Source of the DNA: an uncultured Pelagibacteraceae bacterium
GTDB taxonomy: Bacteria > Pseudomonadota > Alphaproteobacteria > Pelagibacterales > Pelagibacteraceae
Length of the DNA stretch: 64,000 bases
Direction of reading: 5' to 3'
Assembly: GCA_902606105.1 (NCBI GenBank)
Contig: CACLFK010000005.1
Span: forward strand, 1 to 64,000
The stretch's first letter is position 1; every line of letters starts with the position of its first letter. A model generated the notes under the pieces. The model was not told the origin of the DNA and searched no databases. It saw only the letters and a list, made by a program, of their open reading frames with translations. This document shows positions 1 to 64,000 of this stretch, in pieces. The position numbers and the translations under genes were made by a program.

Positions 1-1
1 T

Positions 2-193
2 GAAAAATCAGCTAAAATTAAAATGACTTTGACAACACCAAATTGCCCTGTAGCCGAAAGTTTACCTAAAGAAGTTAAAGAGGGCGCAATGCAAGTAGAG
101 GGAATTGAAGAAGTTGATTTAGAATTGGTATGGGATCCACCATGGAACAAAGACATGATGTCTGAGGCAGCCAAATTGGAATTGAATTTATAA
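2..193 (+). CDS. sufT: SufT-type iron-sulfur assembly protein (MIP18/DUF59), 3' end only
   Basis: The window opens inside this gene, so only the C-terminal 63 residues are visible. They contain the threonine-proline-cysteine-proline segment (TTPNCPVAE) and the VDLELVWDPPW stretch typical of the MIP18/PaaD/DUF59 family. Family members help insert or mature Fe-S clusters, and the SufT branch is found in SUF operons. The stop codon shares one base with the start of the sufA-like gene that follows, so the two are probably translationally coupled. The family call is firm; the SufT name rests on this neighbour. Confidence 0.85.
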   Translation, partial: EKSAKIKMTLTTPNCPVAESLPKEVKEGAMQVEGIEEVDLELVWDPPWNKDMMSEAAKLELNL

Positions 194-528
194 TGACTCA
201 AATAATTAAATTAAGTAATAACGCTGCATCTAGAATTAAAGAGATAATGGCTAATGCAGAAAAAGATTCTCTTGGAGTAAGAGTATCAGTTAAATCTGGT
301 GGTTGTGCAGGAATGTCTTATGTTATGGAATATACAAAAGAAGTTAACCCAAATGATGAAATAATTGAAGAAAAGGGTGTGAAGGTATTCGTAGACTCTG
401 CTGCTATTATGTATCTTTTAGGAACTGAAATGGATTATAAGAAAGAAGAGTTGTCCTCAACTTTTGTTTTTAATAATCCTAATGAAACCGAGCGTTGTGG
501 CTGCGGTGAGTCATTTAAAACATCATAG
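193..528 (+). CDS. sufA: Iron-sulfur cluster assembly protein, A-type (SufA/IscA/HesB)
   Basis: This 111-residue A-type carrier has the three conserved cysteines that bind Fe or an Fe-S cluster: Cys38 in SGGCAGM, and Cys102 and Cys104 in the C-terminal CGCGESF motif. The length is normal for SufA/IscA/ErpA. The protein would accept clusters from the SUF scaffold and pass them to apo-enzymes in the cytoplasm. It overlaps the stop of the SufT-like gene by one base and is probably the last gene of a SUF operon whose other members lie upstream of the window. A-type subfamilies are hard to separate by eye, so sufA is chosen from context. Confidence 0.88.
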   Translation: MTQIIKLSNNAASRIKEIMANAEKDSLGVRVSVKSGGCAGMSYVMEYTKEVNPNDEIIEEKGVKVFVDSAAIMYLLGTEMDYKKEELSSTFVFNNPNETERCGCGESFKTS

Positions 529-593
529 GTCAACAATCCCATTTTGAGCATATCAGATTTGCATAACTTGCATATCTAAGATAAAACTCAGCA

Positions 594-765
594 ATGAATA
601 CATTTGAGTTTAAAAATCTTGTTAAAAACTTAAAAAATTCTTTGAAAGAAAAATCATTTTTTTAAGGACCTCAGAAAAGAAGTAGACACTGGTGCCAACG
701 GCACACAAGACTACGTTGTTAAAAAAGGTATTAACAAAGATACAATAGCTACAACTAAGCAGTAA
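594..765 (+). pseudogene. Small ORF interrupted by a frameshift at a 7-T run
   Basis: An ATG at 594 opens a frame (MNTFEFKNLVKNL...) that stops at 663-665, just after seven T residues at 657-663. If one T is removed, the frame runs on through KDLRKEVDTGANGTQDY to a stop at 763-765, giving a 56-residue protein rich in Lys and Asp with no membrane segment. The downstream part has protein-like composition, which suggests it was recently coding. The family is not recognised. The break may be a true mutation, slippage that is used, or a sequencing error. It lies between sufA and the convergent glnA. Confidence 0.4.
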
Positions 766-772
766 CTAATTA

Positions 773-2179
773 CTAACTACTGTAATACATCTCAAACTCA
801 ACCGGATGAGGTGCATGTTCAAATTTATGAATTTCTTCAAATTTAAGAGCAATGTATGCATCAATTTGATCATCTGTAAACACACCACCCTGAGTTAAGA
901 AATCTCTATCTTTATCTAAACTTTCCATTGCTTCTCTCAAAGATCCACAAACTGTTGGAATAGCTTTAACTTCCTCTGGTGGTAATTCGTAAAGATCTTT
1001 ATCAAAAGATTCACCTGGATGAATTTTATTTTTAATACCATCAATTCCAGCCATAAGCATTGCAGCAAATGTTAGATATGGATTACCAGATGCATCTGGG
1101 AACCTAATTTCACATCTTGCTCCTTTTTTACTTAAGGTAATAGGAATTCTACATGAAGCGGATCTATTTCTTGCAGAGTATGCAAGTAATACTGGAGCCT
1201 CAAAGCCTGGTATTAATCTTTTATAACTATTTGTAGTAGAGTTAGCAAAAGCATTAATAGCTTTAGCATGTTTTAAAATTCCACCAATATAATGCAAAGC
1301 AGTTTCAGATAATCCCGCATAAGCGTCACCAGAAAAAACTGGCGTATCACCTTTCCAAATTGATTGGTGAATATGCATACCAGAACCATTATCTCCTGCT
1401 ACTGGTTTAGGCATAAAAGTTGCAGTTTTGCCAAAAGAGTGGGTTACCATTTGAACAACATATTTATATAACTGAACATTATCAGCCTGATCCACTAAAG
1501 TTCCAAAATACATCCCAAGCTCGTGCTGACTTGGGGCAACCTCATGGTGATGTTTTTCAACTTTAATTCCTACTTCTTTTAAATTTTTCAGATATTCACC
1601 ACGCATATCCTGTTCACTGTCCACTGGTGGCACTGGGAAGTATCCACCTTTGATTGGTGGTCTGTGTCCCATGTTTCCACTTTCATATTCTTTTCCTGAA
1701 TTATATGGACCTTCTTTGCTATCAATTTTAAACCCACATTCATTCATATCGTTTTTAATTCTTACATCATCGAAAACAAAAAATTCTGGTTCTGGACCGA
1801 AGAATGCTTTGTCACCAATACCTGAAGCTTTTAAATATTCTTCAGCTTTTTTAGCCACACCCCTTGGGTCTCTTTCATAAGGATCTTTTTTAATTGCATC
1901 TAAAATATCACAAAACAAAACCACAGTATTGTGGGAAGTAAAAGGATCCATAAACATTCTAGAAGTATCTGGTTTTAAAATCATGTCTGACTCATTAATT
2001 GCTTTCCAGCCAGCAATAGATGATCCATCAAAAAATACACCTTCATTAAGCATATCTGCGTCAACAACAGTTGAGTCCATAGTTAAATGTTGAAGTTTTC
2101 CTCTTGGATCAGTAAATCTTAAATCTACGAATTCAGCTTCTTTTTCTTTAATAAATTTTAAAACGTTCTCTGCACTCAT
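773..2179 (-). CDS. glnA: Glutamine synthetase, type I
   Basis: This 468-residue enzyme makes glutamine from glutamate, ammonia and ATP in the cytoplasm and is the main ammonium-assimilating step. Visible family motifs include the N-terminal DGSSIAGW segment, the ATP-site [10 protein letters not shown] and NRSASCRIP. Tyr397 lies in LYELPPEE, the site adenylylated by GlnE in type I-beta enzymes, so post-translational control by adenylylation is likely. The length matches the family. An AGGAG ribosome site sits just upstream of the ATG. No glnB or glnK is adjacent. A second nitrogen gene, an Amt ammonium transporter, lies at the far end of the window. Confidence 0.98.
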
Positions 2180-2252
2180 TATATCTCCTATGTAATTTCA
2201 ATGCATTAATTAGCAAATTAACTCTTATAAATATTGCTTATTTAATAAATAA

Positions 2253-2276
2253 CACTTATGCAATTTTCACATAAGT
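2253..2276. promoter_or_regulatory. Inverted repeat in the glnA / ybaK divergent intergenic region
   Basis: ACTTATG at 2254-2260 and CATAAGT at 2270-2276 form a 7-bp inverted repeat with a 9-bp spacer. It lies about 75-100 bp upstream of the glnA start and about 40 bp upstream of the GTG start of the divergent gene. It could be a regulator-binding site for either gene. It does not match the NtrC consensus as I know it, and no protein is assigned. Confidence 0.25.
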
Positions 2277-2317
2277 AGTGTATTTAATCAATATTATTAA
2301 TCATACGAATAAACAAA

Positions 2318-2800
2318 GTGAATTCCATTTTAAATAAAGAACCAGTTAAAAGAGCAGAGAAAATTCTTAAAGACTTTGATCCAAATATTAAAGTTATTAT
2401 TTTAGAACAAACTGCAAGGACAGCAAATGATGCTGCTACAGCCTTAGGTTGTAATGTTGGTGCAATTGTGAAAAGCTTACTTTTTAAATTAGGTGATAAA
2501 TTTTGTCTTTGTTTAGTATCAGGAGACAAAAGATGCTCTTTAAATAAGTTAAAAAAAAAATTAAGTGAAAAAGATTTGTCAATGGCAAGTCCTGATGAGG
2601 TTAAGCAAATTACTGGCTATACTATAGGTGGTGTATCCCCAATAGGTCATTTAGTGAAAACAAAAATATATATGGATAAACATTTAGAAAGATTTTCCAA
2701 AGTTTTTGCTGCAGCAGGACACCCAAACGCAGTTTTTGGAATTACTTTTATTGAATTAAAAAAATTAACCAATTCAGATGTTGATGATTTAACAGAATGA
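2318..2800 (+). CDS. YbaK/EbsC-family aminoacyl-tRNA deacylase
   Basis: The 160-residue protein belongs to the YbaK/ProX family, which hydrolyses mischarged aminoacyl-tRNAs in trans (for example Cys-tRNA(Pro) or Ala-tRNA(Pro)). Lys52 in GAIVKSLLF matches the conserved substrate-contact lysine, and GGVSPIGH at 104-111 is the family's glycine-rich motif. The start is a GTG; the next in-frame Met is too far downstream to be used. The last four bases overlap the start of the following permease gene (ATGA), indicating coupled translation. Family substrate specificity cannot be read from sequence, so no symbol is given. Confidence 0.88.
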   Translation: MNSILNKEPVKRAEKILKDFDPNIKVIILEQTARTANDAATALGCNVGAIVKSLLFKLGDKFCLCLVSGDKRCSLNKLKKKLSEKDLSMASPDEVKQITGYTIGGVSPIGHLVKTKIYMDKHLERFSKVFAAAGHPNAVFGITFIELKKLTNSDVDDLTE

Positions 2801-3681
2801 GGCAGCCAAAATTAATTGATTATGCTTTATTGACCATATTATCTTTAATATGGGCATCTGCATTTTTTAACATAAAAATAGCAACTTATTCATTTGGTCC
2901 AGTTACCATTGCTTTCTTGAGAGTATTTTTTGGAGCAATTCCAGTTCTACTTCTTTGTTATTACAAAAAAATAAAAATTGAGGCTTTTTCTAAAGATTGG
3001 CATTGGTTCGCTATGATTGGGTTTATAAATTTAGTTGCACCATTTTTCTTAATTGCTTATGGAGTAAAATCTGTTCAAAGTAATTTAGCTGCAATCTTAA
3101 TGTCAACAACACCACTAAGTTCTACAATACTAGGTCATTTTTACACAAAAAACGAAAAATTTAATTTAGTTAAAACTTTTGGAATTTTAATCGGCTTTTC
3201 AGGAATTATTTTTTTATTTTCAGACAATCTTTTAATTGATCAAAATAATTTTACTTCAGCTTTGTTAATTTTGTTGGGTTCAACATGTTATGTTATCGGT
3301 GGTGTATTAACTTTAAAAATTAGTAAGAAGAAAAATGAAAATGTGACAGGTTCGATATTAATCTGGGCAACAATTATTTTAATACCATTAGTATCATTTA
3401 TTGAACAACCATGGCAGGTAATTCCAAGGACTGATTCATTAATTTCAGTGATTTATTTGGGAATTGTACCAACAGGATTAGCATGGTTATTAAGATTTCG
3501 AATTTTAACTCGTAATGGTCTTATATTTCAATCACAAGTATCTTATTTAATTCCTATATTTGGTACAATATTAGGTTTTATTTTTTTAGATGAATTAATT
3601 ACAATTAAGGTTTTAATATCATTAATAGCTGTTTGTATCGGAGTGTATTTTGTTAAAAGAGCAGATAATAATTTATTTTAA
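2797..3681 (+). CDS. EamA/DMT-superfamily inner-membrane permease
   Basis: The 294-residue protein has about ten predicted membrane segments arranged as two EamA repeats (roughly residues 10-140 and 150-285). Typical motifs are LIWASAFFNIK near the N-terminus and GIVPTGLAWLL in the second half. Members export or import metabolites, often amino acids or purines, but the substrate cannot be inferred here. Its ATG overlaps the stop of the YbaK-type gene by four bases. Its 3' end overlaps the end of the convergent, frameshifted methyltransferase gene by a few bases. Confidence 0.88.
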   Translation: MRQPKLIDYALLTILSLIWASAFFNIKIATYSFGPVTIAFLRVFFGAIPVLLLCYYKKIKIEAFSKDWHWFAMIGFINLVAPFFLIAYGVKSVQSNLAAILMSTTPLSSTILGHFYTKNEKFNLVKTFGILIGFSGIIFLFSDNLLIDQNNFTSALLILLGSTCYVIGGVLTLKISKKKNENVTGSILIWATIILIPLVSFIEQPWQVIPRTDSLISVIYLGIVPTGLAWLLRFRILTRNGLIFQSQVSYLIPIFGTILGFIFLDELITIKVLISLIAVCIGVYFVKRADNNLF

Positions 3682-4589
3682 TTTTGATAAAGCCTTTATG
3701 TGATCAGGTGTTGTTTCACAACAACCACCTAGGATCGTGGCTCCTTTTACAACCAGTCTTTTTGAAAATTCGTAAAATAATTGACCAGACACTTCAGTTC
3801 TTTTACCTAAAGAAATATTTGGATTTGTTCCAATTTCGTCTGGTTTAGCTGTATTAAATGTTTGAACAGGTGTTGGTTCATCAACTTTCCATAAATTTGC
3901 TTTAAATCCAAATGGAATATTTAGTTCTTTAATTTCAGATGCACTATTCTCAGCTATTTCAGGGGATACACATGCACTAATTAAACCAATCCAATTGTTA
4001 TTTTTATATTTTGAAAAATACTTGTAATAGTTTCACCTGAGGGTAGTAAGTTATTTTTTTTTAAATGTATTCCCAGCAAAATTGGTTTATTCAATTTTAA
4101 GGCAACATTGGAGCCAATAGCAATTTCTCTTCCACTTGAAACTACATCTAAATAAAGAAAGTCAACGAAAGGAGCTATAATTTTTGCTTGTTCGTAAAAA
4201 TCTTTCTCTATTTCATTAGTGTTTCTTTTGTCTTCGACGTAAGTATCTTTTTGGGAAGGTAAACTTCCAGCGATAAGAACATTTCTTTTTGAGATTTCTT
4301 TTGCTTGTAGCGTTAGTATACATGCCTGCTCATTTATATAATGAAAATGTTCTTGTACGTTATTTTCAATTAATCTTATTTTCCTTCCAACAAAAGTGTT
4401 AGTGACTATTACTTCTGCACCCGCATAAATAAATGACAAATGAGCATCAATAACTAGGTTATGAAATTTTTTCTCTAAAATTGCACTAGCAGACCATAAT
4501 GTTCCTTTTGAAACTAAACCTCTTGATAGTAATTCTTGGCCCATTCCCCCATCAAGTATTCGTACTTTTTTAAAAAAATTTTTATCCAT
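3673..4589 (-). pseudogene. Homocysteine S-methyltransferase, broken by one frameshift
   Basis: The 5' part encodes 202 residues starting with RILDGGMGQELLSRG and including VIVTNTF, hallmarks of the Pfam S-methyl_trans (MmuM/BHMT-like) family. This frame stops at 3981. The remaining family sequence continues in the neighbouring frame from about 4000 down to 3673: a WIGLISACVSPE segment followed by GGCCETTPDHI, which holds the zinc-binding cysteine pair. Restoring one A in the A5 run (T5 on the plus strand, 4001-4005) rejoins the two into about 305 residues, the normal length. As read, the product lacks its zinc site and should be inactive. The intact enzyme would methylate homocysteine to methionine from a donor such as S-methylmethionine or a betaine. 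Confidence 0.85.
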
Positions 4590-4615
4590 TAAATTTTACA
4601 AAGAATTTATTAATA

Positions 4616-5362
4616 TTAAGTTATGATTCTCATACCCATTCTTACAGCAACAAAAATAACTAATAAAGATGTTATAAAAGCCAGAATTTTATTAGATAGA
4701 AATTTAATATTTAAAAAACTTCCTATTTGTCCACCAATAAGAACTGATAAAAACAATGGCCAATAGTTTAAAAATTCAGATAGTACAATATCTTTAGTTA
4801 ATTGTCCTCCTACACCAAATATTGAATTTATTAATATAAATATAGATGCAGAACTTGTAATATTTCTTGGGTAGCCTGCTTTTAACAAAAATAAAAGTGG
4901 GCTCAAAAATATACCTCCTCCAATTCCTACTAAGCCAGAGAAAAATCCAATTATAGAGCCAATGGAAATACAAATGAATTTTGGAACTTTATTAATTCTT
5001 AGATTTTTTTGATTAAATAATCTACTCTCAATTAATAAAAAAAAACCTGCAATAATAAGAATTAAAAATAATATTAGTTCAAATATATCTTTATCTATGG
5101 AAAGGGATGCCCCAAAAAAAGCAAAAGGTACTGATCCCACAAGATAAGGTAAAACCAATTTTAAATTTATGTTTCCTGATCTAATAAAATTTATTGAATT
5201 TCCAGAAACTACAATAATGTTACAAAATAAGGCTATTATCGGAAATATGTAATATGGGATATCAAAAATTAACATCAAAGCTAAATAAGTTGAGCCACCT
5301 CCAAAACCTACACTTGAATATAAAATTGCTGTTATAAAAAAAAATATCGTTAAAATAGACAT
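4616..5362 (-). CDS. TauE/SafE-family membrane protein (anion/sulfite exporter family)
   Basis: The 248-residue protein has about eight hydrophobic segments and the two family repeats: SVGFGGGSTYLALML near the N-terminus and GFFSGLVGIGGGIFLSPLLF in the second half. TauE/SafE proteins are thought to export sulfite, sulfoacetate or related organic anions. It lies between the broken methyltransferase and moaB. Proximity to methionine-sulfoxide repair genes fits a sulfur role but does not prove it. A second, divergent TauE/SafE protein is encoded at 47030-47776. Confidence 0.88.
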   Translation of the reverse strand: MSILTIFFFITAILYSSVGFGGGSTYLALMLIFDIPYYIFPIIALFCNIIVVSGNSINFIRSGNINLKLVLPYLVGSVPFAFFGASLSIDKDIFELILFLILIIAGFFLLIESRLFNQKNLRINKVPKFICISIGSIIGFFSGLVGIGGGIFLSPLLFLLKAGYPRNITSSASIFILINSIFGVGGQLTKDIVLSEFLNYWPLFLSVLIGGQIGSFLNIKFLSNKILAFITSLLVIFVAVRMGMRIIT

Positions 5363-5376
5363 ATTAATAATTTTAT

Positions 5377-5877
5377 ATGATAGTAAATATTGCTCTATTA
5401 ACTGTAACAGATACTAGAACTTTTGATAACGATAAATCAGGAGCAATTCTGGTTAAAAAAATAGAACAATCTAATCATAAATTAGTTGATAGAAAAATTT
5501 GCAAAGACAATAAAAATGAAATTGTTTTGATACTTAAAGAATGGACTACTCAAAAAGAGATCGACGTTATTATTACTACAGGTGGAACAGGTTTAACTGG
5601 AAGAGATATTACACCTGAAGCAGTTGATGAAATTGCAGACAAGCATATACCTGGATTCGGGGAGGTATTTAGAGCTATAAGTTTAAAAACCGTAGGAACA
5701 TCATCTATCCAATCAAGAGCTTGTGCTGTTTTAGCAAATGGCAAATATATTTTTGCTTTACCTGGTTCCTCTGGAGGTGTAACTGATGCTTGGGATGGAA
5801 TTCTAAAATATCAACTTGATATCAATCACAAACCATGTAATTTTGTTGAATTATTTCCAAGACTTAAAGAAAAATAG
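5377..5877 (+). CDS. moaB: Molybdenum cofactor biosynthesis protein MoaB
   Basis: The 166-residue protein is a member of the MoaB/Mog family. ITTGGTGLTGRDITPEA around residues 67-82 is the molybdopterin-binding motif, and LTVTDTRT is at the N-terminus. In the family it adenylylates molybdopterin before molybdate insertion, or has a related role. It is transcribed alone and converges with the seven-gene moa-msr operon, meeting it end to end with no spacer. MoeA and MobA, which would complete the pathway, are not in this window. Confidence 0.93.
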   Translation: MIVNIALLTVTDTRTFDNDKSGAILVKKIEQSNHKLVDRKICKDNKNEIVLILKEWTTQKEIDVIITTGGTGLTGRDITPEAVDEIADKHIPGFGEVFRAISLKTVGTSSIQSRACAVLANGKYIFALPGSSGGVTDAWDGILKYQLDINHKPCNFVELFPRLKEK

Positions 5878-6123
5878 TTACTTCTGAAATTTTTCTTTCC
5901 ACTCAGAATAAGGCATACGGTATATGTGCTTTCTTGCATCTGGATCAGAAACCTCAATACCTTTTTTTTCAGCTTCTTCTCTAAACCATCTAGACAGGCA
6001 ATTTCTGCAAAATCCTGCTAAATTCATAAGATCAATGTTTTGAACATCTTTTCTCTCGTTTAAGTGATTAATCAATCTATCTAAAGTTGCAGATTGAATT
6101 TGTTTTTTTTTATCTTCATCCAT
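5878..6123 (-). CDS. DUF1244 family protein
   Basis: The 81-residue soluble protein has the family motif GFCRNCLSRWF at about residues 37-47, with a Cys-x-x-Cys pair (Cys39, Cys42). Length and layout match DUF1244, a family common in alphaproteobacteria with no firmly known function. Its start overlaps the end of msrQ by 8 bp, so it is the last gene of the moa-msr operon. The CxxC pair could bind metal or be redox active; that is inference. Confidence 0.85.
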   Translation of the reverse strand: MDEDKKKQIQSATLDRLINHLNERKDVQNIDLMNLAGFCRNCLSRWFREEAEKKGIEVSDPDARKHIYRMPYSEWKEKFQK

Positions 6124-6700
6124 AATTAACCTCTTTTTTTTTTATCTTAATTCTAAAAAGTAACAAAACAACTATAATTATGAAGTATGTTAACGGCTTA
6201 AAAAAAATTGTCTTTGACAACCAAATATAATGTAGTGAACCAAAAATTGCGATAGCATAAACTAATCTATGAAGTTTTTTCCAATTATTTTTGAGTAATT
6301 TCATCATTTTTTTTGATGACGTAATAGTCAAAGGAATTAGTAACAGCCATGCTGCGAACCCTATAAAAACATACTTTTTTTTTACAACATCATCAATTAT
6401 TGGTTGCCAATTAAATCTATAATCTAATCCCACATATGTTAGTAAATGAAGTGTTGCATAAAAGAAAACAAATAAGCCCAACATCCTTCTAAAATTTATC
6501 CAAACTGATATATTTGTAATTTTTTTAAGAGGGCTCATGCTTAAAGTTAAACAAATAAATATCAAAGTCCATTCTCCTGTAAAATGAGTAATTTCTTTGA
6601 CAGGTTCAGGACCCAATTTATTAAAACCAATTTTGTAAAAAATAAATATAAAAGGTAATGAGCTTAGAAAAAAAATACTTGGTTTTAAATATTTTTTCAT
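6116..6700 (-). CDS. msrQ: MsrQ, heme-binding membrane subunit of the methionine sulfoxide reductase
   Basis: This 194-residue protein has about six membrane segments and the ferric-reductase-like transmembrane fold. Candidate heme-ligand histidines occur in ATLHLLTY, KKLHRLVY and GSLHYIWL. MsrQ passes electrons from the inner membrane to periplasmic MsrP, which repairs oxidised methionine in secreted proteins. Its ATG abuts the msrP stop at position 6700, the usual msrPQ arrangement. Length fits the family. Confidence 0.93.
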   Translation of the reverse strand: MKKYLKPSIFFLSSLPFIFIFYKIGFNKLGPEPVKEITHFTGEWTLIFICLTLSMSPLKKITNISVWINFRRMLGLFVFFYATLHLLTYVGLDYRFNWQPIIDDVVKKKYVFIGFAAWLLLIPLTITSSKKMMKLLKNNWKKLHRLVYAIAIFGSLHYIWLSKTIFFKPLTYFIIIVVLLLFRIKIKKKEVNYG

Positions 6701-7605
6701 TAAAAATTTTTCTTTAAATCCATTCCAGTATATAAATTTGCTACTTGATCCCCGTAACCATTAAACATTAAGGTTTTCACTCTTGGAGCCCAAATTCCTT
6801 CACCAATAATTCTTTCTGTTGCTTGTGACCATCTTGGATGGTTTACGTTTGGATTAACATTTGAGTAAAAACCATATTCTCTTGGAGAAGCCCACATCCA
6901 AGATGACATAGGCATTTTTTCTACAAATTTAATTTTTACAATTGCCTTCGCACTTTTAAAACCATATTTCCAAGGGATAAATATCCTTAATGGTGCTCCA
7001 TTTTGATTGGGTAATTTTCTCCCATATAAACCTGTGACAACAGTTGTCAAAGGATGCATAGCTTCGTCAATTCTCAAACCCTCTTTATAAGGCCAATTTA
7101 AAACTGGATATCTTTGACCCTTCATTTGCTCAGGATCATAAACACTTTCAAATTCAACAAATTTTGCTTTACTAGTAGGCTTAACTTTTGATAGCAACTC
7201 GCTTAAAGAGAAACCAAGCCAAGGTATAACCATTGACCAACCTTCGACACATCTTAAACGGTAAATCCTTTCTTCAGATAAAAATATTTCAGAAATTTCT
7301 TCCATAGATAATTTAATAGGCTTATCAATCTCACCCTCTAAACTAATTTCCCAAGGTGAAGTTTTGAACGTTTGAGAATTTTTGTATGGATCTCCTTTAG
7401 ATGTCCCAAATTCGTAATAATTATTATAAGTTGTGATATCTTTATAGCTAGTTAACTCATTCCTGTCTTTTGCTAAGCCATTATTTACTAATGGGATTGA
7501 GGAAAGGGCTAATGTGCTAGCACCAAAACCCAACTTCTTTAAAAACGATCTCCTATTTTTATAAACACTTTCTGGAGTAATTTTAGAATATTTAATTGTT
7601 TTCAT
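6700..7605 (-). CDS. msrP: MsrP, periplasmic molybdoprotein methionine sulfoxide reductase
   Basis: The 301-residue precursor starts with a Tat signal: Arg18-Arg19 in NRRSFLKKLG, followed by a hydrophobic stretch. Cys119 in RLRCVEGWSM is the expected molybdenum ligand of the sulfite-oxidase fold. MsrP reduces methionine sulfoxide in periplasmic proteins using electrons from MsrQ. Its 5' end overlaps moaE by 14 bp, so the enzyme is co-transcribed with the genes that make its cofactor. It is the only recognisable molybdoenzyme in the window. Confidence 0.95.
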   Translation of the reverse strand: MKTIKYSKITPESVYKNRRSFLKKLGFGASTLALSSIPLVNNGLAKDRNELTSYKDITTYNNYYEFGTSKGDPYKNSQTFKTSPWEISLEGEIDKPIKLSMEEISEIFLSEERIYRLRCVEGWSMVIPWLGFSLSELLSKVKPTSKAKFVEFESVYDPEQMKGQRYPVLNWPYKEGLRIDEAMHPLTTVVTGLYGRKLPNQNGAPLRIFIPWKYGFKSAKAIVKIKFVEKMPMSSWMWASPREYGFYSNVNPNVNHPRWSQATERIIGEGIWAPRVKTLMFNGYGDQVANLYTGMDLKKNF

Positions 7606-8044
7606 GAACTAAAGGGTTTCCTTTTAACCAATCACTTTCATCATTATGATAATGTTCTTTTTTCCATATCGGTGACCTTTTTTTAATTTCTTCAATAATA
7701 TATCTGGATAAAATATAAGCTTCATCACGGTGTTTGCAGGCTACTGCTATAATAATACTAATTTCCCCCAGGTCTAAAAAACCTTTAGCATGATCAATAA
7801 ACACAGCTTTATTTAAAATTTTTAATTTCTCTGATGCCTCTTTATATATCTCATCAAAACTTTTAATTACCAGTGCATCATGCGTATCGTAGGTTATTCC
7901 TTTAACAAGTTTGTTATTATTGCTGTTCCTAACAGTTCCTGAGAAAATAATTGATGCACCAAAATCAGATGAAGAAATAAATTTTTCTGCATCTTTTATG
8001 ATTAACTTTCGTATTTTACTGTCTAATATTCTTGCTTGAAACAT
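7592..8044 (-). CDS. moaE: Molybdopterin synthase catalytic subunit MoaE
   Basis: The 150-residue protein has the MoaE signatures IIFSGTVRN (33-41), IDHAKGFLDLGE (84-95) and the lysine-rich active-site region KKRSPIWKKE (121-130). With MoaD it converts cyclic pyranopterin monophosphate to molybdopterin by adding two sulfurs. Its ATG touches the end of moaD (shared position 8044), which fits making the two subunits in a fixed ratio. It overlaps msrP at its 3' end. Confidence 0.95.
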   Translation of the reverse strand: MFQARILDSKIRKLIIKDAEKFISSSDFGASIIFSGTVRNSNNNKLVKGITYDTHDALVIKSFDEIYKEASEKLKILNKAVFIDHAKGFLDLGEISIIIAVACKHRDEAYILSRYIIEEIKKRSPIWKKEHYHNDESDWLKGNPLVHENN

Positions 8045-8313
8045 TATCCTCCGCCAATTGGTGGTATGATAGCAATTTTTTCGTTATTTGTTATTTTATA
8101 ATTGTCGCTTATAATAATATTTTCTTTAGAGCTAAAAGCTGAAGAATTAATAATTTTAATATAGTTTTCATTATTACTAAAATTTTTTTTAATATATTCA
8201 ATCATTTTAGCTCTTATGTCTCTTAATGAGGAATTATTCTCTACATTTAATTCTAAAATATTTTGTTTACTAAAGTCTCTAGCAGCACCGAATAGCTCGA
8301 TTTTAATGTTCAT
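8044..8313 (-). CDS. moaD: Molybdopterin synthase sulfur-carrier subunit MoaD
   Basis: This 89-residue ubiquitin-like protein begins MNIKIELFGAARDF and ends in IGGG. The C-terminal Gly-Gly is adenylylated and converted to a thiocarboxylate, the sulfur source for molybdopterin. Length and fold pattern match MoaD. The gene is immediately followed by moaE. The extra third glycine at the end is unremarkable. Confidence 0.92.
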   Translation of the reverse strand: MNIKIELFGAARDFSKQNILELNVENNSSLRDIRAKMIEYIKKNFSNNENYIKIINSSAFSSKENIIISDNYKITNNEKIAIIPPIGGG

Positions 8314-8322
8314 CTATTTTAA

Positions 8323-8877
8323 TTAAAAGAAATCTTTGAGAAAGCTGGGTAAACCACCTGGATTTTTCCATAAACTGTTTTTTCCTCCCTCTTTTATTAG
8401 TAGTTTTATATTGCCTATAGTTAGGTGAGGATTAATGATTTTGCTTAAATCGTAAATGGTGATTAAAGCACTATTTACTCCCATAATAGCCTCCATTTCT
8501 ACTCCAGTTTTTGAAACTGCAGAGACTACACAAAATACTTCAATAGAATAATCATCTTCATGCATTACTAATTTTGATGCTGTATGATCAATTTGTAAAG
8601 GATGGCATAATGGGATAATTTCACTAGTTTTTTTAACACCCAATATCGCAGAAACCTCTGCAAGGGATAAAGGATCTCCTTTAGGCATTTTTTTATTTTT
8701 AATGAGATCAAAAACCTCTTTACCAACAAAAATCTGTCCAGAGGCCAATGCTCTTCTAAAAGTATCCTTCTTGGAGGACACATTTATCATGTTAAAAGAA
8801 TTTCTTTTAAATATTTCTTCTGCCCAATCTTTTAAGGCATCGTTATTTATGACTTTAAAATTTTTCACATTAACCAC
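8323..8877 (-). CDS. moaC: Cyclic pyranopterin monophosphate synthase MoaC
   Basis: MoaC rearranges the MoaA product to cyclic pyranopterin monophosphate. IIPLCHPLQIDH (87-98) and KTGVEMEAIMGV (123-134) are the conserved active-site regions. The listed start is a GTG at 8877 that overlaps the moaA stop; a second GTG three codons later is equally possible. This gives an N-terminal extension somewhat longer than that of E. coli MoaC before the MINVSSK core at residue 30. The 184 residues are otherwise normal for the family. Confidence 0.94.
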   Translation of the reverse strand: MVNVKNFKVINNDALKDWAEEIFKRNSFNMINVSSKKDTFRRALASGQIFVGKEVFDLIKNKKMPKGDPLSLAEVSAILGVKKTSEIIPLCHPLQIDHTASKLVMHEDDYSIEVFCVVSAVSKTGVEMEAIMGVNSALITIYDLSKIINPHLTIGNIKLLIKEGGKNSLWKNPGGLPSFLKDFF

Positions 8878-9862
8878 CAGTTGTTGATAAATTTTTAGTT
8901 AATCCAGTCTCTCCAATTTCTAAATAATGAGACTCTTTTTTATAGTTTAATTGGCTCAATATTAAATCTTTTAATTCATTAAGCTGATCATCTCTTTGCA
9001 TTAAATGACGAATATTAATACCCGTGTTTCCAAATAAACAAAGTCTTAAATCTCCTTTTGCCGTTATTCTCAGTCTATTACAGCTCTTACAAAAGTCTTT
9101 TGAGTAAGGTGCTATTACTCCAAACTTACCTTTGAATTCAGGATTGATGTAATTTTTTGATGGACCAGCGTCTTTACCAAATGTTTGAATTACCCAATTG
9201 TTATTATTTATGTAATTAATAAATTTATCAGCTGAAATATGATATTTCTTAAAGTAATCTAAATTGTCTCCAGTTTGCATTAATTCTATATATCTAAAAT
9301 CGATTTTATTATTTTTAATAAATTTTGCCCAAGCTTTGAAATCTTCTTCGCTATCATTAATACCTTTTAATAAAACTGCATTAATTTTTATATTTTTAAA
9401 ATTAAATTTTTGAAGTTTCTCAATACCTTTTAATATTTCTCCTAATCTGTCATGTCCCGTAATCTTTTTGAAAATCTCAGAATTAAGGCTATCAATACTG
9501 ATATTTATTCCATCTAGACCACTATTTTTTATCTTATGAGCAATCTGATCTAATTTATATCCATTAGTTGTAATTACAGTTTTTTTGATTCCTGATTTTT
9601 TTTTAATGATTCCAACAATATCAAAAAAGTCTTTTCTAATTGTTGGCTCCCCACCAGTTAATCGAATTTTTGAAACCCCAAGTTCTGATAACGCTTTTGC
9701 CAACCTGCCGATTTCTTCTTTATCGATAAATTTTCTATTATCTCTTTTATCAATCTTGTATCCATCTGGTAAACAATAACCACACTTAAAATTACAAACA
9801 TCTGAAATCGATAGTCTTATATATGGAAATCTTCTTCCAAAAGTATCTTTAAGAATATTCAT
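8870..9862 (-). CDS. moaA: GTP 3',8-cyclase MoaA (radical SAM)
   Basis: This 330-residue protein carries the radical-SAM cluster motif CNFKCGYC (Cys23, Cys27, Cys30), the LTGGEPTIRKD motif, a second cysteine cluster (FCKSCNRLR ... LCLF) and a C-terminal Gly-Gly, all features of MoaA. It starts molybdenum cofactor synthesis from GTP. It is the first gene of the operon moaA-moaC-moaD-moaE-msrP-msrQ-DUF1244. It overlaps moaC by 8 bp. Confidence 0.96.
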   Translation of the reverse strand: MNILKDTFGRRFPYIRLSISDVCNFKCGYCLPDGYKIDKRDNRKFIDKEEIGRLAKALSELGVSKIRLTGGEPTIRKDFFDIVGIIKKKSGIKKTVITTNGYKLDQIAHKIKNSGLDGINISIDSLNSEIFKKITGHDRLGEILKGIEKLQKFNFKNIKINAVLLKGINDSEEDFKAWAKFIKNNKIDFRYIELMQTGDNLDYFKKYHISADKFINYINNNNWVIQTFGKDAGPSKNYINPEFKGKFGVIAPYSKDFCKSCNRLRITAKGDLRLCLFGNTGINIRHLMQRDDQLNELKDLILSQLNYKKESHYLEIGETGLTKNLSTTGG

Positions 9863-9888
9863 ATTTTATAAACATTATTAGCTAATTA

Positions 9889-10902
9889 TTAAAACTTAAC
9901 TAGTTCAAATTTTTTTGATTTTAAAGATTTATTAGCTGTTTCGGCCAAGATAACTGACATTCTTCCATCTTCAAAATCTACTAATGGTTTTTTATTTCTT
10001 TTACAGAGTTTTGCCAAATCATCCAATTGAATTTTGAATGCCTCAAAGTATCTTTCAATAAAAAAATTTTTAAATGACTGTTTGTTATTTGTTGAATTTT
10101 TTGAAAAAAATGATGTTTCTAAATCTCTTTGGTTTTCTGAGATTATCATTCCTTTATCGCCAAATAGTTCAACTCTTTGATCATAACCAAAACTACAATG
10201 TCTAGAATTAGTTATAATACATTGCACACCACTTTTTGTTTTCATCACAACTGTAGCTAATTCTAAATCTTTTATTCTTTTAAATTTCTTACCACTAAAG
10301 TAATTACCTGTAGCAAATAAAAACTTAAATTCATCTGAATCAACATAGAATCTAGCAAGATCAAAATCATGTATCATCATATCTTTAAATATGCCCCCTG
10401 ATGACTTTAAATAATTGATTGATGGAGGAGCAGGGTCTCGACTTGTAATGATTATTTTTTCTAATTTTCCTATTTTACCTTTAATAAGACTTTTTCTTAA
10501 AGAATTATGTCCTGGATCGTATCTTCTATTGAAACCTATTTGAATTTTTGGCTTAAATTTAAATAATTTTTTTTTATATTTGTTAATTTTTTTTGAGTTT
10601 AAGTCTAGAGGTTTTTCACAGAATACTACTTTTTTATTTCTTATTGCCTGGTCAATATATTTTAAATGTGTTTTAGTACTTGTAGCAATAAAAATACATT
10701 TAATACTCTTATCTTTAAATGCATCATTTGGATTACTTATAGAAAAAGAATTAAATTTCTTTGCAAATTTTTCGGTTAAGTTCTTATTGGTGTCAAAAAC
10801 ATATTTTAAATTGAACTCAGAATGATTAATCAAATTTACAGCATGCATTTGACCTATTCTACCCAAACCAAGTAATGCGATATTTATTTTATTTTTACCC
10901 AT
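9889..10902 (-). CDS. iolG: Inositol 2-dehydrogenase-type oxidoreductase (Gfo/Idh/MocA)
   Basis: The 337-residue NAD(P)-dependent enzyme has an N-terminal Rossmann fold (GLGRIGQMH at 12-20) and the EKPLDL motif. It also has the segments typical of inositol dehydrogenases: SRDPAPPSINY, SGGIFKDMMIHDFDLARF and YDQRVELFGDKGM. IolG oxidises myo-inositol (or scyllo- or chiro-isomers) to the 2-keto form. The overlapping upstream gene is another family member. iolE and iolD nearby strengthen the inositol assignment. The exact isomer specificity is not readable. Confidence 0.82.
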   Translation of the reverse strand: MGKNKINIALLGLGRIGQMHAVNLINHSEFNLKYVFDTNKNLTEKFAKKFNSFSISNPNDAFKDKSIKCIFIATSTKTHLKYIDQAIRNKKVVFCEKPLDLNSKKINKYKKKLFKFKPKIQIGFNRRYDPGHNSLRKSLIKGKIGKLEKIIITSRDPAPPSINYLKSSGGIFKDMMIHDFDLARFYVDSDEFKFLFATGNYFSGKKFKRIKDLELATVVMKTKSGVQCIITNSRHCSFGYDQRVELFGDKGMIISENQRDLETSFFSKNSTNNKQSFKNFFIERYFEAFKIQLDDLAKLCKRNKKPLVDFEDGRMSVILAETANKSLKSKKFELVKF

Positions 10903-12020
10903 TTTTTATTTTTTGATGAAATTTTACAGGCATTTATAAACTTTGCAGTCTCTAACCCCTCATCTTCGTTTGGATAAAAATATCTTTTTTTTGATTTATT
11001 TTTTAAAGACTCAGCAAATTCTTTATAAATATTTGCAAAAGCATCTAAGTATCCCTCTGGATGCCCAAATTTTATTCTGGAAAATTTTTTTGAAAGTTCA
11101 GCATTAAAGAAACCTCTTTCAAGGTATTTCACAGCACCTTTCTCTGGGTTAAATTTTAGGTAATTTGGATCATTTTGAACCCATTCCAAACTGCCTTTCG
11201 AGCCAAACACTCTTATTTTAAGGCCATAAACTCCACCTTTAGCCATTACACTGGTCCAAAACATTCCTTTTGCACCGTTTGTAAAATTGATCATCACTTG
11301 TGCGTTATCATCCATTTTAATCTTTTTTGAAAATTGTTTTATATCAGCAAAAATTTCTATGCCATTCAGTCCAGAAATATAGGTTGCTAAATGGTAAGCA
11401 TGGGTTCCAATTTCATTTAGAACAGCAGATGCACCAACTATCTTACTATCTATTTTCCATTTCAATTTTTTTTTTGCATTTTTTATACTAACATTTGATC
11501 CTCCAGACCAATCCTGAATGTACTCAACATTAATATACTGAACTTTACCAATTTTACCTTTTTCTACCAAAACTTTAGCTTCCCTGACCATTGGATAAGC
11601 AGAATAGTTATGTGTTAAGGCGTATTTGATTTTTTTATTTGATTTGATTTTGTTATAAAGTTTTTTTGCCTGATCTAAATTGCCAGCAAAAGGTTTATCT
11701 GAAATAATATGAATATCTTTTTCAATAAATTTTTCAGCAATAATTTGATGACTTGATGGAGGTGTCATTATTGAGACAACTTCAATGCCATCATTTCTTT
11801 TAGACTCTTTTAACGCCATCTCTTTAAAGTTTGAATAACATCTATCTTCAGAGATACCTAAACTTTTTCCAAAGTTAATTGATAATTTTGCATTTCTCGA
11901 AAATACACCTGCAACTATTTCATATTTATTATCAAATCTTGCTGAAATTCTGTGGACATGACCTATCCAAGATTTTGGTCCTCCACCAACAATACCTAGA
12001 GATAATTTATTTGTATTCAT
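10884..12020 (-). CDS. Gfo/Idh/MocA-family oxidoreductase
   Basis: This 378-residue dehydrogenase starts with GIVGGGPKSWIGHVHR, a nucleotide-binding variant seen in a subgroup of Gfo/Idh/MocA proteins found next to sugar transporters. SDKPFAGN replaces the usual EKP motif, and NEIGTHAYHL carries the likely catalytic His. It precedes and overlaps iolG by 19 bp, so the two form a pair. It is divergent from iolE with only 39 bp between starts. Oxidation of an inositol or sugar at a ring hydroxyl is likely; the substrate is unknown. Confidence 0.82.
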   Translation of the reverse strand: MNTNKLSLGIVGGGPKSWIGHVHRISARFDNKYEIVAGVFSRNAKLSINFGKSLGISEDRCYSNFKEMALKESKRNDGIEVVSIMTPPSSHQIIAEKFIEKDIHIISDKPFAGNLDQAKKLYNKIKSNKKIKYALTHNYSAYPMVREAKVLVEKGKIGKVQYINVEYIQDWSGGSNVSIKNAKKKLKWKIDSKIVGASAVLNEIGTHAYHLATYISGLNGIEIFADIKQFSKKIKMDDNAQVMINFTNGAKGMFWTSVMAKGGVYGLKIRVFGSKGSLEWVQNDPNYLKFNPEKGAVKYLERGFFNAELSKKFSRIKFGHPEGYLDAFANIYKEFAESLKNKSKKRYFYPNEDEGLETAKFINACKISSKNKKWVKIK

Positions 12021-12059
12021 TAGATTAAGATTTTATATATCATAACAAATATAATTATT

Positions 12060-12959
12060 ATGTCAGTAAAATTAGGAATAGCACCCATAGCATGGAGTAA
12101 TGATGATATGCCTGAACTTGGTGGTGATACACCATTAGAACAATGTCTAGAAGAAGCAAGTCAGGCAGGTTTTTCAGGAATAGAGTCTGGAGGAAAATTC
12201 CCAAAAAAATCTGAAGAACTAATTCCTTTATTAGAGAAATTCAAACTTAAGTTATGCTCAGGCTGGTATAGCGCAAATTTAAGAAAAAATTCTGTAAAAG
12301 ATGAAATTCTTTTAGTTCAAGAACAATTAAAACTTTTTCAAGATTGCAAAGCACCATGTATTGTGTTTGCTGAAGTCTCAGATTCTATTGCAGGTGATCC
12401 AAATAGACCTTTGTCTAGTAGACCACAAATGAATAAAGATGAATGGAAAGAGTTTTGTATAAAAATTTCTGAAATAGGAAAATACTTAGAAGACCAAAAT
12501 ATGCCATTAGCATACCATCATCATATGGGTACAGTTATTGAAACACAAAATGACACTCAAAGACTTTTAGATAATACAACTGATCAAGTAAAATTAATTT
12601 TAGACACCGGTCATATGCTATTTGCAAGAGGAAATTCGCTAAAAATAATTCAAGATTACAAAGGTAGAATTATTCACATTCATTGTAAGGATATGAGAGA
12701 GGATATTTTAGAAAAATCACTTAAAGAAGATTGGAGTTTTAGAAAAGCCTTTTTAGAAGGAGCTTTTACTGTACCAGGAGATGGGTGTATAGATTATAGA
12801 CCTTTTTTGAAATATCTAAAAAACATTGACTATAAAGGCTGGTTGGTAGTCGAAGCAGAACAAGATCCAGCTAAAGCCAATCCTTTTGAATATGCAAAAA
12901 AAGGTTATAAATATTTATCTGAGGTATGTGGTGATATTAATTTAAAAATAGAATTATAG
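12060..12959 (+). CDS. iolE: Inosose dehydratase IolE
   Basis: The 299-residue TIM-barrel protein starts LGIAPIAWSNDDMPELGGD, the IolE signature, and keeps AYHHHMGTVIET, ILDTGHMLFA and IHIHCKDM, where acidic residues and histidines bind the metal. IolE dehydrates 2-keto-myo-inositol to a trihydroxycyclohexane-dione. It stands between the Gfo/Idh/MocA pair and a hydroxyacid dehydrogenase whose 3' end overlaps it by 6 bp on the other strand. Its partner iolD is about 3.3 kb away. Confidence 0.9.
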   Translation: MSVKLGIAPIAWSNDDMPELGGDTPLEQCLEEASQAGFSGIESGGKFPKKSEELIPLLEKFKLKLCSGWYSANLRKNSVKDEILLVQEQLKLFQDCKAPCIVFAEVSDSIAGDPNRPLSSRPQMNKDEWKEFCIKISEIGKYLEDQNMPLAYHHHMGTVIETQNDTQRLLDNTTDQVKLILDTGHMLFARGNSLKIIQDYKGRIIHIHCKDMREDILEKSLKEDWSFRKAFLEGAFTVPGDGCIDYRPFLKYLKNIDYKGWLVVEAEQDPAKANPFEYAKKGYKYLSEVCGDINLKIEL

Positions 12960-13910
12960 TTTTATTTTTTTTGAATTTTCTAGTTTACCATCAAAAAAAT
13001 CAATTATATTTTGAACGGTTTCTTTACCCATCCTAGTCATACATTCCTCTGTGAAAGCAGCAGCATGAGGACTTAAAAAAACCTTTTTATTTTTTAAAAG
13101 AGGATTATTTTTACTCGGTGGTTCGGTTTCAAATACGTCCAAACCTGCTCCAAAGATTAGACCTTCATTTAAAGCCCTATCTAAGTCAACCTCATTTAAT
13201 ATACCACCTCTTGCTGCATTTATTATTATACAATTTTTTTTCATAGATTTAAGTAACTCATAATTAATAATATTTTTTGTCTCATCATTTAAAGGAATAT
13301 GTAGAGATACTATATCCATGTCCATTGATGCTTTGATCAAATTTTCTACTTTTTTACCTCCTTGATTTTCAATAATTTCCTCAGACACATAGGGGTCATA
13401 AATAAAAACATTCATTTCAAAACCCAAGCATCTTTTGATTAAGGCTTTTCCAATTCTGCCGAAGCCAGCAATTAAAATATTTTTATTCCAAAGTTCTACT
13501 GTTTTGGGTATTTTATTTCTTTCATTAAAATTTCCTTTTTTTACAGTCTCATCATACATATTTCCCATTTTAGAAATATTTAAAATCATAAACATTACAT
13601 GTTCAGCAACAGCAACAGCATTCGCAGTTGCTGTAATTGCTAAAGTAATATTTTTTTTTTTTGAGGCTTTTAAGTCAATATTGTCATACCCAACTCCGTG
13701 TCTTGAAATTATTTTAAGGTTGTCACCTGCTTCAATTACTTCTCCACTTAGATTTGCTGTTCTAATTGAAACACCATCACAATCTTTAATTTTATTTTTT
13801 AGGAACTTTATGTCAGTATTTTCAACAATTTCAAATTTGTATTCTGAATTGTTTTGTAATAACTTTATACCTTCTTGATGTATTGGCTGAATGATAAGAA
13901 TTTTTTTCAT
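12954..13910 (-). CDS. D-isomer-specific 2-hydroxyacid dehydrogenase
   Basis: The 318-residue NAD-dependent enzyme resembles SerA/GyaR-like dehydrogenases. It has the Rossmann motif AGFGRIGKAL in the middle and the catalytic Arg in INAARGGILNE. The Glu-Pro region DVFETEPP and the catalytic His in LSPHAAAF are also present. It would interconvert a 2-keto acid and a D-2-hydroxy acid. It ends the operon ALDH-aldolase-dehydrogenase on the minus strand, which suggests reduction or oxidation of an aldolase product. The gene contains a 12-T run yet is intact. Confidence 0.88.
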   Translation of the reverse strand: MKKILIIQPIHQEGIKLLQNNSEYKFEIVENTDIKFLKNKIKDCDGVSIRTANLSGEVIEAGDNLKIISRHGVGYDNIDLKASKKKNITLAITATANAVAVAEHVMFMILNISKMGNMYDETVKKGNFNERNKIPKTVELWNKNILIAGFGRIGKALIKRCLGFEMNVFIYDPYVSEEIIENQGGKKVENLIKASMDMDIVSLHIPLNDETKNIINYELLKSMKKNCIIINAARGGILNEVDLDRALNEGLIFGAGLDVFETEPPSKNNPLLKNKKVFLSPHAAAFTEECMTRMGKETVQNIIDFFDGKLENSKKIKL

Positions 13911-13941
13911 ATAGATTTATAGATTTTAAAATTCAAATTTA

Positions 13942-14733
13942 TCAGTAAGTACTTGACTCTTCTTTTTTTAGAGAACCTTTCATTTTGTCAACTATTGCTT
14001 TACTACCTGAGCTCATAGCCCTTTGATCAGCACCTATAGTTACAAAATTAAAACCTTTATCAATCATTTTAAGAGCATACTCTGGACTTCCATTATGAAT
14101 ACCTGAAAAAATATTATTTTTTTTTGCATGATCAAGTACTTTCAAAATTTCTGAATAAGCTTTAGAGTTTTCTGGTCTATCAAATCCTGGAGCTTCACCA
14201 ATGGCTAAACTTAAATCAGCTGGTCCTATATAAATTCCGTCTAATCCTGGAGTAGACATAATTTCATCTAGTTTTTCTAAAGATTCTTTAGTTTCAATCA
14301 TTGCGATTTTTAATATTTCATTATTAGCATGATCCGCATAATCTCCTCCCCCATAAATTAGACCTCTAATAGGACCAAAACTACGGTATCCATCAGGAGG
14401 GTACATACAAGCTTGAACAAATTTTTCAGCTTCTCTTCTATTACTTACCATTGGACAAATTATTCCATAGCAACCGGCGTCAAGAATTTTCATTATTTGA
14501 CCAGGTTCGTTCCAGTTTACTCTCGCAAGAGGTGTAACATCTGTAGTAGATATAGTTTGAAGCATTGGAAGCGCATTTGAATAATCAACTAGCCCATGTT
14601 GCATATCTATAGTGAGAGAGTCCCATCCTAGATGGGCCATAACTTCTGCTGAAACTGTACTAGGAATTTGGAGCCATCCATTGACAACAGATTTACCTTC
14701 ATTCATCATTTGTTTAATTTTATTTTTTCTCAT
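13942..14733 (-). CDS. HpcH/HpaI-family class II aldolase
   Basis: This 263-residue metal-dependent aldolase has the family residues His46 (DMQHGLVDY), Arg71 (PLARVNW), Glu147 (MIETKE) and Asp173 (GPADLSLA). The last two are the expected metal ligands. Members cleave 2-keto-3-deoxy sugar acids, such as 2-keto-3-deoxy-L-rhamnonate (RhmA), or heptene-dioates into pyruvate plus an aldehyde. It lies one base from an aldehyde dehydrogenase, so the aldehyde is probably oxidised at once. The substrate is inferred from context only. Confidence 0.9.
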   Translation of the reverse strand: MRKNKIKQMMNEGKSVVNGWLQIPSTVSAEVMAHLGWDSLTIDMQHGLVDYSNALPMLQTISTTDVTPLARVNWNEPGQIMKILDAGCYGIICPMVSNRREAEKFVQACMYPPDGYRSFGPIRGLIYGGGDYADHANNEILKIAMIETKESLEKLDEIMSTPGLDGIYIGPADLSLAIGEAPGFDRPENSKAYSEILKVLDHAKKNNIFSGIHNGSPEYALKMIDKGFNFVTIGADQRAMSSGSKAIVDKMKGSLKKEESSTY

Positions 14734-14734
14734 T

Positions 14735-16177
14735 TTAGACTTTTAAAGCCATATGAGTATATTTTACATTCAAATAATCTTTTATGGCCATCGAACCACC
14801 TTCACGTCCATATCCAGTTTGTTTTATTCCACCAAACGGAGCTTCAGCAATCGCTACCGCACCTGTATTTACAGCAACACATCCTGTCTCTAAAAGTTCA
14901 GATCCTCTATTAGCTTTATCCATTGAGTTAGTATAAAGATAACTACAAAGACCTAAATCATTATCATTTGCTCTTTCAATAACTTCATCAAAAGTTTTAA
15001 ATGCTAACATGGGAACTAAAGGACCAAATGGTTCTTCTTTCATAATCGTGAAATTATCTTCTACTTTGTCAAATACTGTTGGCTCATAGTAATAACCTTT
15101 GTTAAAATCAGAAGGTCTTTTTCCTCCCATTAAAACTTCTGCTCCCTCTTTTTTTGTTGTATCAACTAATTTTTCTATTTCCTCTAACCTTTTAGCAGTT
15201 GTCAATGGACCAAGGTTTACTCCTTCATCCATACCATTACCAATTTTTAATTTTTTTGCTCTATTTATAAAGGCATTGATAAATTCATCTTTAACATTTT
15301 CTTGAATATAAAATCTATTAGGAGATATACAAACTTGTCCATTATTTCTAAATTTAGCTGCTATAGCAATATCAGCTACGTTATCAATATTTACATCATC
15401 GCAAACTATAAAAGGAGAATGACCACTTAGTTCCATTGTAACCCTTTGTACTTTGTCTGCAGCTTTTTTTAGTATTAATTTTCCTACTCTTGTAGAACCT
15501 GTAATAGAAACTTTTTTGACAATATCAGATTCCAATAATTCATTTGAAATTTCAGCTGGGTCACCAGATAAAAGATTTACAACACCATCTGGAACTCCAG
15601 CTTGTTTGCAGATATCAACTAATTCCATCACAGCACCAGGTGTGATTACATCAGGTTTACAAATAACAGAGCAACCTGCAGCTAATGCAGTTGAAATTTT
15701 TCTAGATGCTAAAACAATTGGAAAATTCCAAGGTATCAATGCAGCTACTACTCCTACTGGTTGATAATAAACATGAACTCTAGTTTCAGGAAATCTACTT
15801 TGAACTGTTTGCCCATAAATTCTTTTTGTTTCCTCTGCATTCCACTCAAAAATATCGGCTGCTCCACCAACCTCACCAACAGCCTCACTCAAAGGTTTTC
15901 CAACTTCAAGTGTTAACCATTTTGCTAAAACATTTTTTTTCTCTCGCATTAAATCTGCAATTTTTCTAAGAACATATGATCTTTGCCATGGAGTAGTATT
16001 GCTCCAAACTTTTAGACCTTTTTCAGCTGACTTAAGTGCTTTTTGAACATCAACAGAAGATGCTTTTGATGCGCCACCAATTACCTCTTCTGTTGCAGGA
16101 TTAATGACATCATAGGTTTCTTTTTTCTCTGACTGTTGCCACTTTCCATCGATGAATTGTCCAAACTTATTATACAT
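14735..16177 (-). CDS. NAD(P)-dependent aldehyde dehydrogenase (succinate-semialdehyde/lactaldehyde type)
   Basis: The 480-residue enzyme has all ALDH catalytic elements: Asn151 in PWNFP, Lys174 in CKPD, Glu249 in MELSGHSP and the nucleophile Cys283 in NNGQVCISPNRF. Serine replaces the usual second residue of ELGG, a common variation. It would oxidise a small aldehyde to its acid. It is the first gene of a minus-strand operon with the HpcH/HpaI aldolase and a hydroxyacid dehydrogenase, and is divergent from iolD across an 88-bp gap that probably holds both promoters. Confidence 0.92.
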   Translation of the reverse strand: MYNKFGQFIDGKWQQSEKKETYDVINPATEEVIGGASKASSVDVQKALKSAEKGLKVWSNTTPWQRSYVLRKIADLMREKKNVLAKWLTLEVGKPLSEAVGEVGGAADIFEWNAEETKRIYGQTVQSRFPETRVHVYYQPVGVVAALIPWNFPIVLASRKISTALAAGCSVICKPDVITPGAVMELVDICKQAGVPDGVVNLLSGDPAEISNELLESDIVKKVSITGSTRVGKLILKKAADKVQRVTMELSGHSPFIVCDDVNIDNVADIAIAAKFRNNGQVCISPNRFYIQENVKDEFINAFINRAKKLKIGNGMDEGVNLGPLTTAKRLEEIEKLVDTTKKEGAEVLMGGKRPSDFNKGYYYEPTVFDKVEDNFTIMKEEPFGPLVPMLAFKTFDEVIERANDNDLGLCSYLYTNSMDKANRGSELLETGCVAVNTGAVAIAEAPFGGIKQTGYGREGGSMAIKDYLNVKYTHMALKV

Positions 16178-16265
16178 AGTTTTTTTGGTTTACTTAGTTA
16201 GGTTTTTTAATTTATAAATATATTCAAATATAAACACCATACGAAAAAAAAAATAAACAAATTTT

Positions 16266-18110
16266 ATGAAAAAAATAACCCTTACCTGTGCTCATGCAAT
16301 AGTAAAATATTTAATTGCGCAGAAAATATTAATTGATGGTAAAAAGGAGCCATTATTTCCAGGAGTATTTGGGATATTTGGACATGGTAATGTTGCATGT
16401 TTAGGACAAGCTTTAGAGGAAAATCAAAAAGATTTACCAACATACAGAGGACATCATGAACAAAATATGGCTCTTACCGGAATAGCTTATGCTAGAGGAA
16501 AAAGAAGACAACAAATTTTTGTAGCAACCTCATCTGTTGGACCAGGTGCAACTAATATGGTTACTGCTGCAGCTGTTGCATTAAGTAATAGGTTACCCAT
16601 TCTATTTTTACCTGGAGATACTTACGCGAATAGGATGCCAGATCCAGTTTTACAACAAGTAGAACATTTTAACAATCCTGGAATTACAGCAAATGATGCT
16701 TTTAAACCTGTCACAAGATATTTCGACAGAATAACAAGACCAGAGCAAATTATTCAATCTTTTCCAAATGCAGTTCAAACAATGTTAGATCCAGCTGATT
16801 GTGGACCAGCATGCATATCTTTATGTCAAGACATCCAAGGACAGACATTTGAATATCCTGTAGAGTTTTTTAAAGAGAGAATTCATTCGATAAGAAGACC
16901 AAGACCAGACGATTTTCAAATAAAAGAAGCCGCTGAAAAAATCAAAAAATCAAAAAAACCAATAATTATATCTGGTGGTGGAGTTTTTTATTCTGATGCA
17001 ATGGAAGAACTAAGTAATTTTGCAATAAAACACAATATACCTGTTACTCAAACTGTGATGGGATATTCAACAATGAAAAGAGACCATTCTCATTATGCTG
17101 GACAAATTGGAGGCTTAGGAGGAAAAAATACTAATGACCTTGCTAAAGAAACAGATCTAGCAATTGCAATGGGAACAAAACTTGCTGATTTCACAACTGG
17201 GTCTTGGGCAAATTTTGAAAATGAAAATTTTAAACTTGTTTCTATAAATGTTTCAAGATTTGACGCTAATAAGCATATGGCTCAAGCTGTAGTAGGCGAC
17301 GCTAAAGTTTCGTTAAATGAACTTTCAAGAGTATTAGGGGACTGGAAAGTAAGAGATGAGTGGAATGAAAAGTCACAAAAAGAATTAAAAATTTGGAATG
17401 AACATATTGATAAAGAAAGTGCACCTACAAACCAAGAAGTACCAAGTTATATTCAAGTAATTGGAGCTATTTACAGAAATTCAGATCCAAATGATATAGC
17501 AGTAACTGCTGCAGGTGGTCTTGTTGGTGAAGTTGTTCAAGTTTGGCGTCCAAAAGAATTAAATACGCATGAAAGTGAATGGGGTTTTAGCTGTATGGGT
17601 TATGAAATTTCAGGTGCACTGGGTATTAAAATGGCTTGTCCAGATAAAGAGGTGATCTCGTTTGTAGGTGATGGATCTTACTTACTTAACAATACAGATA
17701 TTTATTCATCAGTTATAACAAAAAATAAACTAATTATAATTGTTTGTGATAACGGAGGTTTCGCAGTTATCAATCGATTGCAATTGTTCAAGGGTGGAAA
17801 GGAGTTTAACAACTTACTAAAGAGCTCTAAAACACCTGGATTGGTTGAAGTAGATTTTGCAAAGCACGCAGAAAGTATGGGAGCTAAATCAGAACATGTT
17901 ACATCAATTTCGGATCTTGAAGAGGCTTTTAAAAGAGCAAAAAAGTCAGATGTTACTTACGTTATTTCTATAAAAACGCATGCTTATAAATGGGTAGAAG
18001 GTTCAGCTTACTGGGATAGTCCAACTTTAGAAATTCCTTCAACAAAAGAGAATAAAAAAGCTTTAAAGCTTCATAAAGACGGCAAGTCAAAGCAAAGACA
18101 AGGTGTATAA
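16266..18110 (+). CDS. iolD: 3D-(3,5/4)-trihydroxycyclohexane-1,2-dione hydrolase IolD
   Basis: The 614-residue thiamine-diphosphate enzyme hydrolyses the IolE product to 5-deoxy-glucuronate. It starts with TCAHAIVKYL, has the cofactor-activating Glu65 (RGHHEQNMA) and the ThDP motif GDGSYLLNN at 468-476 with CDNGGF at 494-499. Length matches IolD and exceeds most acetolactate synthases. It heads a plus-strand series (iolD, Gfo/Idh, hydroxyacid dehydrogenase, ABC importer). The following gene begins 7 bp after its stop. Confidence 0.92.
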   Translation: MKKITLTCAHAIVKYLIAQKILIDGKKEPLFPGVFGIFGHGNVACLGQALEENQKDLPTYRGHHEQNMALTGIAYARGKRRQQIFVATSSVGPGATNMVTAAAVALSNRLPILFLPGDTYANRMPDPVLQQVEHFNNPGITANDAFKPVTRYFDRITRPEQIIQSFPNAVQTMLDPADCGPACISLCQDIQGQTFEYPVEFFKERIHSIRRPRPDDFQIKEAAEKIKKSKKPIIISGGGVFYSDAMEELSNFAIKHNIPVTQTVMGYSTMKRDHSHYAGQIGGLGGKNTNDLAKETDLAIAMGTKLADFTTGSWANFENENFKLVSINVSRFDANKHMAQAVVGDAKVSLNELSRVLGDWKVRDEWNEKSQKELKIWNEHIDKESAPTNQEVPSYIQVIGAIYRNSDPNDIAVTAAGGLVGEVVQVWRPKELNTHESEWGFSCMGYEISGALGIKMACPDKEVISFVGDGSYLLNNTDIYSSVITKNKLIIIVCDNGGFAVINRLQLFKGGKEFNNLLKSSKTPGLVEVDFAKHAESMGAKSEHVTSISDLEEAFKRAKKSDVTYVISIKTHAYKWVEGSAYWDSPTLEIPSTKENKKALKLHKDGKSKQRQGV

Positions 18111-18116
18111 TTTTTT

Positions 18117-19271
18117 ATGAACAAAGTTTTTAAGGTAGGTCTAATAGGATGTGGACATATTGCAGAGACATATTTTAGAGGACACCAATATTTTAATAAT
18201 TTTAAAATTGTTGCCTGTGCAGACATAAATCAAACAGCTGCAGATAGGTGTGCAAAATTATATAATATTAAATCTAAAACAGTCAACGAGCTTCTGAAAG
18301 ATAATGAGATAGATGCGATTCTTAATCTAACAATTCCTCAATCTCATTATTCAGTATCTAAAAAAGTTTTAAATGCTGGTAAACATGTTTATTCTGAAAA
18401 GCCTTTAGCAACTTACTTTGAAAAAGGTAAAGAGTTGGTTGCTTTGGCAAAAAAAAAGAAACTTTATATCGGCAACGCACCAGATACTTTTTTAGGTGGT
18501 GGCATTCAAAAAGCAAGAGAGTTAATCGATTCCGATTTAATTGGAAATATAAAACTTGGTAATGCAATTTTTGCTTTTCCCGGAGTTGAGTCCTTTCATC
18601 CAAAACCAGAGTCTTGGTACAAAAAAGAAGGTGGACCAGTAATTGACATGGGGCCTTATTTTTTTACAACACTCGTTAATTTGCTTGGACCAGCAAAACA
18701 AGTACAGGGAAGGACATTAACGGCTTTTAAAAAAAGAATTTATGGGACTGGACTTAAAAAAAATAAATCTTTTAAAGTAGAAACACCTACAACTTATCTA
18801 GCAACTATTCAGTTTCACTCAGGAGCAATTATTCAGGTCACTTTATCATTTGACGTAATTAATCATCAAAGAAATCACATGGAGCTTTATGGAACTAAGG
18901 GATCAATTATAATACCTGACCCCAATATGTTTGGTGGATCCGTTTACATATCAGTTACTGAGGGAGGCAGGTGGGGGGAGCATAAAACTGACAAAATGCA
19001 TTTAGGAAAAATAAATATTACAGCATCTAGCGGCAGATCAAATGAGTCTGCTACTAATGCTAATTATAGAAGTGTTGGTTTATCTGAAATGCTTTATTCA
19101 ATTCAACAAAAAAAGAAGCATAGATGCTCGGGTGAATTATCACTTCATGTTCTTGATATAATTCAGTCAACTATGAGAGCTTCAATTTCAGGTATCCCTC
19201 AAAAAATCTTAACAAAATGTGAAAAACCAAAAAAATTTACAGAGGAAGAAGTGAAGCGTTTACTTATATAA
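18117..19271 (+). CDS. Gfo/Idh/MocA-family oxidoreductase
   Basis: This 384-residue protein has the Rossmann motif GLIGCGHIAETY at residues 8-19, SEKPLATY for the catalytic Lys region, and VIDMGPYFFTTL in the second domain. It is a sugar or inositol dehydrogenase family member; the substrate is not known. It sits between iolD and a hydroxyacid dehydrogenase whose ATG follows its stop directly. It is the third Gfo/Idh/MocA gene within 10 kb, and the three are not close copies. Confidence 0.86.
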   Translation: MNKVFKVGLIGCGHIAETYFRGHQYFNNFKIVACADINQTAADRCAKLYNIKSKTVNELLKDNEIDAILNLTIPQSHYSVSKKVLNAGKHVYSEKPLATYFEKGKELVALAKKKKLYIGNAPDTFLGGGIQKARELIDSDLIGNIKLGNAIFAFPGVESFHPKPESWYKKEGGPVIDMGPYFFTTLVNLLGPAKQVQGRTLTAFKKRIYGTGLKKNKSFKVETPTTYLATIQFHSGAIIQVTLSFDVINHQRNHMELYGTKGSIIIPDPNMFGGSVYISVTEGGRWGEHKTDKMHLGKINITASSGRSNESATNANYRSVGLSEMLYSIQQKKKHRCSGELSLHVLDIIQSTMRASISGIPQKILTKCEKPKKFTEEEVKRLLI

Positions 19272-20294
19272 ATGAAAAAACATATCGCTATTTTGGATCC
19301 TTTTCCAAGAACACTTAAGTTAATTTTTTCTAAAGATAAATTTAAAGTATTAAAATCAAGATACAACCTTGTTTACGCACCAAAAAAACGCAAAAAAAAT
19401 TTTTATAACAAAAATATTCACAAAGCCACATTCATTATAGGACAACCTGATTTACCGAAAGAACTACTAATTAAAGCAAAAAAGTTGAAAGCAGTCATTA
19501 ATGTTGAAAGTAATTTTATGAATAATATGGATTACCAATATTGTTTTAAAAAAGGTATTCATGTAATTGCAACTTCTCCAGTTTTTTCTAAACCAGTAGC
19601 AGAAATAGCACTAGGGATGACTTTATCTTTGCTGAGAAACATCCATATTGCTCATTCAGATTTTATCAAAGGAAAAGAAAAATATGGATTAGAGAGTAAT
19701 CTTAATTCCTCTTTGTTGTCAGGAAAAAAAATTGGTTTATTAGGTTTTGGAGATCTTGCTAAATCACTCTACCCACTATTGTTACCATTTACCAAAGATA
19801 TTAATGTTTATGATCCATGGGTTTCAAAAATTAACATTCAACAGTTAGGTTTTAATAGTATCGGCTTAAATAAAATGTTTGAAAAATGTGAAGTTATATA
19901 TGTACTGGCGACTGTCACTAATAAAAATAAACACTTTATTGATAAAAAATTGTTAAATAAAATGAAAACAAACTCATGTTTTATTTTAATGAGTCGAGCA
20001 GCAGTTGTAAATTTTAAAGATTTAATAAAATTAGTAAAAAAAAGAAATATACTTGTTGCAACTGATGTTTTTCCAGAAGAACCTGTTTCAAAGAAAAGTT
20101 CGTTAAGAAAAGTGAAGAATATATTGTTTTCTGCTCACAGAGCAGGTGCATTAAAGTCAGCTTTTTTTGAAATGGGAAACATTGTTTTAAAAGATATGAG
20201 TTTAATGACAAAAAACTTAAAACCAAAATTCTGTAAAATAGCAAACAAAAAAACTGTCAATCTTCTCGCATCAAAACCTGTTGCAATTAATTGA
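19272..20294 (+). CDS. Divergent D-isomer-specific 2-hydroxyacid dehydrogenase
   Basis: The 340-residue protein has the family layout with a central Rossmann motif GLLGFGDLAKSL. The catalytic Arg survives in LMSRAAVVNFKDL, the Glu in FPEEPV and the His in SAHRAGAL. The N-terminal domain is very lysine-rich and divergent, and the usual ARGG has become SRAAV, so specificity may differ. It follows the Gfo/Idh gene without a gap and precedes the ABC importer by 28 bp, suggesting a single operon from iolD. Confidence 0.78.
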   Translation: MKKHIAILDPFPRTLKLIFSKDKFKVLKSRYNLVYAPKKRKKNFYNKNIHKATFIIGQPDLPKELLIKAKKLKAVINVESNFMNNMDYQYCFKKGIHVIATSPVFSKPVAEIALGMTLSLLRNIHIAHSDFIKGKEKYGLESNLNSSLLSGKKIGLLGFGDLAKSLYPLLLPFTKDINVYDPWVSKINIQQLGFNSIGLNKMFEKCEVIYVLATVTNKNKHFIDKKLLNKMKTNSCFILMSRAAVVNFKDLIKLVKKRNILVATDVFPEEPVSKKSSLRKVKNILFSAHRAGALKSAFFEMGNIVLKDMSLMTKNLKPKFCKIANKKTVNLLASKPVAIN

Positions 20295-20322
20295 TTATTT
20301 TATAATTTTGTAATTTATATTT

Positions 20323-21072
20323 ATGTCAACTTTAAATAATCCACTATTAGAAGCAAAAGGAATTACAAAATATTTTGGAACAATTACTGCATTAGAAAAT
20401 GTGGATCTAAAAGTGCACGCAGGAGAATGTTTGGGAGTTGTTGGTGACAATGGAGCAGGCAAATCAACCCTGATGAAAGTTTTATCTGGGTTATATAAAC
20501 CTAGTTCAGGTTCACTTTATTTTCAAGGGAAAGAAAAAGTTCTAGAAAGTCCAAAAGATTCACAAAATCTAGGATTAGAAATGGTTTATCAAGACCTTGC
20601 ATTAGCTGGAAATCTACCAATAGGCGAAAACATTTTTTTAGGAAGAGAACCAACTAAAAATGTCGGTTTCTTGAAATTTTTAGACTTTAATAAAATAAAA
20701 GAATTAACAAATGCTCATTTAGGAAAACTTAAAATAAATGTTAAGAGCGCTGATCAAAAAGTCGAAGAACTCTCTGGAGGTCAAAGACAAGCAGTTGCAA
20801 TTGCAAGATCAACAGCATTTAATGCAAAAGTTGTTATTATGGATGAACCTACAGCAGCCCTAGCAATTAAAGAAGTTGGAAAAGTATTAGATCTTATTAA
20901 TAGTTTAAAAAAAACAGGTGTTGGCGTTATAGTTATAAGTCATAGAATGGATGATATTTTTTCAGTTTGTGATCGAGTGATGGCTCTATTTCAAGGAACA
21001 AATTTTGCAGAGTCTGAACTTTCAAATACTTCAAGGGACGAAGTAATTGGATGGATTATGGGTAAAAAATAA
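20323..21072 (+). CDS. Sugar/polyol ABC importer, ATPase (single-domain RbsA/FrcA type)
   Basis: The 249-residue ATPase has Walker A GDNGAGKST (41-49), the signature LSGGQRQ (150-156) and Walker B VIMDEP (171-176). It is a single nucleotide-binding domain, as in the FrcA-type subfamily, rather than the fused double domain of RbsA. It energises import by the adjacent permease and binding protein. Its stop is followed directly by the permease ATG. Position downstream of iol genes points to inositol or a related sugar. Confidence 0.9.
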   Translation: MSTLNNPLLEAKGITKYFGTITALENVDLKVHAGECLGVVGDNGAGKSTLMKVLSGLYKPSSGSLYFQGKEKVLESPKDSQNLGLEMVYQDLALAGNLPIGENIFLGREPTKNVGFLKFLDFNKIKELTNAHLGKLKINVKSADQKVEELSGGQRQAVAIARSTAFNAKVVIMDEPTAALAIKEVGKVLDLINSLKKTGVGVIVISHRMDDIFSVCDRVMALFQGTNFAESELSNTSRDEVIGWIMGKK

Positions 21073-22086
21073 ATGGAAGAAAAAGATAATAAAAAAGACA
21101 GTCTATATTTAAAGTTAATGCCTTATATTGAAAAGTACGGCATACTTTTGTTGCTCGTACTTATGATATTGGTAATGCACATCCTGCAGCCAGATGTCTT
21201 CTTATCATGGAGAAATGTAACCAACGTATTCAAACAAATCTCTTGGCAATCTATGTTAGCCTTAGGGGTCTTTATGGTCATAGTAACCGCTGGGATAGAT
21301 CTTTCTGTTGGTTCGATAATGATGTTATCATTGATGGTTTTAGCGATTGTAGCTAAAGCAGGTGCGCCATGGTTTATAGTTGTCATAACTCCTTTAATAG
21401 CAGGATTTTTATGTGGTTTGTTTAATGGAGCAGGAATTACCTTACTGAGGATGCCCCATCCATTTATAATGACCTTGGGGACACTTTATATATTTAGAGG
21501 AACAGGGAATTTAATATCTGGTGGAACTCCGATTAGTGGTTTTACAGATGAAGTTAGATATTTAGGACATGGTAGAATTGATCTTACTTGGTTAGGATTA
21601 GAAAAGTCACAATATCTGCCTGTTAGTTTAGTTTTAATTGCAGTGGTGTATGTTATTTTTTGGTTCTTTCTTAATCACAGTAGAACAGGGAAGTGGATTT
21701 ACGCAATAGGTGGAAACCCAAGTGCTGCTAGAGCATCTGGTATAAATGTAAATAAAATTTTAATTATAGTTTATTCTCTTTGTGGCTTCCTATCAGGAAT
21801 TGGAGCATTAATTTTAGCAGGAAGGACTGACTCCGGATATCCAAATGCAGGTTTACAATCCGAATTAGATGCTATTGCAGCATGCATTATTGGAGGAGCA
21901 AGTTTTTTTGGTGGAAGGGGAACGGTATTAGGAGTTTTTGCTGGTGTTATGATTATGGGTATTTTAAGAAATGGACTTAATTTGATGGATGTTAGCTCAT
22001 TTTGGCAGCAAGTTTTAATCGGCTCAATCATTGTAATAGCTGTATATATAGATGTTCTTAGAAGAGACCTTGGAACTAGAAAATAA
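21073..22086 (+). CDS. Sugar/polyol ABC importer, permease (RbsC-like)
   Basis: The 337-residue membrane protein belongs to the branched RbsC/XylH/FrcC permease family. It has about nine to ten membrane segments, the motif VTAGIDLSVGSIMML near residue 75, and IYAIGGNPSAARASGI, the cytoplasmic loop that contacts the ATPase. Its length is normal. It lies between the ATPase and the binding-protein gene, which has its own 110-bp upstream region. Confidence 0.92.
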   Translation: MEEKDNKKDSLYLKLMPYIEKYGILLLLVLMILVMHILQPDVFLSWRNVTNVFKQISWQSMLALGVFMVIVTAGIDLSVGSIMMLSLMVLAIVAKAGAPWFIVVITPLIAGFLCGLFNGAGITLLRMPHPFIMTLGTLYIFRGTGNLISGGTPISGFTDEVRYLGHGRIDLTWLGLEKSQYLPVSLVLIAVVYVIFWFFLNHSRTGKWIYAIGGNPSAARASGINVNKILIIVYSLCGFLSGIGALILAGRTDSGYPNAGLQSELDAIAACIIGGASFFGGRGTVLGVFAGVMIMGILRNGLNLMDVSSFWQQVLIGSIIVIAVYIDVLRRDLGTRK

Positions 22087-22196
22087 TTACAATTTGATTT
22101 ACACGTAAAAGTTGTTTTGACTTTATAAACAGTTGAATTTTTTCCGAAATTTTTATTTAATTTAGATTATTCAAATAACAATAGGGGAATAAATAA

Positions 22197-23129
22197 ATGA
22201 AAAAATTAACAAAAAAAATTGTTGTTCTTTTTACAACAATATTTTTATCAATTAGTTTAGGTTCAGTTTCTTTTGCTGATGGACATGGTAAAAAAATCTT
22301 GTTTAGCATTAAAGGTCCTGGATCTGGAAATCCTTTTTGGGCATCTGTAACAAAAGGTGCTGAGGAAGAAGCCAAGAAATTAGGAGTTAAATTAATTTTA
22401 ATTGCACCTCCTCAAGAAGGTGATGTTCAGGCACAAATAAATCAAGTTGAAGACCAACTTGCAAAGGGTGTAGATGCTTTAGCACTAGCACCAGGAGATC
22501 CAAATGCTTTTGCACCAATTGTTGATGATGCTATTAAAAGTGGAGTTCCAGTTGTGTTTGTTGACACTAAAGGAATTAACGAAGGTGTAACATTTATTGG
22601 AACTAACAATATGAATGGTGCAGAGTTAGCTGCAAAGTTTATTTGTGATAAAACACCAAAAGGTTCTGACGTTGCAATTTTAACTGGTATCGAGTCGCAG
22701 TCTACTGCGTTACTTAGAAGAGATGGTGCAATCAAAGGATTTAAAAACTGTGGTTTGAACATTGTTGCAACACAAACTGCAGAATGGGATACAGCAAAAG
22801 GTAGATCTGTAACAGAATCTATAATTTTGAAAAATCCTAACATTAAAGCAATATTTGCTTCTAATGACAACATGGGACTAGGTGCTATGCAAGCTCTCAA
22901 AGATGCAGATATGAATGATGTAGTGGTTGTTGGATTTGACGCTACTCCAGATGCAGCAACAAGTATCCTTAAAGGTGAAATGACAGCAACAATTGCTCAG
23001 TTCTCTTACAATATGGGTGCTTATGGTGTTAAATATGCACTTGAGTTAGCTAATGGTGGAAGTATTGATATTAACATTGATACTGGTACACAATTAGTAA
23101 CAACAGAAAATGCTAACGATTTTAAATAA
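22197..23129 (+). CDS. Periplasmic sugar/polyol-binding protein (RbsB/Peripla_BP_4 type)
   Basis: The 310-residue precursor starts with a signal peptide cleaved after about ...VSFADG. The mature part is a type I periplasmic binding protein (SGNPFWASVTKGAEEEAKKLG, then ALAPGDPNAFAP and FASNDNMGLGAMQAL). A good AGGGGA ribosome site precedes the ATG. It delivers substrate to the upstream ATPase-permease pair. Adjacent iol genes suggest inositol; adjacent fucU/ribokinase-like genes suggest a sugar. A strong terminator follows 21 bp after the stop. Confidence 0.9.
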   Translation: MKKLTKKIVVLFTTIFLSISLGSVSFADGHGKKILFSIKGPGSGNPFWASVTKGAEEEAKKLGVKLILIAPPQEGDVQAQINQVEDQLAKGVDALALAPGDPNAFAPIVDDAIKSGVPVVFVDTKGINEGVTFIGTNNMNGAELAAKFICDKTPKGSDVAILTGIESQSTALLRRDGAIKGFKNCGLNIVATQTAEWDTAKGRSVTESIILKNPNIKAIFASNDNMGLGAMQALKDADMNDVVVVGFDATPDAATSILKGEMTATIAQFSYNMGAYGVKYALELANGGSIDINIDTGTQLVTTENANDFK

Positions 23130-23150
23130 TCTTTAGAAATAATCAAAATT

Positions 23151-23184
23151 AAAGGGTGGAATTTTTATTCCACCCTTTTTTTTT
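23151..23184 (+). terminator. Intrinsic terminator after the RbsB-like gene
   Basis: A perfect 12-bp stem (AAAGGGTGGAAT at 23151-23162 and its complement at 23167-23178) with a four-T loop is followed by a T tract ending at 23184. It would end transcription right after the binding-protein gene, and limit readthrough into the fucU-like and kinase genes. Confidence 0.93.
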
Positions 23185-23202
23185 ATGTAATATAATAATT
23201 TA

Positions 23203-23664
23203 ATGTTAATTAATATTAACCCAGTTTTAAGTCCTGAATTACTATTTCATTTAAGATCCATGGGGCATGGAGAAAAATTAATTTTAGCAGATGCAAATTT
23301 TCCAGCAAATACTTCTAATGATCAGGTAATAAGATTAGATGGTGTAGATATTAAAGATGCAGCATCTGCAATTCTTTCTGTTTTTCCTCTTGATAGTTTT
23401 ATTGCTTCTCAAGGTGGATCCCCAGCTTTAAGAATGGAAGTAGATGATAAACCAGATGAGTTAACAGAAACTCACAAAGAATTTATTGAAGCGGTAAAAA
23501 AAGTTTCTGGTGGAAATTGGAAAGTTGGTTCTATTTCTAGACAAGATTTTTATAAAGAGGCAAAAAAAGCATATTGTATAGTTACAACTACTGATGCAAG
23601 ACCATTTGGATGTTTTATTTTAACTAAAGGTGTAATTTTACCAGACGGTAAGGTTTGGTCGTAA
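23203..23664 (+). CDS. RbsD/FucU-family sugar mutarotase (FucU-like)
   Basis: The 153-residue protein begins with NPVLSPELLFHLRSMGHGEKLILADANFP in two adjacent segments typical of FucU, including the conserved GHG. VIRLDGVDI and the C-terminal RPFGCFILTKGVI also fit. FucU interconverts the anomers of L-fucose; RbsD relatives act on ribose. It resembles FucU more than RbsD by eye. It is followed after 11 bp by a ribokinase-like gene, and lies just after the terminator of the ABC importer. Confidence 0.83.
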   Translation: MLININPVLSPELLFHLRSMGHGEKLILADANFPANTSNDQVIRLDGVDIKDAASAILSVFPLDSFIASQGGSPALRMEVDDKPDELTETHKEFIEAVKKVSGGNWKVGSISRQDFYKEAKKAYCIVTTTDARPFGCFILTKGVILPDGKVWS

Positions 23665-23675
23665 AAAATTAAATA

Positions 23676-24587
23676 ATGCATTCTATTTGTATATTTGGAG
23701 TTTTTGTAGCAGATCTTTGTTTTTATTCTGAAAAGATACCAATTAAAGGAGAGACAGTTCTAGGAAGAGATCATGTAGTTGGCCCAGGCGGCAAAGGCTC
23801 TAATCAAGCAATTGCTGCAGCAAGACTTAACGCAAAAGTAAATTTTATAACTAAAATGGGTGAAGATGGCCACGCAGATATGGCATTTAAAATATATAAA
23901 GATGCAGGCGTAAATACTAAATCCATAACAAAAGATAAACATTTATCTACTGGTGTTGCTGGTATAATGATTGATAATGATGGTAGTAATTCAATTAATA
24001 TTGTTCCAGGTGCAGCCGCTGAGCTAAACAATAAAGATATTGATAACAATCTAGAGATTATGAAAAAATCTAAAATTTTCCTCACTCAAATGGAAACTCC
24101 AGATGAAGTTACGATTTACTCTTTAAAAAAAGCTAAGGAAAATAAATGCTTAACTATATTAAATCCTGCACCAGCAAGAAAAATTAATGAGGAAAATTTT
24201 GCCCTATTAGATTTTTTTACACCAAATGAAACCGAGGCTGAATTCTATTTAAACAATAAAATTTCCACAGAAGAAGATTTAAAGTCTGCAGGAAGAGAAT
24301 TTTTAAAAAAAGGTGTAAAAAATATTATTATTACTTTGGGAGAAAGAGGTGTCTATTTTGCTAATGAAAATGAGGAATATTTTATTGATGCTTTAAAGCT
24401 AAAAGATCAGGTAGTTGACACCACTGGTGCTGGAGACGCATTCAATGGTGCCTTTGCAGTTGCTTTAGCAAATGATTTAAAATTCAAAGATGCATTAATT
24501 TTCGCAAATAAAGTTGCAGGTATATCCACAACTCGAGCAGGAGCAGCAAGTTCAATGCCAACACTTAAAGAAGTAAATAACTATTAA
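23676..24587 (+). CDS. PfkB-family carbohydrate kinase (ribokinase-like)
   Basis: The 303-residue kinase has both PfkB signatures: VGPGGKGSNQAIAAARL near residue 30-46 and the catalytic DTTGAGDAFNGAFAV near residue 248-262, where the Asp is the catalytic base. The segment TGVAGIMIDNDGSNSI resembles ribokinases. It would phosphorylate ribose, a deoxy-sugar or, less likely, the 2-deoxy-5-ketogluconate made in inositol breakdown. No separate IolC candidate was seen. It ends directly against a convergent dehydratase gene. Confidence 0.87.
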   Translation: MHSICIFGVFVADLCFYSEKIPIKGETVLGRDHVVGPGGKGSNQAIAAARLNAKVNFITKMGEDGHADMAFKIYKDAGVNTKSITKDKHLSTGVAGIMIDNDGSNSINIVPGAAAELNNKDIDNNLEIMKKSKIFLTQMETPDEVTIYSLKKAKENKCLTILNPAPARKINEENFALLDFFTPNETEAEFYLNNKISTEEDLKSAGREFLKKGVKNIIITLGERGVYFANENEEYFIDALKLKDQVVDTTGAGDAFNGAFAVALANDLKFKDALIFANKVAGISTTRAGAASSMPTLKEVNNY

Positions 24588-25763
24588 TTATTCTATAATA
24601 TTAAAATCAGATTTAAATTTATCAGTTATCGTTAGACCTAGTCCTGGTTTATCATCGTCAAGATTTATAAAACCATCTTTTGGTACAGGGTCACCTTCAA
24701 AAATATAATAAAACAGCTCGTTCCCTATTTCAACATCATGAACAGGAAAAAATTCTGATATCGGACAATTAAAATTTGACATTGTTAAATGGTAGTTATG
24801 CATTTGTCCCGCATGAGGAATAACTGGAACTTGATGAGCCTCTGCAATAGCGTTAATTTTTTGAGCTGCTGTAAAGCCACCAACTCTGTTATTGTCATAT
24901 TGAATATAACTAACAGCTTTGAGGTCTAATAGTTGTTTAAATCCAAATATATTAAACTCATGTTCACCTCCAGAAATTGGGATCATATTTATGTTATTTA
25001 ATTCAGCATAGCCATTAATATCATCTGCAATAACTGGTTCTTCTAACCATCTCGGATTGAATTTCATTAATTTTGGAATCATTCTTTTTGCATAATCTAA
25101 GTTCCAACCCATATAACATTCCATCATCAAATCTTTATCTTCACCAATTACTTCTCTAACTGCTTCTGCAAGTGCAATATTTTTTTTCATACCTTCAGAC
25201 CCATCTTTTGGGCCCCAACCAAATCTCATCTTAAACATACTAAAACCTTGTTTTACGTAACTTTCAGCTTCACTTTGTAAATCCTTGATAGGTTGGCTAT
25301 AAAGTTTTGAAGCATAAACAGGGATTTTTTCTTTAGTTCTTCCACCAAGAAGTTTGAATATAGGTTTTTTTGTAATTTTACCCATTACATCCCAGATTGC
25401 GATATCAATAGCTGAAATAGCTACCATACCTATTCCCCTTCGACCCCAAGCATGAGTTCTTCTATACATTTTTTCCCATATGTATGCGTAGTCGAATGGA
25501 TCTTCTCCAATTACTAAAGGTTTCAAGTAAGTATCAATAATCTTTTTTGCAACTTGAGGTGCTAAAGCTGCATTTCCAATTCCAATTACACCATCATCAG
25601 TTTCAATTTCGCAAATTAACCACTCATGAAATCTAAATGAACCCATAGCATCAGATTTTTCGAATAGAAGATCAGAAGCGTTGGTACAGAAATTATTCTG
25701 TGGAGGAACTGTTTTACCATTCCATTGATAAACTTTTGTTCTAATTTCTTTAATTTTTGTCAT
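24588..25763 (-). CDS. Enolase-superfamily sugar-acid dehydratase (mandelate racemase subgroup)
   Basis: The 391-residue protein has the N-terminal capping domain and C-terminal barrel of the mandelate racemase/muconate lactonizing group. Likely metal ligands are acidic residues in [15 protein letters not shown] and SGGEHEF, and the catalytic His is in [12 protein letters not shown]. It resembles dehydratases often annotated as L-rhamnonate dehydratase, with [19 protein letters not shown] near the N-terminus. It would form a 2-keto-3-deoxy sugar acid. Its exact substrate cannot be fixed by eye. It overlaps the upstream pdxA-like gene by one base. Confidence 0.87.
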
Positions 25764-26758
25764 TATCTATTTTTATTCTCAGCCATTGTTAATGCAATTT
25801 TGAATGAATTCAAAGTAGGTTCTAAATTTGCTTTATTTTTTCCAGCAATATCAAACGCTGTACCGTGAGCAGGAGTAGTAATTGGTAAAGGTAATCCTCC
25901 TTGTACAGTAACTCCTTTATCAAAACCAAATGCTTTTAAGCCTGACTGAAGTGCATCATGATACATCCCAACTATACAATCATGATTTTTATTTTTATAT
26001 GCAGTTATAAAAGAAGTATCGCATGGTAATGGTCCATCAGCATCAATACCTATTTTTTTAGCTTCTTCTATTGCAGGAATAATTTCCTCTTTTTCTTCCG
26101 TTCCAAACTCAGCATGTGGATTAAGAGCTTGAACAGCAACCCTAGGGGTCTTTATTCCATTTAATTTCATAGCTTCATTAATAAGTTTGATAGGTTTTAA
26201 AATATTTTCTTTTTTTACATGATTTGGAACTTCTTTAATTGGAATATGTGAAGTCACCCTTGCTGTCCAGAAATTATCAATAACATTAAATTCACAAAAG
26301 AAATTTTTTACTTCTAATTTCTCAGCCATAAGATGCAATTCATCTGAATATTTATTCCCACCAAGTTTTAAACTAGTTTTATTAAATGGTCCAAAATTTA
26401 TTGCCTGTATTTTATTTTCTTTAGCTAATTTCAAAGCTAAATTTAAAGCTGATAATACACTTTCGCCCGACTCTTTTGAACATTCCGATAGTTTATAATC
26501 ATGGTTTTTACCTTTAGAAATATCTAAAAAAAATTTGTCACCACCTTGAAAATTAATTTCATTAAAATCTTCAACAAATTTTAAATTAATTTTTTTACCT
26601 GAAATTTTTAATCCATTTTCTAATATATTTTTTTCCCCAATAATAATTATGTTAGCTTTATTAGTAATTTCCTCAGATAATAATCTAGTGACCAATTCGG
26701 GTCCAATACCTGACGGGTCACCAAGAAGAAGAGCAATATTAATTTTATTTTGGTTCAT
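25763..26758 (-). CDS. PdxA-family dehydrogenase (probably PdxA2, four-carbon sugar-acid phosphate type)
   Basis: The 331-residue protein has the PdxA family start [14 protein letters not shown], a metal-site His in [12 protein letters not shown], and [16 protein letters not shown] and [13 protein letters not shown] near the C-terminus. Canonical PdxA works in vitamin B6 synthesis. PdxA2 paralogues next to sugar-acid genes oxidise phosphorylated threonate or erythronate. The coupling to a sugar-acid dehydratase and divergence from a TctC-type gene favour the PdxA2 role; this is inference. Confidence 0.86.
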
Positions 26759-26827
26759 TTTTTTCTTTACGCTGTGTATCAGATTATGATTAAATTATTA
26801 ATTATAAATTAACTATAGAGGGAAATA

Positions 26828-27802
26828 ATGAAAAAAAGTTTTAAATTATTTTTAGCTGCCGCTTTTTTGGTAACTGAATTTTTCGTTGTAGCACTTCCAC
26901 TAATGATTACATCTGCTAAAGCAGATGGTCACCCAATTCAAGCAGTAACTCATGCTGGTTTTGGTGGTGGAACGGATGTAACTACTAGAATGATGTTATT
27001 AAGAACTAGAAGGTATCTAAAACAAGATATGCAATTAGTTAACAAAAAAGGAGGTGGTGGAGCTGCATCTATGGATTATATGATGACTTTACCAGCAGAT
27101 GGAAATCATACTTTAACTTGGACTACTGGACATGCTGTATCTATGGCGTTAGGAAAAACCAAAGTTAAATTAAGCGATATGCAACCGTTAGCAAGAGGAA
27201 CTGATGATCCACAATTATTTGTTGTTAATTGTAAAAATGACATCAAAGATGCTAACAAGTTTATTAGTGCTCAAAAATCTAAATCATTAAAGTATGGAAC
27301 AACTCACGTAGGTGGTATTGACGATGTAAGTGCTATTGCTTTTACTAAAAAAGGTAAACTTACAGATCCAACAATCGTAGCTTATAAAGGTGTAGGACCT
27401 ATTAAAACTAACCTTATCAAAGGAGATATTGATGTAGGTGTTTTAAACTTAGGCGAAGCGGTTACTGAAATAGAAGATGGTACTTTATGTGTGTCAGTTG
27501 TCTTAGCAAGTAACAGAATGGAAAAATTAAGCAATGTTCCTACTGCTACTGAATTAGGAATTCCAGTTGTTTTATCTACAGTTAGAGGCTTTGTAACAAA
27601 AAAAGGTGTACCTGCTGATAGAAAAAAACAATTAGAGGATGCAATGATAAAAGCTATGGAACATAAATATTTCCAAAGTTTTTTAACTGACATTGGTCTT
27701 GATTCAACTAGTGTAGTTGGAGCTGATGAGTGGGGCAAGCAAATGGAAACTATGCTTGCAGAAATGACTGCTCAACTTAAAGCTTTAGGTTACATTAAGT
27801 AA
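26828..27802 (+). CDS. Tripartite tricarboxylate transporter binding protein (TctC/Bug family)
   Basis: This 324-residue precursor has a signal peptide ending near ...TSAKADG, then the Bug-family fold (THAGFGGGTDVTTRMM, KKGGGGAASMDYM). A GAGGGAA ribosome site precedes the ATG. Such proteins capture carboxylates or sugar acids in the periplasm for the TctAB membrane pair encoded next. A strong terminator begins 42 bp after its stop. The divergent sugar-acid dehydratase operon starts 69 bp upstream, suggesting a sugar acid as ligand. Confidence 0.9.
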   Translation: MKKSFKLFLAAAFLVTEFFVVALPLMITSAKADGHPIQAVTHAGFGGGTDVTTRMMLLRTRRYLKQDMQLVNKKGGGGAASMDYMMTLPADGNHTLTWTTGHAVSMALGKTKVKLSDMQPLARGTDDPQLFVVNCKNDIKDANKFISAQKSKSLKYGTTHVGGIDDVSAIAFTKKGKLTDPTIVAYKGVGPIKTNLIKGDIDVGVLNLGEAVTEIEDGTLCVSVVLASNRMEKLSNVPTATELGIPVVLSTVRGFVTKKGVPADRKKQLEDAMIKAMEHKYFQSFLTDIGLDSTSVVGADEWGKQMETMLAEMTAQLKALGYIK

Positions 27803-27826
27803 TTTAAATTAAGTACATTTCTCAAT

Positions 27827-28333
27827 ATGAATAATGTACGTTATAAAAAAAGGGCAAACAAAAGTTTGCCCTTTTTTTTTAGGACAGAATTTAAAGTTTT
27901 TTTTATAATTATTTTAGTTTCAACAATTTTACTAATATCAACTTTTTCATTTGATACTGTTCCACCAATTTTAAACAGAGGTATTCAACCAGCAACATTC
28001 CCAAAGGGATTACTTGTTTTAATTATAGCTTTAACTTCAATTATTTATTATTTATCTTTCAAAAAACCTTGGAAAAAAGAAAAAAATTTACCAAAGCCTT
28101 TTTTTTTCACAATTTTAAGTTTCTTTATTTTTATAATCATCTCAAAAACTTTAGATTTTTTTTTAGCAATTTCAGTATTGTCAGTTTTTGTATCTTATCA
28201 CTGGGGTGAAAGAAGAACTTTTTATTTATTACTAGTAAGTATAATTTTTCCACTAATTGTTTTTATTTTTTTTGAAATGATTTTAGGACTAAGATTTCCT
28301 CCCGGAATAATCACTAATCTTTATTACTATTAA
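27827..28333 (+). CDS. Tripartite tricarboxylate transporter small membrane subunit (TctB)
   Basis: The 168-residue protein has about four membrane segments, as TctB does, and lies between tctC- and tctA-like genes. The start is uncertain. The only in-frame ATG is at 27827, upstream of an intrinsic terminator at 27845-27880. The other option is a TTG at 27866 inside the hairpin. Either way the beginning of the coding region is overlapped by the terminator, so expression needs readthrough. It stops one base before the TctA start region. Confidence 0.8.
   Translation: MNNVRYKKRANKSLPFFFRTEFKVFFIIILVSTILLISTFSFDTVPPILNRGIQPATFPKGLLVLIIALTSIIYYLSFKKPWKKEKNLPKPFFFTILSFFIFIIISKTLDFFLAISVLSVFVSYHWGERRTFYLLLVSIIFPLIVFIFFEMILGLRFPPGIITNLYYY
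27845..27880 (+). terminator. Intrinsic terminator after tctC, overlapping the tctB start
   Basis: A 15-bp stem (A-rich arm with AGGGCAAAC at 27851-27859, complementary arm starting GTTTGCCC at 27864) with a four-A loop is followed by a T tract to 27880. The A-rich left arm means it may also work on the other strand. It sits inside the predicted tctB reading frame and would reduce transport-subunit expression relative to the binding protein. Confidence 0.9.
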
Positions 28334-28334
28334 C

Positions 28335-29816
28335 ATGGATAATTTAATTTTAATGATGGCCCCTTTGTTTAGTTCAAAGCTATTATTAGTTTTGTTATTT
28401 GGAACTTTGTTTGGATTAGTTTTAGGAGTTCTGCCCGGTTTAGGACCCACAACAGGTGGTGCATTAATATTACCTTTTACAATGACTTTGGATCCTCTGT
28501 CTGCAATTGTTTTATTAACCTCAATTTACTGTGCTGGAACATATGGAGGGGCGATTACTGCTGTATTAATTAATACACCAGGAACACCCGCAGCTGCAGC
28601 AACTTGCTTAGATGGATATCCATTAGCTCAAAAAGGTGAGGCAGGTAGAGCTTTAGGCATGGCAACAGTTTCAAGTACAGTTGGTGGGATATTTAGTGTA
28701 GTCGTATTAGTATTTTTTGCACCAATATTGGCAAATCTTGCATATGAATTTGGTCAACCTGAATATTTTGCTTTAGCAATTTTTGGTTTAACAATGTTAG
28801 CTTCAATAGGGGATGGTAGTCCAATAAAGAATTTAATAGCAGGAGCTTTTGGAATTTTAATTTCTACAGTTGGTAAAGACTTTATGACTTCAATAGATAG
28901 ATTTACTTATGGTATTAATGAACTTTCAGTAGGTATAGGATTTATACCAGTTGTTGTTGGGTTATTTGCGATAAGTGAAATGCTAACTCAATCTACATTA
29001 CTTAAACAAGTATTTAAGAGGGTAGCTTTAAAAGCTATAAAACTTCCAAGTAAAGAGGACTATAAAAAAACTTGGAAAACAATTCTTAGATCTAGTGGAA
29101 TAGGATCATTTATAGGAGTATTGCCAGCTGAGGGAGGAACAGTAGCATCTTTGATTGGTTATTCAGAGGCAAAAAGATTTTCAAAAAATCCTGAAGAATT
29201 TGGAAAAGGTTCTGTTGAAGGAATTGCAGGGGCAGAGGCAGCAAACAATGCTGCTACAGGTGGAGCTATGGTACCGACTTTAGCGCTTGGAATTCCTGGA
29301 AGTGCAACTACAGCAGTTATTTTAACAGGATTAATAATACATGGAGTTAGACCTGGACCAGATCTATTTAAAGAACAACCAGAATTTCTTTATGGAATTT
29401 TTGGTGCAATGTTAGTGGCAAATATATTGTTTTTCATTTTTGGTTTCTTTGGTGCAAAAATTTTTGCAAGAATTACTCTTGTACCTAATAAAATTTTATG
29501 GCCAATGATATTTGCAGTTTCAGTTTGTGGAACTTACTCACTAAGCCAATCAATAATTGATGTATGGATAATGTTATTTTTTGGTGTGTTAGGTTTTTTT
29601 ATGAGAAGGTATGGTTTTTCTGTAGTACCAGTAATTATAGGACTGATTTTAGGAGAACTTGTAGAGGGGACTTTGAGGCAATCAATTGTAATATTTGATG
29701 GAAACTGGCTTATGTTTTTAACAAGACCGATTGCTTTAACATTCTTTATTTTATCTTTAATTGCACTTGCTTTTCCATTAATAAGATCAAAAAAAAATAA
29801 AAAACCTTATGATTAA
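28335..29816 (+). CDS. Tripartite tricarboxylate transporter large permease (TctA)
   Basis: The 493-residue protein has about ten to twelve membrane segments and the TctA signatures GLVLGVLPGLGPTTGGA near the N-terminus, TYGGAITAVLINTPG, and EAANNAATGGAMVPTLALG in the middle. It forms the channel of a sodium- or proton-driven importer with TctB and TctC. It starts one base after the TctB stop and overlaps the next SDR gene by 8 bp, linking transport with metabolism. Confidence 0.93.
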   Translation: MDNLILMMAPLFSSKLLLVLLFGTLFGLVLGVLPGLGPTTGGALILPFTMTLDPLSAIVLLTSIYCAGTYGGAITAVLINTPGTPAAAATCLDGYPLAQKGEAGRALGMATVSSTVGGIFSVVVLVFFAPILANLAYEFGQPEYFALAIFGLTMLASIGDGSPIKNLIAGAFGILISTVGKDFMTSIDRFTYGINELSVGIGFIPVVVGLFAISEMLTQSTLLKQVFKRVALKAIKLPSKEDYKKTWKTILRSSGIGSFIGVLPAEGGTVASLIGYSEAKRFSKNPEEFGKGSVEGIAGAEAANNAATGGAMVPTLALGIPGSATTAVILTGLIIHGVRPGPDLFKEQPEFLYGIFGAMLVANILFFIFGFFGAKIFARITLVPNKILWPMIFAVSVCGTYSLSQSIIDVWIMLFFGVLGFFMRRYGFSVVPVIIGLILGELVEGTLRQSIVIFDGNWLMFLTRPIALTFFILSLIALAFPLIRSKKNKKPYD

Positions 29817-30558
29817 GTTTGATATAGAAAATAGAGTAGCTGTTGTAACGGGTGGGGCCCAAGGATTTGGCTTAGCAATAACAGAAAGATTTATAGAGTC
29901 AGGAGCTAAAGTTGTCATTTGGGATATTGATGAAAATGAAGCTAAAAAAGCTATGGAAAAAGTAAAATCTAAAAATTTATCTTATCAAATAGTAGATGTG
30001 AGTGATTTCAATAAGATTAATGAAAAATTAAATGAAATCGAAAGCATGCATGGAAAAATAGATATTTTTATAAATAATGCTGGTGTAGCAGGTATGAATA
30101 CTACAGTTGCACAATATCCAATAGAAGAGTGGAATAAAGTAATTAATTTAAATCTAAATGCAGTTTTTTATTGTTGTAAAGCTGTTGTTCCTTTTATGGA
30201 AAAAAATAATTATGGGAGAATAGTAAACATAGCATCCATAGCTGGAAAAGAAGGTAATCCTAATGCAAGTGCATATAGCACTTCAAAAGCTGGAGTAATT
30301 GGGCTAACTAAATCATTAGGAAAAGAGCTTGCTCAAAAAAATATAGCAGTAAACTGCGTTACTCCTGCTGCCGCAAAAACAAGAATTTTTGATCAAATGA
30401 CTGAAGAACATATAAATTATATGCTTTCAAAAATTCCAAGAAATAAGTTTGCAAAAGTTGAGGAATTAGCGTCCTTAGTTACATGGTTATCTAGCGAAGA
30501 AAATTCATTTTCAACAGCTGCTGTTTTTGATTTAAGCGGTGGTAGAGCTACATATTAA
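29809..30558 (+). CDS. Short-chain dehydrogenase/reductase (FabG-like, sugar-acid type likely)
   Basis: The 249-residue SDR has the cofactor motif TGGAQGFG, the NNAG motif, catalytic Ser in NIASIAGK and the YxxxK motif in YSTSKAG. FabG-like members in sugar-acid operons oxidise 2-keto-3-deoxy acids or other hydroxy-acids; true 3-oxoacyl-ACP reductase is less likely here. It is translationally coupled to tctA by an 8-bp overlap and is followed 2 bp later by a ROK kinase, so all belong to one operon. Confidence 0.88.
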   Translation: MIKFDIENRVAVVTGGAQGFGLAITERFIESGAKVVIWDIDENEAKKAMEKVKSKNLSYQIVDVSDFNKINEKLNEIESMHGKIDIFINNAGVAGMNTTVAQYPIEEWNKVINLNLNAVFYCCKAVVPFMEKNNYGRIVNIASIAGKEGNPNASAYSTSKAGVIGLTKSLGKELAQKNIAVNCVTPAAAKTRIFDQMTEEHINYMLSKIPRNKFAKVEELASLVTWLSSEENSFSTAAVFDLSGGRATY

Positions 30559-30560
30559 TT

Positions 30561-31463
30561 ATGCAAATAGGTATAGATGTTGGTGCTACAAAAATAGAAA
30601 CTGTGGTCTTGGAACAAAATGGTCAAGAGAAACACAGATCCCGGACCGCATGTCCCAAAGATTATTTATCAATAATTAATGCTATTAAAGATATCAGTCA
30701 AAAATTAGAAAAAGAATTTAAAATAGAATTACCTATAGGAGTATGTCACCCAGGAATTCATTCTCCTCAAACAGGTTTAGTAAAAAATGCACCAAATTGT
30801 TATTGGCTTGAAAAAAAACCTTTTCAAAATGATCTACGTAAAGCACTCGGTAAAGAGGTTTTTTGTGAAAATGATGCAAATTGTTTTGCATTATCTGAAG
30901 CAATTGATGGTTCAGGAAAAAATTACAAAATAGTTTATGGTATTATTTTAGGTTCAGGAGCTGGAGGTGGACTTGTAATTAACAAACAAATTATAAGTGG
31001 TCCAAATGGAGTAGCGGGTGAGTGGGGACATAATCAAATTCCATACTTTGCAGCAAAAAAAGAAAATTTTGACTCAAACAATGCAAGAGAGGCTGAAATT
31101 GAAAGTTTTATTTCTGGTCTGGGTTTAGCTAAAAGATTTAACAAACTACATGGAAAAAATTTAAAAACAAATGAGATTTTTGAATTAAATCGTAAACATG
31201 ATTTAGACGCAGAAAAATTTATAGATAATTTTAAAGTAAATCTAGCCATGTCTCTTTCAAGTATTATAAATATTTTAGATCCTGATGCTTTTATATTTGG
31301 CGGTGGAGTTTCAAATGAAATTGATTTTTTAAGTGAAGTTGAGTCTATGGTTAAGAAATTTGTTATAGGAAAAGAATATCAAGGGGTTTTTTTAAAACCA
31401 AAGTTTGGTGATGCAAGTGGTGTTAGAGGTGCAGCTCGTCTTGGTAGAATTTTAGAAAATTGA
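30561..31463 (+). CDS. ROK-family sugar kinase, without the usual zinc-binding cysteines
   Basis: The 300-residue protein starts with the phosphate-binding GIDVGATKIE, has GVCHPGIHS, the catalytic Asp in ENDANCFA, and LGSGAGGGLV. The family's zinc motif of cysteines after GEWGHNQ is missing: the region reads FAAKKENFDSNNARE with no Cys. Some ROK kinases lack zinc. It resembles fructokinase or N-acetylhexosamine kinases, but substrate is unknown. It is the last gene of the tct-SDR operon. Confidence 0.87.
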   Translation: MQIGIDVGATKIETVVLEQNGQEKHRSRTACPKDYLSIINAIKDISQKLEKEFKIELPIGVCHPGIHSPQTGLVKNAPNCYWLEKKPFQNDLRKALGKEVFCENDANCFALSEAIDGSGKNYKIVYGIILGSGAGGGLVINKQIISGPNGVAGEWGHNQIPYFAAKKENFDSNNAREAEIESFISGLGLAKRFNKLHGKNLKTNEIFELNRKHDLDAEKFIDNFKVNLAMSLSSIINILDPDAFIFGGGVSNEIDFLSEVESMVKKFVIGKEYQGVFLKPKFGDASGVRGAARLGRILEN

Positions 31464-31516
31464 TTTTTCAATCTCAAATTGAATTATAAAATAAGCATTA
31501 CACTTTTTATTTAAAT

Positions 31517-31596
31517 AGTTGATAAAAAAACTAAAAAAAAAATATCAACTTTAGATTGTAAAAGATCTTTTTAATTTACTTTATGCCCACAATCTA
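31517..31596 (+). promoter_or_regulatory. Two 8-bp inverted repeats upstream of the second ABC importer
   Basis: The 189-bp gap before the binding-protein gene holds AGTTGATA (31517-31524) paired with TATCAACT (31543-31550), and TAGATTGT (31552-31559) paired with ACAATCTA (31589-31596). They could be operators or consecutive stem-loops of a transcribed leader. No known riboswitch class is recognised. The rest of the gap is AT-rich without a clear gene. Confidence 0.35.
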
Positions 31597-31652
31597 CCTA
31601 TAGTCTCATTTTATATAAAAAAACTACAAATAACTAAAAGGGAAGATAAGAT

Positions 31653-32909
31653 ATGAGAAAATTATTAATCGCTTTGATTGCATTTGCATTTACATCTACT
31701 TCATCTTATGCGGGACCAAAAATTGAGGTTTTGCACTGGTGGACATCAGGTGGTGAGGCAGCTGCTTTAAAAGTTTTAAAAGATGATTTTGCCGCTAATG
31801 GTGGTGAGTGGTTAGACATGCCTGTAACAGGTGGTGGTGGTGACGCTGCTAACGTTGCTTTAAAGGCAAGAATTGTTGCCGGTGATCCTCCATCTGCTTC
31901 ACAAATTAAAGGTCCTACAATTCAAGAGTATGACCAAGAAGGTGTCGTAGCTCCATATAACATAGACTCTATTGCTCAATCTGAAGATTGGGATAATTTA
32001 TTAGATCCTATGATTGCAGCTATTCACAAATGTGAAAATAATAGCGGACCTTATTGTGCTGCTCCAGTAAATATTCACAGAATTGACTGGATGTGGGCTA
32101 ATAAAGCTGTATTTGATGCAAATGGTATTTCTGTTCCAACTACATGGGATGAACTAAATGCTGCTGCAGAAAAATTGAAAGGTGCTGGTATTATTCCTTT
32201 TGCTCATGGTGGACAAGCTTGGCAAGATGCCACAGTTTTTGAAGCAGTTGCTATGGGTTTAGGTGGTAACAACTATTACAAAAATTGTTATGTAGATCTA
32301 AAAGAAAGCTGTTTAAGAAGCGAAACTACGGTTAAAGTTTTTGATCAAATGAGAAAACTACAAAGTTATACTGACGAAGGTAGTCCAGGAAGAGACTGGA
32401 ACGTAGCTACCGGTATGGTAATTGAAGGTAAAGCTGGTTTTCAAATTATGGGTGACTGGGCTAAAGGAGAGTTTACAGCTGCTGGTAAAGTTCCAGGTGT
32501 AGACTATTATTGTGCTGCAACCCCATCAAACAACGGTTATTTATATAACGTAGATAGCTTTATTTTTTATAAATCTAGCGATCCAGATAAACAAGCTGGC
32601 CAAAAATTATTGGCTAAACTGATGATGGGTAAAAACTTTCAAAAAGTTTTCAACTTATACAAAGGTTCAATACCAGCTCGTCTAGACGTATCAATGGATG
32701 AGTTTGATAAGTGTGCAAAAACATCTAATGCAGATATTAAAACTGCAGGTGCAAAAGGTGGACTTGTTCCAAGTTTTGCTCATGGTATGGCTCAAGGAAA
32801 TACGATGAAAGCTGCACTGCAAGATATAATTACAGAACACTTTAATTCTGATATGTCTTCAGTAGATGCTGCAAACGCATTAGCTGACTCAGTTTTAGCT
32901 AATATGTAG
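31653..32909 (+). CDS. Sugar ABC importer, family 1 extracellular solute-binding protein
   Basis: The 418-residue precursor has a signal peptide ending ...TSSYAGP and a mature family 1 binding-protein fold (VLHWWTSGGEAAALK, then GFQIMGDWAKGEF). It resembles the binding proteins of glucose/mannose or disaccharide importers more than UgpB; the ligand is not identified. An AAGGGAAGA ribosome region precedes the ATG. A terminator follows 12 bp after the stop, ahead of two permeases and an ATPase. Confidence 0.9.
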   Translation: MRKLLIALIAFAFTSTSSYAGPKIEVLHWWTSGGEAAALKVLKDDFAANGGEWLDMPVTGGGGDAANVALKARIVAGDPPSASQIKGPTIQEYDQEGVVAPYNIDSIAQSEDWDNLLDPMIAAIHKCENNSGPYCAAPVNIHRIDWMWANKAVFDANGISVPTTWDELNAAAEKLKGAGIIPFAHGGQAWQDATVFEAVAMGLGGNNYYKNCYVDLKESCLRSETTVKVFDQMRKLQSYTDEGSPGRDWNVATGMVIEGKAGFQIMGDWAKGEFTAAGKVPGVDYYCAATPSNNGYLYNVDSFIFYKSSDPDKQAGQKLLAKLMMGKNFQKVFNLYKGSIPARLDVSMDEFDKCAKTSNADIKTAGAKGGLVPSFAHGMAQGNTMKAALQDIITEHFNSDMSSVDAANALADSVLANM

Positions 32910-32921
32910 TTCACAAAAATT

Positions 32922-32954
32922 AAAAGGCCACTTTTATCAAAGTGGCCTTTTTTT
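32922..32954 (+). terminator. Intrinsic terminator after the sugar-binding protein gene
   Basis: A 13-bp stem (AAAAGGCCACTTT at 32922-32934 and its complement at 32939-32951) with a TATC loop ends in a run of T to 32954. It separates the binding-protein gene from the permease gene that starts 22 bp later. Confidence 0.93.
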
Positions 32955-32975
32955 CAATCAAAAAAAATATTTACA

Positions 32976-33851
32976 ATGTTCAAGTGGTTAGAGAAAAATT
33001 TGCCAAAAATTGTAATGGCTCCAGCAGTTGGGTTAATAGGTTGGTTTGTTTACGGTTTTGTACTTTGGACTTTATATATATCTTTTACAAATTCAAAAAT
33101 ATTACCTAAATATGAATTATGGGGATTTGGACAATATGAAAAGTTATGGGTATCAAGAAAGTGGCTCATATCAGTTGATAATTTACTGGTATTCACTGCA
33201 TTATTTTTAATATTTTGTATCGTTATAGGAATAATTTTAGCTATTTTTCTAGATCAAAAAATTAGAGCTGAGGGAGTTTTAAGAACAATATATTTATACC
33301 CGATGGCACTCTCTTTTATTGTTACTGGAACAGCTTGGAAATGGATTTTAAATCCAACCCTAGGAATTCAAAAAATGTTTATAGATTGGGGTTTTGAGAA
33401 TTTTACATTCGATTGGCTGGTTAATCGAGAAATGGCCATTTACACCATTGTTATAGCCGGTGTTTGGCAATCTGCTGGTTTTGTAATGGCTTTATTTTTA
33501 GCAGGATTGAGATCTGTTGAGGATGAGATCGTTAAAGCGGCTAAGATCGATGGTGCTGGTTTATTCATTGTTTATTGGAAAATTTTATTGCCAATGATGA
33601 GGCCAGTATTTTTCACCAGTTTTGTAATTTTGGTTCATATCTCGATTAAAAGTTATGATTTAATTGTAGCTCTTACACAAGGAGGACCAGGTATTTCTAC
33701 TACCATGCCAGCTTTATTTATGACACAAGCAGCATTTCATAAAAGTCAAGTAGGTTTGTCTGCAGCGAGCGCAATGATGATGTTTATGGCTGTAGCTGCA
33801 GTAATAATTCCATATTTATATTCTGAACTGAGGAGAGAAAATGCAAGATAA
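32976..33851 (+). CDS. Sugar ABC importer, permease 1 (MalF/UgpA type)
   Basis: The 291-residue protein has six membrane segments and the EAA loop motif EIVKAAKIDGAGLFIVYWKI near residues 182-200 that contacts the ATPase. With permease 2 it forms the channel. Its start lies just after the terminator of the binding-protein gene. Its end overlaps permease 2 by 11 bp. Confidence 0.93.
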   Translation: MFKWLEKNLPKIVMAPAVGLIGWFVYGFVLWTLYISFTNSKILPKYELWGFGQYEKLWVSRKWLISVDNLLVFTALFLIFCIVIGIILAIFLDQKIRAEGVLRTIYLYPMALSFIVTGTAWKWILNPTLGIQKMFIDWGFENFTFDWLVNREMAIYTIVIAGVWQSAGFVMALFLAGLRSVEDEIVKAAKIDGAGLFIVYWKILLPMMRPVFFTSFVILVHISIKSYDLIVALTQGGPGISTTMPALFMTQAAFHKSQVGLSAASAMMMFMAVAAVIIPYLYSELRRENAR

Positions 33852-34746
33852 TTTACAATCTTCTTCTTATAAAGAACTAGAGCAAAAGTCTAAATATACA
33901 AATATGTTTTTACGATGGTTTTTATATTTTGTTTTAATTCTTTTTGCTTCTTATTTTATTTTTCCTCTTTATGTAATGGTTGTAACTTCACTAAAAACAA
34001 TGGAAGAAATTCGACAAGGTACACTTTTAACTTGGCCAAGCTCGTTAAATTTTGACTCATGGTTAGTAGCTTGGGGTGGAAGAGGTTACGGAGCAGGAGA
34101 CACTTTTTTAAGACCTTATTTTTGGAATTCAATTAAGATGGTTGTGCCAGCAGTTTTTTTTTCAACATTTATAGGAGCAATGACTGGTTATGTTTTAACA
34201 AAATGGAGATTTAAAGGAGATCAGTGGGTTTTTCTCTTTTTATTATTTGGATGTTTTATCCCTTTCCAAGCAATATTACTCCCTATGGCTAGAACACTTG
34301 GAACTTTAGGAATATCAAATTCAGTTGTAGGTCTTGTATTGGTTCATACAGTTTATGGAATTCCGTTTACTACTTTATTTTTTAGAAATTATTATATTTC
34401 AGTACCAACTGAATTAGTGAAAGCAGCTCGAATAGATGGGGCAGGTTTTTTTAAAATATTTTTTAAAATTTTACTTCCTATTTCGGCGCCAATTATAGTT
34501 GTAACTGTTATCTGGCAGTTTACTCAAATTTGGAATGACTTTCTGTTTGGATCAACTTTTTCATTTGGTGAGGCTGCCCCAATTCAAGTTGCTTTAAATA
34601 ACATGGTTTTATCAAGCACAAGTGTTAAAGAGTATAACGTCGATATGGCCTCAGCTATAATAGCAGGTATTCCTACACTTATTGTATACGTTTTAGCAGG
34701 AAAATATTTTATTAGAGGATTAACTTCAGGAGCTGTGAAAGGATAA
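33841..34746 (+). CDS. Sugar ABC importer, permease 2 (MalG/UgpE type)
   Basis: The 301-residue protein has six membrane segments and the EAA motif ELVKAARIDGAGFFKIFFKI near residue 195. The family features VVTSLKTMEEI in the first periplasmic region and a C-terminal RGLTSGAVKG are also clear. The overlap with permease 1 and the 2-bp gap to the ATPase gene indicate one operon. Confidence 0.93.
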   Translation: MQDNLQSSSYKELEQKSKYTNMFLRWFLYFVLILFASYFIFPLYVMVVTSLKTMEEIRQGTLLTWPSSLNFDSWLVAWGGRGYGAGDTFLRPYFWNSIKMVVPAVFFSTFIGAMTGYVLTKWRFKGDQWVFLFLLFGCFIPFQAILLPMARTLGTLGISNSVVGLVLVHTVYGIPFTTLFFRNYYISVPTELVKAARIDGAGFFKIFFKILLPISAPIIVVTVIWQFTQIWNDFLFGSTFSFGEAAPIQVALNNMVLSSTSVKEYNVDMASAIIAGIPTLIVYVLAGKYFIRGLTSGAVKG

Positions 34747-34748
34747 AA

Positions 34749-35843
34749 ATGAAAACTTTAAAAATTGAAGAACTATCAAAAAACTTTGGAACGACTGAGG
34801 TATTAAGAAAAATTAATTTAGAAATTGATGAAGGAAATTTTTTAGTTCTATTAGGGCCGTCTGGATGTGGTAAGTCAACACTTTTAAATATTATTGCAGG
34901 TCTTGAAACAATCAATGAGGGGAATGTTTTTATAGACGATTATAATGTCAGTAAAGTAGAGCCAAAAGACAGAAATATTGCAATGGTTTTTCAATCCTAT
35001 GCACTTTATCCTTCAATGAATGTTAAAGAAAATATGATTTTTGGCCTTAAACAAGCCAAAACTTCAAAAGAGAAGATTGCCGAACAATTAGAAAAAGTTT
35101 CAACGTTTTTACAAGTGGATAAATTATTAGAGAGAAAACCTTCTCAATTATCTGGAGGTCAAAGGCAGAGAGTTGCTATTGGTAGAGCCTTAGTAAGAGA
35201 GCCAAGAATTTTTTTATTTGACGAACCACTATCCAATTTAGATGCAAAATTAAGAGTTGAGATGAGAAGAGAAATCAAAAAACTTCATCAACAACTAAAA
35301 ACTACAGTAGTTTATGTTACTCATGACCAGACTGAAGCTATGAGTTTGGGGACTAAAATTGCCATAATGAACCATGGAGTTATTCAGCAAAATGATACTC
35401 CAGAAAATATTTATAACAAACCTAGTAATACTTTTGTTGCAGATTTTGTCGGTTCTCCTTCGATGAATTTAATTAAAGGTAAATTAATCCAAAATTCAAA
35501 TAATATTTCTTTCATTGCTGAAGGCTCTAATTTAGAGGTTCCGATCAATAATTATGATTTTAATGAGAAGTCAGATTTAAATAATAAAGAAATATATTTT
35601 GGTATTAGGCCAGAGCATATTTATTTCAAAAAATTAAATGAGGATGACTTTGATATTAATCTACGAGCTGATTTAAGTGAGTACATTGGGCATGAACAAA
35701 TAGTCACATTAGACTATTCAAACCAAGAAATTTTGGCAAAGTTTCCATCTACTATTAAAATTGAGCTTGAAAAAGAAGTAAAATTATATTTTGATCTAAA
35801 ACATACGTCATTATTTGATTTAAAAACAAAGGAAAGACTTTAA
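34749..35843 (+). CDS. Sugar ABC importer, ATPase (UgpC/MsmK/MalK type)
   Basis: The 364-residue ATPase has Walker A GPSGCGKST near 37-45, Q-loop VFQSYALYPSMNV, signature LSGGQRQR, Walker B IFLFDEP and the H-loop YVTHDQTEAM. A C-terminal MOP-like domain of about 120 residues (from around 240) fits the MalK type. It powers the adjacent permeases. The next gene, an aldose dehydrogenase-like SDR, follows after 2 bp. Confidence 0.94.
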   Translation: MKTLKIEELSKNFGTTEVLRKINLEIDEGNFLVLLGPSGCGKSTLLNIIAGLETINEGNVFIDDYNVSKVEPKDRNIAMVFQSYALYPSMNVKENMIFGLKQAKTSKEKIAEQLEKVSTFLQVDKLLERKPSQLSGGQRQRVAIGRALVREPRIFLFDEPLSNLDAKLRVEMRREIKKLHQQLKTTVVYVTHDQTEAMSLGTKIAIMNHGVIQQNDTPENIYNKPSNTFVADFVGSPSMNLIKGKLIQNSNNISFIAEGSNLEVPINNYDFNEKSDLNNKEIYFGIRPEHIYFKKLNEDDFDINLRADLSEYIGHEQIVTLDYSNQEILAKFPSTIKIELEKEVKLYFDLKHTSLFDLKTKERL

Positions 35844-35845
35844 TT

Positions 35846-36607
35846 ATGAAAGTAACATATTCAGATTTAAAAAATAAAAGAGTTTTTATTTCAGGAGGTG
35901 GTTCTGGAATTGGAGCTACTATTGTCGAATATTTTTGCGAGCAAAAAAGCGAAGTTTACTTCATAGACATTGACCTTAAGTCATCCAATAAATTAATTAA
36001 AAATATACAAAAAAAGGGTTTCAGAGTTCCCAAATTCATTGAATGTAATATTTTAGATGTAAAAAAATTACAAAATATTGTTAAAGAAATCATTTTAGAA
36101 AAAGGGCCAATTCATTGCCTAGTTAATAGTGCTGCAAATGATGACAGGCATACTACTGAACAGGTTGATGAAAAGTATTGGGAAAATAGAATGGGAATAA
36201 ACTTAAAGCATTATTTTTTTGCTGCACAGGCGGTTGTAAAAGGTATGAAAAAAATAAAATCAGGTTCAATTGTAAATCTAAGCTCAGTATCATGGATGTT
36301 AGGTGAAGGGGATAAAGTTGTTTATGAAACAGCAAAATCAGCTGTAGTTGGTTTAACGCGATCTTTTGCACAAGAATTTGGAAAATATAATATTAGAACT
36401 AATTCTGTCATACCAGGTTCAATTGCTACAGAAAGACAGATAAAGCATTGGCTTACCCCTAAATACAAAAAACTTATATTAGATAGCCAAGCTATTAAAA
36501 GACAACTTAAACCAGATGATGTAGCTAGATTAGTTTTATTTTTATCTTCTGATCAATCATCAGGTTGTACGAAACAAAGTTTTGTTGTAGATGGTGGTAT
36601 TACTTAA
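35846..36607 (+). CDS. SDR aldose 1-dehydrogenase-like (similar to Caulobacter XylB type)
   Basis: The 253-residue SDR has SGGGSGIGA for cofactor binding, the catalytic Ser in NLSSVSWML and the YxxxK motif YETAKSAV. AANDDRH after the cofactor domain and the SWMLGEG region are characteristic of D-xylose/sugar 1-dehydrogenases. These oxidise an aldose to its lactone, the first step of non-phosphorylative sugar breakdown. Coupling to the ABC importer suggests it acts on the imported sugar. The precise sugar is unknown. Confidence 0.82.
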   Translation: MKVTYSDLKNKRVFISGGGSGIGATIVEYFCEQKSEVYFIDIDLKSSNKLIKNIQKKGFRVPKFIECNILDVKKLQNIVKEIILEKGPIHCLVNSAANDDRHTTEQVDEKYWENRMGINLKHYFFAAQAVVKGMKKIKSGSIVNLSSVSWMLGEGDKVVYETAKSAVVGLTRSFAQEFGKYNIRTNSVIPGSIATERQIKHWLTPKYKKLILDSQAIKRQLKPDDVARLVLFLSSDQSSGCTKQSFVVDGGIT

Positions 36608-36641
36608 GTTTAAGTAATCTCTAATAGTAATAAGTCAAAAT

Positions 36642-37706
36642 TTAAAGATTGGATAAAATAGAGTTTGAACATTCTACTGTATTGCTTTCACCACCTAAAT
36701 CTTTAGTTCTATTTTTTTGAACATTTAAAGATTCTTCAATAGCTGAGACAATTGAATTCGAAGCTTCCTTTTCACCCAGATAATCAAGCATCATTGCACC
36801 TGACCAAATTTGTCCAACAGGATTTGCAATACCTTTTCCTGCAATATCAGGTGCTGAGCCGTGAACTGGTTCAAATAACGATGGATGTTTATTTTCAGGA
36901 TTTATATTTCCTGACGGAGCAATTCCTATAGTTCCAGTACATGCTGGCCCCAAATCAGATAATATATCTCCAAACAAATTTGATGCTACAACTACATCAA
37001 ACCACTCTGGATTAAGAACAAACCTTGCTGCTAATATATCAATATGAAATTGATCTGTTTCAATTTCAGGATATTTATTTTTCATTTTGCTGAAACGCTC
37101 GTCCCAAAATGGCATTGTTATTGAAATACCATTAGATTTTGTTGCATTAGTAAGTTTTTTTCTTTTTCTTTTTTTTGCTAATTCAAAAGCAAATTCTTGA
37201 ACTCTATCTATACCATGAGCAGACATTATAGTTTCTTGTATTGCTATCTCTCTATCTGTATTTTGATACATCCTACCACCAACTGATGAATACTCTCCTT
37301 CAGTGTTTTCTCTAACAATCATCATATCAATATCGCCAGGTTTTTTATTTACAAGTGGAGGATTTACTCCTGGAAAAAGTTTTACTGGTCTTAGATTTAT
37401 ATATTGATCAAATTCTCTTCTAAATTGGAGTAGCGATCCCCATAATGAAATATGATCAGGAACCTGGTCAGGCATACCAACTGCACCAAAAAAAATCGCA
37501 TTATGTTTACTTAATTTTTCTTTCCAATCTTCAGGTAACATTTTTCCATGCTTTTCATAATAATCACATGATGCAAAATCATATTCAGTAAAATTAATTT
37601 TGAATTGATGTTTTAGGGCTGCCTCTTTCAAAATTTTAAGACCTTCAGGCACTACCTCTTTACCTATGCCATCTCCTGGTATGGCTGCAATATTATATTC
37701 CTTCAT
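36642..37706 (-). CDS. Tartrate/D-malate dehydrogenase-type (isocitrate/isopropylmalate dehydrogenase family)
   Basis: The 354-residue enzyme has AIPGDGIGKEVV at the N-terminus, the substrate-binding Arg-rich segment FRREFDQYINLRPVK and IVRENTEGEYSSVGGR. DILSDLGP supplies metal-binding Asp residues and FEPVHGSAPDIAGKG is the NAD site. These fit tartrate dehydrogenase/DmlA-like enzymes rather than LeuB. It would oxidatively decarboxylate a 2-hydroxy-dicarboxylate. It is convergent with the SDR gene and closes the carbohydrate region. Confidence 0.88.
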   Translation of the reverse strand: MKEYNIAAIPGDGIGKEVVPEGLKILKEAALKHQFKINFTEYDFASCDYYEKHGKMLPEDWKEKLSKHNAIFFGAVGMPDQVPDHISLWGSLLQFRREFDQYINLRPVKLFPGVNPPLVNKKPGDIDMMIVRENTEGEYSSVGGRMYQNTDREIAIQETIMSAHGIDRVQEFAFELAKKRKRKKLTNATKSNGISITMPFWDERFSKMKNKYPEIETDQFHIDILAARFVLNPEWFDVVVASNLFGDILSDLGPACTGTIGIAPSGNINPENKHPSLFEPVHGSAPDIAGKGIANPVGQIWSGAMMLDYLGEKEASNSIVSAIEESLNVQKNRTKDLGGESNTVECSNSILSNL

Positions 37707-37811
37707 AAATAAAGGTTTATACGTTAAATATTTGTATAATAATATTGTTAAATTATCTTTATAATTTTAATGATCCATTGTTTTGACATATTTAATTTGT
37801 TAACTTTGAGT

Positions 37812-38321
37812 ATGAAAAAGTTAGTTTTTATCTTTTTATTTAGTATGTTTTTTGTTTCAAATTCAAATGCAGCTTGTGATGACCCTTTAACTGAGGGTGT
37901 GGATTATTCAAATTGTAGATTTTCTGATGCACAAGATTTACAAGGAAGCTACTTCCCAAATTCTAATTTATCTTTTGCAAGTTTCATTCAGGTTAATTTG
38001 GATAAAAGCATAATGATGAACTCTAATTTGTCATTTGGAACATTTCCCGAGTCTACATTTGTAAGAGCTAACCTTTATGAAACAGTTTCTATAGGTGCTA
38101 ATTTTGAAAAAACAAACTTTACAAGTGCAAATTTAATAAGAGTTGATTTTATGGGTGCTACTTTAATCGAAGCTAATTTCCAAAATTCAAATTTAATGGA
38201 AGCAAATTTCACATCTTCAAATATAACTAATGCAAATTTTGATGGCGCCAATTTAATCGGAGCAACCTGGACTAATGGTCAAAAATGTGGACCAGAGTCC
38301 ATAGGAGCTTGCAACCAATAA
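37812..38321 (+). CDS. Secreted pentapeptide-repeat protein
   Basis: The longest frame opens at 37770, but the ATG at 37812 gives a clean signal peptide (MKKLVFIFLFSMFF..., cleaved after SNSNA), so this start is preferred; the protein is 169 residues. From about residue 50 to the end it has pentapeptide repeats (ANFEKTNFTSANL, ANFQNSNLMEANF and similar), which fold as a right-handed beta-helix. Two Cys occur near the N-terminus of the mature chain and two near the C-terminus. Function unknown; probably periplasmic. Confidence 0.85.
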   Translation: MKKLVFIFLFSMFFVSNSNAACDDPLTEGVDYSNCRFSDAQDLQGSYFPNSNLSFASFIQVNLDKSIMMNSNLSFGTFPESTFVRANLYETVSIGANFEKTNFTSANLIRVDFMGATLIEANFQNSNLMEANFTSSNITNANFDGANLIGATWTNGQKCGPESIGACNQ

Positions 38322-38324
38322 TTA

Positions 38325-38615
38325 ATGAACAGCTCTGTTAAAACTGATGATGTAATTTTTAATTTTTTTAAGCAAATTTGTGATGAAAAAGACGACCAAA
38401 GGTGTGTTGAACTTGGGAAAAGCTGGATTAAAGCCATGGAGAGCAATTTATCTAATATGGAAATAAATCTAGATGGTGCTGATAAACTAAAACATAAAGA
38501 TGATATTCAAAGTAATCGAGATCATTTAGATAGCTTGAAAAGTAAAACCTCATCTGAATGGAGAGATTATGCAACACAGTGCATGGTTGAAATACTAAGT
38601 CACAAAGATAAGTAA
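38325..38615 (+). CDS. Hypothetical protein, 96 residues
   Basis: This is a short, hydrophilic, mostly helical-looking protein with no signal peptide or membrane segment. It contains three cysteines (in QICDEK, QRCVEL and TQCMVE). It starts 3 bp after the pentapeptide-repeat gene, so they are likely co-transcribed. I do not recognise the family. Confidence 0.7.
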   Translation: MNSSVKTDDVIFNFFKQICDEKDDQRCVELGKSWIKAMESNLSNMEINLDGADKLKHKDDIQSNRDHLDSLKSKTSSEWRDYATQCMVEILSHKDK

Positions 38616-38656
38616 CCAATTTTTTTTACCATTGATTTAAAGTTAAATTATAATAA

Positions 38657-38731
38657 TATTCTAACTAGGGGTGTCTTTATGGACTGAGATTATACCCTAA
38701 GAACCTGTCCGGTAATTCAGAAAGGGAGAAA
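38657..38731 (+). promoter_or_regulatory. TPP riboswitch (THI element)
   Basis: The leader contains the conserved TPP-aptamer blocks in order: CTAGGGGTG, CTGAGATTATACCC, GAACCTG, then CCGGTAATTC and GGGAGAA. These match the thi-box core that binds thiamine pyrophosphate. The 3' part runs straight into the ribosome site of the ATG at 38732, so control of translation start is likely rather than a separate terminator. Confidence 0.95.
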
Positions 38732-40180
38732 ATGGATAATACATATTTTATAAGTCAATCATCATCACTAACACTAGTAATAACTATAAGTTTAATATTT
38801 GTAATGATTGGAATCTATCATTCAAAAAAATTCCAAGGTATTAATAATTATTTAACAGCAAATAGAAATATTGGCTTATTTTCACTTACAACAAGTTTGG
38901 TTGCTTCAGCATTAGGTGCTTGGATTTTGTTTGGTCCAGCATCTGCATCAACATGGGGTGGAATTGGAGCTGTAATTGGTTACGCTCTAGGAACTGGCTT
39001 TCCAATGATATTTTTAATTTACTTAGGAAAAAAAATAAGAACAGACTTTCCTAAAGGCTCATCTTTAATTGAGTACATGAGACAAAAATTTGGTAAAAGT
39101 CTATTTAAATTAATTCTACTAATGACGATTTTTTATATGTTCATTTTCTTATGTGCAGAAATTACTGCAGTTGCTGTGCTAATTAACTATTTATCTGGAA
39201 CCGATTTATGGATAACAGCATTGATAGTGATTATTTCAACTTTGACTTACACTTTATATGGAGGTCTAAGAGCTTCAATATTTACAGATAATATTCAAAT
39301 GTTTGTTATTGGAGTTTTATTATTAATAACCATTTCATACATAACATTATTTAGTGATAATAACTTTTCCTTTTCTTTTATAGAGAGCAAAAATCCTCAA
39401 CTATTAAGTTCTTCATATATACCAAGCTATACTGCAGGTTTGACTTTTTTTATCGCTGTCGCTGCAACCAACCTGTTTCATCAAGGTAATTGGCAAAGAG
39501 TATACGCTGCTAAAAATTACGAAACACTTAAAAAAGGATTGATTATCTCTTTTTTAATTATTGTTCCAATAGTATTCTTAATGGGTTTTATAGGTATGGT
39601 ATCTTTTTCTGTTGATCCGACTAATAGACCAGATCTTGGATTTTTTACATTATTGTTAAAAGAGCAAACTGAATTATTGTCATTATTAATAATTGTACTC
39701 GGTTTAGCTTTGACCATTTCAACAGTAGATACTCTAGTAAATGCGATATCAAGTCTGTTTATAGTTGATGGAAAAGCAACATTTAATTTTGATAAGAAAA
39801 CTGATTATTTAAAACTTTCTAAATATTTCATTATAGGGCTGTCAATTATTGTATTTATTGTTGCATCTAAAGGATTTGACATATTATATTTATTTTTACT
39901 TGCAGATTTATTTTGCTGCGCTTTTGTTTTAACTGTTTTTTATAGTTTCTATAATAAGAGAATTAACGAAAAGATTGCTTATATTTCCATAATAGCTGGT
40001 TTAATTGCAGGATTTTTAATGTTTCCTTTTCCAGATTTTTCAAAAAGTTTATTAGTTGGAATTTTATTACCAAAAGAAGTATTTCATCCTTTTGTTACTC
40101 AATCTTTATTATTTTTATCTTTTTTAATTGCAACTTTTTTGCCAGCAATATTCTTAAAAATAAAAAAATTTTTATTTTAA
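38732..40180 (+). CDS. thiV: Sodium:solute symporter under TPP control, probable thiamine-precursor (HMP) transporter ThiV
   Basis: The 482-residue protein has about thirteen membrane segments typical of the SSS family, with GIYHSKKFQGINNYLTANRN near the N-terminus and TLTYTLYGGLRASIFTDNIQ around residue 170-190. The TPP riboswitch directly upstream makes a thiamine-related substrate very likely. SAR11 cells are known to need the pyrimidine precursor HMP and carry such a symporter (ThiV). The specificity here is by context, not tested. Confidence 0.88.
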   Translation: MDNTYFISQSSSLTLVITISLIFVMIGIYHSKKFQGINNYLTANRNIGLFSLTTSLVASALGAWILFGPASASTWGGIGAVIGYALGTGFPMIFLIYLGKKIRTDFPKGSSLIEYMRQKFGKSLFKLILLMTIFYMFIFLCAEITAVAVLINYLSGTDLWITALIVIISTLTYTLYGGLRASIFTDNIQMFVIGVLLLITISYITLFSDNNFSFSFIESKNPQLLSSSYIPSYTAGLTFFIAVAATNLFHQGNWQRVYAAKNYETLKKGLIISFLIIVPIVFLMGFIGMVSFSVDPTNRPDLGFFTLLLKEQTELLSLLIIVLGLALTISTVDTLVNAISSLFIVDGKATFNFDKKTDYLKLSKYFIIGLSIIVFIVASKGFDILYLFLLADLFCCAFVLTVFYSFYNKRINEKIAYISIIAGLIAGFLMFPFPDFSKSLLVGILLPKEVFHPFVTQSLLFLSFLIATFLPAIFLKIKKFLF

Positions 40181-40566
40181 ATTGAGGATTTTATAGCTTC
40201 ATAAATGAGGTCTTTAGTTGTTTCTCCAAGACTTCTATAAACCTCTTTATTATTTTTGAAAATTATAAGAGTTGTTTGATATTGTACATTAAATAAATCT
40301 GCTATTTTTTTATTTGATACATCAAAAGAAAAATATTCAATATTATTAAAATTAATATCATTCAATTCGCCGTCAATTTTTGCTTTCTTCAAAATTTTCA
40401 TTTGCCCTGCACAAGAAGAGCAATATTTAATCCAAGAACTAACCACTACAATCTTACCTTTAGACTGAGCTTCATTAAACAGTTTTTGGTTAAAAGTTGT
40501 TTCTTTTTCAACGGCATTGGCATTTAACGCAAAAAAAAATAAAAAGAAGATTAAAACTTTTTTCAT
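40177..40566 (-). CDS. Secreted thioredoxin-like protein
   Basis: This 129-residue protein has a signal peptide (MKKVLIFFLFFFALNANA) and a thioredoxin-like fold with an active-site CxxC at Cys49 and Cys52 (YCSSCAGQM). It is probably a periplasmic thiol-disulfide protein, related to DsbD C-terminal-like or thioredoxin-fold domains. It converges with and overlaps the symporter gene by 4 bp. The partner is unknown. Confidence 0.8.
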   Translation of the reverse strand: MKKVLIFFLFFFALNANAVEKETTFNQKLFNEAQSKGKIVVVSSWIKYCSSCAGQMKILKKAKIDGELNDINFNNIEYFSFDVSNKKIADLFNVQYQTTLIIFKNNKEVYRSLGETTKDLIYEAIKSSI

Positions 40567-40637
40567 AATAACTAAGTTTATAATGAATTAAAATTTATTG
40601 TAATCTCACAAATTGTCTCTATATATCCACAAACTAC

Positions 40638-41573
40638 ATGTCAACTAATCTGATTACTATCAAAGATCTGTCTAAAGTTTACGACAATGGATTTCAAGCT
40701 TTAAAAAAAGTTAATCTCAATATAAAAAAAGGAGAAATTATTGCCCTTCTTGGACCAAATGGTGCTGGTAAAACTACTTTAATTAGTATTATTTGCGGAA
40801 TTGTTACCCCTTCATCAGGAAAGGTTAGTGTTGATGATTTTGATATAATTGATGATTATAGAGAGACCCGTTCAAGAATAGGTTTAGTTCCTCAAGAATT
40901 AACACTCGAATTATTTGAAACTGTTTTTAACAATGTTTCATATTCACGAGGATTAAATGGAAAAAAACCTAATCCAAAACATATTGAAAAAATTTTAAAA
41001 GATTTGAGCATGTGGGATAAAAAAGATTTAAGGTTAAGACAATTATCAGGTGGTATGAAGCGAAGAGTTTTAATAGCTAAAGCATTATCCCATGAACCTT
41101 CAATATTATTTTTAGATGAACCAACTGCAGGGGTTGATGTTGAACTTAGAAGAGATATGTGGAAAGTAGTTGAAGATTTGAGAAAGACTGGAGTTACTAT
41201 TATTCTAACAACACATTACATAGAAGAAGCAGAGGCAATAGCAGAGAGAGTTGCAGTAATTAATCAAGGAGAAATAATTGTAATTGACGAAACTAAAGAA
41301 CTATTAAAAAAAATGGGTCATAAAAAGTTAACAATAAATCTTCAAAATGAGTTAAGCCACATTCCTACAAGTTTAAGTAAATATAATTTAAAAATAGGTA
41401 GTGACAAACAATCTATAAATTATACTTACAATGTTAATGCAGAAAGTACAGGTATTACCAACTTACTAAAAGATTTAAAAGAAGCTGGATTAAAACTTCA
41501 AGATTTAAAAACAGAACAAACAACATTAGAAAAAATTTTTGTTACATTAGTTAAGGAGAATAATGAAATTTAA
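40638..41573 (+). CDS. ABC-2-type exporter ATPase (YadG-like)
   Basis: The 311-residue ATPase has Walker A GPNGAGKTT near residue 39, signature LSGGMKRR, Walker B ILFLDEPTAGVD, and TTHYIEEAEAIAERV following it, typical of ABC-2 exporters such as YadG or DrrA. Its C-terminal 80 residues are an accessory domain. It overlaps the permease gene by 11 bp. Exported substrate is unknown. Confidence 0.92.
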   Translation: MSTNLITIKDLSKVYDNGFQALKKVNLNIKKGEIIALLGPNGAGKTTLISIICGIVTPSSGKVSVDDFDIIDDYRETRSRIGLVPQELTLELFETVFNNVSYSRGLNGKKPNPKHIEKILKDLSMWDKKDLRLRQLSGGMKRRVLIAKALSHEPSILFLDEPTAGVDVELRRDMWKVVEDLRKTGVTIILTTHYIEEAEAIAERVAVINQGEIIVIDETKELLKKMGHKKLTINLQNELSHIPTSLSKYNLKIGSDKQSINYTYNVNAESTGITNLLKDLKEAGLKLQDLKTEQTTLEKIFVTLVKENNEI

Positions 41574-42330
41574 TTATTATGCATTCAGAGCTATGTATTT
41601 TCATGAGATGGATCGTTTTAAGAGAACATTAATGCAATCTCTTTTTTCACCAGTACTTTCAACTTCTTTATATTTTATAGTTTTTGGATCAGTTATAGGT
41701 GGATATGTAGAAAAAATAGATGGTATCAGCTATGGATCTTTTATTGTACCAGGCTTATTAATGCTAACATTGTTAACACAATCTATAAGTAACACTTCAT
41801 TTGGGATATTTTTTCCAAAATTTAATGGCACAATGTATGAAATTCTTGCAGCTCCAATTTCTACATTTGAAATTGTGTTAGCATTTGTGGGGGCAGGTGC
41901 AACAAAAACCTTAATAGTAGGAGTAGTAATTTTTATTACTTCTACTTTTTTTGTAGAAGTCTCGGTTATGTATCCTTTTTTAATGATTTTTTTATTAGTG
42001 CTAGTTGCTTTTACATTTGCTTTATTTGGCTTTTTAATTGGCCTAATGAGTACTAATTTTGAGCAAATGTCGATTGTGCCGACACTTGTAATTACACCCA
42101 TGGTTTTTTTAGGTGGAAGTCTTTATTCTTTAGATATGCTACCAGAGTTTTGGCAGACAATTACTTACTTTAATCCAGTAGTATATTTAATTAATGGTTT
42201 AAGGTTTGCGTTTTATGGAGTTTCTGATTTTAATATATGGATTAGTGTAAGCTTAATGGTTCTATTCTTAGTGATTTGTGTAACTGTAGTTTCTGTACTA
42301 CTTAAAAAAGGTTACAAAATTAAAACTTAA
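41563..42330 (+). CDS. ABC-2-type exporter permease (YadH-like)
   Basis: The 255-residue protein has six membrane segments in the ABC-2 layout, with RFKRTLMQSLFSPVLSTSLY at the N-terminus and MVFLGGSLYSLDMLPEFWQ in the middle, as in YadH. It pairs with the upstream ATPase. Its stop overlaps the end of the convergent dmdA gene by 4 bp. Confidence 0.9.
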   Translation: MKFNYYAFRAMYFHEMDRFKRTLMQSLFSPVLSTSLYFIVFGSVIGGYVEKIDGISYGSFIVPGLLMLTLLTQSISNTSFGIFFPKFNGTMYEILAAPISTFEIVLAFVGAGATKTLIVGVVIFITSTFFVEVSVMYPFLMIFLLVLVAFTFALFGFLIGLMSTNFEQMSIVPTLVITPMVFLGGSLYSLDMLPEFWQTITYFNPVVYLINGLRFAFYGVSDFNIWISVSLMVLFLVICVTVVSVLLKKGYKIKT

Positions 42331-43466
42331 TTACTAGCTATTTTCTTTTTTGGATCAAAAAAAGGTTTTTCAACTATAATAGTTTCAAAATTACCTGTAT
42401 TGGTATTCACTTCTAGGCGGGATCCAATTTTTGAATTTGCAATATTTATCATTGCAAGTGCAATATTTTTTTTTAATCTTGGGGAATATACAGCAGAGGT
42501 CACTTTTCCAATTTTTTTGTTGTCTTTTTTTAAAGACCAGAAGGTTGTATTAGGACCAGATAGCGGTTCACAATTAATTTCTAATCCAACTTGTTTTCTT
42601 TTTATTCCCTCAGCTTTAATTTTTTTAAGAGCTGCCTTTCCAATAAATTCAATATCATTATCTAAGGATACTAAACGATCAAGACCTAATTCGAATGGAT
42701 TAGTATTAATGTCAGCATCTGCGTGATAGGAAAGCATTCCACCTTCAATTCTTCTTATCGAAGAGGTATGACCAGGCTGAAGACCGTATTCTTTTCCAGC
42801 ATTCATTATTTTTTCATATAAGTCGTTTCCTTTGGAGCCATCTCTCAAAAATAATTCATAACCAAACTCACTAGACCAACCAGTTCTAGAAACAATTAAT
42901 GGTATGCCATCTAAATTGTATTCCCTAAACCAATAATATTTGAGATCTTTAATGCTTTCTCCAAAAAGTTTTATCATGATGTCTTTTGATGTAGGTCCTT
43001 GAAGCTGTAATGGTGAAACATCAGGTTCTGTTATATTAACATTCATTCCTGAATTAACTGCAACACCTTGAGCCCATAACAAAACATCACTATCTGCGAG
43101 TGAAAGCCAAAAATGATTTTTACCTAATCTTAATAAAACTGGGTCATTCAATATTCCACCATTATTGTTGGTGATTAAAATATATTTACATTGACCAATT
43201 GCTACATTTGAAAGATTTCTTGGTGTAAGTAGTTGAATAAATTTGAAAGCATCTGGTCCTGTAATTTCAACCTGTCTTTCAACGGCAACATCACAAAGTA
43301 TTGATTTTTTAATCAGGTTCCAAAAGTTTTGTTCAGGGCTACCAAAATCTCTTGGTATATACATGTGATTATAGACTGAAAAACCAGTTGCACCCCATTT
43401 CACAGTTGAATCAAAGTATGGAGATTTTCTAATTTGTGTACCAAAGCCAAAGTTTTTATTAGTCAT
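42327..43466 (-). CDS. dmdA: Dimethylsulfoniopropionate demethylase DmdA
   Basis: The 379-residue protein is a GcvT-like tetrahydrofolate-dependent methyltransferase. Segments FGFGTQIRKSPYFD, VYNHMYIPRDFG, AVERQVEITGPDA, VSRTGWSSEFGYELFLRD and LSYHADAD match SAR11 DmdA as I know it. It transfers a methyl group of DMSP to tetrahydrofolate, giving methylmercaptopropionate, in the cytoplasm. The gene has no dmdB/C neighbours here. A glycine-cleavage T protein paralogue is the alternative, but the DmdA-like segments argue against that. Confidence 0.87.
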   Translation of the reverse strand: MTNKNFGFGTQIRKSPYFDSTVKWGATGFSVYNHMYIPRDFGSPEQNFWNLIKKSILCDVAVERQVEITGPDAFKFIQLLTPRNLSNVAIGQCKYILITNNNGGILNDPVLLRLGKNHFWLSLADSDVLLWAQGVAVNSGMNVNITEPDVSPLQLQGPTSKDIMIKLFGESIKDLKYYWFREYNLDGIPLIVSRTGWSSEFGYELFLRDGSKGNDLYEKIMNAGKEYGLQPGHTSSIRRIEGGMLSYHADADINTNPFELGLDRLVSLDNDIEFIGKAALKKIKAEGIKRKQVGLEINCEPLSGPNTTFWSLKKDNKKIGKVTSAVYSPRLKKNIALAMINIANSKIGSRLEVNTNTGNFETIIVEKPFFDPKKKIASN

Positions 43467-43518
43467 TTTCGAAAAGGCTTAACAGATGGAGTAAATTTTG
43501 CAAAGAAATTCAAAAGGT

Positions 43519-43542
43519 TTATAGCCCTTAATTGGGCTATAA
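43519..43542 (-). terminator. Possible terminator after aceA
   Basis: TTATAGCCC (43519-43527) and GGGCTATAA (43534-43542) form a 9-bp perfect hairpin 27 bp beyond the aceA stop. On the minus strand the tract after the stem is only weakly U-rich. It may separate aceA from dmdA, which lies downstream on the same strand. Confidence 0.45.
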
Positions 43543-43568
43543 AAAATTGAGAGGGGATTATTAATTTT

Positions 43569-44843
43569 TTAAAATTGTTCTGACTCAGTTGAGCCAGCCA
43601 TCGCAGTAGTTGAACTTTGTCCACTACTTATAGTATTAGAAACTGCATCAAAATAAGATGTTCCAACTTCACGTTGATGCTTTACGCTAGTATAACCATC
43701 TTTTTCTCTAGCAAATTCTTGTTGTTGGATTTTAGAATAAGCAGTCATACCTTCTTTTTTATATTTTTCTGCAAGTTCGAAAATAGCAATATTTTGAGTA
43801 TGAAACCCAGCCAATGTTATAAACTGAAATTTGTATCCCATTTTAGCAATTTCTTTTTGGAAAGAAGCTATTTCATCATCATTTAAATGTTTTTTCCAAT
43901 TAAATGAAGGAGAACAATTATAAGCTAGAAGTTTTCCAGGATATTTTTCATGAATAGCATCTGCAAATTTTTTAGCTTCCTCCAAATTTGGTGTGGCTGT
44001 TTCACACCATATCAAATCTGCATAAGGAGCATATGCAAGTCCTCTAGAAATTGCCTGTTCAATTCCATCTTTTACATAAAAGAAACCTTCAGGAGATCTT
44101 TCGCCTGTTAGAAAAGGTTTATCATTTTCATCAAAATCATTTGTTATTAATTTTGCTGCATTGGCATCTGTTCTTGCTAAAATGATTAAAGGTACCTCTG
44201 CAATATCTGCTGCAAGTCTTGCTGCCTTTAAATTTTTAACCATTGTTCCAGTTGGTACTAAAACCTTACCACCCATATGGCCACATTTTTTTTCACTAGC
44301 TAACTGATCTTCAAAGTGAACACCCGCTGCTCCTGCCTTAATAAATTTTTTAGTTAGTTCGAAAACATTTAATGGTCCACCAAAACCAGCTTCTCCATCT
44401 GCAATAATTGGAAGCATATAATCTGTTCTGTCTTTTGCTTGCATATCTCCATCTTGCATTTCCATGTGTTGAATTTGATCTGCTCTTACAAGGGAGTTAT
44501 TCATTGACTCAACTAATTTCGGAGCACTATCATAAGGATAAAGTGATTGATCTGGATACATTTCACCAGCAGTGTTAGCATCAGCAGCAACTTGCCATCC
44601 ACTTAAATAAATTGCTTTTAAACCTGCTTTAGCATGTTGTACAGCTTGATTACCAGAGAGAGAACCAAGTGTATTAACATATGCTTCTGAATTTAATAAT
44701 TTCCAAAGCTTTTGTGATTGATTTTTACATAAAGAATATTCTATTTTAATTGAGCCCCTTAATCTTTCGACCTCATCTTCTGTATAATCACGCTTTATTC
44801 CTGCAAATCTTTTAAGGTCGTATGAGATTTTTTCTGCACTCAT
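43569..44843 (-). CDS. aceA: Isocitrate lyase
   Basis: The 424-residue enzyme splits isocitrate to succinate and glyoxylate, the first step of the glyoxylate shunt. The catalytic Cys187 lies in the invariant [14 protein letters not shown] motif, and [12 protein letters not shown] and NCSPSFNW are also typical. AGGATAA precedes the ATG. A small gene lies just upstream on the same strand, and beyond it a bank of repeated sites and a divergent ScfR/RamB-type regulator. RamB-like proteins control aceA in other bacteria. Confidence 0.97.
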
Positions 44844-44891
44844 TATTATCCTTTAGTTAAATTTTGATGAAAAATGAAAAAGTAGATTGAA

Positions 44892-45053
44892 TTAATTATT
44901 ATCGTTTGAAGTTTCGATAAGATCATTCATTCCACTTGAACCCCAATCACAGTGATCGTCTCTCATGTAGATCCCTCTACTATTATGATGATCTAAGTCT
45001 TCTTTTCTGATGATTTGAGCTTCATTTTCAGTGTTTTTGATTTTTTTGTTCAT
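44892..45053 (-). CDS. Small hypothetical protein upstream of aceA, 53 residues
   Basis: The longest frame starts at 45101, inside the repeated operator sites, but the ATG at 45053 gives a coherent soluble protein, MNKKIKNTENEAQIIRKEDL to the end, and is preferred. It is rich in Asp, Asn and His (DHHNSRGIYMRDDHCDWG) and has one Cys. It precedes aceA by 48 bp on the same strand and probably shares its promoter. I do not recognise a family. It could be a leader peptide or a small partner of the isocitrate lyase system. Confidence 0.6.
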   Translation of the reverse strand: MNKKIKNTENEAQIIRKEDLDHHNSRGIYMRDDHCDWGSSGMNDLIETSNDNN

Positions 45054-45075
45054 GTAAATCTTATAATTTACTAAA

Positions 45076-45156
45076 TTTACAAATTCTACAAAAAACGACA
45101 AAAAGCTTGTAAATGCTATAAAAAAATTGTAAAGATAAATTTACAAAATTTACAAA
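45076..45156. promoter_or_regulatory. Array of TTTACAAA-like half-sites between aceA unit and ScfR-type regulator
   Basis: Exact TTTACAAA copies start at 45076, 45140 and 45149, with a near copy TCTACAAA at 45085. Inverted near copies are CTTGTAAA at 45106 and ATTGTAAA at 45126. The two direct pairs have 9-bp start-to-start spacing. ScfR/RamB regulators are known to bind TTTGCAAA-type repeats, so these are probably AT-shifted binding sites for the adjacent regulator, controlling both directions. Confidence 0.75.
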
Positions 45157-45163
45157 AAGTAAA

Positions 45164-46600
45164 ATGAGTCAAATAGATTTAAAAATAGGCCCTAAAATCA
45201 AGGCATTTCGAAGACAATTAGGCCTTCAAGCAAATAAGTTAGCTGAAGATTTAAGTATTTCTCCAAGTTATTTAAATCTAATAGAAAGTGGTAAAAGGAA
45301 AATCGATGGCGATTTGCTTTTAAATGTTTGTGAAAAATTAAATATTCAATTATCAGATCTTACATCAAAAACAGATATTAATCTTCAAAACACAATTTCT
45401 GAAATTCTAGACGATAATTTATTTGAGGATTTGGATATCTTGGGACCAGAGGTAAAAGATTTAGTAAGCACAAATCCTAAAATTGGAAAAGCAATAGTCA
45501 GATTAGGGGATATTCTAAAAAAAAAGGATCATGAATTAATTAATAAAATCGAAAAGATTTCTGGAAAAATAGTAGATAACAGAAAAAATTCATTTCCAGG
45601 TGAAGTAATCTCTGACTTTTTACAAGATAATAAAAATTATTTTCCAAAATTAGAAGAGTTTGCAAATAATGTTTTTGAAAAAATTCAGAAAAATAATCGA
45701 ACTAGATATATTTCTTTATGTGAATATTTGAATACTGAATATTCTATAACTGTAAAAGATGTTATACCTGATGAACAAAAACCTTTTTCAAAAATATATA
45801 AAAAAAATAAAAAAGAACTTCTTTTAAGTGATTATAGTTCATTAGAAACTAAAAAATTACATGCTGCAGCTCAAATAGCTCAAGAAGGAGCAAATAAAGA
45901 AATAGATAATTATTTATCAGGATTTAGCTTTCCGTCTGAAGAGTCTAAAAAATTAACAAAAGTTGCTTTATTAAATTATTGTGCAGCTGCAATTTTAATG
46001 CCTTATAAATTATTTCATGCTGAATGTAAAAAACTTAAATATGATTTAGAATTATTACAAAATACATTTGCAACATCTTTTGAACAAGTTGCTCATAGAG
46101 TTACATGCTTGCAAGATCCAAAACTTCCTGGAATTCCATTTCATTTTTTAAGAGTGGATATGGCTGGTAATATTTCTAAAAGATTTTCATTATCAGGAAT
46201 TGATATTCCAAGATATGGTGGAGCTTGTCCTAGATGGAATGTTTATTCAGCATTTACAAGACCTGGAGTAATTCAAGCCGCAGTTAGTAAAATGAACAAT
46301 GGTGAAAAATATGTTTGTATTGCGAGAACTGTAGAAAAAGGTATTGGAAGATTTGGACAAGCTAAAAGTGTTTTATCAATTGGTCTTGGGTGTGAAGCGA
46401 AATATGCAAAAGATTTTGTTTATACAGAAAACGTAAATATTAATGATAAATCCTCAGAAATACCAATTGGTGTGTCCTGCAGAACATGTGACAGATTGGA
46501 TTGTTCACAAAGAGCCTTTCCACCTTTACATAAAAAATTTGACGTAGATTTAAACTCCAGAGGAGTTTCTGTTTATGTAAGTGATAATAATTCCAAATAA
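45164..46600 (+). CDS. XRE-family transcriptional regulator of short-chain acyl-CoA metabolism (ScfR/RamB type)
   Basis: The 478-residue protein has an N-terminal helix-turn-helix (residues about 8-62, IKAFRRQLGLQANKLAEDL), a middle IrrE-like domain (about 180-320) without an HExxH zinc site, and a C-terminal DUF2083 region. The latter contains the cysteines GLGCEAKY, SCRTCDRLDCSQRAFPPL, a possible metal or Fe-S site. Such regulators (RamB, PccR, MccR) sense acyl-CoA levels and control acetate, propionate or glyoxylate genes. Divergence from aceA and the repeated sites between them support control of isocitrate lyase and of itself. Confidence 0.87.
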   Translation: MSQIDLKIGPKIKAFRRQLGLQANKLAEDLSISPSYLNLIESGKRKIDGDLLLNVCEKLNIQLSDLTSKTDINLQNTISEILDDNLFEDLDILGPEVKDLVSTNPKIGKAIVRLGDILKKKDHELINKIEKISGKIVDNRKNSFPGEVISDFLQDNKNYFPKLEEFANNVFEKIQKNNRTRYISLCEYLNTEYSITVKDVIPDEQKPFSKIYKKNKKELLLSDYSSLETKKLHAAAQIAQEGANKEIDNYLSGFSFPSEESKKLTKVALLNYCAAAILMPYKLFHAECKKLKYDLELLQNTFATSFEQVAHRVTCLQDPKLPGIPFHFLRVDMAGNISKRFSLSGIDIPRYGGACPRWNVYSAFTRPGVIQAAVSKMNNGEKYVCIARTVEKGIGRFGQAKSVLSIGLGCEAKYAKDFVYTENVNINDKSSEIPIGVSCRTCDRLDCSQRAFPPLHKKFDVDLNSRGVSVYVSDNNSK

Positions 46601-46764
46601 TGATAAAATTTATAGTCCCAGCTGTTATAGTTTTCTTGATAGTTTTGTTTTGGGAAAAAATTGCTGAATTTGCTGAAAAAAAATTAAATATTAAACTTAA
46701 TTATATTGTTGTTAGCTCCATAATAGTAATTATAGCAATTATTCTTTTACTGCTAAATTACTAG
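46600..46764 (+). CDS. Small membrane protein, 54 residues
   Basis: A frame from ATG 46600 to TAG 46764 encodes two hydrophobic stretches (about residues 3-17, and 35-53) with a charged linker EKIAEFAEKKLNIK between them. The ATG overlaps the last base of the regulator stop (TAATG), which is a typical coupling arrangement, and it is 5 bp from the next gene. No family is recognised. The spacing on both sides is the main evidence that it is real. Confidence 0.6.
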   Translation: MIKFIVPAVIVFLIVLFWEKIAEFAEKKLNIKLNYIVVSSIIVIIAIILLLLNY

Positions 46765-46769
46765 GAATA

Positions 46770-47039
46770 ATGTCAAAAATCGATCTTTCAAAATATAAAA
46801 TAGATGAATCTGATGGGGTTATTACCTTTAAAAATGAAAATACAACATTAGGCTTTGTAAGATTTAACAGTATTGGTGAAGTCGAATATGTCTTTGTAAA
46901 TCCGTTATTTAGAAAGCAAGGTTTGGCTACAAAATTATTAAAATTAGTAAAAGACAAAACAAGAAAAGAAATTATACTTCAAGAACCTATTAGTCCTCTA
47001 GGATCAAAATTACTAAATTCATTAAAGCGATGGAAATAA
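46770..47039 (+). CDS. Small GNAT-like acetyltransferase
   Basis: This 89-residue protein is a reduced GNAT fold. VEYVFVNPLFRKQGLATKLLK contains the acetyl-CoA-binding R/QxxGxG/A-like motif (here RKQGLA). Short single-domain GNATs of the YjdJ type are similar in size. The acceptor is unknown. It lies 5 bp after the tiny membrane protein and overlaps the following TauE/SafE gene by 10 bp. Confidence 0.75.
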   Translation: MSKIDLSKYKIDESDGVITFKNENTTLGFVRFNSIGEVEYVFVNPLFRKQGLATKLLKLVKDKTRKEIILQEPISPLGSKLLNSLKRWK

Positions 47040-47776
47040 ATCTTTTATTTTTTTTTACAGCAGTGCCTGCGATAATTTTGTTTGGCATAGCTAAATCTGG
47101 TTTAGGTGGATCTATGGCACTTATTTCAATTCCTTTAATGACTATTTCAATGCCTTTAACCGCAGCTCTTGGAATTATACTTCCTATTTTGATATTTTCA
47201 GATTTTATTGCAACATATAAGTATAGAAAAGAATTTGATTTAGAAACTTTAAAATTATTAATTCCTTTTGCAGCAGTTGGAATATTTATAGGGTCATTAA
47301 GTTTTTCATATTTTTCAGAAGAATTGCTAAAATTTATAATTGGATTAATGGGTTTTCTTTTTGCTGGTCATTACTTTTTTTTTAAAAAAAATAAGGAAAC
47401 AAAGGTGGAAAAAAATTTTCTTAAAGGTGGTATATGTTCAATTATAGCGGGCTTTACCAGTTTTAGTGTTCATGCAGGGGGCACACCCACTAGTCTTTAT
47501 TTGCTTCCATTGAGAATGAAAAAAGAAATTTATGTTGGAACTAGAATTATCTTTTTTACTTTTGTAAATTTAATTAAACTTCCTCTTTATATAAACTTAT
47601 CGATGATGAATTTGGAAACTTTTAAACAATCAATTATCTTGTTTCCTGTTGCACTTATTGGAATTTTAATAGGATATCAACTTCTAAAAATAATTGAAGA
47701 AAAATTATTTTATAATATATTGTACGTTCTAATTTTTGTGACTAGTTCAAAGTTAATTTTTGATTTTTTTATATAA
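47030..47776 (+). CDS. TauE/SafE-family membrane protein (second copy)
   Basis: This 248-residue protein has about eight membrane segments and the family's repeats, IAKSGLGGSMALISIPLM near the N-terminus and GGICSIIAGFTSFSVHAGGTP in the middle. It belongs to the same family as the protein at 4616-5362 but is clearly divergent in sequence. Export of sulfite or an organic anion is a family-based guess. It starts inside the end of the GNAT gene, and converges with the FtsX-type permease. Confidence 0.87.
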   Translation: MEINLLFFFTAVPAIILFGIAKSGLGGSMALISIPLMTISMPLTAALGIILPILIFSDFIATYKYRKEFDLETLKLLIPFAAVGIFIGSLSFSYFSEELLKFIIGLMGFLFAGHYFFFKKNKETKVEKNFLKGGICSIIAGFTSFSVHAGGTPTSLYLLPLRMKKEIYVGTRIIFFTFVNLIKLPLYINLSMMNLETFKQSIILFPVALIGILIGYQLLKIIEEKLFYNILYVLIFVTSSKLIFDFFI

Positions 47777-47794
47777 GTATTTAGTTTAAATAAA

Positions 47795-50329
47795 TTATTG
47801 ATTTCTTATTAGTGGATAGATTTTAGGATTTAAATATCTTAAATTGGTAATTAAAATCAATATCAAAGTAACCAACCCAATAGAAAAACCCAAATAAATT
47901 AAAACTTTAAAGTCAAACTGCCAAACTAGTTCAAATATATTTTCCATAATAAACTTAGAACCTATTACCGCAAAAAATGTTGCAATCAAAATCACTGACA
48001 TAAAAATAATTATAAATTCAATTAAAGATGAGAAAATAATTTGTTTTTTTGAAAAACCTAAGATTTTAAAAACTAGGTTTTGATATTCTTTAATTTTTCC
48101 CTGAACCATAATTGCACTTGATATTACAATTAAACCAATAATAATTGTTACAGCAGAAATTAAAGTAACAGCAATGAATACTTTGTTTAATACTGCGGTT
48201 ACTTTTAATAGATAATCTGCAATTTTAATCATGGATAAACTTGGCATTAACTCCAGCATTTCTGTTTCATCAAATTTATCAGAATTAAATTTTGCAGTTG
48301 CTAAATACTCATGTGGAATTTGCTTTGCAAATTGGGGGTTAAAGAGCATTGCAAAATTAATACTAAGATCACGGTAATCTACTTCTCTAAAATTAATTAC
48401 TTCTCCATCAATTTCTCGCCCATATACGTTTAAAGTAAAAATATCGCCTAATTGAATATTAAAATCTTTTGCAACTTTAGCATCTAAAGATATTTGTAAC
48501 TTATTTGGCTTAGATAAATCCCACCATTTCCCCTCTAAGATTGGATTATCTTTTGGAATATTTTCTACCCAGGATGATCTTCTTTCAGTTTCAATTACCC
48601 AATAACTATCATTATCAGGCTTGATGAATGTATTAGGATCAACTCCATTAATTTTAACAATACCAGATGATACCATTGGGACTATTTCAATATTTGCATC
48701 TTTATCCATATTTAAAATACCTTGCTCAAATTTTTCACGCTCTCCTTTTTGAATGCCAACAAAAAAATAATCAGGTGCAATATCAGGGATAGATTTAGCT
48801 ATTTCTCTTTGAAAGTTAGTACCCACTAAAGCCAGAGTTAACAATAATGTAACTCCTAAACCTAGAGACATTACAGTAATAGGAGTAATACTTTTTGTTT
48901 GAGTAATATTTTTAATTGAGACTTTAAGCGAAACAATTGAACTTGATTTAAATTTTTTTAGAAAAAAAATAATTAATTTTGAAAGTAAGAAAAAAACTAA
49001 TAAACACACAAAAAAAGCTACAAAATATCCCAAACTATATGTTGGCTGTTCAGATCCAATTGTAAATAATAAAATTAAAGTAGATAACAAAACAAAGCTT
49101 ATAGCGACTGATTTTTTTGAATAATAAAATTGTAAATTTTGAAATACATTCCTAAACAAATTAGAAGCTTTTACTTGATCAATAGAACTTATTGTTGGTA
49201 TAGAAAAAATTATAAGGACTAGCAATCCAACTAAAAATATTTTAAAAAAATTCAAAAAAGAAAAAACTGGGTAAACGTTTAATCCCAAACCATCAGACAG
49301 GTATTTATCTGCTATTGGAACAAGTAAGAAACTGGACCCATAGGAAATTACAGTAATAACAAACAGTAAAATAAATAATTGTAGATAATAAAGTGTTTTG
49401 ATATTTCCAGAATAAAATCCTACTGCTTTTCTAACAGCAATTGACATATTATTTTGATTTATAAAAGACAACAAGGTATTTGCAATTCCAATTCCTGCGA
49501 TCAACATTGCACTTATAGATACAAGAGATAAAAATTGAGAAAAATTATTAATAATTCTTTTAATACCACTTGCTGAATTTTCAGGGTATCTAAGTTTTAC
49601 TTTTTGATCGTTTTTGAAAATATTTTCGATTTTTTTCTCAATTTGTTCTGGATCATCACCATTATTAAATTTTACTTTATATTCATAATTAAAAAAACTT
49701 CCTATTCCATTTAGTTTTAATACTTCTAAAGTTTGTTTCCCAGCTAGGGCCCAATCACCAAATGCAACAAATCCACTTACATCTGGTACTGACTTAATAA
49801 TTCCAATGACAGTAAAGTTTTGGTCTTGAACTTTAACTTGCTCGTTAATCTTTATATTCAGTGTTTTTGATAAACTTTCATTAATTAAAATTGTATTTGG
49901 TTCTCTTTGCATTCTTTCATAAGCTTCGATTGGCTCATAATCAACTTCACCATAAAGTGGATATTTTTCATCCACAGTTTTAATTCTTGTAAATAAAGAT
50001 TTATTTTTCTCTCTTCCAGTTGTTGAGAGCATCGTACTAAATTCAATCATTTGAGATACTGTTGCAAACTCTTTAACTTGATTTACCAAATCCAAGTTTC
50101 CTTGATTACGATTGTAATCAATCTCTAAATCTCCTCCTAATAATGCTTTAGCATTATCATTCAGTTCTTTTTTCAAACTATCTTCGATTGTGAAAATAGC
50201 ACTTAAAATAAAAAGGCTAATAAACAGAGTTATAATGATGCTTGAGATTTTATGATAATTTCTACTCAAATCTTTCAAAGCATATTTAAGTATTAAATTA
50301 AATTCTGAAGAGTTATTTGATTTTTCCAT
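47795..50329 (-). CDS. FtsX-like ABC permease (YbbP-like, lipid/antioxidant export type)
   Basis: The frame extends to an ATG at 50377, but the ATG at 50329 overlaps the ATPase stop by only 17 bp and begins [10 protein letters not shown], so it is preferred (844 residues). It has an N-terminal membrane segment, a large periplasmic MacB-like domain, and three FtsX segments, then a second periplasmic domain and further membrane segments near the C-terminus. Size and gene order match the YbbP family. Together with the YbbA-type ATPase it probably moves lipids or hydrophobic substances. The exact role is unknown. Confidence 0.86.
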   Translation of the reverse strand: MEKSNNSSEFNLILKYALKDLSRNYHKISSIIITLFISLFILSAIFTIEDSLKKELNDNAKALLGGDLEIDYNRNQGNLDLVNQVKEFATVSQMIEFSTMLSTTGREKNKSLFTRIKTVDEKYPLYGEVDYEPIEAYERMQREPNTILINESLSKTLNIKINEQVKVQDQNFTVIGIIKSVPDVSGFVAFGDWALAGKQTLEVLKLNGIGSFFNYEYKVKFNNGDDPEQIEKKIENIFKNDQKVKLRYPENSASGIKRIINNFSQFLSLVSISAMLIAGIGIANTLLSFINQNNMSIAVRKAVGFYSGNIKTLYYLQLFILLFVITVISYGSSFLLVPIADKYLSDGLGLNVYPVFSFLNFFKIFLVGLLVLIIFSIPTISSIDQVKASNLFRNVFQNLQFYYSKKSVAISFVLLSTLILLFTIGSEQPTYSLGYFVAFFVCLLVFFLLSKLIIFFLKKFKSSSIVSLKVSIKNITQTKSITPITVMSLGLGVTLLLTLALVGTNFQREIAKSIPDIAPDYFFVGIQKGEREKFEQGILNMDKDANIEIVPMVSSGIVKINGVDPNTFIKPDNDSYWVIETERRSSWVENIPKDNPILEGKWWDLSKPNKLQISLDAKVAKDFNIQLGDIFTLNVYGREIDGEVINFREVDYRDLSINFAMLFNPQFAKQIPHEYLATAKFNSDKFDETEMLELMPSLSMIKIADYLLKVTAVLNKVFIAVTLISAVTIIIGLIVISSAIMVQGKIKEYQNLVFKILGFSKKQIIFSSLIEFIIIFMSVILIATFFAVIGSKFIMENIFELVWQFDFKVLIYLGFSIGLVTLILILITNLRYLNPKIYPLIRNQ

Positions 50330-50978
50330 CTTTAATTTTAATTTTTCTTTTTGCTTTATCAGCAAGTTTAGGATCATGAGTTACCATAATTAAAGAAGAA
50401 CCTTCTTCTTTCACATATTTAAATAATATATTTGAAATCAATGTAGAGTTTTCAGTATCTAAATTGCCAGTTGGCTCATCAGCTAAAATCAATTCAGGTT
50501 TCATAGCGATTGCTCTTGCTATGGCTACCCTTTGTTGCTCTCCACCAGATAATTGACTTGGAAGATTGTTAAAACGATGTTTTAAACCAAAACGATCTAA
50601 CAAAAGCTTTGCTTCTTTTTCAGGTTTTTTAAAATTATTTAGTTCAAGTGTTAAAGCAACATTTTCAACTGCAGTATAATTTGGGATTAAATAAAAAGAT
50701 TGAAATATAATTCCAATATTTTTCTTTCTAATTTCTGATACTTCATCCTCATTAAGGCTTGTAATTTCTTGATTTTGAAAAATAATCTTTCCAGAGGTTG
50801 GCTTCTCTAATCCACCAACAAGCATTATTAAACTGGTTTTTCCTGAACCACTTTCACCTACAACTGAAACAGTTTCTTTTTTTTTAATATTTAAATCTAT
50901 ATTCTTTAAAACTCTGATATTATCTTTACCAGTTTGGTATTTAAGATTTATTTTTTTTAATTTAAGAAGTGAAGACAT
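50313..50978 (-). CDS. ABC ATPase of the YbbA/LolD type
   Basis: The preferred ATG at 50978 gives 221 residues; an upstream ATG at 51026 would add 16 residues inside the divergent gene. Walker A is GESGSGKTS, the signature LSGGEQQR and Walker [13 protein letters not shown], which is the LolD/MacB/YbbA class. It pairs with the downstream FtsX-like permease. The divergent TesA-type gene has its ATG at 50977, so the two start codons overlap inside CATG. ybbA-tesA divergence is found in other bacteria. Confidence 0.9.
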
Positions 50979-51600
50979 GAGTAAAAGTTTATTTATAAAA
51001 ATTTTGTTAATCTTTCTAGTGCACATAAATGCAAGTGCAATAGAAAAGGTAATATTATTCGGAGACAGCTTAATGGCTGGTTACGGGTTACCTAAAGAAC
51101 ATCATTTATCGTTAGTTTTAGAGAATAATCTAAAACAAGCTGGATTTAATATTCAAGTTATAAATGGAAGTGTTTCAGGCAGCACATCTTCAGGCGGATT
51201 AAATAGGGCAGAGTGGAGTTTATCAGATCCAGGGATCGATCTTATTATTTTAGGAATGGGTGCAAATGATATGCTTAGAGGAATTCAACCAGATGAAACG
51301 AAAAAAAATTTAGAACAAATAATAGAAATTGCAAAAAAGAAGGAAATAGAAATAATTTTAGCTGGAATGATTGCTCCAACAACACATGGAATAAAATATA
51401 AGAAAGACTTTGATGCCATCTATCCAAAATTATCTAAGAAGCATAGTTTACAATTTATACCTTTTCTTTTAGAGGGTGTGGCACTTAACCCAAGTTTAAA
51501 TCTACAAGACGGGATACACCCTAACCAGCAAGGAACAATAAAAATAAGTGAAAATATTAAAAAAAGTATTATTGCTATTTTAGATAAAAAAAAAAATTAA
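50977..51600 (+). CDS. tesA: SGNH-family esterase (TesA/arylesterase type), exported
   Basis: The 207-residue precursor has an N-terminal signal peptide ([21 protein letters not shown]). The SGNH blocks are present: GDSLMAGYGL (catalytic Ser), GANDML (Asn) and DGIHPNQQG (Asp and His). The length and divergence from a YbbAP-type system match TesA. It would hydrolyse acyl esters or thioesters in the periplasm. Substrate preference is not readable. Confidence 0.9.
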   Translation: MSKSLFIKILLIFLVHINASAIEKVILFGDSLMAGYGLPKEHHLSLVLENNLKQAGFNIQVINGSVSGSTSSGGLNRAEWSLSDPGIDLIILGMGANDMLRGIQPDETKKNLEQIIEIAKKKEIEIILAGMIAPTTHGIKYKKDFDAIYPKLSKKHSLQFIPFLLEGVALNPSLNLQDGIHPNQQGTIKISENIKKSIIAILDKKKN

Positions 51601-51662
51601 ATTTATAATTTTATAATTTTATAAATTTATTATTTATTATTTATTATTAATTTTACATTTAT

Positions 51663-52661
51663 ATGGATAAAATACCTTATCATCATTTACCAGACGGCAC
51701 TTTTAGAAACCCTCTAGGTTCCCCTAAAGTTGATCGAAATTTTAAATGGTCTTTTAAAGTATTTAATAAAGAAAAAAAGAAACTCAATATGACTGTTCCA
51801 AAGGATCATGTTGTAGATAAGGAACAAGTATTAGCTAATATCAAAAAATATAAAGATGGGGATTATATTGGATGGATAGGGCACGCAACTTTTTTGATAA
51901 AATTAGGGAATACAACAATTATAACTGACCCTGTTTTTTCTAAAAATGCAGGTCCGTTAATATTTGGACCAAAAAGATTTACTGAACCAGCTTTAAATTT
52001 AAAGGAAATACCTCCTGTAGATATTTTTTTACTAACCCATAATCATTATGATCATCAAGACATGATGACAATCAGGAGATTCCCTTTCAAAAATACCAAA
52101 GTAATGGCTCCTTTAAAGCTAGGTAAGTATTTTGAAAGAAATGGATACAGCGATGTTAATGAAATGGATTGGTATGAAGAAATCATTATCAATGAAAAAA
52201 TGAAAATAACATTTTTACCAGCAGTTCATTGGTCTAAACGAAGTTTAACAGATACCAACAAAACTTTATGGGGAAATTTTTTAATTGAATATGATGGAAA
52301 AAAAATCTTATTCGCTTGTGATACTGGAGTTGGAAATATTTATAAAGAGATTGGTGATAAATATGGTCCAATAGATATTAATATTATAAATATCGGAGCG
52401 TATAATTTTTATCCATTAACCCCATATAAAGATAAATCATCTTATCACACTAGCCCTGAAGAGGCGCTTGAGATTTCTAGAGATTTAAAAAGTAAAAAAG
52501 TAATTGGTATGCATTGGGGTACTTTTGTATTATCGTTAGAGCCAATTATGGAACCAAGAGATCGATTTAGAGATAATGCGGAAAAATATGGTTTCAAAAA
52601 AGAGGATGCGCTTATTTTTAAAATTGGCCAAATAACACCATTAAATGAAATTTTAAAATAA
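51663..52661 (+). CDS. MBL-fold metal-dependent hydrolase (NAPE-PLD-like)
   Basis: The 332-residue protein has the metallo-beta-lactamase fold. The key motif is THNHYDHQD (HxHxDH form), with further metal ligands in PAVHWSKR, ACDTGVG and MHWGTF. N-terminal DGTFRNPLGSP and GWIGHATFLIKLG are features of the NAPE-phospholipase D-like branch. It may act on phospholipids but many relatives are uncharacterised. The 62 bp before it are very AT-rich simple sequence. Confidence 0.88.
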   Translation: MDKIPYHHLPDGTFRNPLGSPKVDRNFKWSFKVFNKEKKKLNMTVPKDHVVDKEQVLANIKKYKDGDYIGWIGHATFLIKLGNTTIITDPVFSKNAGPLIFGPKRFTEPALNLKEIPPVDIFLLTHNHYDHQDMMTIRRFPFKNTKVMAPLKLGKYFERNGYSDVNEMDWYEEIIINEKMKITFLPAVHWSKRSLTDTNKTLWGNFLIEYDGKKILFACDTGVGNIYKEIGDKYGPIDINIINIGAYNFYPLTPYKDKSSYHTSPEEALEISRDLKSKKVIGMHWGTFVLSLEPIMEPRDRFRDNAEKYGFKKEDALIFKIGQITPLNEILK

Positions 52662-52667
52662 TATTTT

Positions 52668-53120
52668 ATGAAATATTTTATTTTGATAATTATCTTTTTT
52701 TTAACTAGCAATGTTTATGCAAAAAATATTAATATTTCAGTTAAAACGGATTTAGATCTAAATTGTAAGTTTGAAAAAGTTATTATTAAAAACGCAGAAC
52801 ATAACTTTGTTTCTTTTACAAATGATCAAATTAAAAGAGAAAATATCGAAAGTTTGAAAATAATAGCAAAAAATCCAGATATATTAGTTATAAAAAATTT
52901 ATCAAAATTTATTAATAAGATTAATTTGAAAGTAAAAATATCTAATAAAGATATAATTTTGATACAAGCTTTTGATCAAGAACGAAATTATTCTGAGTCT
53001 GCAGTCTTTACTAGAAGTACTGGAGAATTGATCCATGAAATTACTCGAAAAATAAACTCTGATGAAAAAGAGAAAGATATTTCATTTTATAGTTGTAAAA
53101 AAAACAACCAAGACACTTAA
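52668..53120 (+). CDS. Secreted hypothetical protein, 150 residues
   Basis: An N-terminal signal peptide (MKYFILIIIFFLTSNVYA) is followed by a lysine-rich soluble chain with two cysteines (NCKFEK and YSCKKN). No known domain is recognised. It follows the MBL-fold gene by 6 bp and may be co-transcribed. It is probably periplasmic. Confidence 0.7.
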   Translation: MKYFILIIIFFLTSNVYAKNINISVKTDLDLNCKFEKVIIKNAEHNFVSFTNDQIKRENIESLKIIAKNPDILVIKNLSKFINKINLKVKISNKDIILIQAFDQERNYSESAVFTRSTGELIHEITRKINSDEKEKDISFYSCKKNNQDT

Positions 53121-53160
53121 GACCAAAGACTCCAAATCTTTTTTTTGATAATATTAAACT

Positions 53161-53709
53161 ATGAAAAGGTTTTTTTTAATATTATTATTTTATTTATTTT
53201 CTCAGATGAGCTCTTTTTCAAATGAAAGAGACGTAAGGCTTAACCAATTATTCAATGAGTTAAAGGCTAATAAGTCAAAAGTATCATCTATTGTTGAAAA
53301 GGAAATATGGAAAATTTGGAGTACTCATCCTACTGATGCAAAACTTACAGCAAGGTTAGAGCAAGGTTCTCAGTTTGTAAGAGACCAACAATTTGTGAAA
53401 GCCATAGAAATCTTTACAGAAGTTATAAATTTTGATCAAAATTGGGCTGAGGCATGGAATAAAAGAGCAACAGTTTTTTATCTGATAGGAGAATTCAAAA
53501 AATCCCAAGATGATATTGATAAAGTTTTAGCAATAGAAGCAAGACATTTTGGTGCTTTGGCAGGACAAGGTTTAGTAAATATACAATTAAAAAATTATGA
53601 AAAAGCAATTCTTAGTTATGAGCAGGTAAAAGAAATACACCCATCAATGCAATCTCCAGAGATCATGATAAGAAAAATAGAAGAATTAATTAAACAGCAA
53701 ACAATATAA
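53161..53709 (+). CDS. Secreted TPR-repeat protein
   Basis: The 182-residue protein has a signal peptide (MKRFFLILLFYLFSQMSSFS). From about residue 75 it holds TPR-like helical repeats (KAIEIFTEVINFDQNWAEAWNKRAT and GALAGQGLVNIQLKNYEKAI regions). TPR domains mediate protein contacts; the partner is unknown. Its stop shares a base with the start of the YedK gene. Confidence 0.85.
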   Translation: MKRFFLILLFYLFSQMSSFSNERDVRLNQLFNELKANKSKVSSIVEKEIWKIWSTHPTDAKLTARLEQGSQFVRDQQFVKAIEIFTEVINFDQNWAEAWNKRATVFYLIGEFKKSQDDIDKVLAIEARHFGALAGQGLVNIQLKNYEKAILSYEQVKEIHPSMQSPEIMIRKIEELIKQQTI

Positions 53710-54335
53710 TGTGTGGAAGATACGTTGTTAAGAACCCAGTTACCAAAACCTTTTCTTTAGTAAAATCTGCTATTCAAGTTGAGGATACAGAAAATTATAA
53801 CGCTCATCCTTATCAAAAACTTCCAGTTATAAAAAAATATAAAAACGGCAATACTTTAGAGGCTTTAAAGTGGGGATTAGTCCCTGGTTGGGCTAAAGAC
53901 AAAGAATTTAAAGCATTGATTAATGCAAGATTAGAAACAATTGATGAAAAAGTTTCATTTAAAAAATTAATTAAAAATAATCGATGTGTTGCTGTTGCAG
54001 ATGGTTTTTATGAATGGAAGAGGAAAGAGAATGAAAAAACTCCTCATTACTTTGTTAGAAAGGATACTAATGTAATTTATTTTGCTGGTATTTTTGAAGA
54101 AGAACAATTTTGTTTAATTACAGAAGAGGCAAAAGAAAATATTAAAGATATTCATCACCGCCAGCCTGTAATCCTTAATCAGACAGATGTAAATCGTTAT
54201 TTAAATTTAGAGCTACAGGGCTCAGCTTTTTTAAATGAACGTAAAGTTCCTGATCTTGTTTTTCATGAGGTTTCAAAGGATGTAAATAAACCTACAAACA
54301 ATGCAGCCTCATTGATCCAAAAGATTTCTAATTAA
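53709..54335 (+). CDS. yedK: YedK/HMCES-family DNA-repair protein (SRAP domain)
   Basis: This 208-residue protein begins MCGRYVV, with the catalytic Cys2 that forms a covalent link with abasic sites in single-stranded DNA. KALINARLETIDEK, GFYEWKR and HHRQPVIL are the remaining SRAP active-site segments. It protects abasic sites during replication. Length is normal. It converges with the RhlE-type helicase with a 3-bp gap. Confidence 0.92.
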   Translation: MCGRYVVKNPVTKTFSLVKSAIQVEDTENYNAHPYQKLPVIKKYKNGNTLEALKWGLVPGWAKDKEFKALINARLETIDEKVSFKKLIKNNRCVAVADGFYEWKRKENEKTPHYFVRKDTNVIYFAGIFEEEQFCLITEEAKENIKDIHHRQPVILNQTDVNRYLNLELQGSAFLNERKVPDLVFHEVSKDVNKPTNNAASLIQKISN

Positions 54336-54338
54336 ATC

Positions 54339-55856
54339 TTATTTCTTTTTATGCTTTTTAAATGAAAATTTTTTAGGTCTTTGTCTTTTTTTAAATTTTT
54401 TTCTTCCTTTAAATGAGGATCTTTTATCGTCTTTTTCTACTATATCATTTGTTTTTTTTCCAAAATATTTAGGATTATTAGTAAAACCAAAAGATTTTTT
54501 CTTGTCCTTAAATTTTGATTTTTTATCTTCATCTTTTTTAAAGAAATTCTTTTTGCCTTTAAAATTAGATTTATTGTCATTTTCCTTTTTGAAAAATTTC
54601 TTCTTTTCTCTAAAGTCAGATTTTTTATCATCATCTCTTTTAAAGAACTTCTTTTTATCTCTGAAGCTACCTTTTTTGCTATTATTAAATTTTCTTTTTT
54701 TGTTAAATGGAGCCTTACCTTTTTTACCACCTCTAAAACTTTTCTTATGACCTCTATCTCTTTGAGCTGGTTTGTAATTTGGATTTATTAATTTACTTAT
54801 AGAATTCCACATCGATCGATCACTTGGAGTTAAAAAGGTTAAAGCAGAACCTTCTTTACCAGCTCTACCAGTTCGTCCTATCCTATGAACATAATCTTCT
54901 GGAATTTGTGGCAGATCGTAATTAATAACATGTTTGATCACCGGGATATCTAATCCCCGTGCCGCAACATCGGTTGCAATGAGGATACGACTGTGTCCAT
55001 TTCTAAATCCATTGATAACTCTGTCTCGTTTACTTTGTCTTAAGTTTCCATGAATAGCATCAGCTTTATGACCATCATATTTTAGTCTTTTAACTATTTT
55101 ATCAGCACCATGTTTAGTTTTAACAAATACTAAAATGGACCCACTTCTCTCTACAAGTTGATTGATTAGTTCATGATATTTTTTGTCCTGTGAAACTTCA
55201 AATGTTTCTTGCTTAATTTTATCAATTGGGGCTGATAAAGATCCAACAGATATTCTCTCAGGATTATTTAAATACCTTTGAGATATTTTTAAGATGTTGT
55301 TTGGAAGGGTTGCTGAAAATAATAATGTTTGATGTTCCTTTGGAACAAAATTTAAAATCTGCTCTATTTGAGGTGTAAATCCCATATCTAGCATTCGATC
55401 AGTCTCATCTAAAACTAAATAATTAACTTTAGATAAATCTAGACTTTTTCTCTTTAAGTGATCATTAATTCTGCCAGGGGTTCCAACGATTATCCTTGCA
55501 CGTTTGCCTAACTTTCTAAGTTGCTTTTGCATACTCTCACCACCAATTAAAAGAGCATTACCAATTCCTATTTCTCTAACATTTAATTTTAAAACAGTTG
55601 CCATTACTTGTGTTGCAAGTTCTCTTGTAGGACAAACAATTAAAGCCATTGCTTGTTTATCTTTAATTAATTTATTAATCATTGGGACGGTGAAGGCTAA
55701 AGTTTTACCTGTTCCGGTTTGAGCGGTCCCTAAAATATCTCTACCTTCAAGACTTATTGGAATTGATTGACTTTGAATTGGAGTTGGAGTTTTAAAATCA
55801 GCAAGCTCAATTGACTTTTTAAGCTTATTTTCAATTTGTAGATCTGAGAAATTCAT
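54339..55856 (-). CDS. rhlE: DEAD-box RNA helicase (RhlE type) with a repetitive basic tail
   Basis: The 505-residue protein has the RecA-like core: Q-motif region, motif I AQTGTGKT (45-52), PTRELA, GTPGR, motif III SAT (181-183), and HRIGRTGRAG. Motif II is DETD (150-153) in place of DEAD. From about residue 370 there is a low-complexity tail with tandem repeats (KKKFFKRDDDKKSDFREK and similar). It should unwind RNA in ribosome or mRNA metabolism, and the tail would bind RNA. The gene symbol is by similarity to RhlE. Confidence 0.9.
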   Translation of the reverse strand: MNFSDLQIENKLKKSIELADFKTPTPIQSQSIPISLEGRDILGTAQTGTGKTLAFTVPMINKLIKDKQAMALIVCPTRELATQVMATVLKLNVREIGIGNALLIGGESMQKQLRKLGKRARIIVGTPGRINDHLKRKSLDLSKVNYLVLDETDRMLDMGFTPQIEQILNFVPKEHQTLLFSATLPNNILKISQRYLNNPERISVGSLSAPIDKIKQETFEVSQDKKYHELINQLVERSGSILVFVKTKHGADKIVKRLKYDGHKADAIHGNLRQSKRDRVINGFRNGHSRILIATDVAARGLDIPVIKHVINYDLPQIPEDYVHRIGRTGRAGKEGSALTFLTPSDRSMWNSISKLINPNYKPAQRDRGHKKSFRGGKKGKAPFNKKRKFNNSKKGSFRDKKKFFKRDDDKKSDFREKKKFFKKENDNKSNFKGKKNFFKKDEDKKSKFKDKKKSFGFTNNPKYFGKKTNDIVEKDDKRSSFKGRKKFKKRQRPKKFSFKKHKKK

Positions 55857-55942
55857 TAGGATAGGGAATGGTATATATTAAGTATTTATGATGGATGCTT
55901 ATATCTTTTCAAACCAAATACAATGAATAGTTTGGTCAAGAA

Positions 55943-56428
55943 TTAATCTCTAAAGTTTACAAAATCTATTGGAAGACCTATATCAATGGATTTTATGGCA
56001 CTCATTGCTTCTTGAAGGTCATCTTTCTTTTTACCATCCACTCTTAATTCTTCACCTTGAATTTTTATTTGTATTTTTAGCTTAAGTTTTTTTATATCAG
56101 CAATAACTTTTTTAGCACTTTCCTGACTAATTCCTTCTTTTAATTCATTGACTTGTCTAATCGATCCACCTGAAGCACCTTCAGAGCTTTTAACTTCTGA
56201 TACCCTTGGATCTACTTTTCTTCTAACTAAATGGGTTTGCAGCAATTCATTAACTTGCTTTAATTTTAATTTATCAGGTGCAGTAGTTGTAATTGTTTTG
56301 TCTTTTCGCTCAATTGTGATGTGAAGTCCTTTAAAGTCATATCGATTACCAATTTCTCTTAAACAATTAGCTAAAGCGTTATCAAATTCTTGGTAATTAA
56401 TTTTGCTTATTACATCAAACGAAGGCAC
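55943..56428 (-). CDS. yajQ: YajQ-family nucleotide-binding protein (UPF0234)
   Basis: The 161-residue protein begins MPSFDVISKINYQEFDNA and continues with YDFKG and IKIQGEELRVDGKKKDDLQ, all signatures of the YajQ/DUF520 family. Members bind nucleotides, and some bind cyclic di-GMP. The length is normal. It lies 86 bp downstream of the helicase start on the same strand. Confidence 0.95.
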   Translation of the reverse strand: MPSFDVISKINYQEFDNALANCLREIGNRYDFKGLHITIERKDKTITTTAPDKLKLKQVNELLQTHLVRRKVDPRVSEVKSSEGASGGSIRQVNELKEGISQESAKKVIADIKKLKLKIQIKIQGEELRVDGKKKDDLQEAMSAIKSIDIGLPIDFVNFRD

Positions 56429-56508
56429 GATTTATTTATATAATAATTATAATTGAGTTTATATATATTTAAAAAAGAAAATGTGAATAACAACGTAAAC
56501 AAAAATTT

Positions 56509-56655
56509 TTATCGAGTAAGAAGCGAAGGTTTTTTATCTTTTTTACTTTTTAATTCATTTTTTGTATCACAGTATCTCTTAAAAGCATAAGCTGCTGATA
56601 TACCACCAATTAATATAAATTTTAATATCTTTAATTTAATGAGTGTTTTAATCAT
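56509..56655 (-). CDS. Small single-pass membrane protein, 48 residues
   Basis: An ATG at 56655 opens a frame of 48 residues ending at 56509. It has one hydrophobic segment (ILKFILIGGISAAYAF, about residues 10-25) followed by a lysine-rich tail. It starts 2 bp after the stop of the next upstream membrane gene, which supports coupling. No family recognised; the layout fits a small membrane-anchored cytoplasmic tail. Confidence 0.55.
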   Translation of the reverse strand: MIKTLIKLKILKFILIGGISAAYAFKRYCDTKNELKSKKDKKPSLLTR

Positions 56656-56657
56656 GT

Positions 56658-56861
56658 TTAAATATCAAACTTTTCTAATAAGAAGTGGATTACTAAATTG
56701 TAGAGAAATACAAAACAAGAAATATAGAATAGAAAAATTACCCCTTTAGAATTAAAGATGTATCCAGTTGAAGTTAAAAGCACAATAAATAAGCTAATTG
56801 ATAAAGCAAGCTTTGATTGTGATTTTTTTTTTAAGTGAGATTTAAAAATATCTTCTTTCAT
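56658..56861 (-). CDS. Small two-pass membrane protein, 67 residues
   Basis: The protein has a charged N-terminus (MKEDIFKSHLKKKSQSK), then two membrane segments (about residues 18-36 and 41-63). It is followed 2 bp later by the 48-residue membrane gene. I do not recognise a family. It is upstream of yajQ on the same strand and divergent from rseP, which starts 161 bp away; that gap holds no gene that I can support. Confidence 0.65.
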   Translation of the reverse strand: MKEDIFKSHLKKKSQSKLALSISLFIVLLTSTGYIFNSKGVIFLFYISCFVFLYNLVIHFLLEKFDI

Positions 56862-57022
56862 TAGTATAATGATAATTAATAAAGATATTTATTCATCGTT
56901 AATTTTGTCCCACTTAGACAATTAATTTTTATTAAAAAGTTAAAAAGTAATGACAAAAAGTATCAGTATTATTAATGAAAGAGGGGTTGTGAATACTTTA
57001 TTATTCATTTAAAATATTAAAT

Positions 57023-58135
57023 ATGCTTAGTTATATTGTTCCGTTTTTAGTTCTAATTTTAGTTGTGGTATTCATTCACGAGTATGGCCACTATTATTTT
57101 GCCAGAAAATATGGAGTAGGAGTTACCGATTTTTCAATTGGATTTGGTAAAGAATTATTTGGTTGGAATGACAAACACGGAACGCGTTGGAAAATATGTG
57201 CAATACCGCTAGGAGGTTACGTTAAATTTTTTGGGGACAGAAATGTATATTCTCAAGCTGACCATAAAGAAATATTAGAAAAATACAGTAAAGAAGAACA
57301 AGAAAAATTATTTATTTTAAAACCTTTGTATCAAAGGATGTTAATTGTTTTTGGTGGTCCTTTGGCTAATTTTTTATTGGCTTTAGTTATATTTTTTTCA
57401 ATTTATACTTTTATTGGTAAAGATTTTACTCCAGCAGTTATCAATGAGGTTCAAAAAGATAGCCCAGCAATGACTGGAGGCCTTAAAAATCAAGATATAA
57501 TTTTAGAAATTGATGGAAATAAAGTTAAAAGTATCATGGAAGTTTCTAAATTTATCACCATGTCCACACGAGATGTTATAGATTTTAAAGTTAAACGTTC
57601 TTATGATGAATTAATTTTAAAAGTTAAACCTAACATTGTTGAAGGTGAGGATGGATTAGGTAATAAAATCAATAAAAGAATGGTTGGAATAAAACTTGGG
57701 GCTTATAATAATGAAGTAAATCATGTTAAATTAGGTCCTGCCCAAGCAATATACCATGCAGCTCATGAGGTATATTACGTCAGTACTTCATCACTAAAAT
57801 ATATTGGTGGTATGATCATGGGAAAAGCGGATACCTCCCAACTTGGAGGTCCAATTAGAATTGCAAAGATATCAGGTCAAGTTGCAACCTTTGGAGTGAT
57901 AGCTTTTATAAGCATGATGGCTTATATTTCGATTAGTTTGGGGTTAATTAATTTGTTTCCAATACCTATGCTTGATGGAGGTCACCTAATGTTTTATGCA
58001 TTTGAAAGCATTTTAGGCCGTCCCTTATCACAAAAAACACAAGAAGGGTTTTTTCGAATCGGTATGTTTTTGTTGATATCTTTAATGTTTTTCACAACCT
58101 TTAATGACCTAAAAGATTTAGGTTTATTTAGCTAA
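57023..58135 (+). CDS. rseP: RseP-type site-2 membrane metalloprotease
   Basis: The 370-residue protease has the zinc motif HEYGH (His19-His23) in the first membrane segment, one PDZ domain (about residues 125-200), and the second catalytic motif NLFPIPMLDGGHLMFY near residue 312-328. It cuts membrane-embedded substrates such as anti-sigma factors. The single PDZ is common in alphaproteobacteria (E. coli has two). The neighbours yaeT/bamA and lpx genes often linked to rseP are not in view. Confidence 0.95.
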   Translation: MLSYIVPFLVLILVVVFIHEYGHYYFARKYGVGVTDFSIGFGKELFGWNDKHGTRWKICAIPLGGYVKFFGDRNVYSQADHKEILEKYSKEEQEKLFILKPLYQRMLIVFGGPLANFLLALVIFFSIYTFIGKDFTPAVINEVQKDSPAMTGGLKNQDIILEIDGNKVKSIMEVSKFITMSTRDVIDFKVKRSYDELILKVKPNIVEGEDGLGNKINKRMVGIKLGAYNNEVNHVKLGPAQAIYHAAHEVYYVSTSSLKYIGGMIMGKADTSQLGGPIRIAKISGQVATFGVIAFISMMAYISISLGLINLFPIPMLDGGHLMFYAFESILGRPLSQKTQEGFFRIGMFLLISLMFFTTFNDLKDLGLFS

Positions 58136-58191
58136 CAAAACTTTTCTCAACATCAAAAAATAAAGTAAAATCAATACTTATTTAAATTTTT

Positions 58192-58203
58192 ACAAGATCT
58201 TGT
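58192..58203. promoter_or_regulatory. 12-bp palindrome upstream of the HU gene
   Basis: ACAAGATCTTGT is a perfect 12-bp palindrome about 90 bp before the HU start. It may be a repressor operator or a promoter element; no binding protein is recognised. Confidence 0.25.
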
Positions 58204-58292
58204 GGTATTTTTATTTTTTAACACTAAAAAAAAGCTTGATTTATCAACGTTTATGGCAAGTATGAATATTAACCAACAAAACCGGAGCTAAA

Positions 58293-58568
58293 ATGAACAA
58301 AAAACAACTAATTGCAAAGCTTTCTGGCTCATTAAATTTGAGTAAAGCTGATGCGGAGAGAACATTTGATACAATTACCAACACTATTTTAGATGCTTTA
58401 AAAGGTGATGACTCAGTTAAAATTGCTGGATTTGGAACATATAAAGTAGCAAAAAGAAAAGCTAGAGTTGGACGAAATCCTAGAACTGGGGAGCAAATTC
58501 AAATAGCTGCTTCTCAAAAGGTAAAATTTTTACCAGCAAAAGCTTTAAAAGAAGTATTCAACAAATAG
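58293..58568 (+). CDS. hup: HU-family DNA-binding protein
   Basis: The 91-residue protein is a typical HU subunit: N-terminal helices (MNKKQLIAKLSGSLNLSKADA), then beta arms with GFGTYKVAKRKARVGRNPRTGEQI. RNPRTGE at the arm tip is the DNA-contacting motif. HU shapes the nucleoid. It has a GGAG site and is followed by an intrinsic terminator. The gene is monocistronic. Confidence 0.96.
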   Translation: MNKKQLIAKLSGSLNLSKADAERTFDTITNTILDALKGDDSVKIAGFGTYKVAKRKARVGRNPRTGEQIQIAASQKVKFLPAKALKEVFNK

Positions 58569-58578
58569 TAATTTTTTT

Positions 58579-58618
58579 AACAGCCCTGATGTAAAAATAC
58601 ACGTTAGGGCTGTTTCTA
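58579..58618 (+). terminator. Intrinsic terminator after HU
   Basis: AACAGCCCTGATGT pairs with ACGTTAGGGCTGTT (58579-58592 with 58601-58614) to give a 14-bp stem with two G:T pairs and an 8-base loop, followed by a short T-rich end. It terminates the HU transcript ahead of the amt promoter region. Confidence 0.85.
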
Positions 58619-58709
58619 TATGCAAATTCCGCATAGCCAATTTTCCTAATCAGCGTTAGTTTTTAAATTTATTAAAAATTATAACCATCAACTTAACAGT
58701 GGAGGTCTT

Positions 58710-60011
58710 ATGACTAAATTAATAAAACGAATAACTGTACCACTTTTTAGTTTAATATTTTTATTAAACATGAGTAGTGCAGGAATGGCAGAGACAACAG
58801 TTTCTGCTGAAGTTCAAGCTATATTCAATTCACTACTTTTTTTAATGTGTGGTTTCATGGTCATGTTCATGGCAGCGGGTTTCGCGATGCTAGAATCTGG
58901 TATGGTAACTTCAAAAAGTGTTTCAGTAATTTGTGCAAAGAACATTGGTCTTTACTCAATTGCTGGAATAATGTTTTGGTTGTTTGGATATAACTTAGCG
59001 TATGGAATTCCAGAGGGTGGTTACATTGGAACATTTACTCCATGGTCAGATGCAAGTTCAGTTGACACTGGATATGCAGATGGTTCTGACTGGTATTTCC
59101 AAATGGTTTTCTGTGCAACAACAGTTTCAATTTGTTCAGGAGCAATGGCTGAAAGAGTAAAACTTTGGCCGTTCTTTCTATTTGCAGCAATCTTAGCTGG
59201 AATTATTTATCCAATAGTAATGGGTTGGCAGTGGGGTGGAGGCTGGTTGGCAGAACTTGGCTTCTCAGATTTCGCTGGATCAACTTTAGTACACTCAACA
59301 GGTGGTGCAGCAGCACTAGCTGGAATAATGTTACTTGGGTCACGTTCCGGAAGATTTGATAACAAAGGTGAAGCGAAAGCAATGAAACCTTTTGCTGCTT
59401 CTTCAATACCATTAGTAACAATAGGTGTATTTATCCTATGGTTAGGTTGGTTTGGATTCAATGGTGGATCTCAATTAGCGATTGGAACATTTGATGATGC
59501 AGTAGCTGTATCAGGTATCTTTATTAATACAAATCTTGCTGCTTGTGGTGGTGTAATGGCTGCAGCAACAATAACAAGATTAATGTATGGTAAAACAGAT
59601 GTTGTACAAATGTTAAACGGAGCAATCGGTGGATTAGTAGCAGTAACTGCTGAACCATTAGCGCCAACACCACTGGCTGCAATTTTCATTGGAGCTATAG
59701 GTGGTTTAATCGTTGTATTTGGAACTAAATTGTTATTCAGTTTCAAACTTGATGATGTTGTAGGTGCAATTCCAGCTCACATGTTTGCTGGAATATGGGG
59801 AACACTTGCAGTGCCACTAACAAATACCGATGCAAACTTTAGTGCACAAATAATCGGTGTGCTATCAATTAACATTTTTGTGTTTGTCGTTTCATACATC
59901 GTATTCTCAATTATGAAATCTACGTTTGGAATAAGGCTAAGTAAAGAAGCTGAGTCCAAAGGTACTGACGTAACAGAAACGGGTGTAATAGCATACGCAA
60001 TACGAGACTAA
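58710..60011 (+). CDS. amt: Ammonium transporter, Amt family
   Basis: The 433-residue protein has an N-terminal signal-like segment and about eleven membrane segments. Typical Amt/AmtB sequences are MVMFMAAGFAMLESGMV, DFAGSTLVHSTGGAAALAG and LGWFGFNGGSQL; His in VHSTGG and HMFAG are the pore histidines. It brings ammonium into the cell, where GlnA fixes it. A strong GGAGG ribosome site precedes the ATG. No GlnK is adjacent. Its 3' region is unusually structured. Confidence 0.96.
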   Translation: MTKLIKRITVPLFSLIFLLNMSSAGMAETTVSAEVQAIFNSLLFLMCGFMVMFMAAGFAMLESGMVTSKSVSVICAKNIGLYSIAGIMFWLFGYNLAYGIPEGGYIGTFTPWSDASSVDTGYADGSDWYFQMVFCATTVSICSGAMAERVKLWPFFLFAAILAGIIYPIVMGWQWGGGWLAELGFSDFAGSTLVHSTGGAAALAGIMLLGSRSGRFDNKGEAKAMKPFAASSIPLVTIGVFILWLGWFGFNGGSQLAIGTFDDAVAVSGIFINTNLAACGGVMAAATITRLMYGKTDVVQMLNGAIGGLVAVTAEPLAPTPLAAIFIGAIGGLIVVFGTKLLFSFKLDDVVGAIPAHMFAGIWGTLAVPLTNTDANFSAQIIGVLSINIFVFVVSYIVFSIMKSTFGIRLSKEAESKGTDVTETGVIAYAIRD

Positions 60012-60025
60012 TTGCATGCAATATA

Positions 60026-60106
60026 GGGGCTCTTCGATCTCCATGTCGTTATCTCATTGAAGAGCTCCTAACTAAAAAGATTAACAAAATATCTCTCTCT
60101 AGTTAG
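60026..60106 (+). ncRNA. Structured 3' region of amt (candidate 3' UTR RNA)
   Basis: GGGGCTCTTC (60026-60035) pairs with GAAGAGCTCC (60059-60068) with one G:T pair and a 23-base loop. CTAACTA (60068-60074) then pairs with TAGTTAG (60100-60106). The amt-bcp terminator follows. This could be a decoy, stability element or small RNA made from the amt transcript; no known class is recognised. Confidence 0.35.
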
Positions 60107-60110
60107 TTAC

Positions 60111-60140
60111 TATAAGGCCCCAATAAGGGGCCTTATTATT
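60111..60140. terminator. Bidirectional terminator between amt and bcp
   Basis: ATAAGGCCCC (60112-60121) and GGGGCCTTAT (60127-60136) form a 10-bp GC-rich stem around an AATAA loop. The flanks are AT-rich on both sides, so it can end transcripts from amt and from the convergent bcp gene, whose stop overlaps its edge. Confidence 0.9.
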
Positions 60141-60591
60141 AATTAATTATATCCTTAAGCGTTCTTAGCACCTCTTTGGCATGATCTTTTGCTTTAACAT
60201 TATTCCAGATTTTTAAAATTTTACCTTTTTTATCTAATAAATATGTAGTTCTTACCACACCCATAAATTCTCGGCCCATAAATTTTTTCTTTTGCCACAC
60301 TTTATATTTTTTTAAAACGTTTAACTTCTCATCAGCTAATAAATCAAATTTAATTTTATATTTATCTTTAAATTTGTCATGACTTTTTAAGCTGTCTTTT
60401 GAAATTCCATAAATTTCGCAGTTTAATTTTTTAAATTTTGGCAACAATTTATTAAAATCATTTGTCTCAAGCGTACATCCTGGGGTATCATCCTTTGGAT
60501 AGAAATAAAGAACAAGATATTTGCCAAAATTATCAATTAAAGTAAATTTTTTATTATTAGTTGATGGTAAACTAAAGTTAAACGCTTTCAT
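60139..60591 (-). CDS. bcp: Thioredoxin-dependent peroxiredoxin (BCP/PrxQ family)
   Basis: The 150-residue peroxiredoxin has the peroxidatic Cys39 in DDTPGCTLE. The second Cys five residues later, present in E. coli BCP, is absent (Asn). Cys58 in KLNCEIYGIS may act as the resolving residue, or the enzyme may work as a 1-Cys type. It reduces peroxides with thioredoxin. It overlaps the following glycosyltransferase start by four bases. Confidence 0.93.
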   Translation of the reverse strand: MKAFNFSLPSTNNKKFTLIDNFGKYLVLYFYPKDDTPGCTLETNDFNKLLPKFKKLNCEIYGISKDSLKSHDKFKDKYKIKFDLLADEKLNVLKKYKVWQKKKFMGREFMGVVRTTYLLDKKGKILKIWNNVKAKDHAKEVLRTLKDIIN

Positions 60592-61601
60592 TTATTAATC
60601 CTTTCAATTATTGTATTATAAACTTTTTGAGTTGTTAAAGTTTTCATATTTTCTCTATTTCTAATCCATGTATTATCTTTGTAATCATCTGGAACTATAA
60701 ATTTAATTTTGCTATATTTTAACTCACTTATAGGATCGTTAGCTATCAAACCAAATGTCTCAATTCCTAATGCTGATGATAAATTAAGTGGCCCAGAATT
60801 ATTACCAATATAAAAATTCGAATTTACAATTGCTGTAACCACACCATTGAGATCTTTTGAAGAACAATCAATAAAATAACTTTTCTTGGATAATGATATT
60901 ATTTTCTTGGCTATATGTGCTTTTTGTGGTCCACATATCAAATAAATATAATTGAAAATGTTTCTTTTATAAAGCATATCTGCTAATTCAACAAAATTCT
61001 CCTCATACCACATTTTATAATCTTCAAATGAGTCGACACCAAAAGCAATTTTTTTTCCATCAATTAAAAGATCTTTATTTTGATCTTTAAAGTTTTTGAT
61101 ATTTACCTGTAATTTTGGAAAAGGATCATATAATTTAATTTTATTAAGTTCTAAGAGTTTTTTACTTTGTTCGGAATAATTTAACCTCCAATCATTTTCA
61201 TCTAAAAAATTTTTTGAGGATAACCATTTCTTTTGATTACCAATTCCAGGGCCAATAATATTTTTAATACCTGAAAATTTTGCTGCTAAGGCAGGTTTAT
61301 TTACCTTATCCAAAATATATACATGACTATAATTATTTTTTTTAAAAATCTTAATTAATTTAATAACATCGACCCAATAAAATATTCCCTTTCTAAAATT
61401 ATTATAATTTATAATTTTTATATGTTTTAAATCTTGCAAAATTTTTTTTGCTTGAGTACTTTCTCTTAAAATTAAATCAATCCTAACTCCATGATGTTCA
61501 CTTATAGCTTTCATGTAAGGAAGTTGCCAAACAAGATCACCTAACTTATGGTGAGTATAAACAACACAGATATTATCTAATAAATTTGATTTTGATTTCA
61601 T
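60588..61601 (-). CDS. Glycosyltransferase family 9 (heptosyltransferase-like)
   Basis: The 337-residue protein has the GT9 layout with YTHHKLGDLVWQLPYMKAI at the N-terminus and a C-terminal NSNFYIGNNSGPLNLSSALG segment, the nucleotide-sugar-binding region seen in LPS heptosyltransferases. It may add a sugar to an envelope glycan or LPS core. It overlaps an FkbM-like methyltransferase gene by 29 bp, suggesting a glycan-modification pair. It is strongly AT-rich and Lys/Asn/Ile-rich. Confidence 0.82.
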   Translation of the reverse strand: MKSKSNLLDNICVVYTHHKLGDLVWQLPYMKAISEHHGVRIDLILRESTQAKKILQDLKHIKIINYNNFRKGIFYWVDVIKLIKIFKKNNYSHVYILDKVNKPALAAKFSGIKNIIGPGIGNQKKWLSSKNFLDENDWRLNYSEQSKKLLELNKIKLYDPFPKLQVNIKNFKDQNKDLLIDGKKIAFGVDSFEDYKMWYEENFVELADMLYKRNIFNYIYLICGPQKAHIAKKIISLSKKSYFIDCSSKDLNGVVTAIVNSNFYIGNNSGPLNLSSALGIETFGLIANDPISELKYSKIKFIVPDDYKDNTWIRNRENMKTLTTQKVYNTIIERINK

Positions 61602-62352
61602 CTCTTCTTTTAAAGTTTTTATAATCCAAGTACTTGATTGGATAATTGTTGTTGGTTAATTTATTTTTAATATTATAAATTTTTTTATTTAACAAAGATA
61701 ATTCAAGCACTCTAGGTATATTATTTCTATTTATACCCTCAAAGTTATTAGCATGTATATGTATAAGTTTTAAATCTAATTTTTTTAAGAAATTTTCTAT
61801 TTTTTTTAGATTTTTATGTACTTGGTGAAATTCTATTATTAAAAAAACTAAATTTTTTGAATTTTTCTTTATACTATTTAATATTTGATATTCATCTCCT
61901 TCTATATCTATTTTTAAAAAAATATTGTCTAAGTTTTTTATTATTTCTGAAATTGTAATTTCTTTATTATTTTTTTTCTTATAAACTATTTTTTTTTTGA
62001 AATGAATTTTATTTTTTCTAAAAAAATTTAAATAATCTATATATTTAAATATATCTAAAATTTTCCACCATCGAAGTTTTTTGAGTAATAGCAGATGAAT
62101 AATATCTTTTTTAAATCTTTTAATCCAAAATTTATTATTAATAGTATGATCATAAGCATATAAATTACAGTTAATATTTTTTTTTAAAAATTCTTTTTCA
62201 AATTCCCAATCATCGTTTAATCCACAAGTAATTAAATTATGAGTTTTTTTTATAATTCTGTAATCAATAACATATCCACCATCTCTTTTTGGACCAATTC
62301 TTATTAAATTTGAATTATTAATCTTATAGGGTTTTAAAAAGTTAGGAAGCAC
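61573..62352 (-). CDS. FkbM-like methyltransferase-fold protein
   Basis: The 259-residue protein has an N-terminal RIGPKRDGGYVIDYR segment and FLKIDIEGDEYQILNSI near the middle, the conserved acidic motif of FkbM/Methyltransf_21 domains. The rest is very rich in Lys, Asn and Ile. It may methylate a sugar of a surface glycan. It overlaps the GT9 gene. The family call is moderately firm; substrate unknown. Confidence 0.7.
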   Translation of the reverse strand: MLPNFLKPYKINNSNLIRIGPKRDGGYVIDYRIIKKTHNLITCGLNDDWEFEKEFLKKNINCNLYAYDHTINNKFWIKRFKKDIIHLLLLKKLRWWKILDIFKYIDYLNFFRKNKIHFKKKIVYKKKNNKEITISEIIKNLDNIFLKIDIEGDEYQILNSIKKNSKNLVFLIIEFHQVHKNLKKIENFLKKLDLKLIHIHANNFEGINRNNIPRVLELSLLNKKIYNIKNKLTNNNYPIKYLDYKNFKRRDEIKIKFIR

Positions 62353-62393
62353 AACGCTTTATTTTATTTTTAAATTAGCATATAATAAAAATT

Positions 62394-62777
62394 ATGAATA
62401 TAAAATCTGCAAATAATTTAGTACAAGAGGCTTTAGCTGAAGTAAAAACTATAACTGTTGACGAGGCATTAGAAAATTTTCAAAATAATAAAATTAATTT
62501 AATAGATATTAGGGATATAAGAGAACTTGAAAAGGGAGGTAGAGTAAGAAACTCTCATCATATCCCAAGAGGCATGTTAGAGTTTTGGATGGACCCAAAT
62601 AGTCCTTATTTTAAGGAAGGTAAGATAGATCAAAGTAAAGAAATGGTATTATTTTGTGCTGGAGGTTTAAGGTCTGCATTGGCTGCTAAAACTTTAAAAG
62701 ATATGGGATTTGAAAAAGTCTCTCACATAGACGGAGGTTTTGGAGCAATAAAGCAAAGTAAATTTGAAATAGAGTAG
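62394..62777 (+). CDS. Rhodanese-like sulfurtransferase
   Basis: The 127-residue single-domain protein has the rhodanese active-site loop LFCAGGLRSALAA with catalytic Cys88, plus NLIDIRDIRE and HHIPRGMLEF. It transfers sulfur from thiosulfate or a persulfide to an acceptor. It is divergent from the FkbM-like gene by a 41-bp gap. Its natural partner is not known. Confidence 0.9.
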   Translation: MNIKSANNLVQEALAEVKTITVDEALENFQNNKINLIDIRDIRELEKGGRVRNSHHIPRGMLEFWMDPNSPYFKEGKIDQSKEMVLFCAGGLRSALAAKTLKDMGFEKVSHIDGGFGAIKQSKFEIE

Positions 62778-62816
62778 TTTATATTAACATAAAATTTAAA
62801 GATTAATTTAAATTTT

Positions 62817-63290
62817 TTATTCGTATAAGTTTACTCTTTTTGCATAAAAAACTCTTATTATCCAATAAAGAACTAATCCAATAGGTCCAGTTAAATAAGT
62901 TGCTAAAAGAGGCATTGTTAGAATTATTTTATTTATAGAAAATTTTTGTGAATCTTTAACTATCCAGCCACCTAAAAATAAATTAATTGCAACAAAATGG
63001 GTCCAAAACATAAGAATGTAGAAATCATCTTCGAATAATCTTGATAATTCACTTAAACCTAAATAGAGATTGAAATTTGCATCAAAATCGTATCCAGTTA
63101 AATATGATTTATATAAAATAAATAAATAAACACCTCCCAGTATAATAAAAGGTAGTATTGAGGTTACTAAAAATCTACTCAAATAAGATTGTGGAAAAAT
63201 AATTAAAATTAACCAAAATGGAATTACACCTAAATTGATCCAAAAATAAAGAATTTCAACTGTAAAATAGTTATAAATTTGTTCGATCAT
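62817..63290 (-). CDS. ABA4-like (DUF4281) membrane protein
   Basis: The 157-residue protein has four membrane segments. FWTHFVAINLFLGGWIVKDS and YLTGPIGLVLYWIIRV match the family of plant ABA DEFICIENT 4 and bacterial relatives. In plants it is needed for a xanthophyll step; bacterial roles are unclear. It is convergent with the rhodanese gene, and divergent from recX with a 26-bp gap. Confidence 0.8.
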   Translation of the reverse strand: MIEQIYNYFTVEILYFWINLGVIPFWLILIIFPQSYLSRFLVTSILPFIILGGVYLFILYKSYLTGYDFDANFNLYLGLSELSRLFEDDFYILMFWTHFVAINLFLGGWIVKDSQKFSINKIILTMPLLATYLTGPIGLVLYWIIRVFYAKRVNLYE

Positions 63291-63316
63291 TAAATTTTAT
63301 TATATAAAATCTAACA

Positions 63317-63880
63317 ATGATTCCTACAAGAAATAAAAAAAAAACACTTCAAATAACTGTGGATGAGATGAGAAACTTTGCACTAATATATGTTGAAAAA
63401 TATGCACCTTCAAAACAACAATTAAAAACTTATCTTTTAAAAAAATATATAAAGCTCTCTGCGTCAAAAGTTAAAAAGGAAGACATATATAAACTTATAG
63501 ATATTGTTTCATCAGACCTAGAAAAGAATAAATTTATAAATGATCTGTTTTATTCAGAAAGCAAAGCTAAAAGCATGGTACAAAGAGGTCATTCATTAAA
63601 CCAAATAAGAAATTATCTTGTCGGTAAGGGCATTAATGACAACTTTGTTAAGGATACTGTATTAAAGATTAGAGAAAATAATTCTGATCAAGATTTCTTT
63701 TCTGCCATTAAAATATGTAAAAAAAGAAAGATAGGCCCTGCAAGGAACGAGGATAATAGGATTTTGTTTTATAAAAAGGATATATCTATTCTAGCAAGAA
63801 AAGGTTTTGATTTTGAAATATCAAAAAAAGTTATGGATTTAGATAAAAATGACTATTTAAAGATAATAAATTATCTCTAA
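63317..63880 (+). CDS. recX: RecX-type recombination regulator
   Basis: The 187-residue protein has RecX-like three-helix repeats. ALIYVEKYAPSKQQLKTYLLKK near residues 28-49 and AKSMVQRGHSLNQIRNYLVGKGI in the middle fit. RecX restrains RecA filament growth. Length is normal. It is a divergent member, so recX is given with moderate confidence. The 120 bp after it are AT-rich; an ATG at 63990s may start a gene that leaves the window. Confidence 0.8.
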   Translation: MIPTRNKKKTLQITVDEMRNFALIYVEKYAPSKQQLKTYLLKKYIKLSASKVKKEDIYKLIDIVSSDLEKNKFINDLFYSESKAKSMVQRGHSLNQIRNYLVGKGINDNFVKDTVLKIRENNSDQDFFSAIKICKKRKIGPARNEDNRILFYKKDISILARKGFDFEISKKVMDLDKNDYLKIINYL

Positions 63881-64000
63881 ATACAAGCTGCTTAGAAAAA
63901 CTGTAAGACAATTTTTCCAATTGAGATATTTAAACAAAATTACTAATTTATTAGACTTTAAAAAATAATAATAATATAAAATTTTGTCTAAAATGAAAAA

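Follow-up and report, generated by a model that had tools for sequence, protein, structure and literature searches.

Terminator-like hairpins behind binding-protein genes in SAR11 and their possible effect on transporter stoichiometry

Why should a hairpin that looks like an intrinsic terminator stand directly behind a binding-protein gene when further genes follow on the same strand? SAR11 makes its living by capturing scarce nutrients with periplasmic proteins made in abundance, and the question was raised by a 64,000-nt stretch of a contig from an uncultured Pelagibacteraceae bacterium (CACLFK010000005.1, positions 1 to 64,000, assembly GCA_902606105.1, forward strand); this stretch as a whole is called the window here. 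An earlier note had described a hairpin and T tract behind each of three binding-protein (SBP) genes, and these were confirmed: stems of 12, 15, and 13 bp (H1, H2, and H3) lie 21, 42, and 12 nt past the stop codons, respectively. The genes said to continue on the same strand were also found, namely, RbsD and RbsK behind H1, TctB and TctA behind H2, and two permeases and an ATPase behind H3. The genes directly behind the hairpins are on the same strand at all three loci, but H2 is not intergenic and sits within the tctB frame. The features are as follows.

20323-22086, + strand: ABC ATPase (20323-21072) and permease (BPD_transp_2; 21073-22086), upstream of rbsB (Pfam)
22183-22187, + strand: Shine-Dalgarno-like AGGGG ahead of rbsB (sequence, motif test)
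22197-23129, + strand: rbsB-like SBP gene (Peripla_BP_4; Pfam PF13407, 213 bits)
23151-23178, + strand: H1, 12-bp hairpin, loop of 4, T tract to 23184 (fold, shuffles)
23203-23664, + strand: rbsD-like gene (RbsD_FucU; Pfam), start 24 nt past the H1 stem
23676-24587, + strand: rbsK-like PfkB kinase (Pfam)
26818-26822, + strand: Shine-Dalgarno-like GAGGG ahead of tctC (sequence, motif test)
26828-27802, + strand: tctC-like SBP gene (PF03401, 60.7 bits)
27813-27839, + strand: hairpin A, arms GTACATT and AATGTAC, 13-nt loop with the tctB start codon (27827-27829)
27827-28333, + strand: tctB-like gene (PF07331 over residues 26-158)
27845-27878, + strand: H2, 15-bp hairpin, loop of 4, T tract, within the tctB frame (fold, shuffles)
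28335-29816, + strand: tctA-like gene (PF01970)
31638-31645, + strand: Shine-Dalgarno-like AAGGGAAG ahead of the family 1 SBP gene (sequence, motif test)
31653-32909, + strand: family 1 SBP gene (SBP_bac_1; PF01547)
32922-32951, + strand: H3, 13-bp hairpin, loop of 4, T tract (fold, shuffles)
32976-35843, + strand: two permeases (BPD_transp_1) and a MalK-type ATPase (Pfam), first start 24 nt past the H3 stem

The T tracts hold 9, 8, and 7 T's in 9 nt for H1, H2, and H3, and the 15 pairs of H2 include outer A-T pairs. A U-tract hairpin (ΔG of −10 or lower, at most 110 nt past the stop) was found behind 4 of the 73 genes called in the window: the RbsB-like, TctC-like, and family 1 SBP genes and the HU gene at 58293-58568. 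Strong U-tract hairpins recurred in 1, 1, and 0 of 1,000 dinucleotide shuffles of the H1, H2, and H3 regions, respectively; the RNA fold z scores were −4.66, −7.26, and −6.30, with no equally good shuffle among 200 for each. A chance origin is ruled out by these shuffles and by the control genes described below. A known riboswitch or Rfam cis element was rejected, as the 64-kb window gave no Rfam match at the gathering threshold, and so was a REP-type repeat for H1, since a search of its own genome with the H1 region returned only itself and its own reverse strand.

The earlier note took this arrangement for a general rule and proposed a survey of SAR11 genomes near SBP stop codons. Such a survey bears the rule out as a strong enrichment. 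Among the matches listed, which are those with loci, a U-tract hairpin follows 76 of 157 SBP loci and occurs in 20 of 49 ortholog groups (55% identity, single linkage); group counts are given because many of the 157 loci are orthologs of one another and three are the window's own SBPs. By comparison, in the stretches sampled from two genomes, 13 of 1,312 other genes carry one (8/823 in G012 and 5/489 in G000), and among the SBPs flagged in the same stretches the figures are 5/9 and 5/8, respectively (Fisher P = 5e-15). These SBPs were flagged with hidden Markov models (HMMs) built from the survey loci, so some SBPs remain among the "other" genes (two by Pfam and a few more look-alikes). Of the 13 exceptions, two are SBPs by Pfam and one picks up the hairpin of a converging livK; the rest are GroEL (two), HU, two porin-like genes, an OmpA-family gene, Csp, MetK, an SSF symporter, and a small open reading frame (ORF). 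Shuffled SBP downstream regions gave a hairpin in 3 of 3,140 cases. Sixteen sub-threshold PF13407 loci and L157 were dropped ahead of counting, no usable gene came from L010 or L040, and two OpuAC loci under the Pfam cutoff (L177 and L178) were kept. Genes were called with a simple script, so their starts may be off.

Strong hairpins with any tail follow 105 of the 157 SBP loci and occur in 35 of the 49 groups among the matches listed, compared to 29 of 1,312 other genes; of these 105, 75 carry 6 or more T's and 30 have no U tract. The rule is not universal in SAR11, as 14 of the 49 groups listed have no strong hairpin of any tail and 29 have no U-tract hairpin. A U-tract hairpin occurs at 62 of the 115 listed SBPs whose same-strand neighbor lies within 200 nt. 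Its presence does not depend on operon layout: 12 of the 27 listed SBPs with a converging neighbor carry one too. In several ortholog groups, stems of different sequence still pair (OpuAC L164/L165/L175, DctP L106/L112/L117, and LivK L141/L143/L146); these sequences are cited and the automatic counts of compensatory changes were set aside, since the counting misaligns some groups (e.g., TctC and SBP3). For RbsB-type genes, U-tract hairpins were found at 10 of 11 SAR11 loci among the matches listed, above the 4 of 28 SBPs (and 1 of 56 flanking genes) in non-SAR11 Alphaproteobacteria, where the 28 usable of 29 fetched are too few to conclude from. Another Pelagibacterales family (G037) gave a strong U-tract hairpin behind 1 of 410 sampled genes, in stretches where no SBP was flagged.

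Our preferred reading, to which we give a probability of about 0.6, is partial termination combined with weak translation downstream. Each such SBP gene would form a fixed high-expression cassette, with its own strong ribosome site ahead and an intrinsic terminator directly behind. RNA polymerase passing the gene would mostly stop at the hairpin, and the minority reading through would supply the next genes. As these lack a Shine-Dalgarno site as well, SBP would be made in quantity and the product that follows sparingly. The lowered products would be permease parts at H2 and H3 and RbsD and RbsK at H1, and, once it forms the transcript's 3′ end, the hairpin probably shields the SBP mRNA as well. 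It is at H2 and H3 that this reading holds best, since hardly any space for an ordinary promoter remains between the hairpin and the gene that follows. Among the matches listed, the distance from stem end to next start has a median of 18.5 nt and is below 40 nt in 52 of 62 cases; in 10 of these 52, all tct, the next ORF contains the hairpin. No sigma-70-like plus-strand site of at least 9/12 fits in full into the gap that separates H1 or H3 from the following start, and one starting at 32970 has its −10 element ending at 32999, within the permease gene. The promoter scan itself is uninformative as promoter evidence, because positions 20000 to 36000 held 58 promoter-like sites compared to 69.1 expected in shuffles. 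With an anti-Shine-Dalgarno sequence presumed to be that of these genomes, a matching motif was found ahead of 61 of 62 SBPs but 4 of 62 next genes (among the matches listed) and 227 of 1,276 genes overall; by the same presumed sequence, 60 of the 79 listed SBPs without a U-tract hairpin have one as well.

The earlier note's idea of a high SBP-to-permease ratio through partial termination is thus the best reading for H2 and H3 but is inapplicable at H1. The cognate translocator genes lie on the same strand behind H2 (tctB and tctA) and H3 (permeases and ATPase), whereas those of rbs lie upstream of rbsB, so H1 can set RbsB only against RbsD and RbsK. A precedent is found in cellulolytic Clostridia, where, as far as the accessible text goes, Wu et al. 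(2022) described intrinsic terminators internal to ABC importer operons, placed right behind the SBP stop as are H1, H2, and H3, with tails ranging from U-rich to U-poor; SBP transcripts were in excess, and two U-rich (type I) stem-loops terminated more than 90% (PMC9045158). Compared to what is described there, SAR11 adds tripartite (TctC) and TRAP (DctP) systems, rarity of hairpins behind other genes, the Shine-Dalgarno contrast, and one terminator within the next reading frame, although termination in SAR11 is read from sequence. Position may also matter. In the accessible part of a study of lambda tR2 in Escherichia coli, activity was set by distance from the stop codon and position in the coding region: a terminator placed comparably to H2 (in frame, 42 nt past a stop) worked at or near full strength, whereas close to the stop codon repression was nearly complete, with tR2 reaching 0.12 to 0.8 at 17 to 18 nt (PMC4824070). 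That was an engineered reporter, not a natural conserved element. H3, 12 nt past its stop, could be masked by the terminating ribosome. For SAR11, a search of the open-licence literature found no SBP versus permease transcript ratios for these genes.

Several observations count against the cassette. At the convergent ends, U-tract hairpins occur though no downstream gene needs lowering; strong SBP hairpins may lack a U tract, as in L068, which is the ortholog of the H3 gene in G012; and SBPs without a U-tract hairpin still have Shine-Dalgarno-like sites, more than half of the groups lack such hairpins, and a −10-like box precedes rbsD.

The best-surviving alternative, which we consider possible, is that hairpins close any very highly transcribed gene against run-on, SBPs standing out only through abundance. 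The control stretches argue weakly against this. Among housekeeping genes picked by motifs and presumed to be correctly assigned, FusA, AtpA, RpoB, AcpP (two), IlvC (two), H+-PPase, and one GlnA have no hairpin, but there is no room for one because the next gene lies within 9 nt; RpoC, the other GlnA, and a second Csp have room yet no hairpin. Tuf, DnaK, and Amt were looked for in these stretches and not found. On the other side are the non-SBP genes with U-tract hairpins, such as GroEL, HU, and the porin-like genes, since several of these classes rank with the top HTCC7211 transcripts, which include SBPs, groL, hupA, yjcG, and ompA (PMC5069720, Table 2); this agreement also favors the cassette.

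Less likely as the main explanation, though a serious partner or rival given the 30 strong SBP hairpins without a U tract, is protection of the SBP mRNA from 3′-5′ decay, in which the hairpin would halt the trimming of a longer transcript cleaved farther downstream, a mechanism described for malE-malF and further SBP genes of E. coli. It would also suit the differing places in which hairpins follow SBPs, including convergent ends and, in rbs, behind the permease. In the E. coli ABC operons found in the accessible part of one study, the stabilized gene was invariably the SBP whatever its position, its share being raised, and first genes so stabilized had a 3′ hairpin without a U tract in 26 of 34 cases (PMC5927463). 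However, that set was chosen to exclude gene pairs with U-tract terminators, and whereas 30 other SBP loci have such U-tract-less hairpins, H1 to H3 do not, nor do the 75 listed hairpins with at least 6 T's.

The tct locus invites a further, rather improbable alternative. H2 begins 18 nt past the A of the tctB start codon and is contained in frame in the first 25 codons, which lie outside the Pfam TctB match. What is new here is that this holds generally: in all 79 readable sequences the TctC hairpin lies in frame within the start of tctB, behind a second hairpin with the start codon in its loop. The arms of this hairpin A are GTACATT/AATGTAC in 79 of the 80 sequences having it (GATGTAC in one), with a loop of 9 to 15 nt, and the motif occurs in 89 of 367 loci, every one a tct locus. 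The distance from the TctC stop to the tctB ATG varies from 18 to 27 nt in all three phases, yet the GGG of H2 follows the ATG at 25 nt in 78 of 79 sequences and at 24 nt in the other, without any break in the ORF. H2 and hairpin A might therefore form a conditional attenuator, with tctBA expression following translation: ribosomes leaving tctC would open hairpin A and restart at the tctB start codon, and a ribosome close behind the polymerase would keep H2 from folding. Against this, the accessible text of the E. coli study reports that the ribosome did not repress terminators located within 100 bp of the start of a coding region (PMC4824070). RNAalifold on 18 tct sequences predicted H2 alone, with no alternative antiterminator and no hairpin A, whose near-invariant arms leave nothing for covariation to test. 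Two-sided changes at 2 of 14 pairs are probably an alignment effect, because they fit a paired insertion in L289. Leader-peptide attenuators such as pyrBI likewise have a terminator within a translated frame (per the accessible part of PMC4824070), but tctB is a full-length protein gene.

More speculatively, and doubtful in our own estimate, the SAR11 tctB start may be a stoichiometry switch, in which the in-frame terminator and the start codon in the second hairpin's loop let ribosomes leaving tctC jointly set TctC excess, tctB start, and read-through; hairpin A would keep ribosomes off terminated RNAs, which have the tctB start without a stop codon. More widely, strong terminators (Shine-Dalgarno sites less so) would be reserved for such cassettes in place of transcription factor regulation of transporters.

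Finally, it is very unlikely that termination at the hairpins is complete and that the following genes are transcribed from promoters of their own, which might be leaderless. U-rich stem-loops can terminate more than 90%, and at H1 rbsD may have a leaderless promoter, because a −10-like TATAAT or TATAGT lies 6 nt ahead of its start in 6 of 7 displayed loci. Against this, the spacings are short (24 nt at H1 and H3) or negative (tct), and a promoter-like match past H2 (27881-27909) lies within tctB, its TATAAT being conserved in just 4 (window, L278, L281, and L282) of the 18 sequences aligned.

Terminators and protective hairpins behind SBPs are already published in other bacteria. For SAR11, the open-licence literature searched gave no report of SBP-linked ones; the "rhtB element," a candidate RNA of "Candidatus Pelagibacter ubique," is a conserved hairpin with poly-U in about half the cases, read as a possible terminator and sometimes near livM/livK, but it is one bulged, sequence-conserved motif near rhtB and, in the accessible text, is not described as a general SBP follower (PMC2704228). 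A terminator preserved within a protein gene, as the tctB hairpin would be, is unusual among natural examples. A hairpin that often closes the genes of catcher proteins and few others probably means that far more catcher protein is made than adjoining pump or enzymes. SAR11 has few transcriptional regulators, according to the accessible part of one report (PMC13198564). If the partial-termination reading is true, a fixed cis element, with a Shine-Dalgarno site ahead and a hairpin behind, would set the binding-protein share without regulation, and sequence would help predict which transporter parts are made in excess.

The window is part of contig C5 of a 1.03-Mb genome in 49 contigs, assigned to SAR11 from the Pelagibacteraceae or Pelagibacterales affiliation of 80 TctC relatives, and its 16- to 37-kb portion is a sugar/acid uptake region with three transport systems: rbs (gene order ATPase-permease-RbsB-RbsD-RbsK), tct (TctC-TctB-TctA), and a family 1 system in which the substrate-binding protein (SBP) gene is followed by two permeases and a MalK-type ATPase. 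An MR_MLE enolase-family gene and a PdxA-family gene (24588-26758, minus strand) separate the rbs and tct systems. The earlier note had placed a hairpin with a T tract behind each of the three SBP genes, and all three were confirmed.

Hairpins behind the three SBP genes (T, count in 9 nt taken behind the stem or at the stem end)
H1, 23151-23178: 21 nt 3′ of the RbsB gene; 12 uninterrupted pairs; 9/9 T
H2, 27845-27878: 42 nt 3′ of the TctC gene; 15 uninterrupted pairs; 8/9 T
H3, 32922-32951: 12 nt 3′ of the SBP_bac_1 gene; 13 uninterrupted pairs; 7/9 T

Each region folded better than 200 of 200 shuffles, and shuffled regions yielded a hairpin of like quality in 1/1,000 (H1), 1/1,000 (H2), and 0/1,000 (H3) cases.

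The proposal that such hairpins follow a general rule was borne out in SAR11. From SAR11 genomes, 157 SBP loci representing seven Pfam families were scanned for U-tract hairpins. A hit required 7 or more stem pairs without interruption, at least 3 of them G-C, a ΔG of -10 or lower, at least 6 T of 9, and a distance of at most 110 nt from the stop. Such hairpins were found at 76 of the 157 loci (TctC, 10/27; SBP_bac_1, 11/34; Peripla_BP_4, 10/11; DctP, 15/30; SBP_bac_3, 7/14; LivK, 9/20; OpuAC, 14/21), and at 62 of the 115 with a same-strand next gene no more than 200 nt away. In control stretches sampled from a second SAR11 genome, G012 (one contig, same genus; 800 kb), and from the window's own genome (459 kb including the window), only 8/823 and 5/489 genes not flagged as SBPs had one, respectively, compared to 5/9 and 5/8 flagged SBPs (Fisher P = 5e-15). 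Because orthologs are not independent, the SBPs were clustered at 55% identity into 49 groups; the hairpin was present in at least one member of 20 groups and in the majority of members of 19. When the T requirement was dropped and the distance limited to 80 nt, a strong hairpin followed 105/157 SBPs (35/49 groups) and 15/823 (G012) and 14/489 (own genome) non-flagged genes. In a small sample of RbsB-type loci from other Alphaproteobacteria, the counts were 4/28 for SBPs and 1/56 for flanking genes. At convergent gene ends, a strong U-tract hairpin was seen in only 2/194 (G012) and 1/138 (own genome) non-flagged genes.

The stem end is close to the next start (median, 18.5 nt; <40 nt in 52/62; 24 nt at both H1 and H3). 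Since an ordinary promoter and leader would not fit in this space, expression of the next genes most likely relies on RNA polymerase reading through the hairpin. A leaderless promoter is possible at rbsD, where a -10-like box (TATAAT/TATAGT; window 23191-23196) lies 6 nt before the start in 6 of the 7 loci shown. As for read-through, both U-rich stem-loops tested behind clostridial SBPs terminated >90% (PMC9045158), and in an Escherichia coli reporter the lambda terminator tR2 was almost inactive close to the stop codon, grew stronger farther from it, and reached about 0.9 at distances above 30 bp (PMC4824070). On that scale termination would be strong at H2 and intermediate at H1, and the ribosome terminating on the SBP would affect H3 more than the other two. 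H1 itself cannot raise the binding protein-to-permease ratio by partial termination, as the earlier note had suggested, because the permease lies upstream of rbsB. Translation would add a second layer: a Shine-Dalgarno (SD)-like motif precedes 61/62 hairpin-bearing SBPs versus 4/62 next genes and 227/1,276 of all genes. This motif marks SBPs rather than hairpins, because 60/79 SBPs without a U-tract hairpin also carry it.

H2 is not intergenic; it lies within the tctB reading frame. In the window, the start codons fitting TctB are the ATG at 27827 (24 nt past the tctC stop) and a TTG within H2; no in-frame ATG, GTG, or TTG follows H2 up to and through the first membrane segment, and the Pfam match of TctB begins at residue 26. 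We compared 81 sequences, two of them cut by contig ends: the window and 80 relatives (59 distinct regions; TctC 89 to 100% identical; all Pelagibacteraceae or Pelagibacterales). First, the tctB ATG lies 18 to 27 nt from the tctC stop, with all three phases represented, and 25 nt from the GGG of H2 in 78/79 sequences (24 nt in one). Second, the tctB frame has 168 codons in 72 sequences, 169 in six, and 139 in one; in locus L289, with one extra stem pair in H2 (GGGACAAAC/GTTTGTCCC), other length changes keep the frame. Third, codons 8 to 18 are near-invariant, including silent sites, and later codons vary freely, often silently. Finally, a second stem-loop, hairpin A (27813-27839), precedes H2, with near-invariant arms GTACATT/AATGTAC (GTACATT...ATGAATAATGTAC) and a variable 9- to 15-nt loop containing the tctB start codon. 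Its motif occurred at 89 of 367 fetched loci, every one at tct. Hairpin A was seen in the single-sequence fold of the window and was absent from the alignment fold of the tct sequences, probably because loop length variation displaces the arms. No U-tract hairpin was found at any of the 17 TctC loci of other groups, three of which (L004 to L006) have a U-less hairpin close 3′ of the stop, between the SBP and the next gene. We read hairpin A and H2 as a putative built-in limiter of tctBA. In E. coli, the ribosome did not repress terminators placed up to 100 bp into a coding region (PMC4824070), which favors an unconditional limiter, although the limiter may also be coupled to translation.

Termination may be only part of a shared principle, a protected SBP 3′ end, generated by termination where a U-tract is present and by trimming where it is absent. 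Two observations weigh against pure termination: 30 SBP hairpins lack a U-tract, including that behind the H3 gene's ortholog in G012 (L068), and a U-tract hairpin was present in 12/27 SBPs with a converging neighbor. Selective stabilization of the SBP gene, at any operon position, is reported for several ABC operons of E. coli, and stabilized first genes there end mostly in 3′ hairpins without a U-tract (PMC5927463). The U-less hairpins of L004 to L006, and the strong U-less ones that separate the SBP from the next gene throughout an SBP_bac_3 group of five (L124 to L128), are candidate protective hairpins. In the window, the gene at 43569-44843 (minus strand, 424 aa) has a perfect hairpin without a U-tract 25 nt 3′ of its end.

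Abundance may be the common cause of the hairpin at SBPs and other products. Among the 13 non-flagged carriers, two prove to be SBPs by Pfam (L187, PBP_like_2; L192, SBP_bac_8), and in one (L332) the hairpin belongs to a converging livK. The others are GroEL (twice), MetK, an OmpA-family gene, Csp, an SSF symporter, HU, a 76-aa open reading frame, and two porin-like genes, one with Pfam support. The HU gene (58293-58568) is followed after 10 nt by a 14-bp hairpin (58579-58614; 6/9 T; ΔG, -21). Several of these kinds rank, as SBPs do, near the top of HTCC7211 transcript levels in the Red Sea, where potD, tauA, opuAC, dctP, hupA, groL, yjcG, and ompA are listed (PMC5069720, Table 2); the same table also has tuf, amt, dnaK, ftsH, and others. 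In a weak check of housekeeping genes, the hairpin was absent at FusA, AtpA, RpoB, AcpP, IlvC, H+-PPase, and one GlnA, all abutting the next gene, and at RpoC, the other GlnA, and one of two Csp genes, which have room behind them. From these carriers, the transcript ranks, and this check, the hairpin is therefore a mark of SBPs first and of a few other abundant products second.

Previous papers have described terminators behind SBPs in Clostridia (PMC9045158), protective hairpins behind SBPs in E. coli (PMC5927463), and, as a possible terminator, a hairpin near rhtB in SAR11 (PMC2704228). As far as the open-licence literature searched goes, the putative in-frame terminator of tctB, the SD contrast between SBPs and next genes, and a SAR11 pattern of SBP-linked hairpins that spans ABC, TRAP, and tripartite systems, in genomes with few such hairpins elsewhere, are new.
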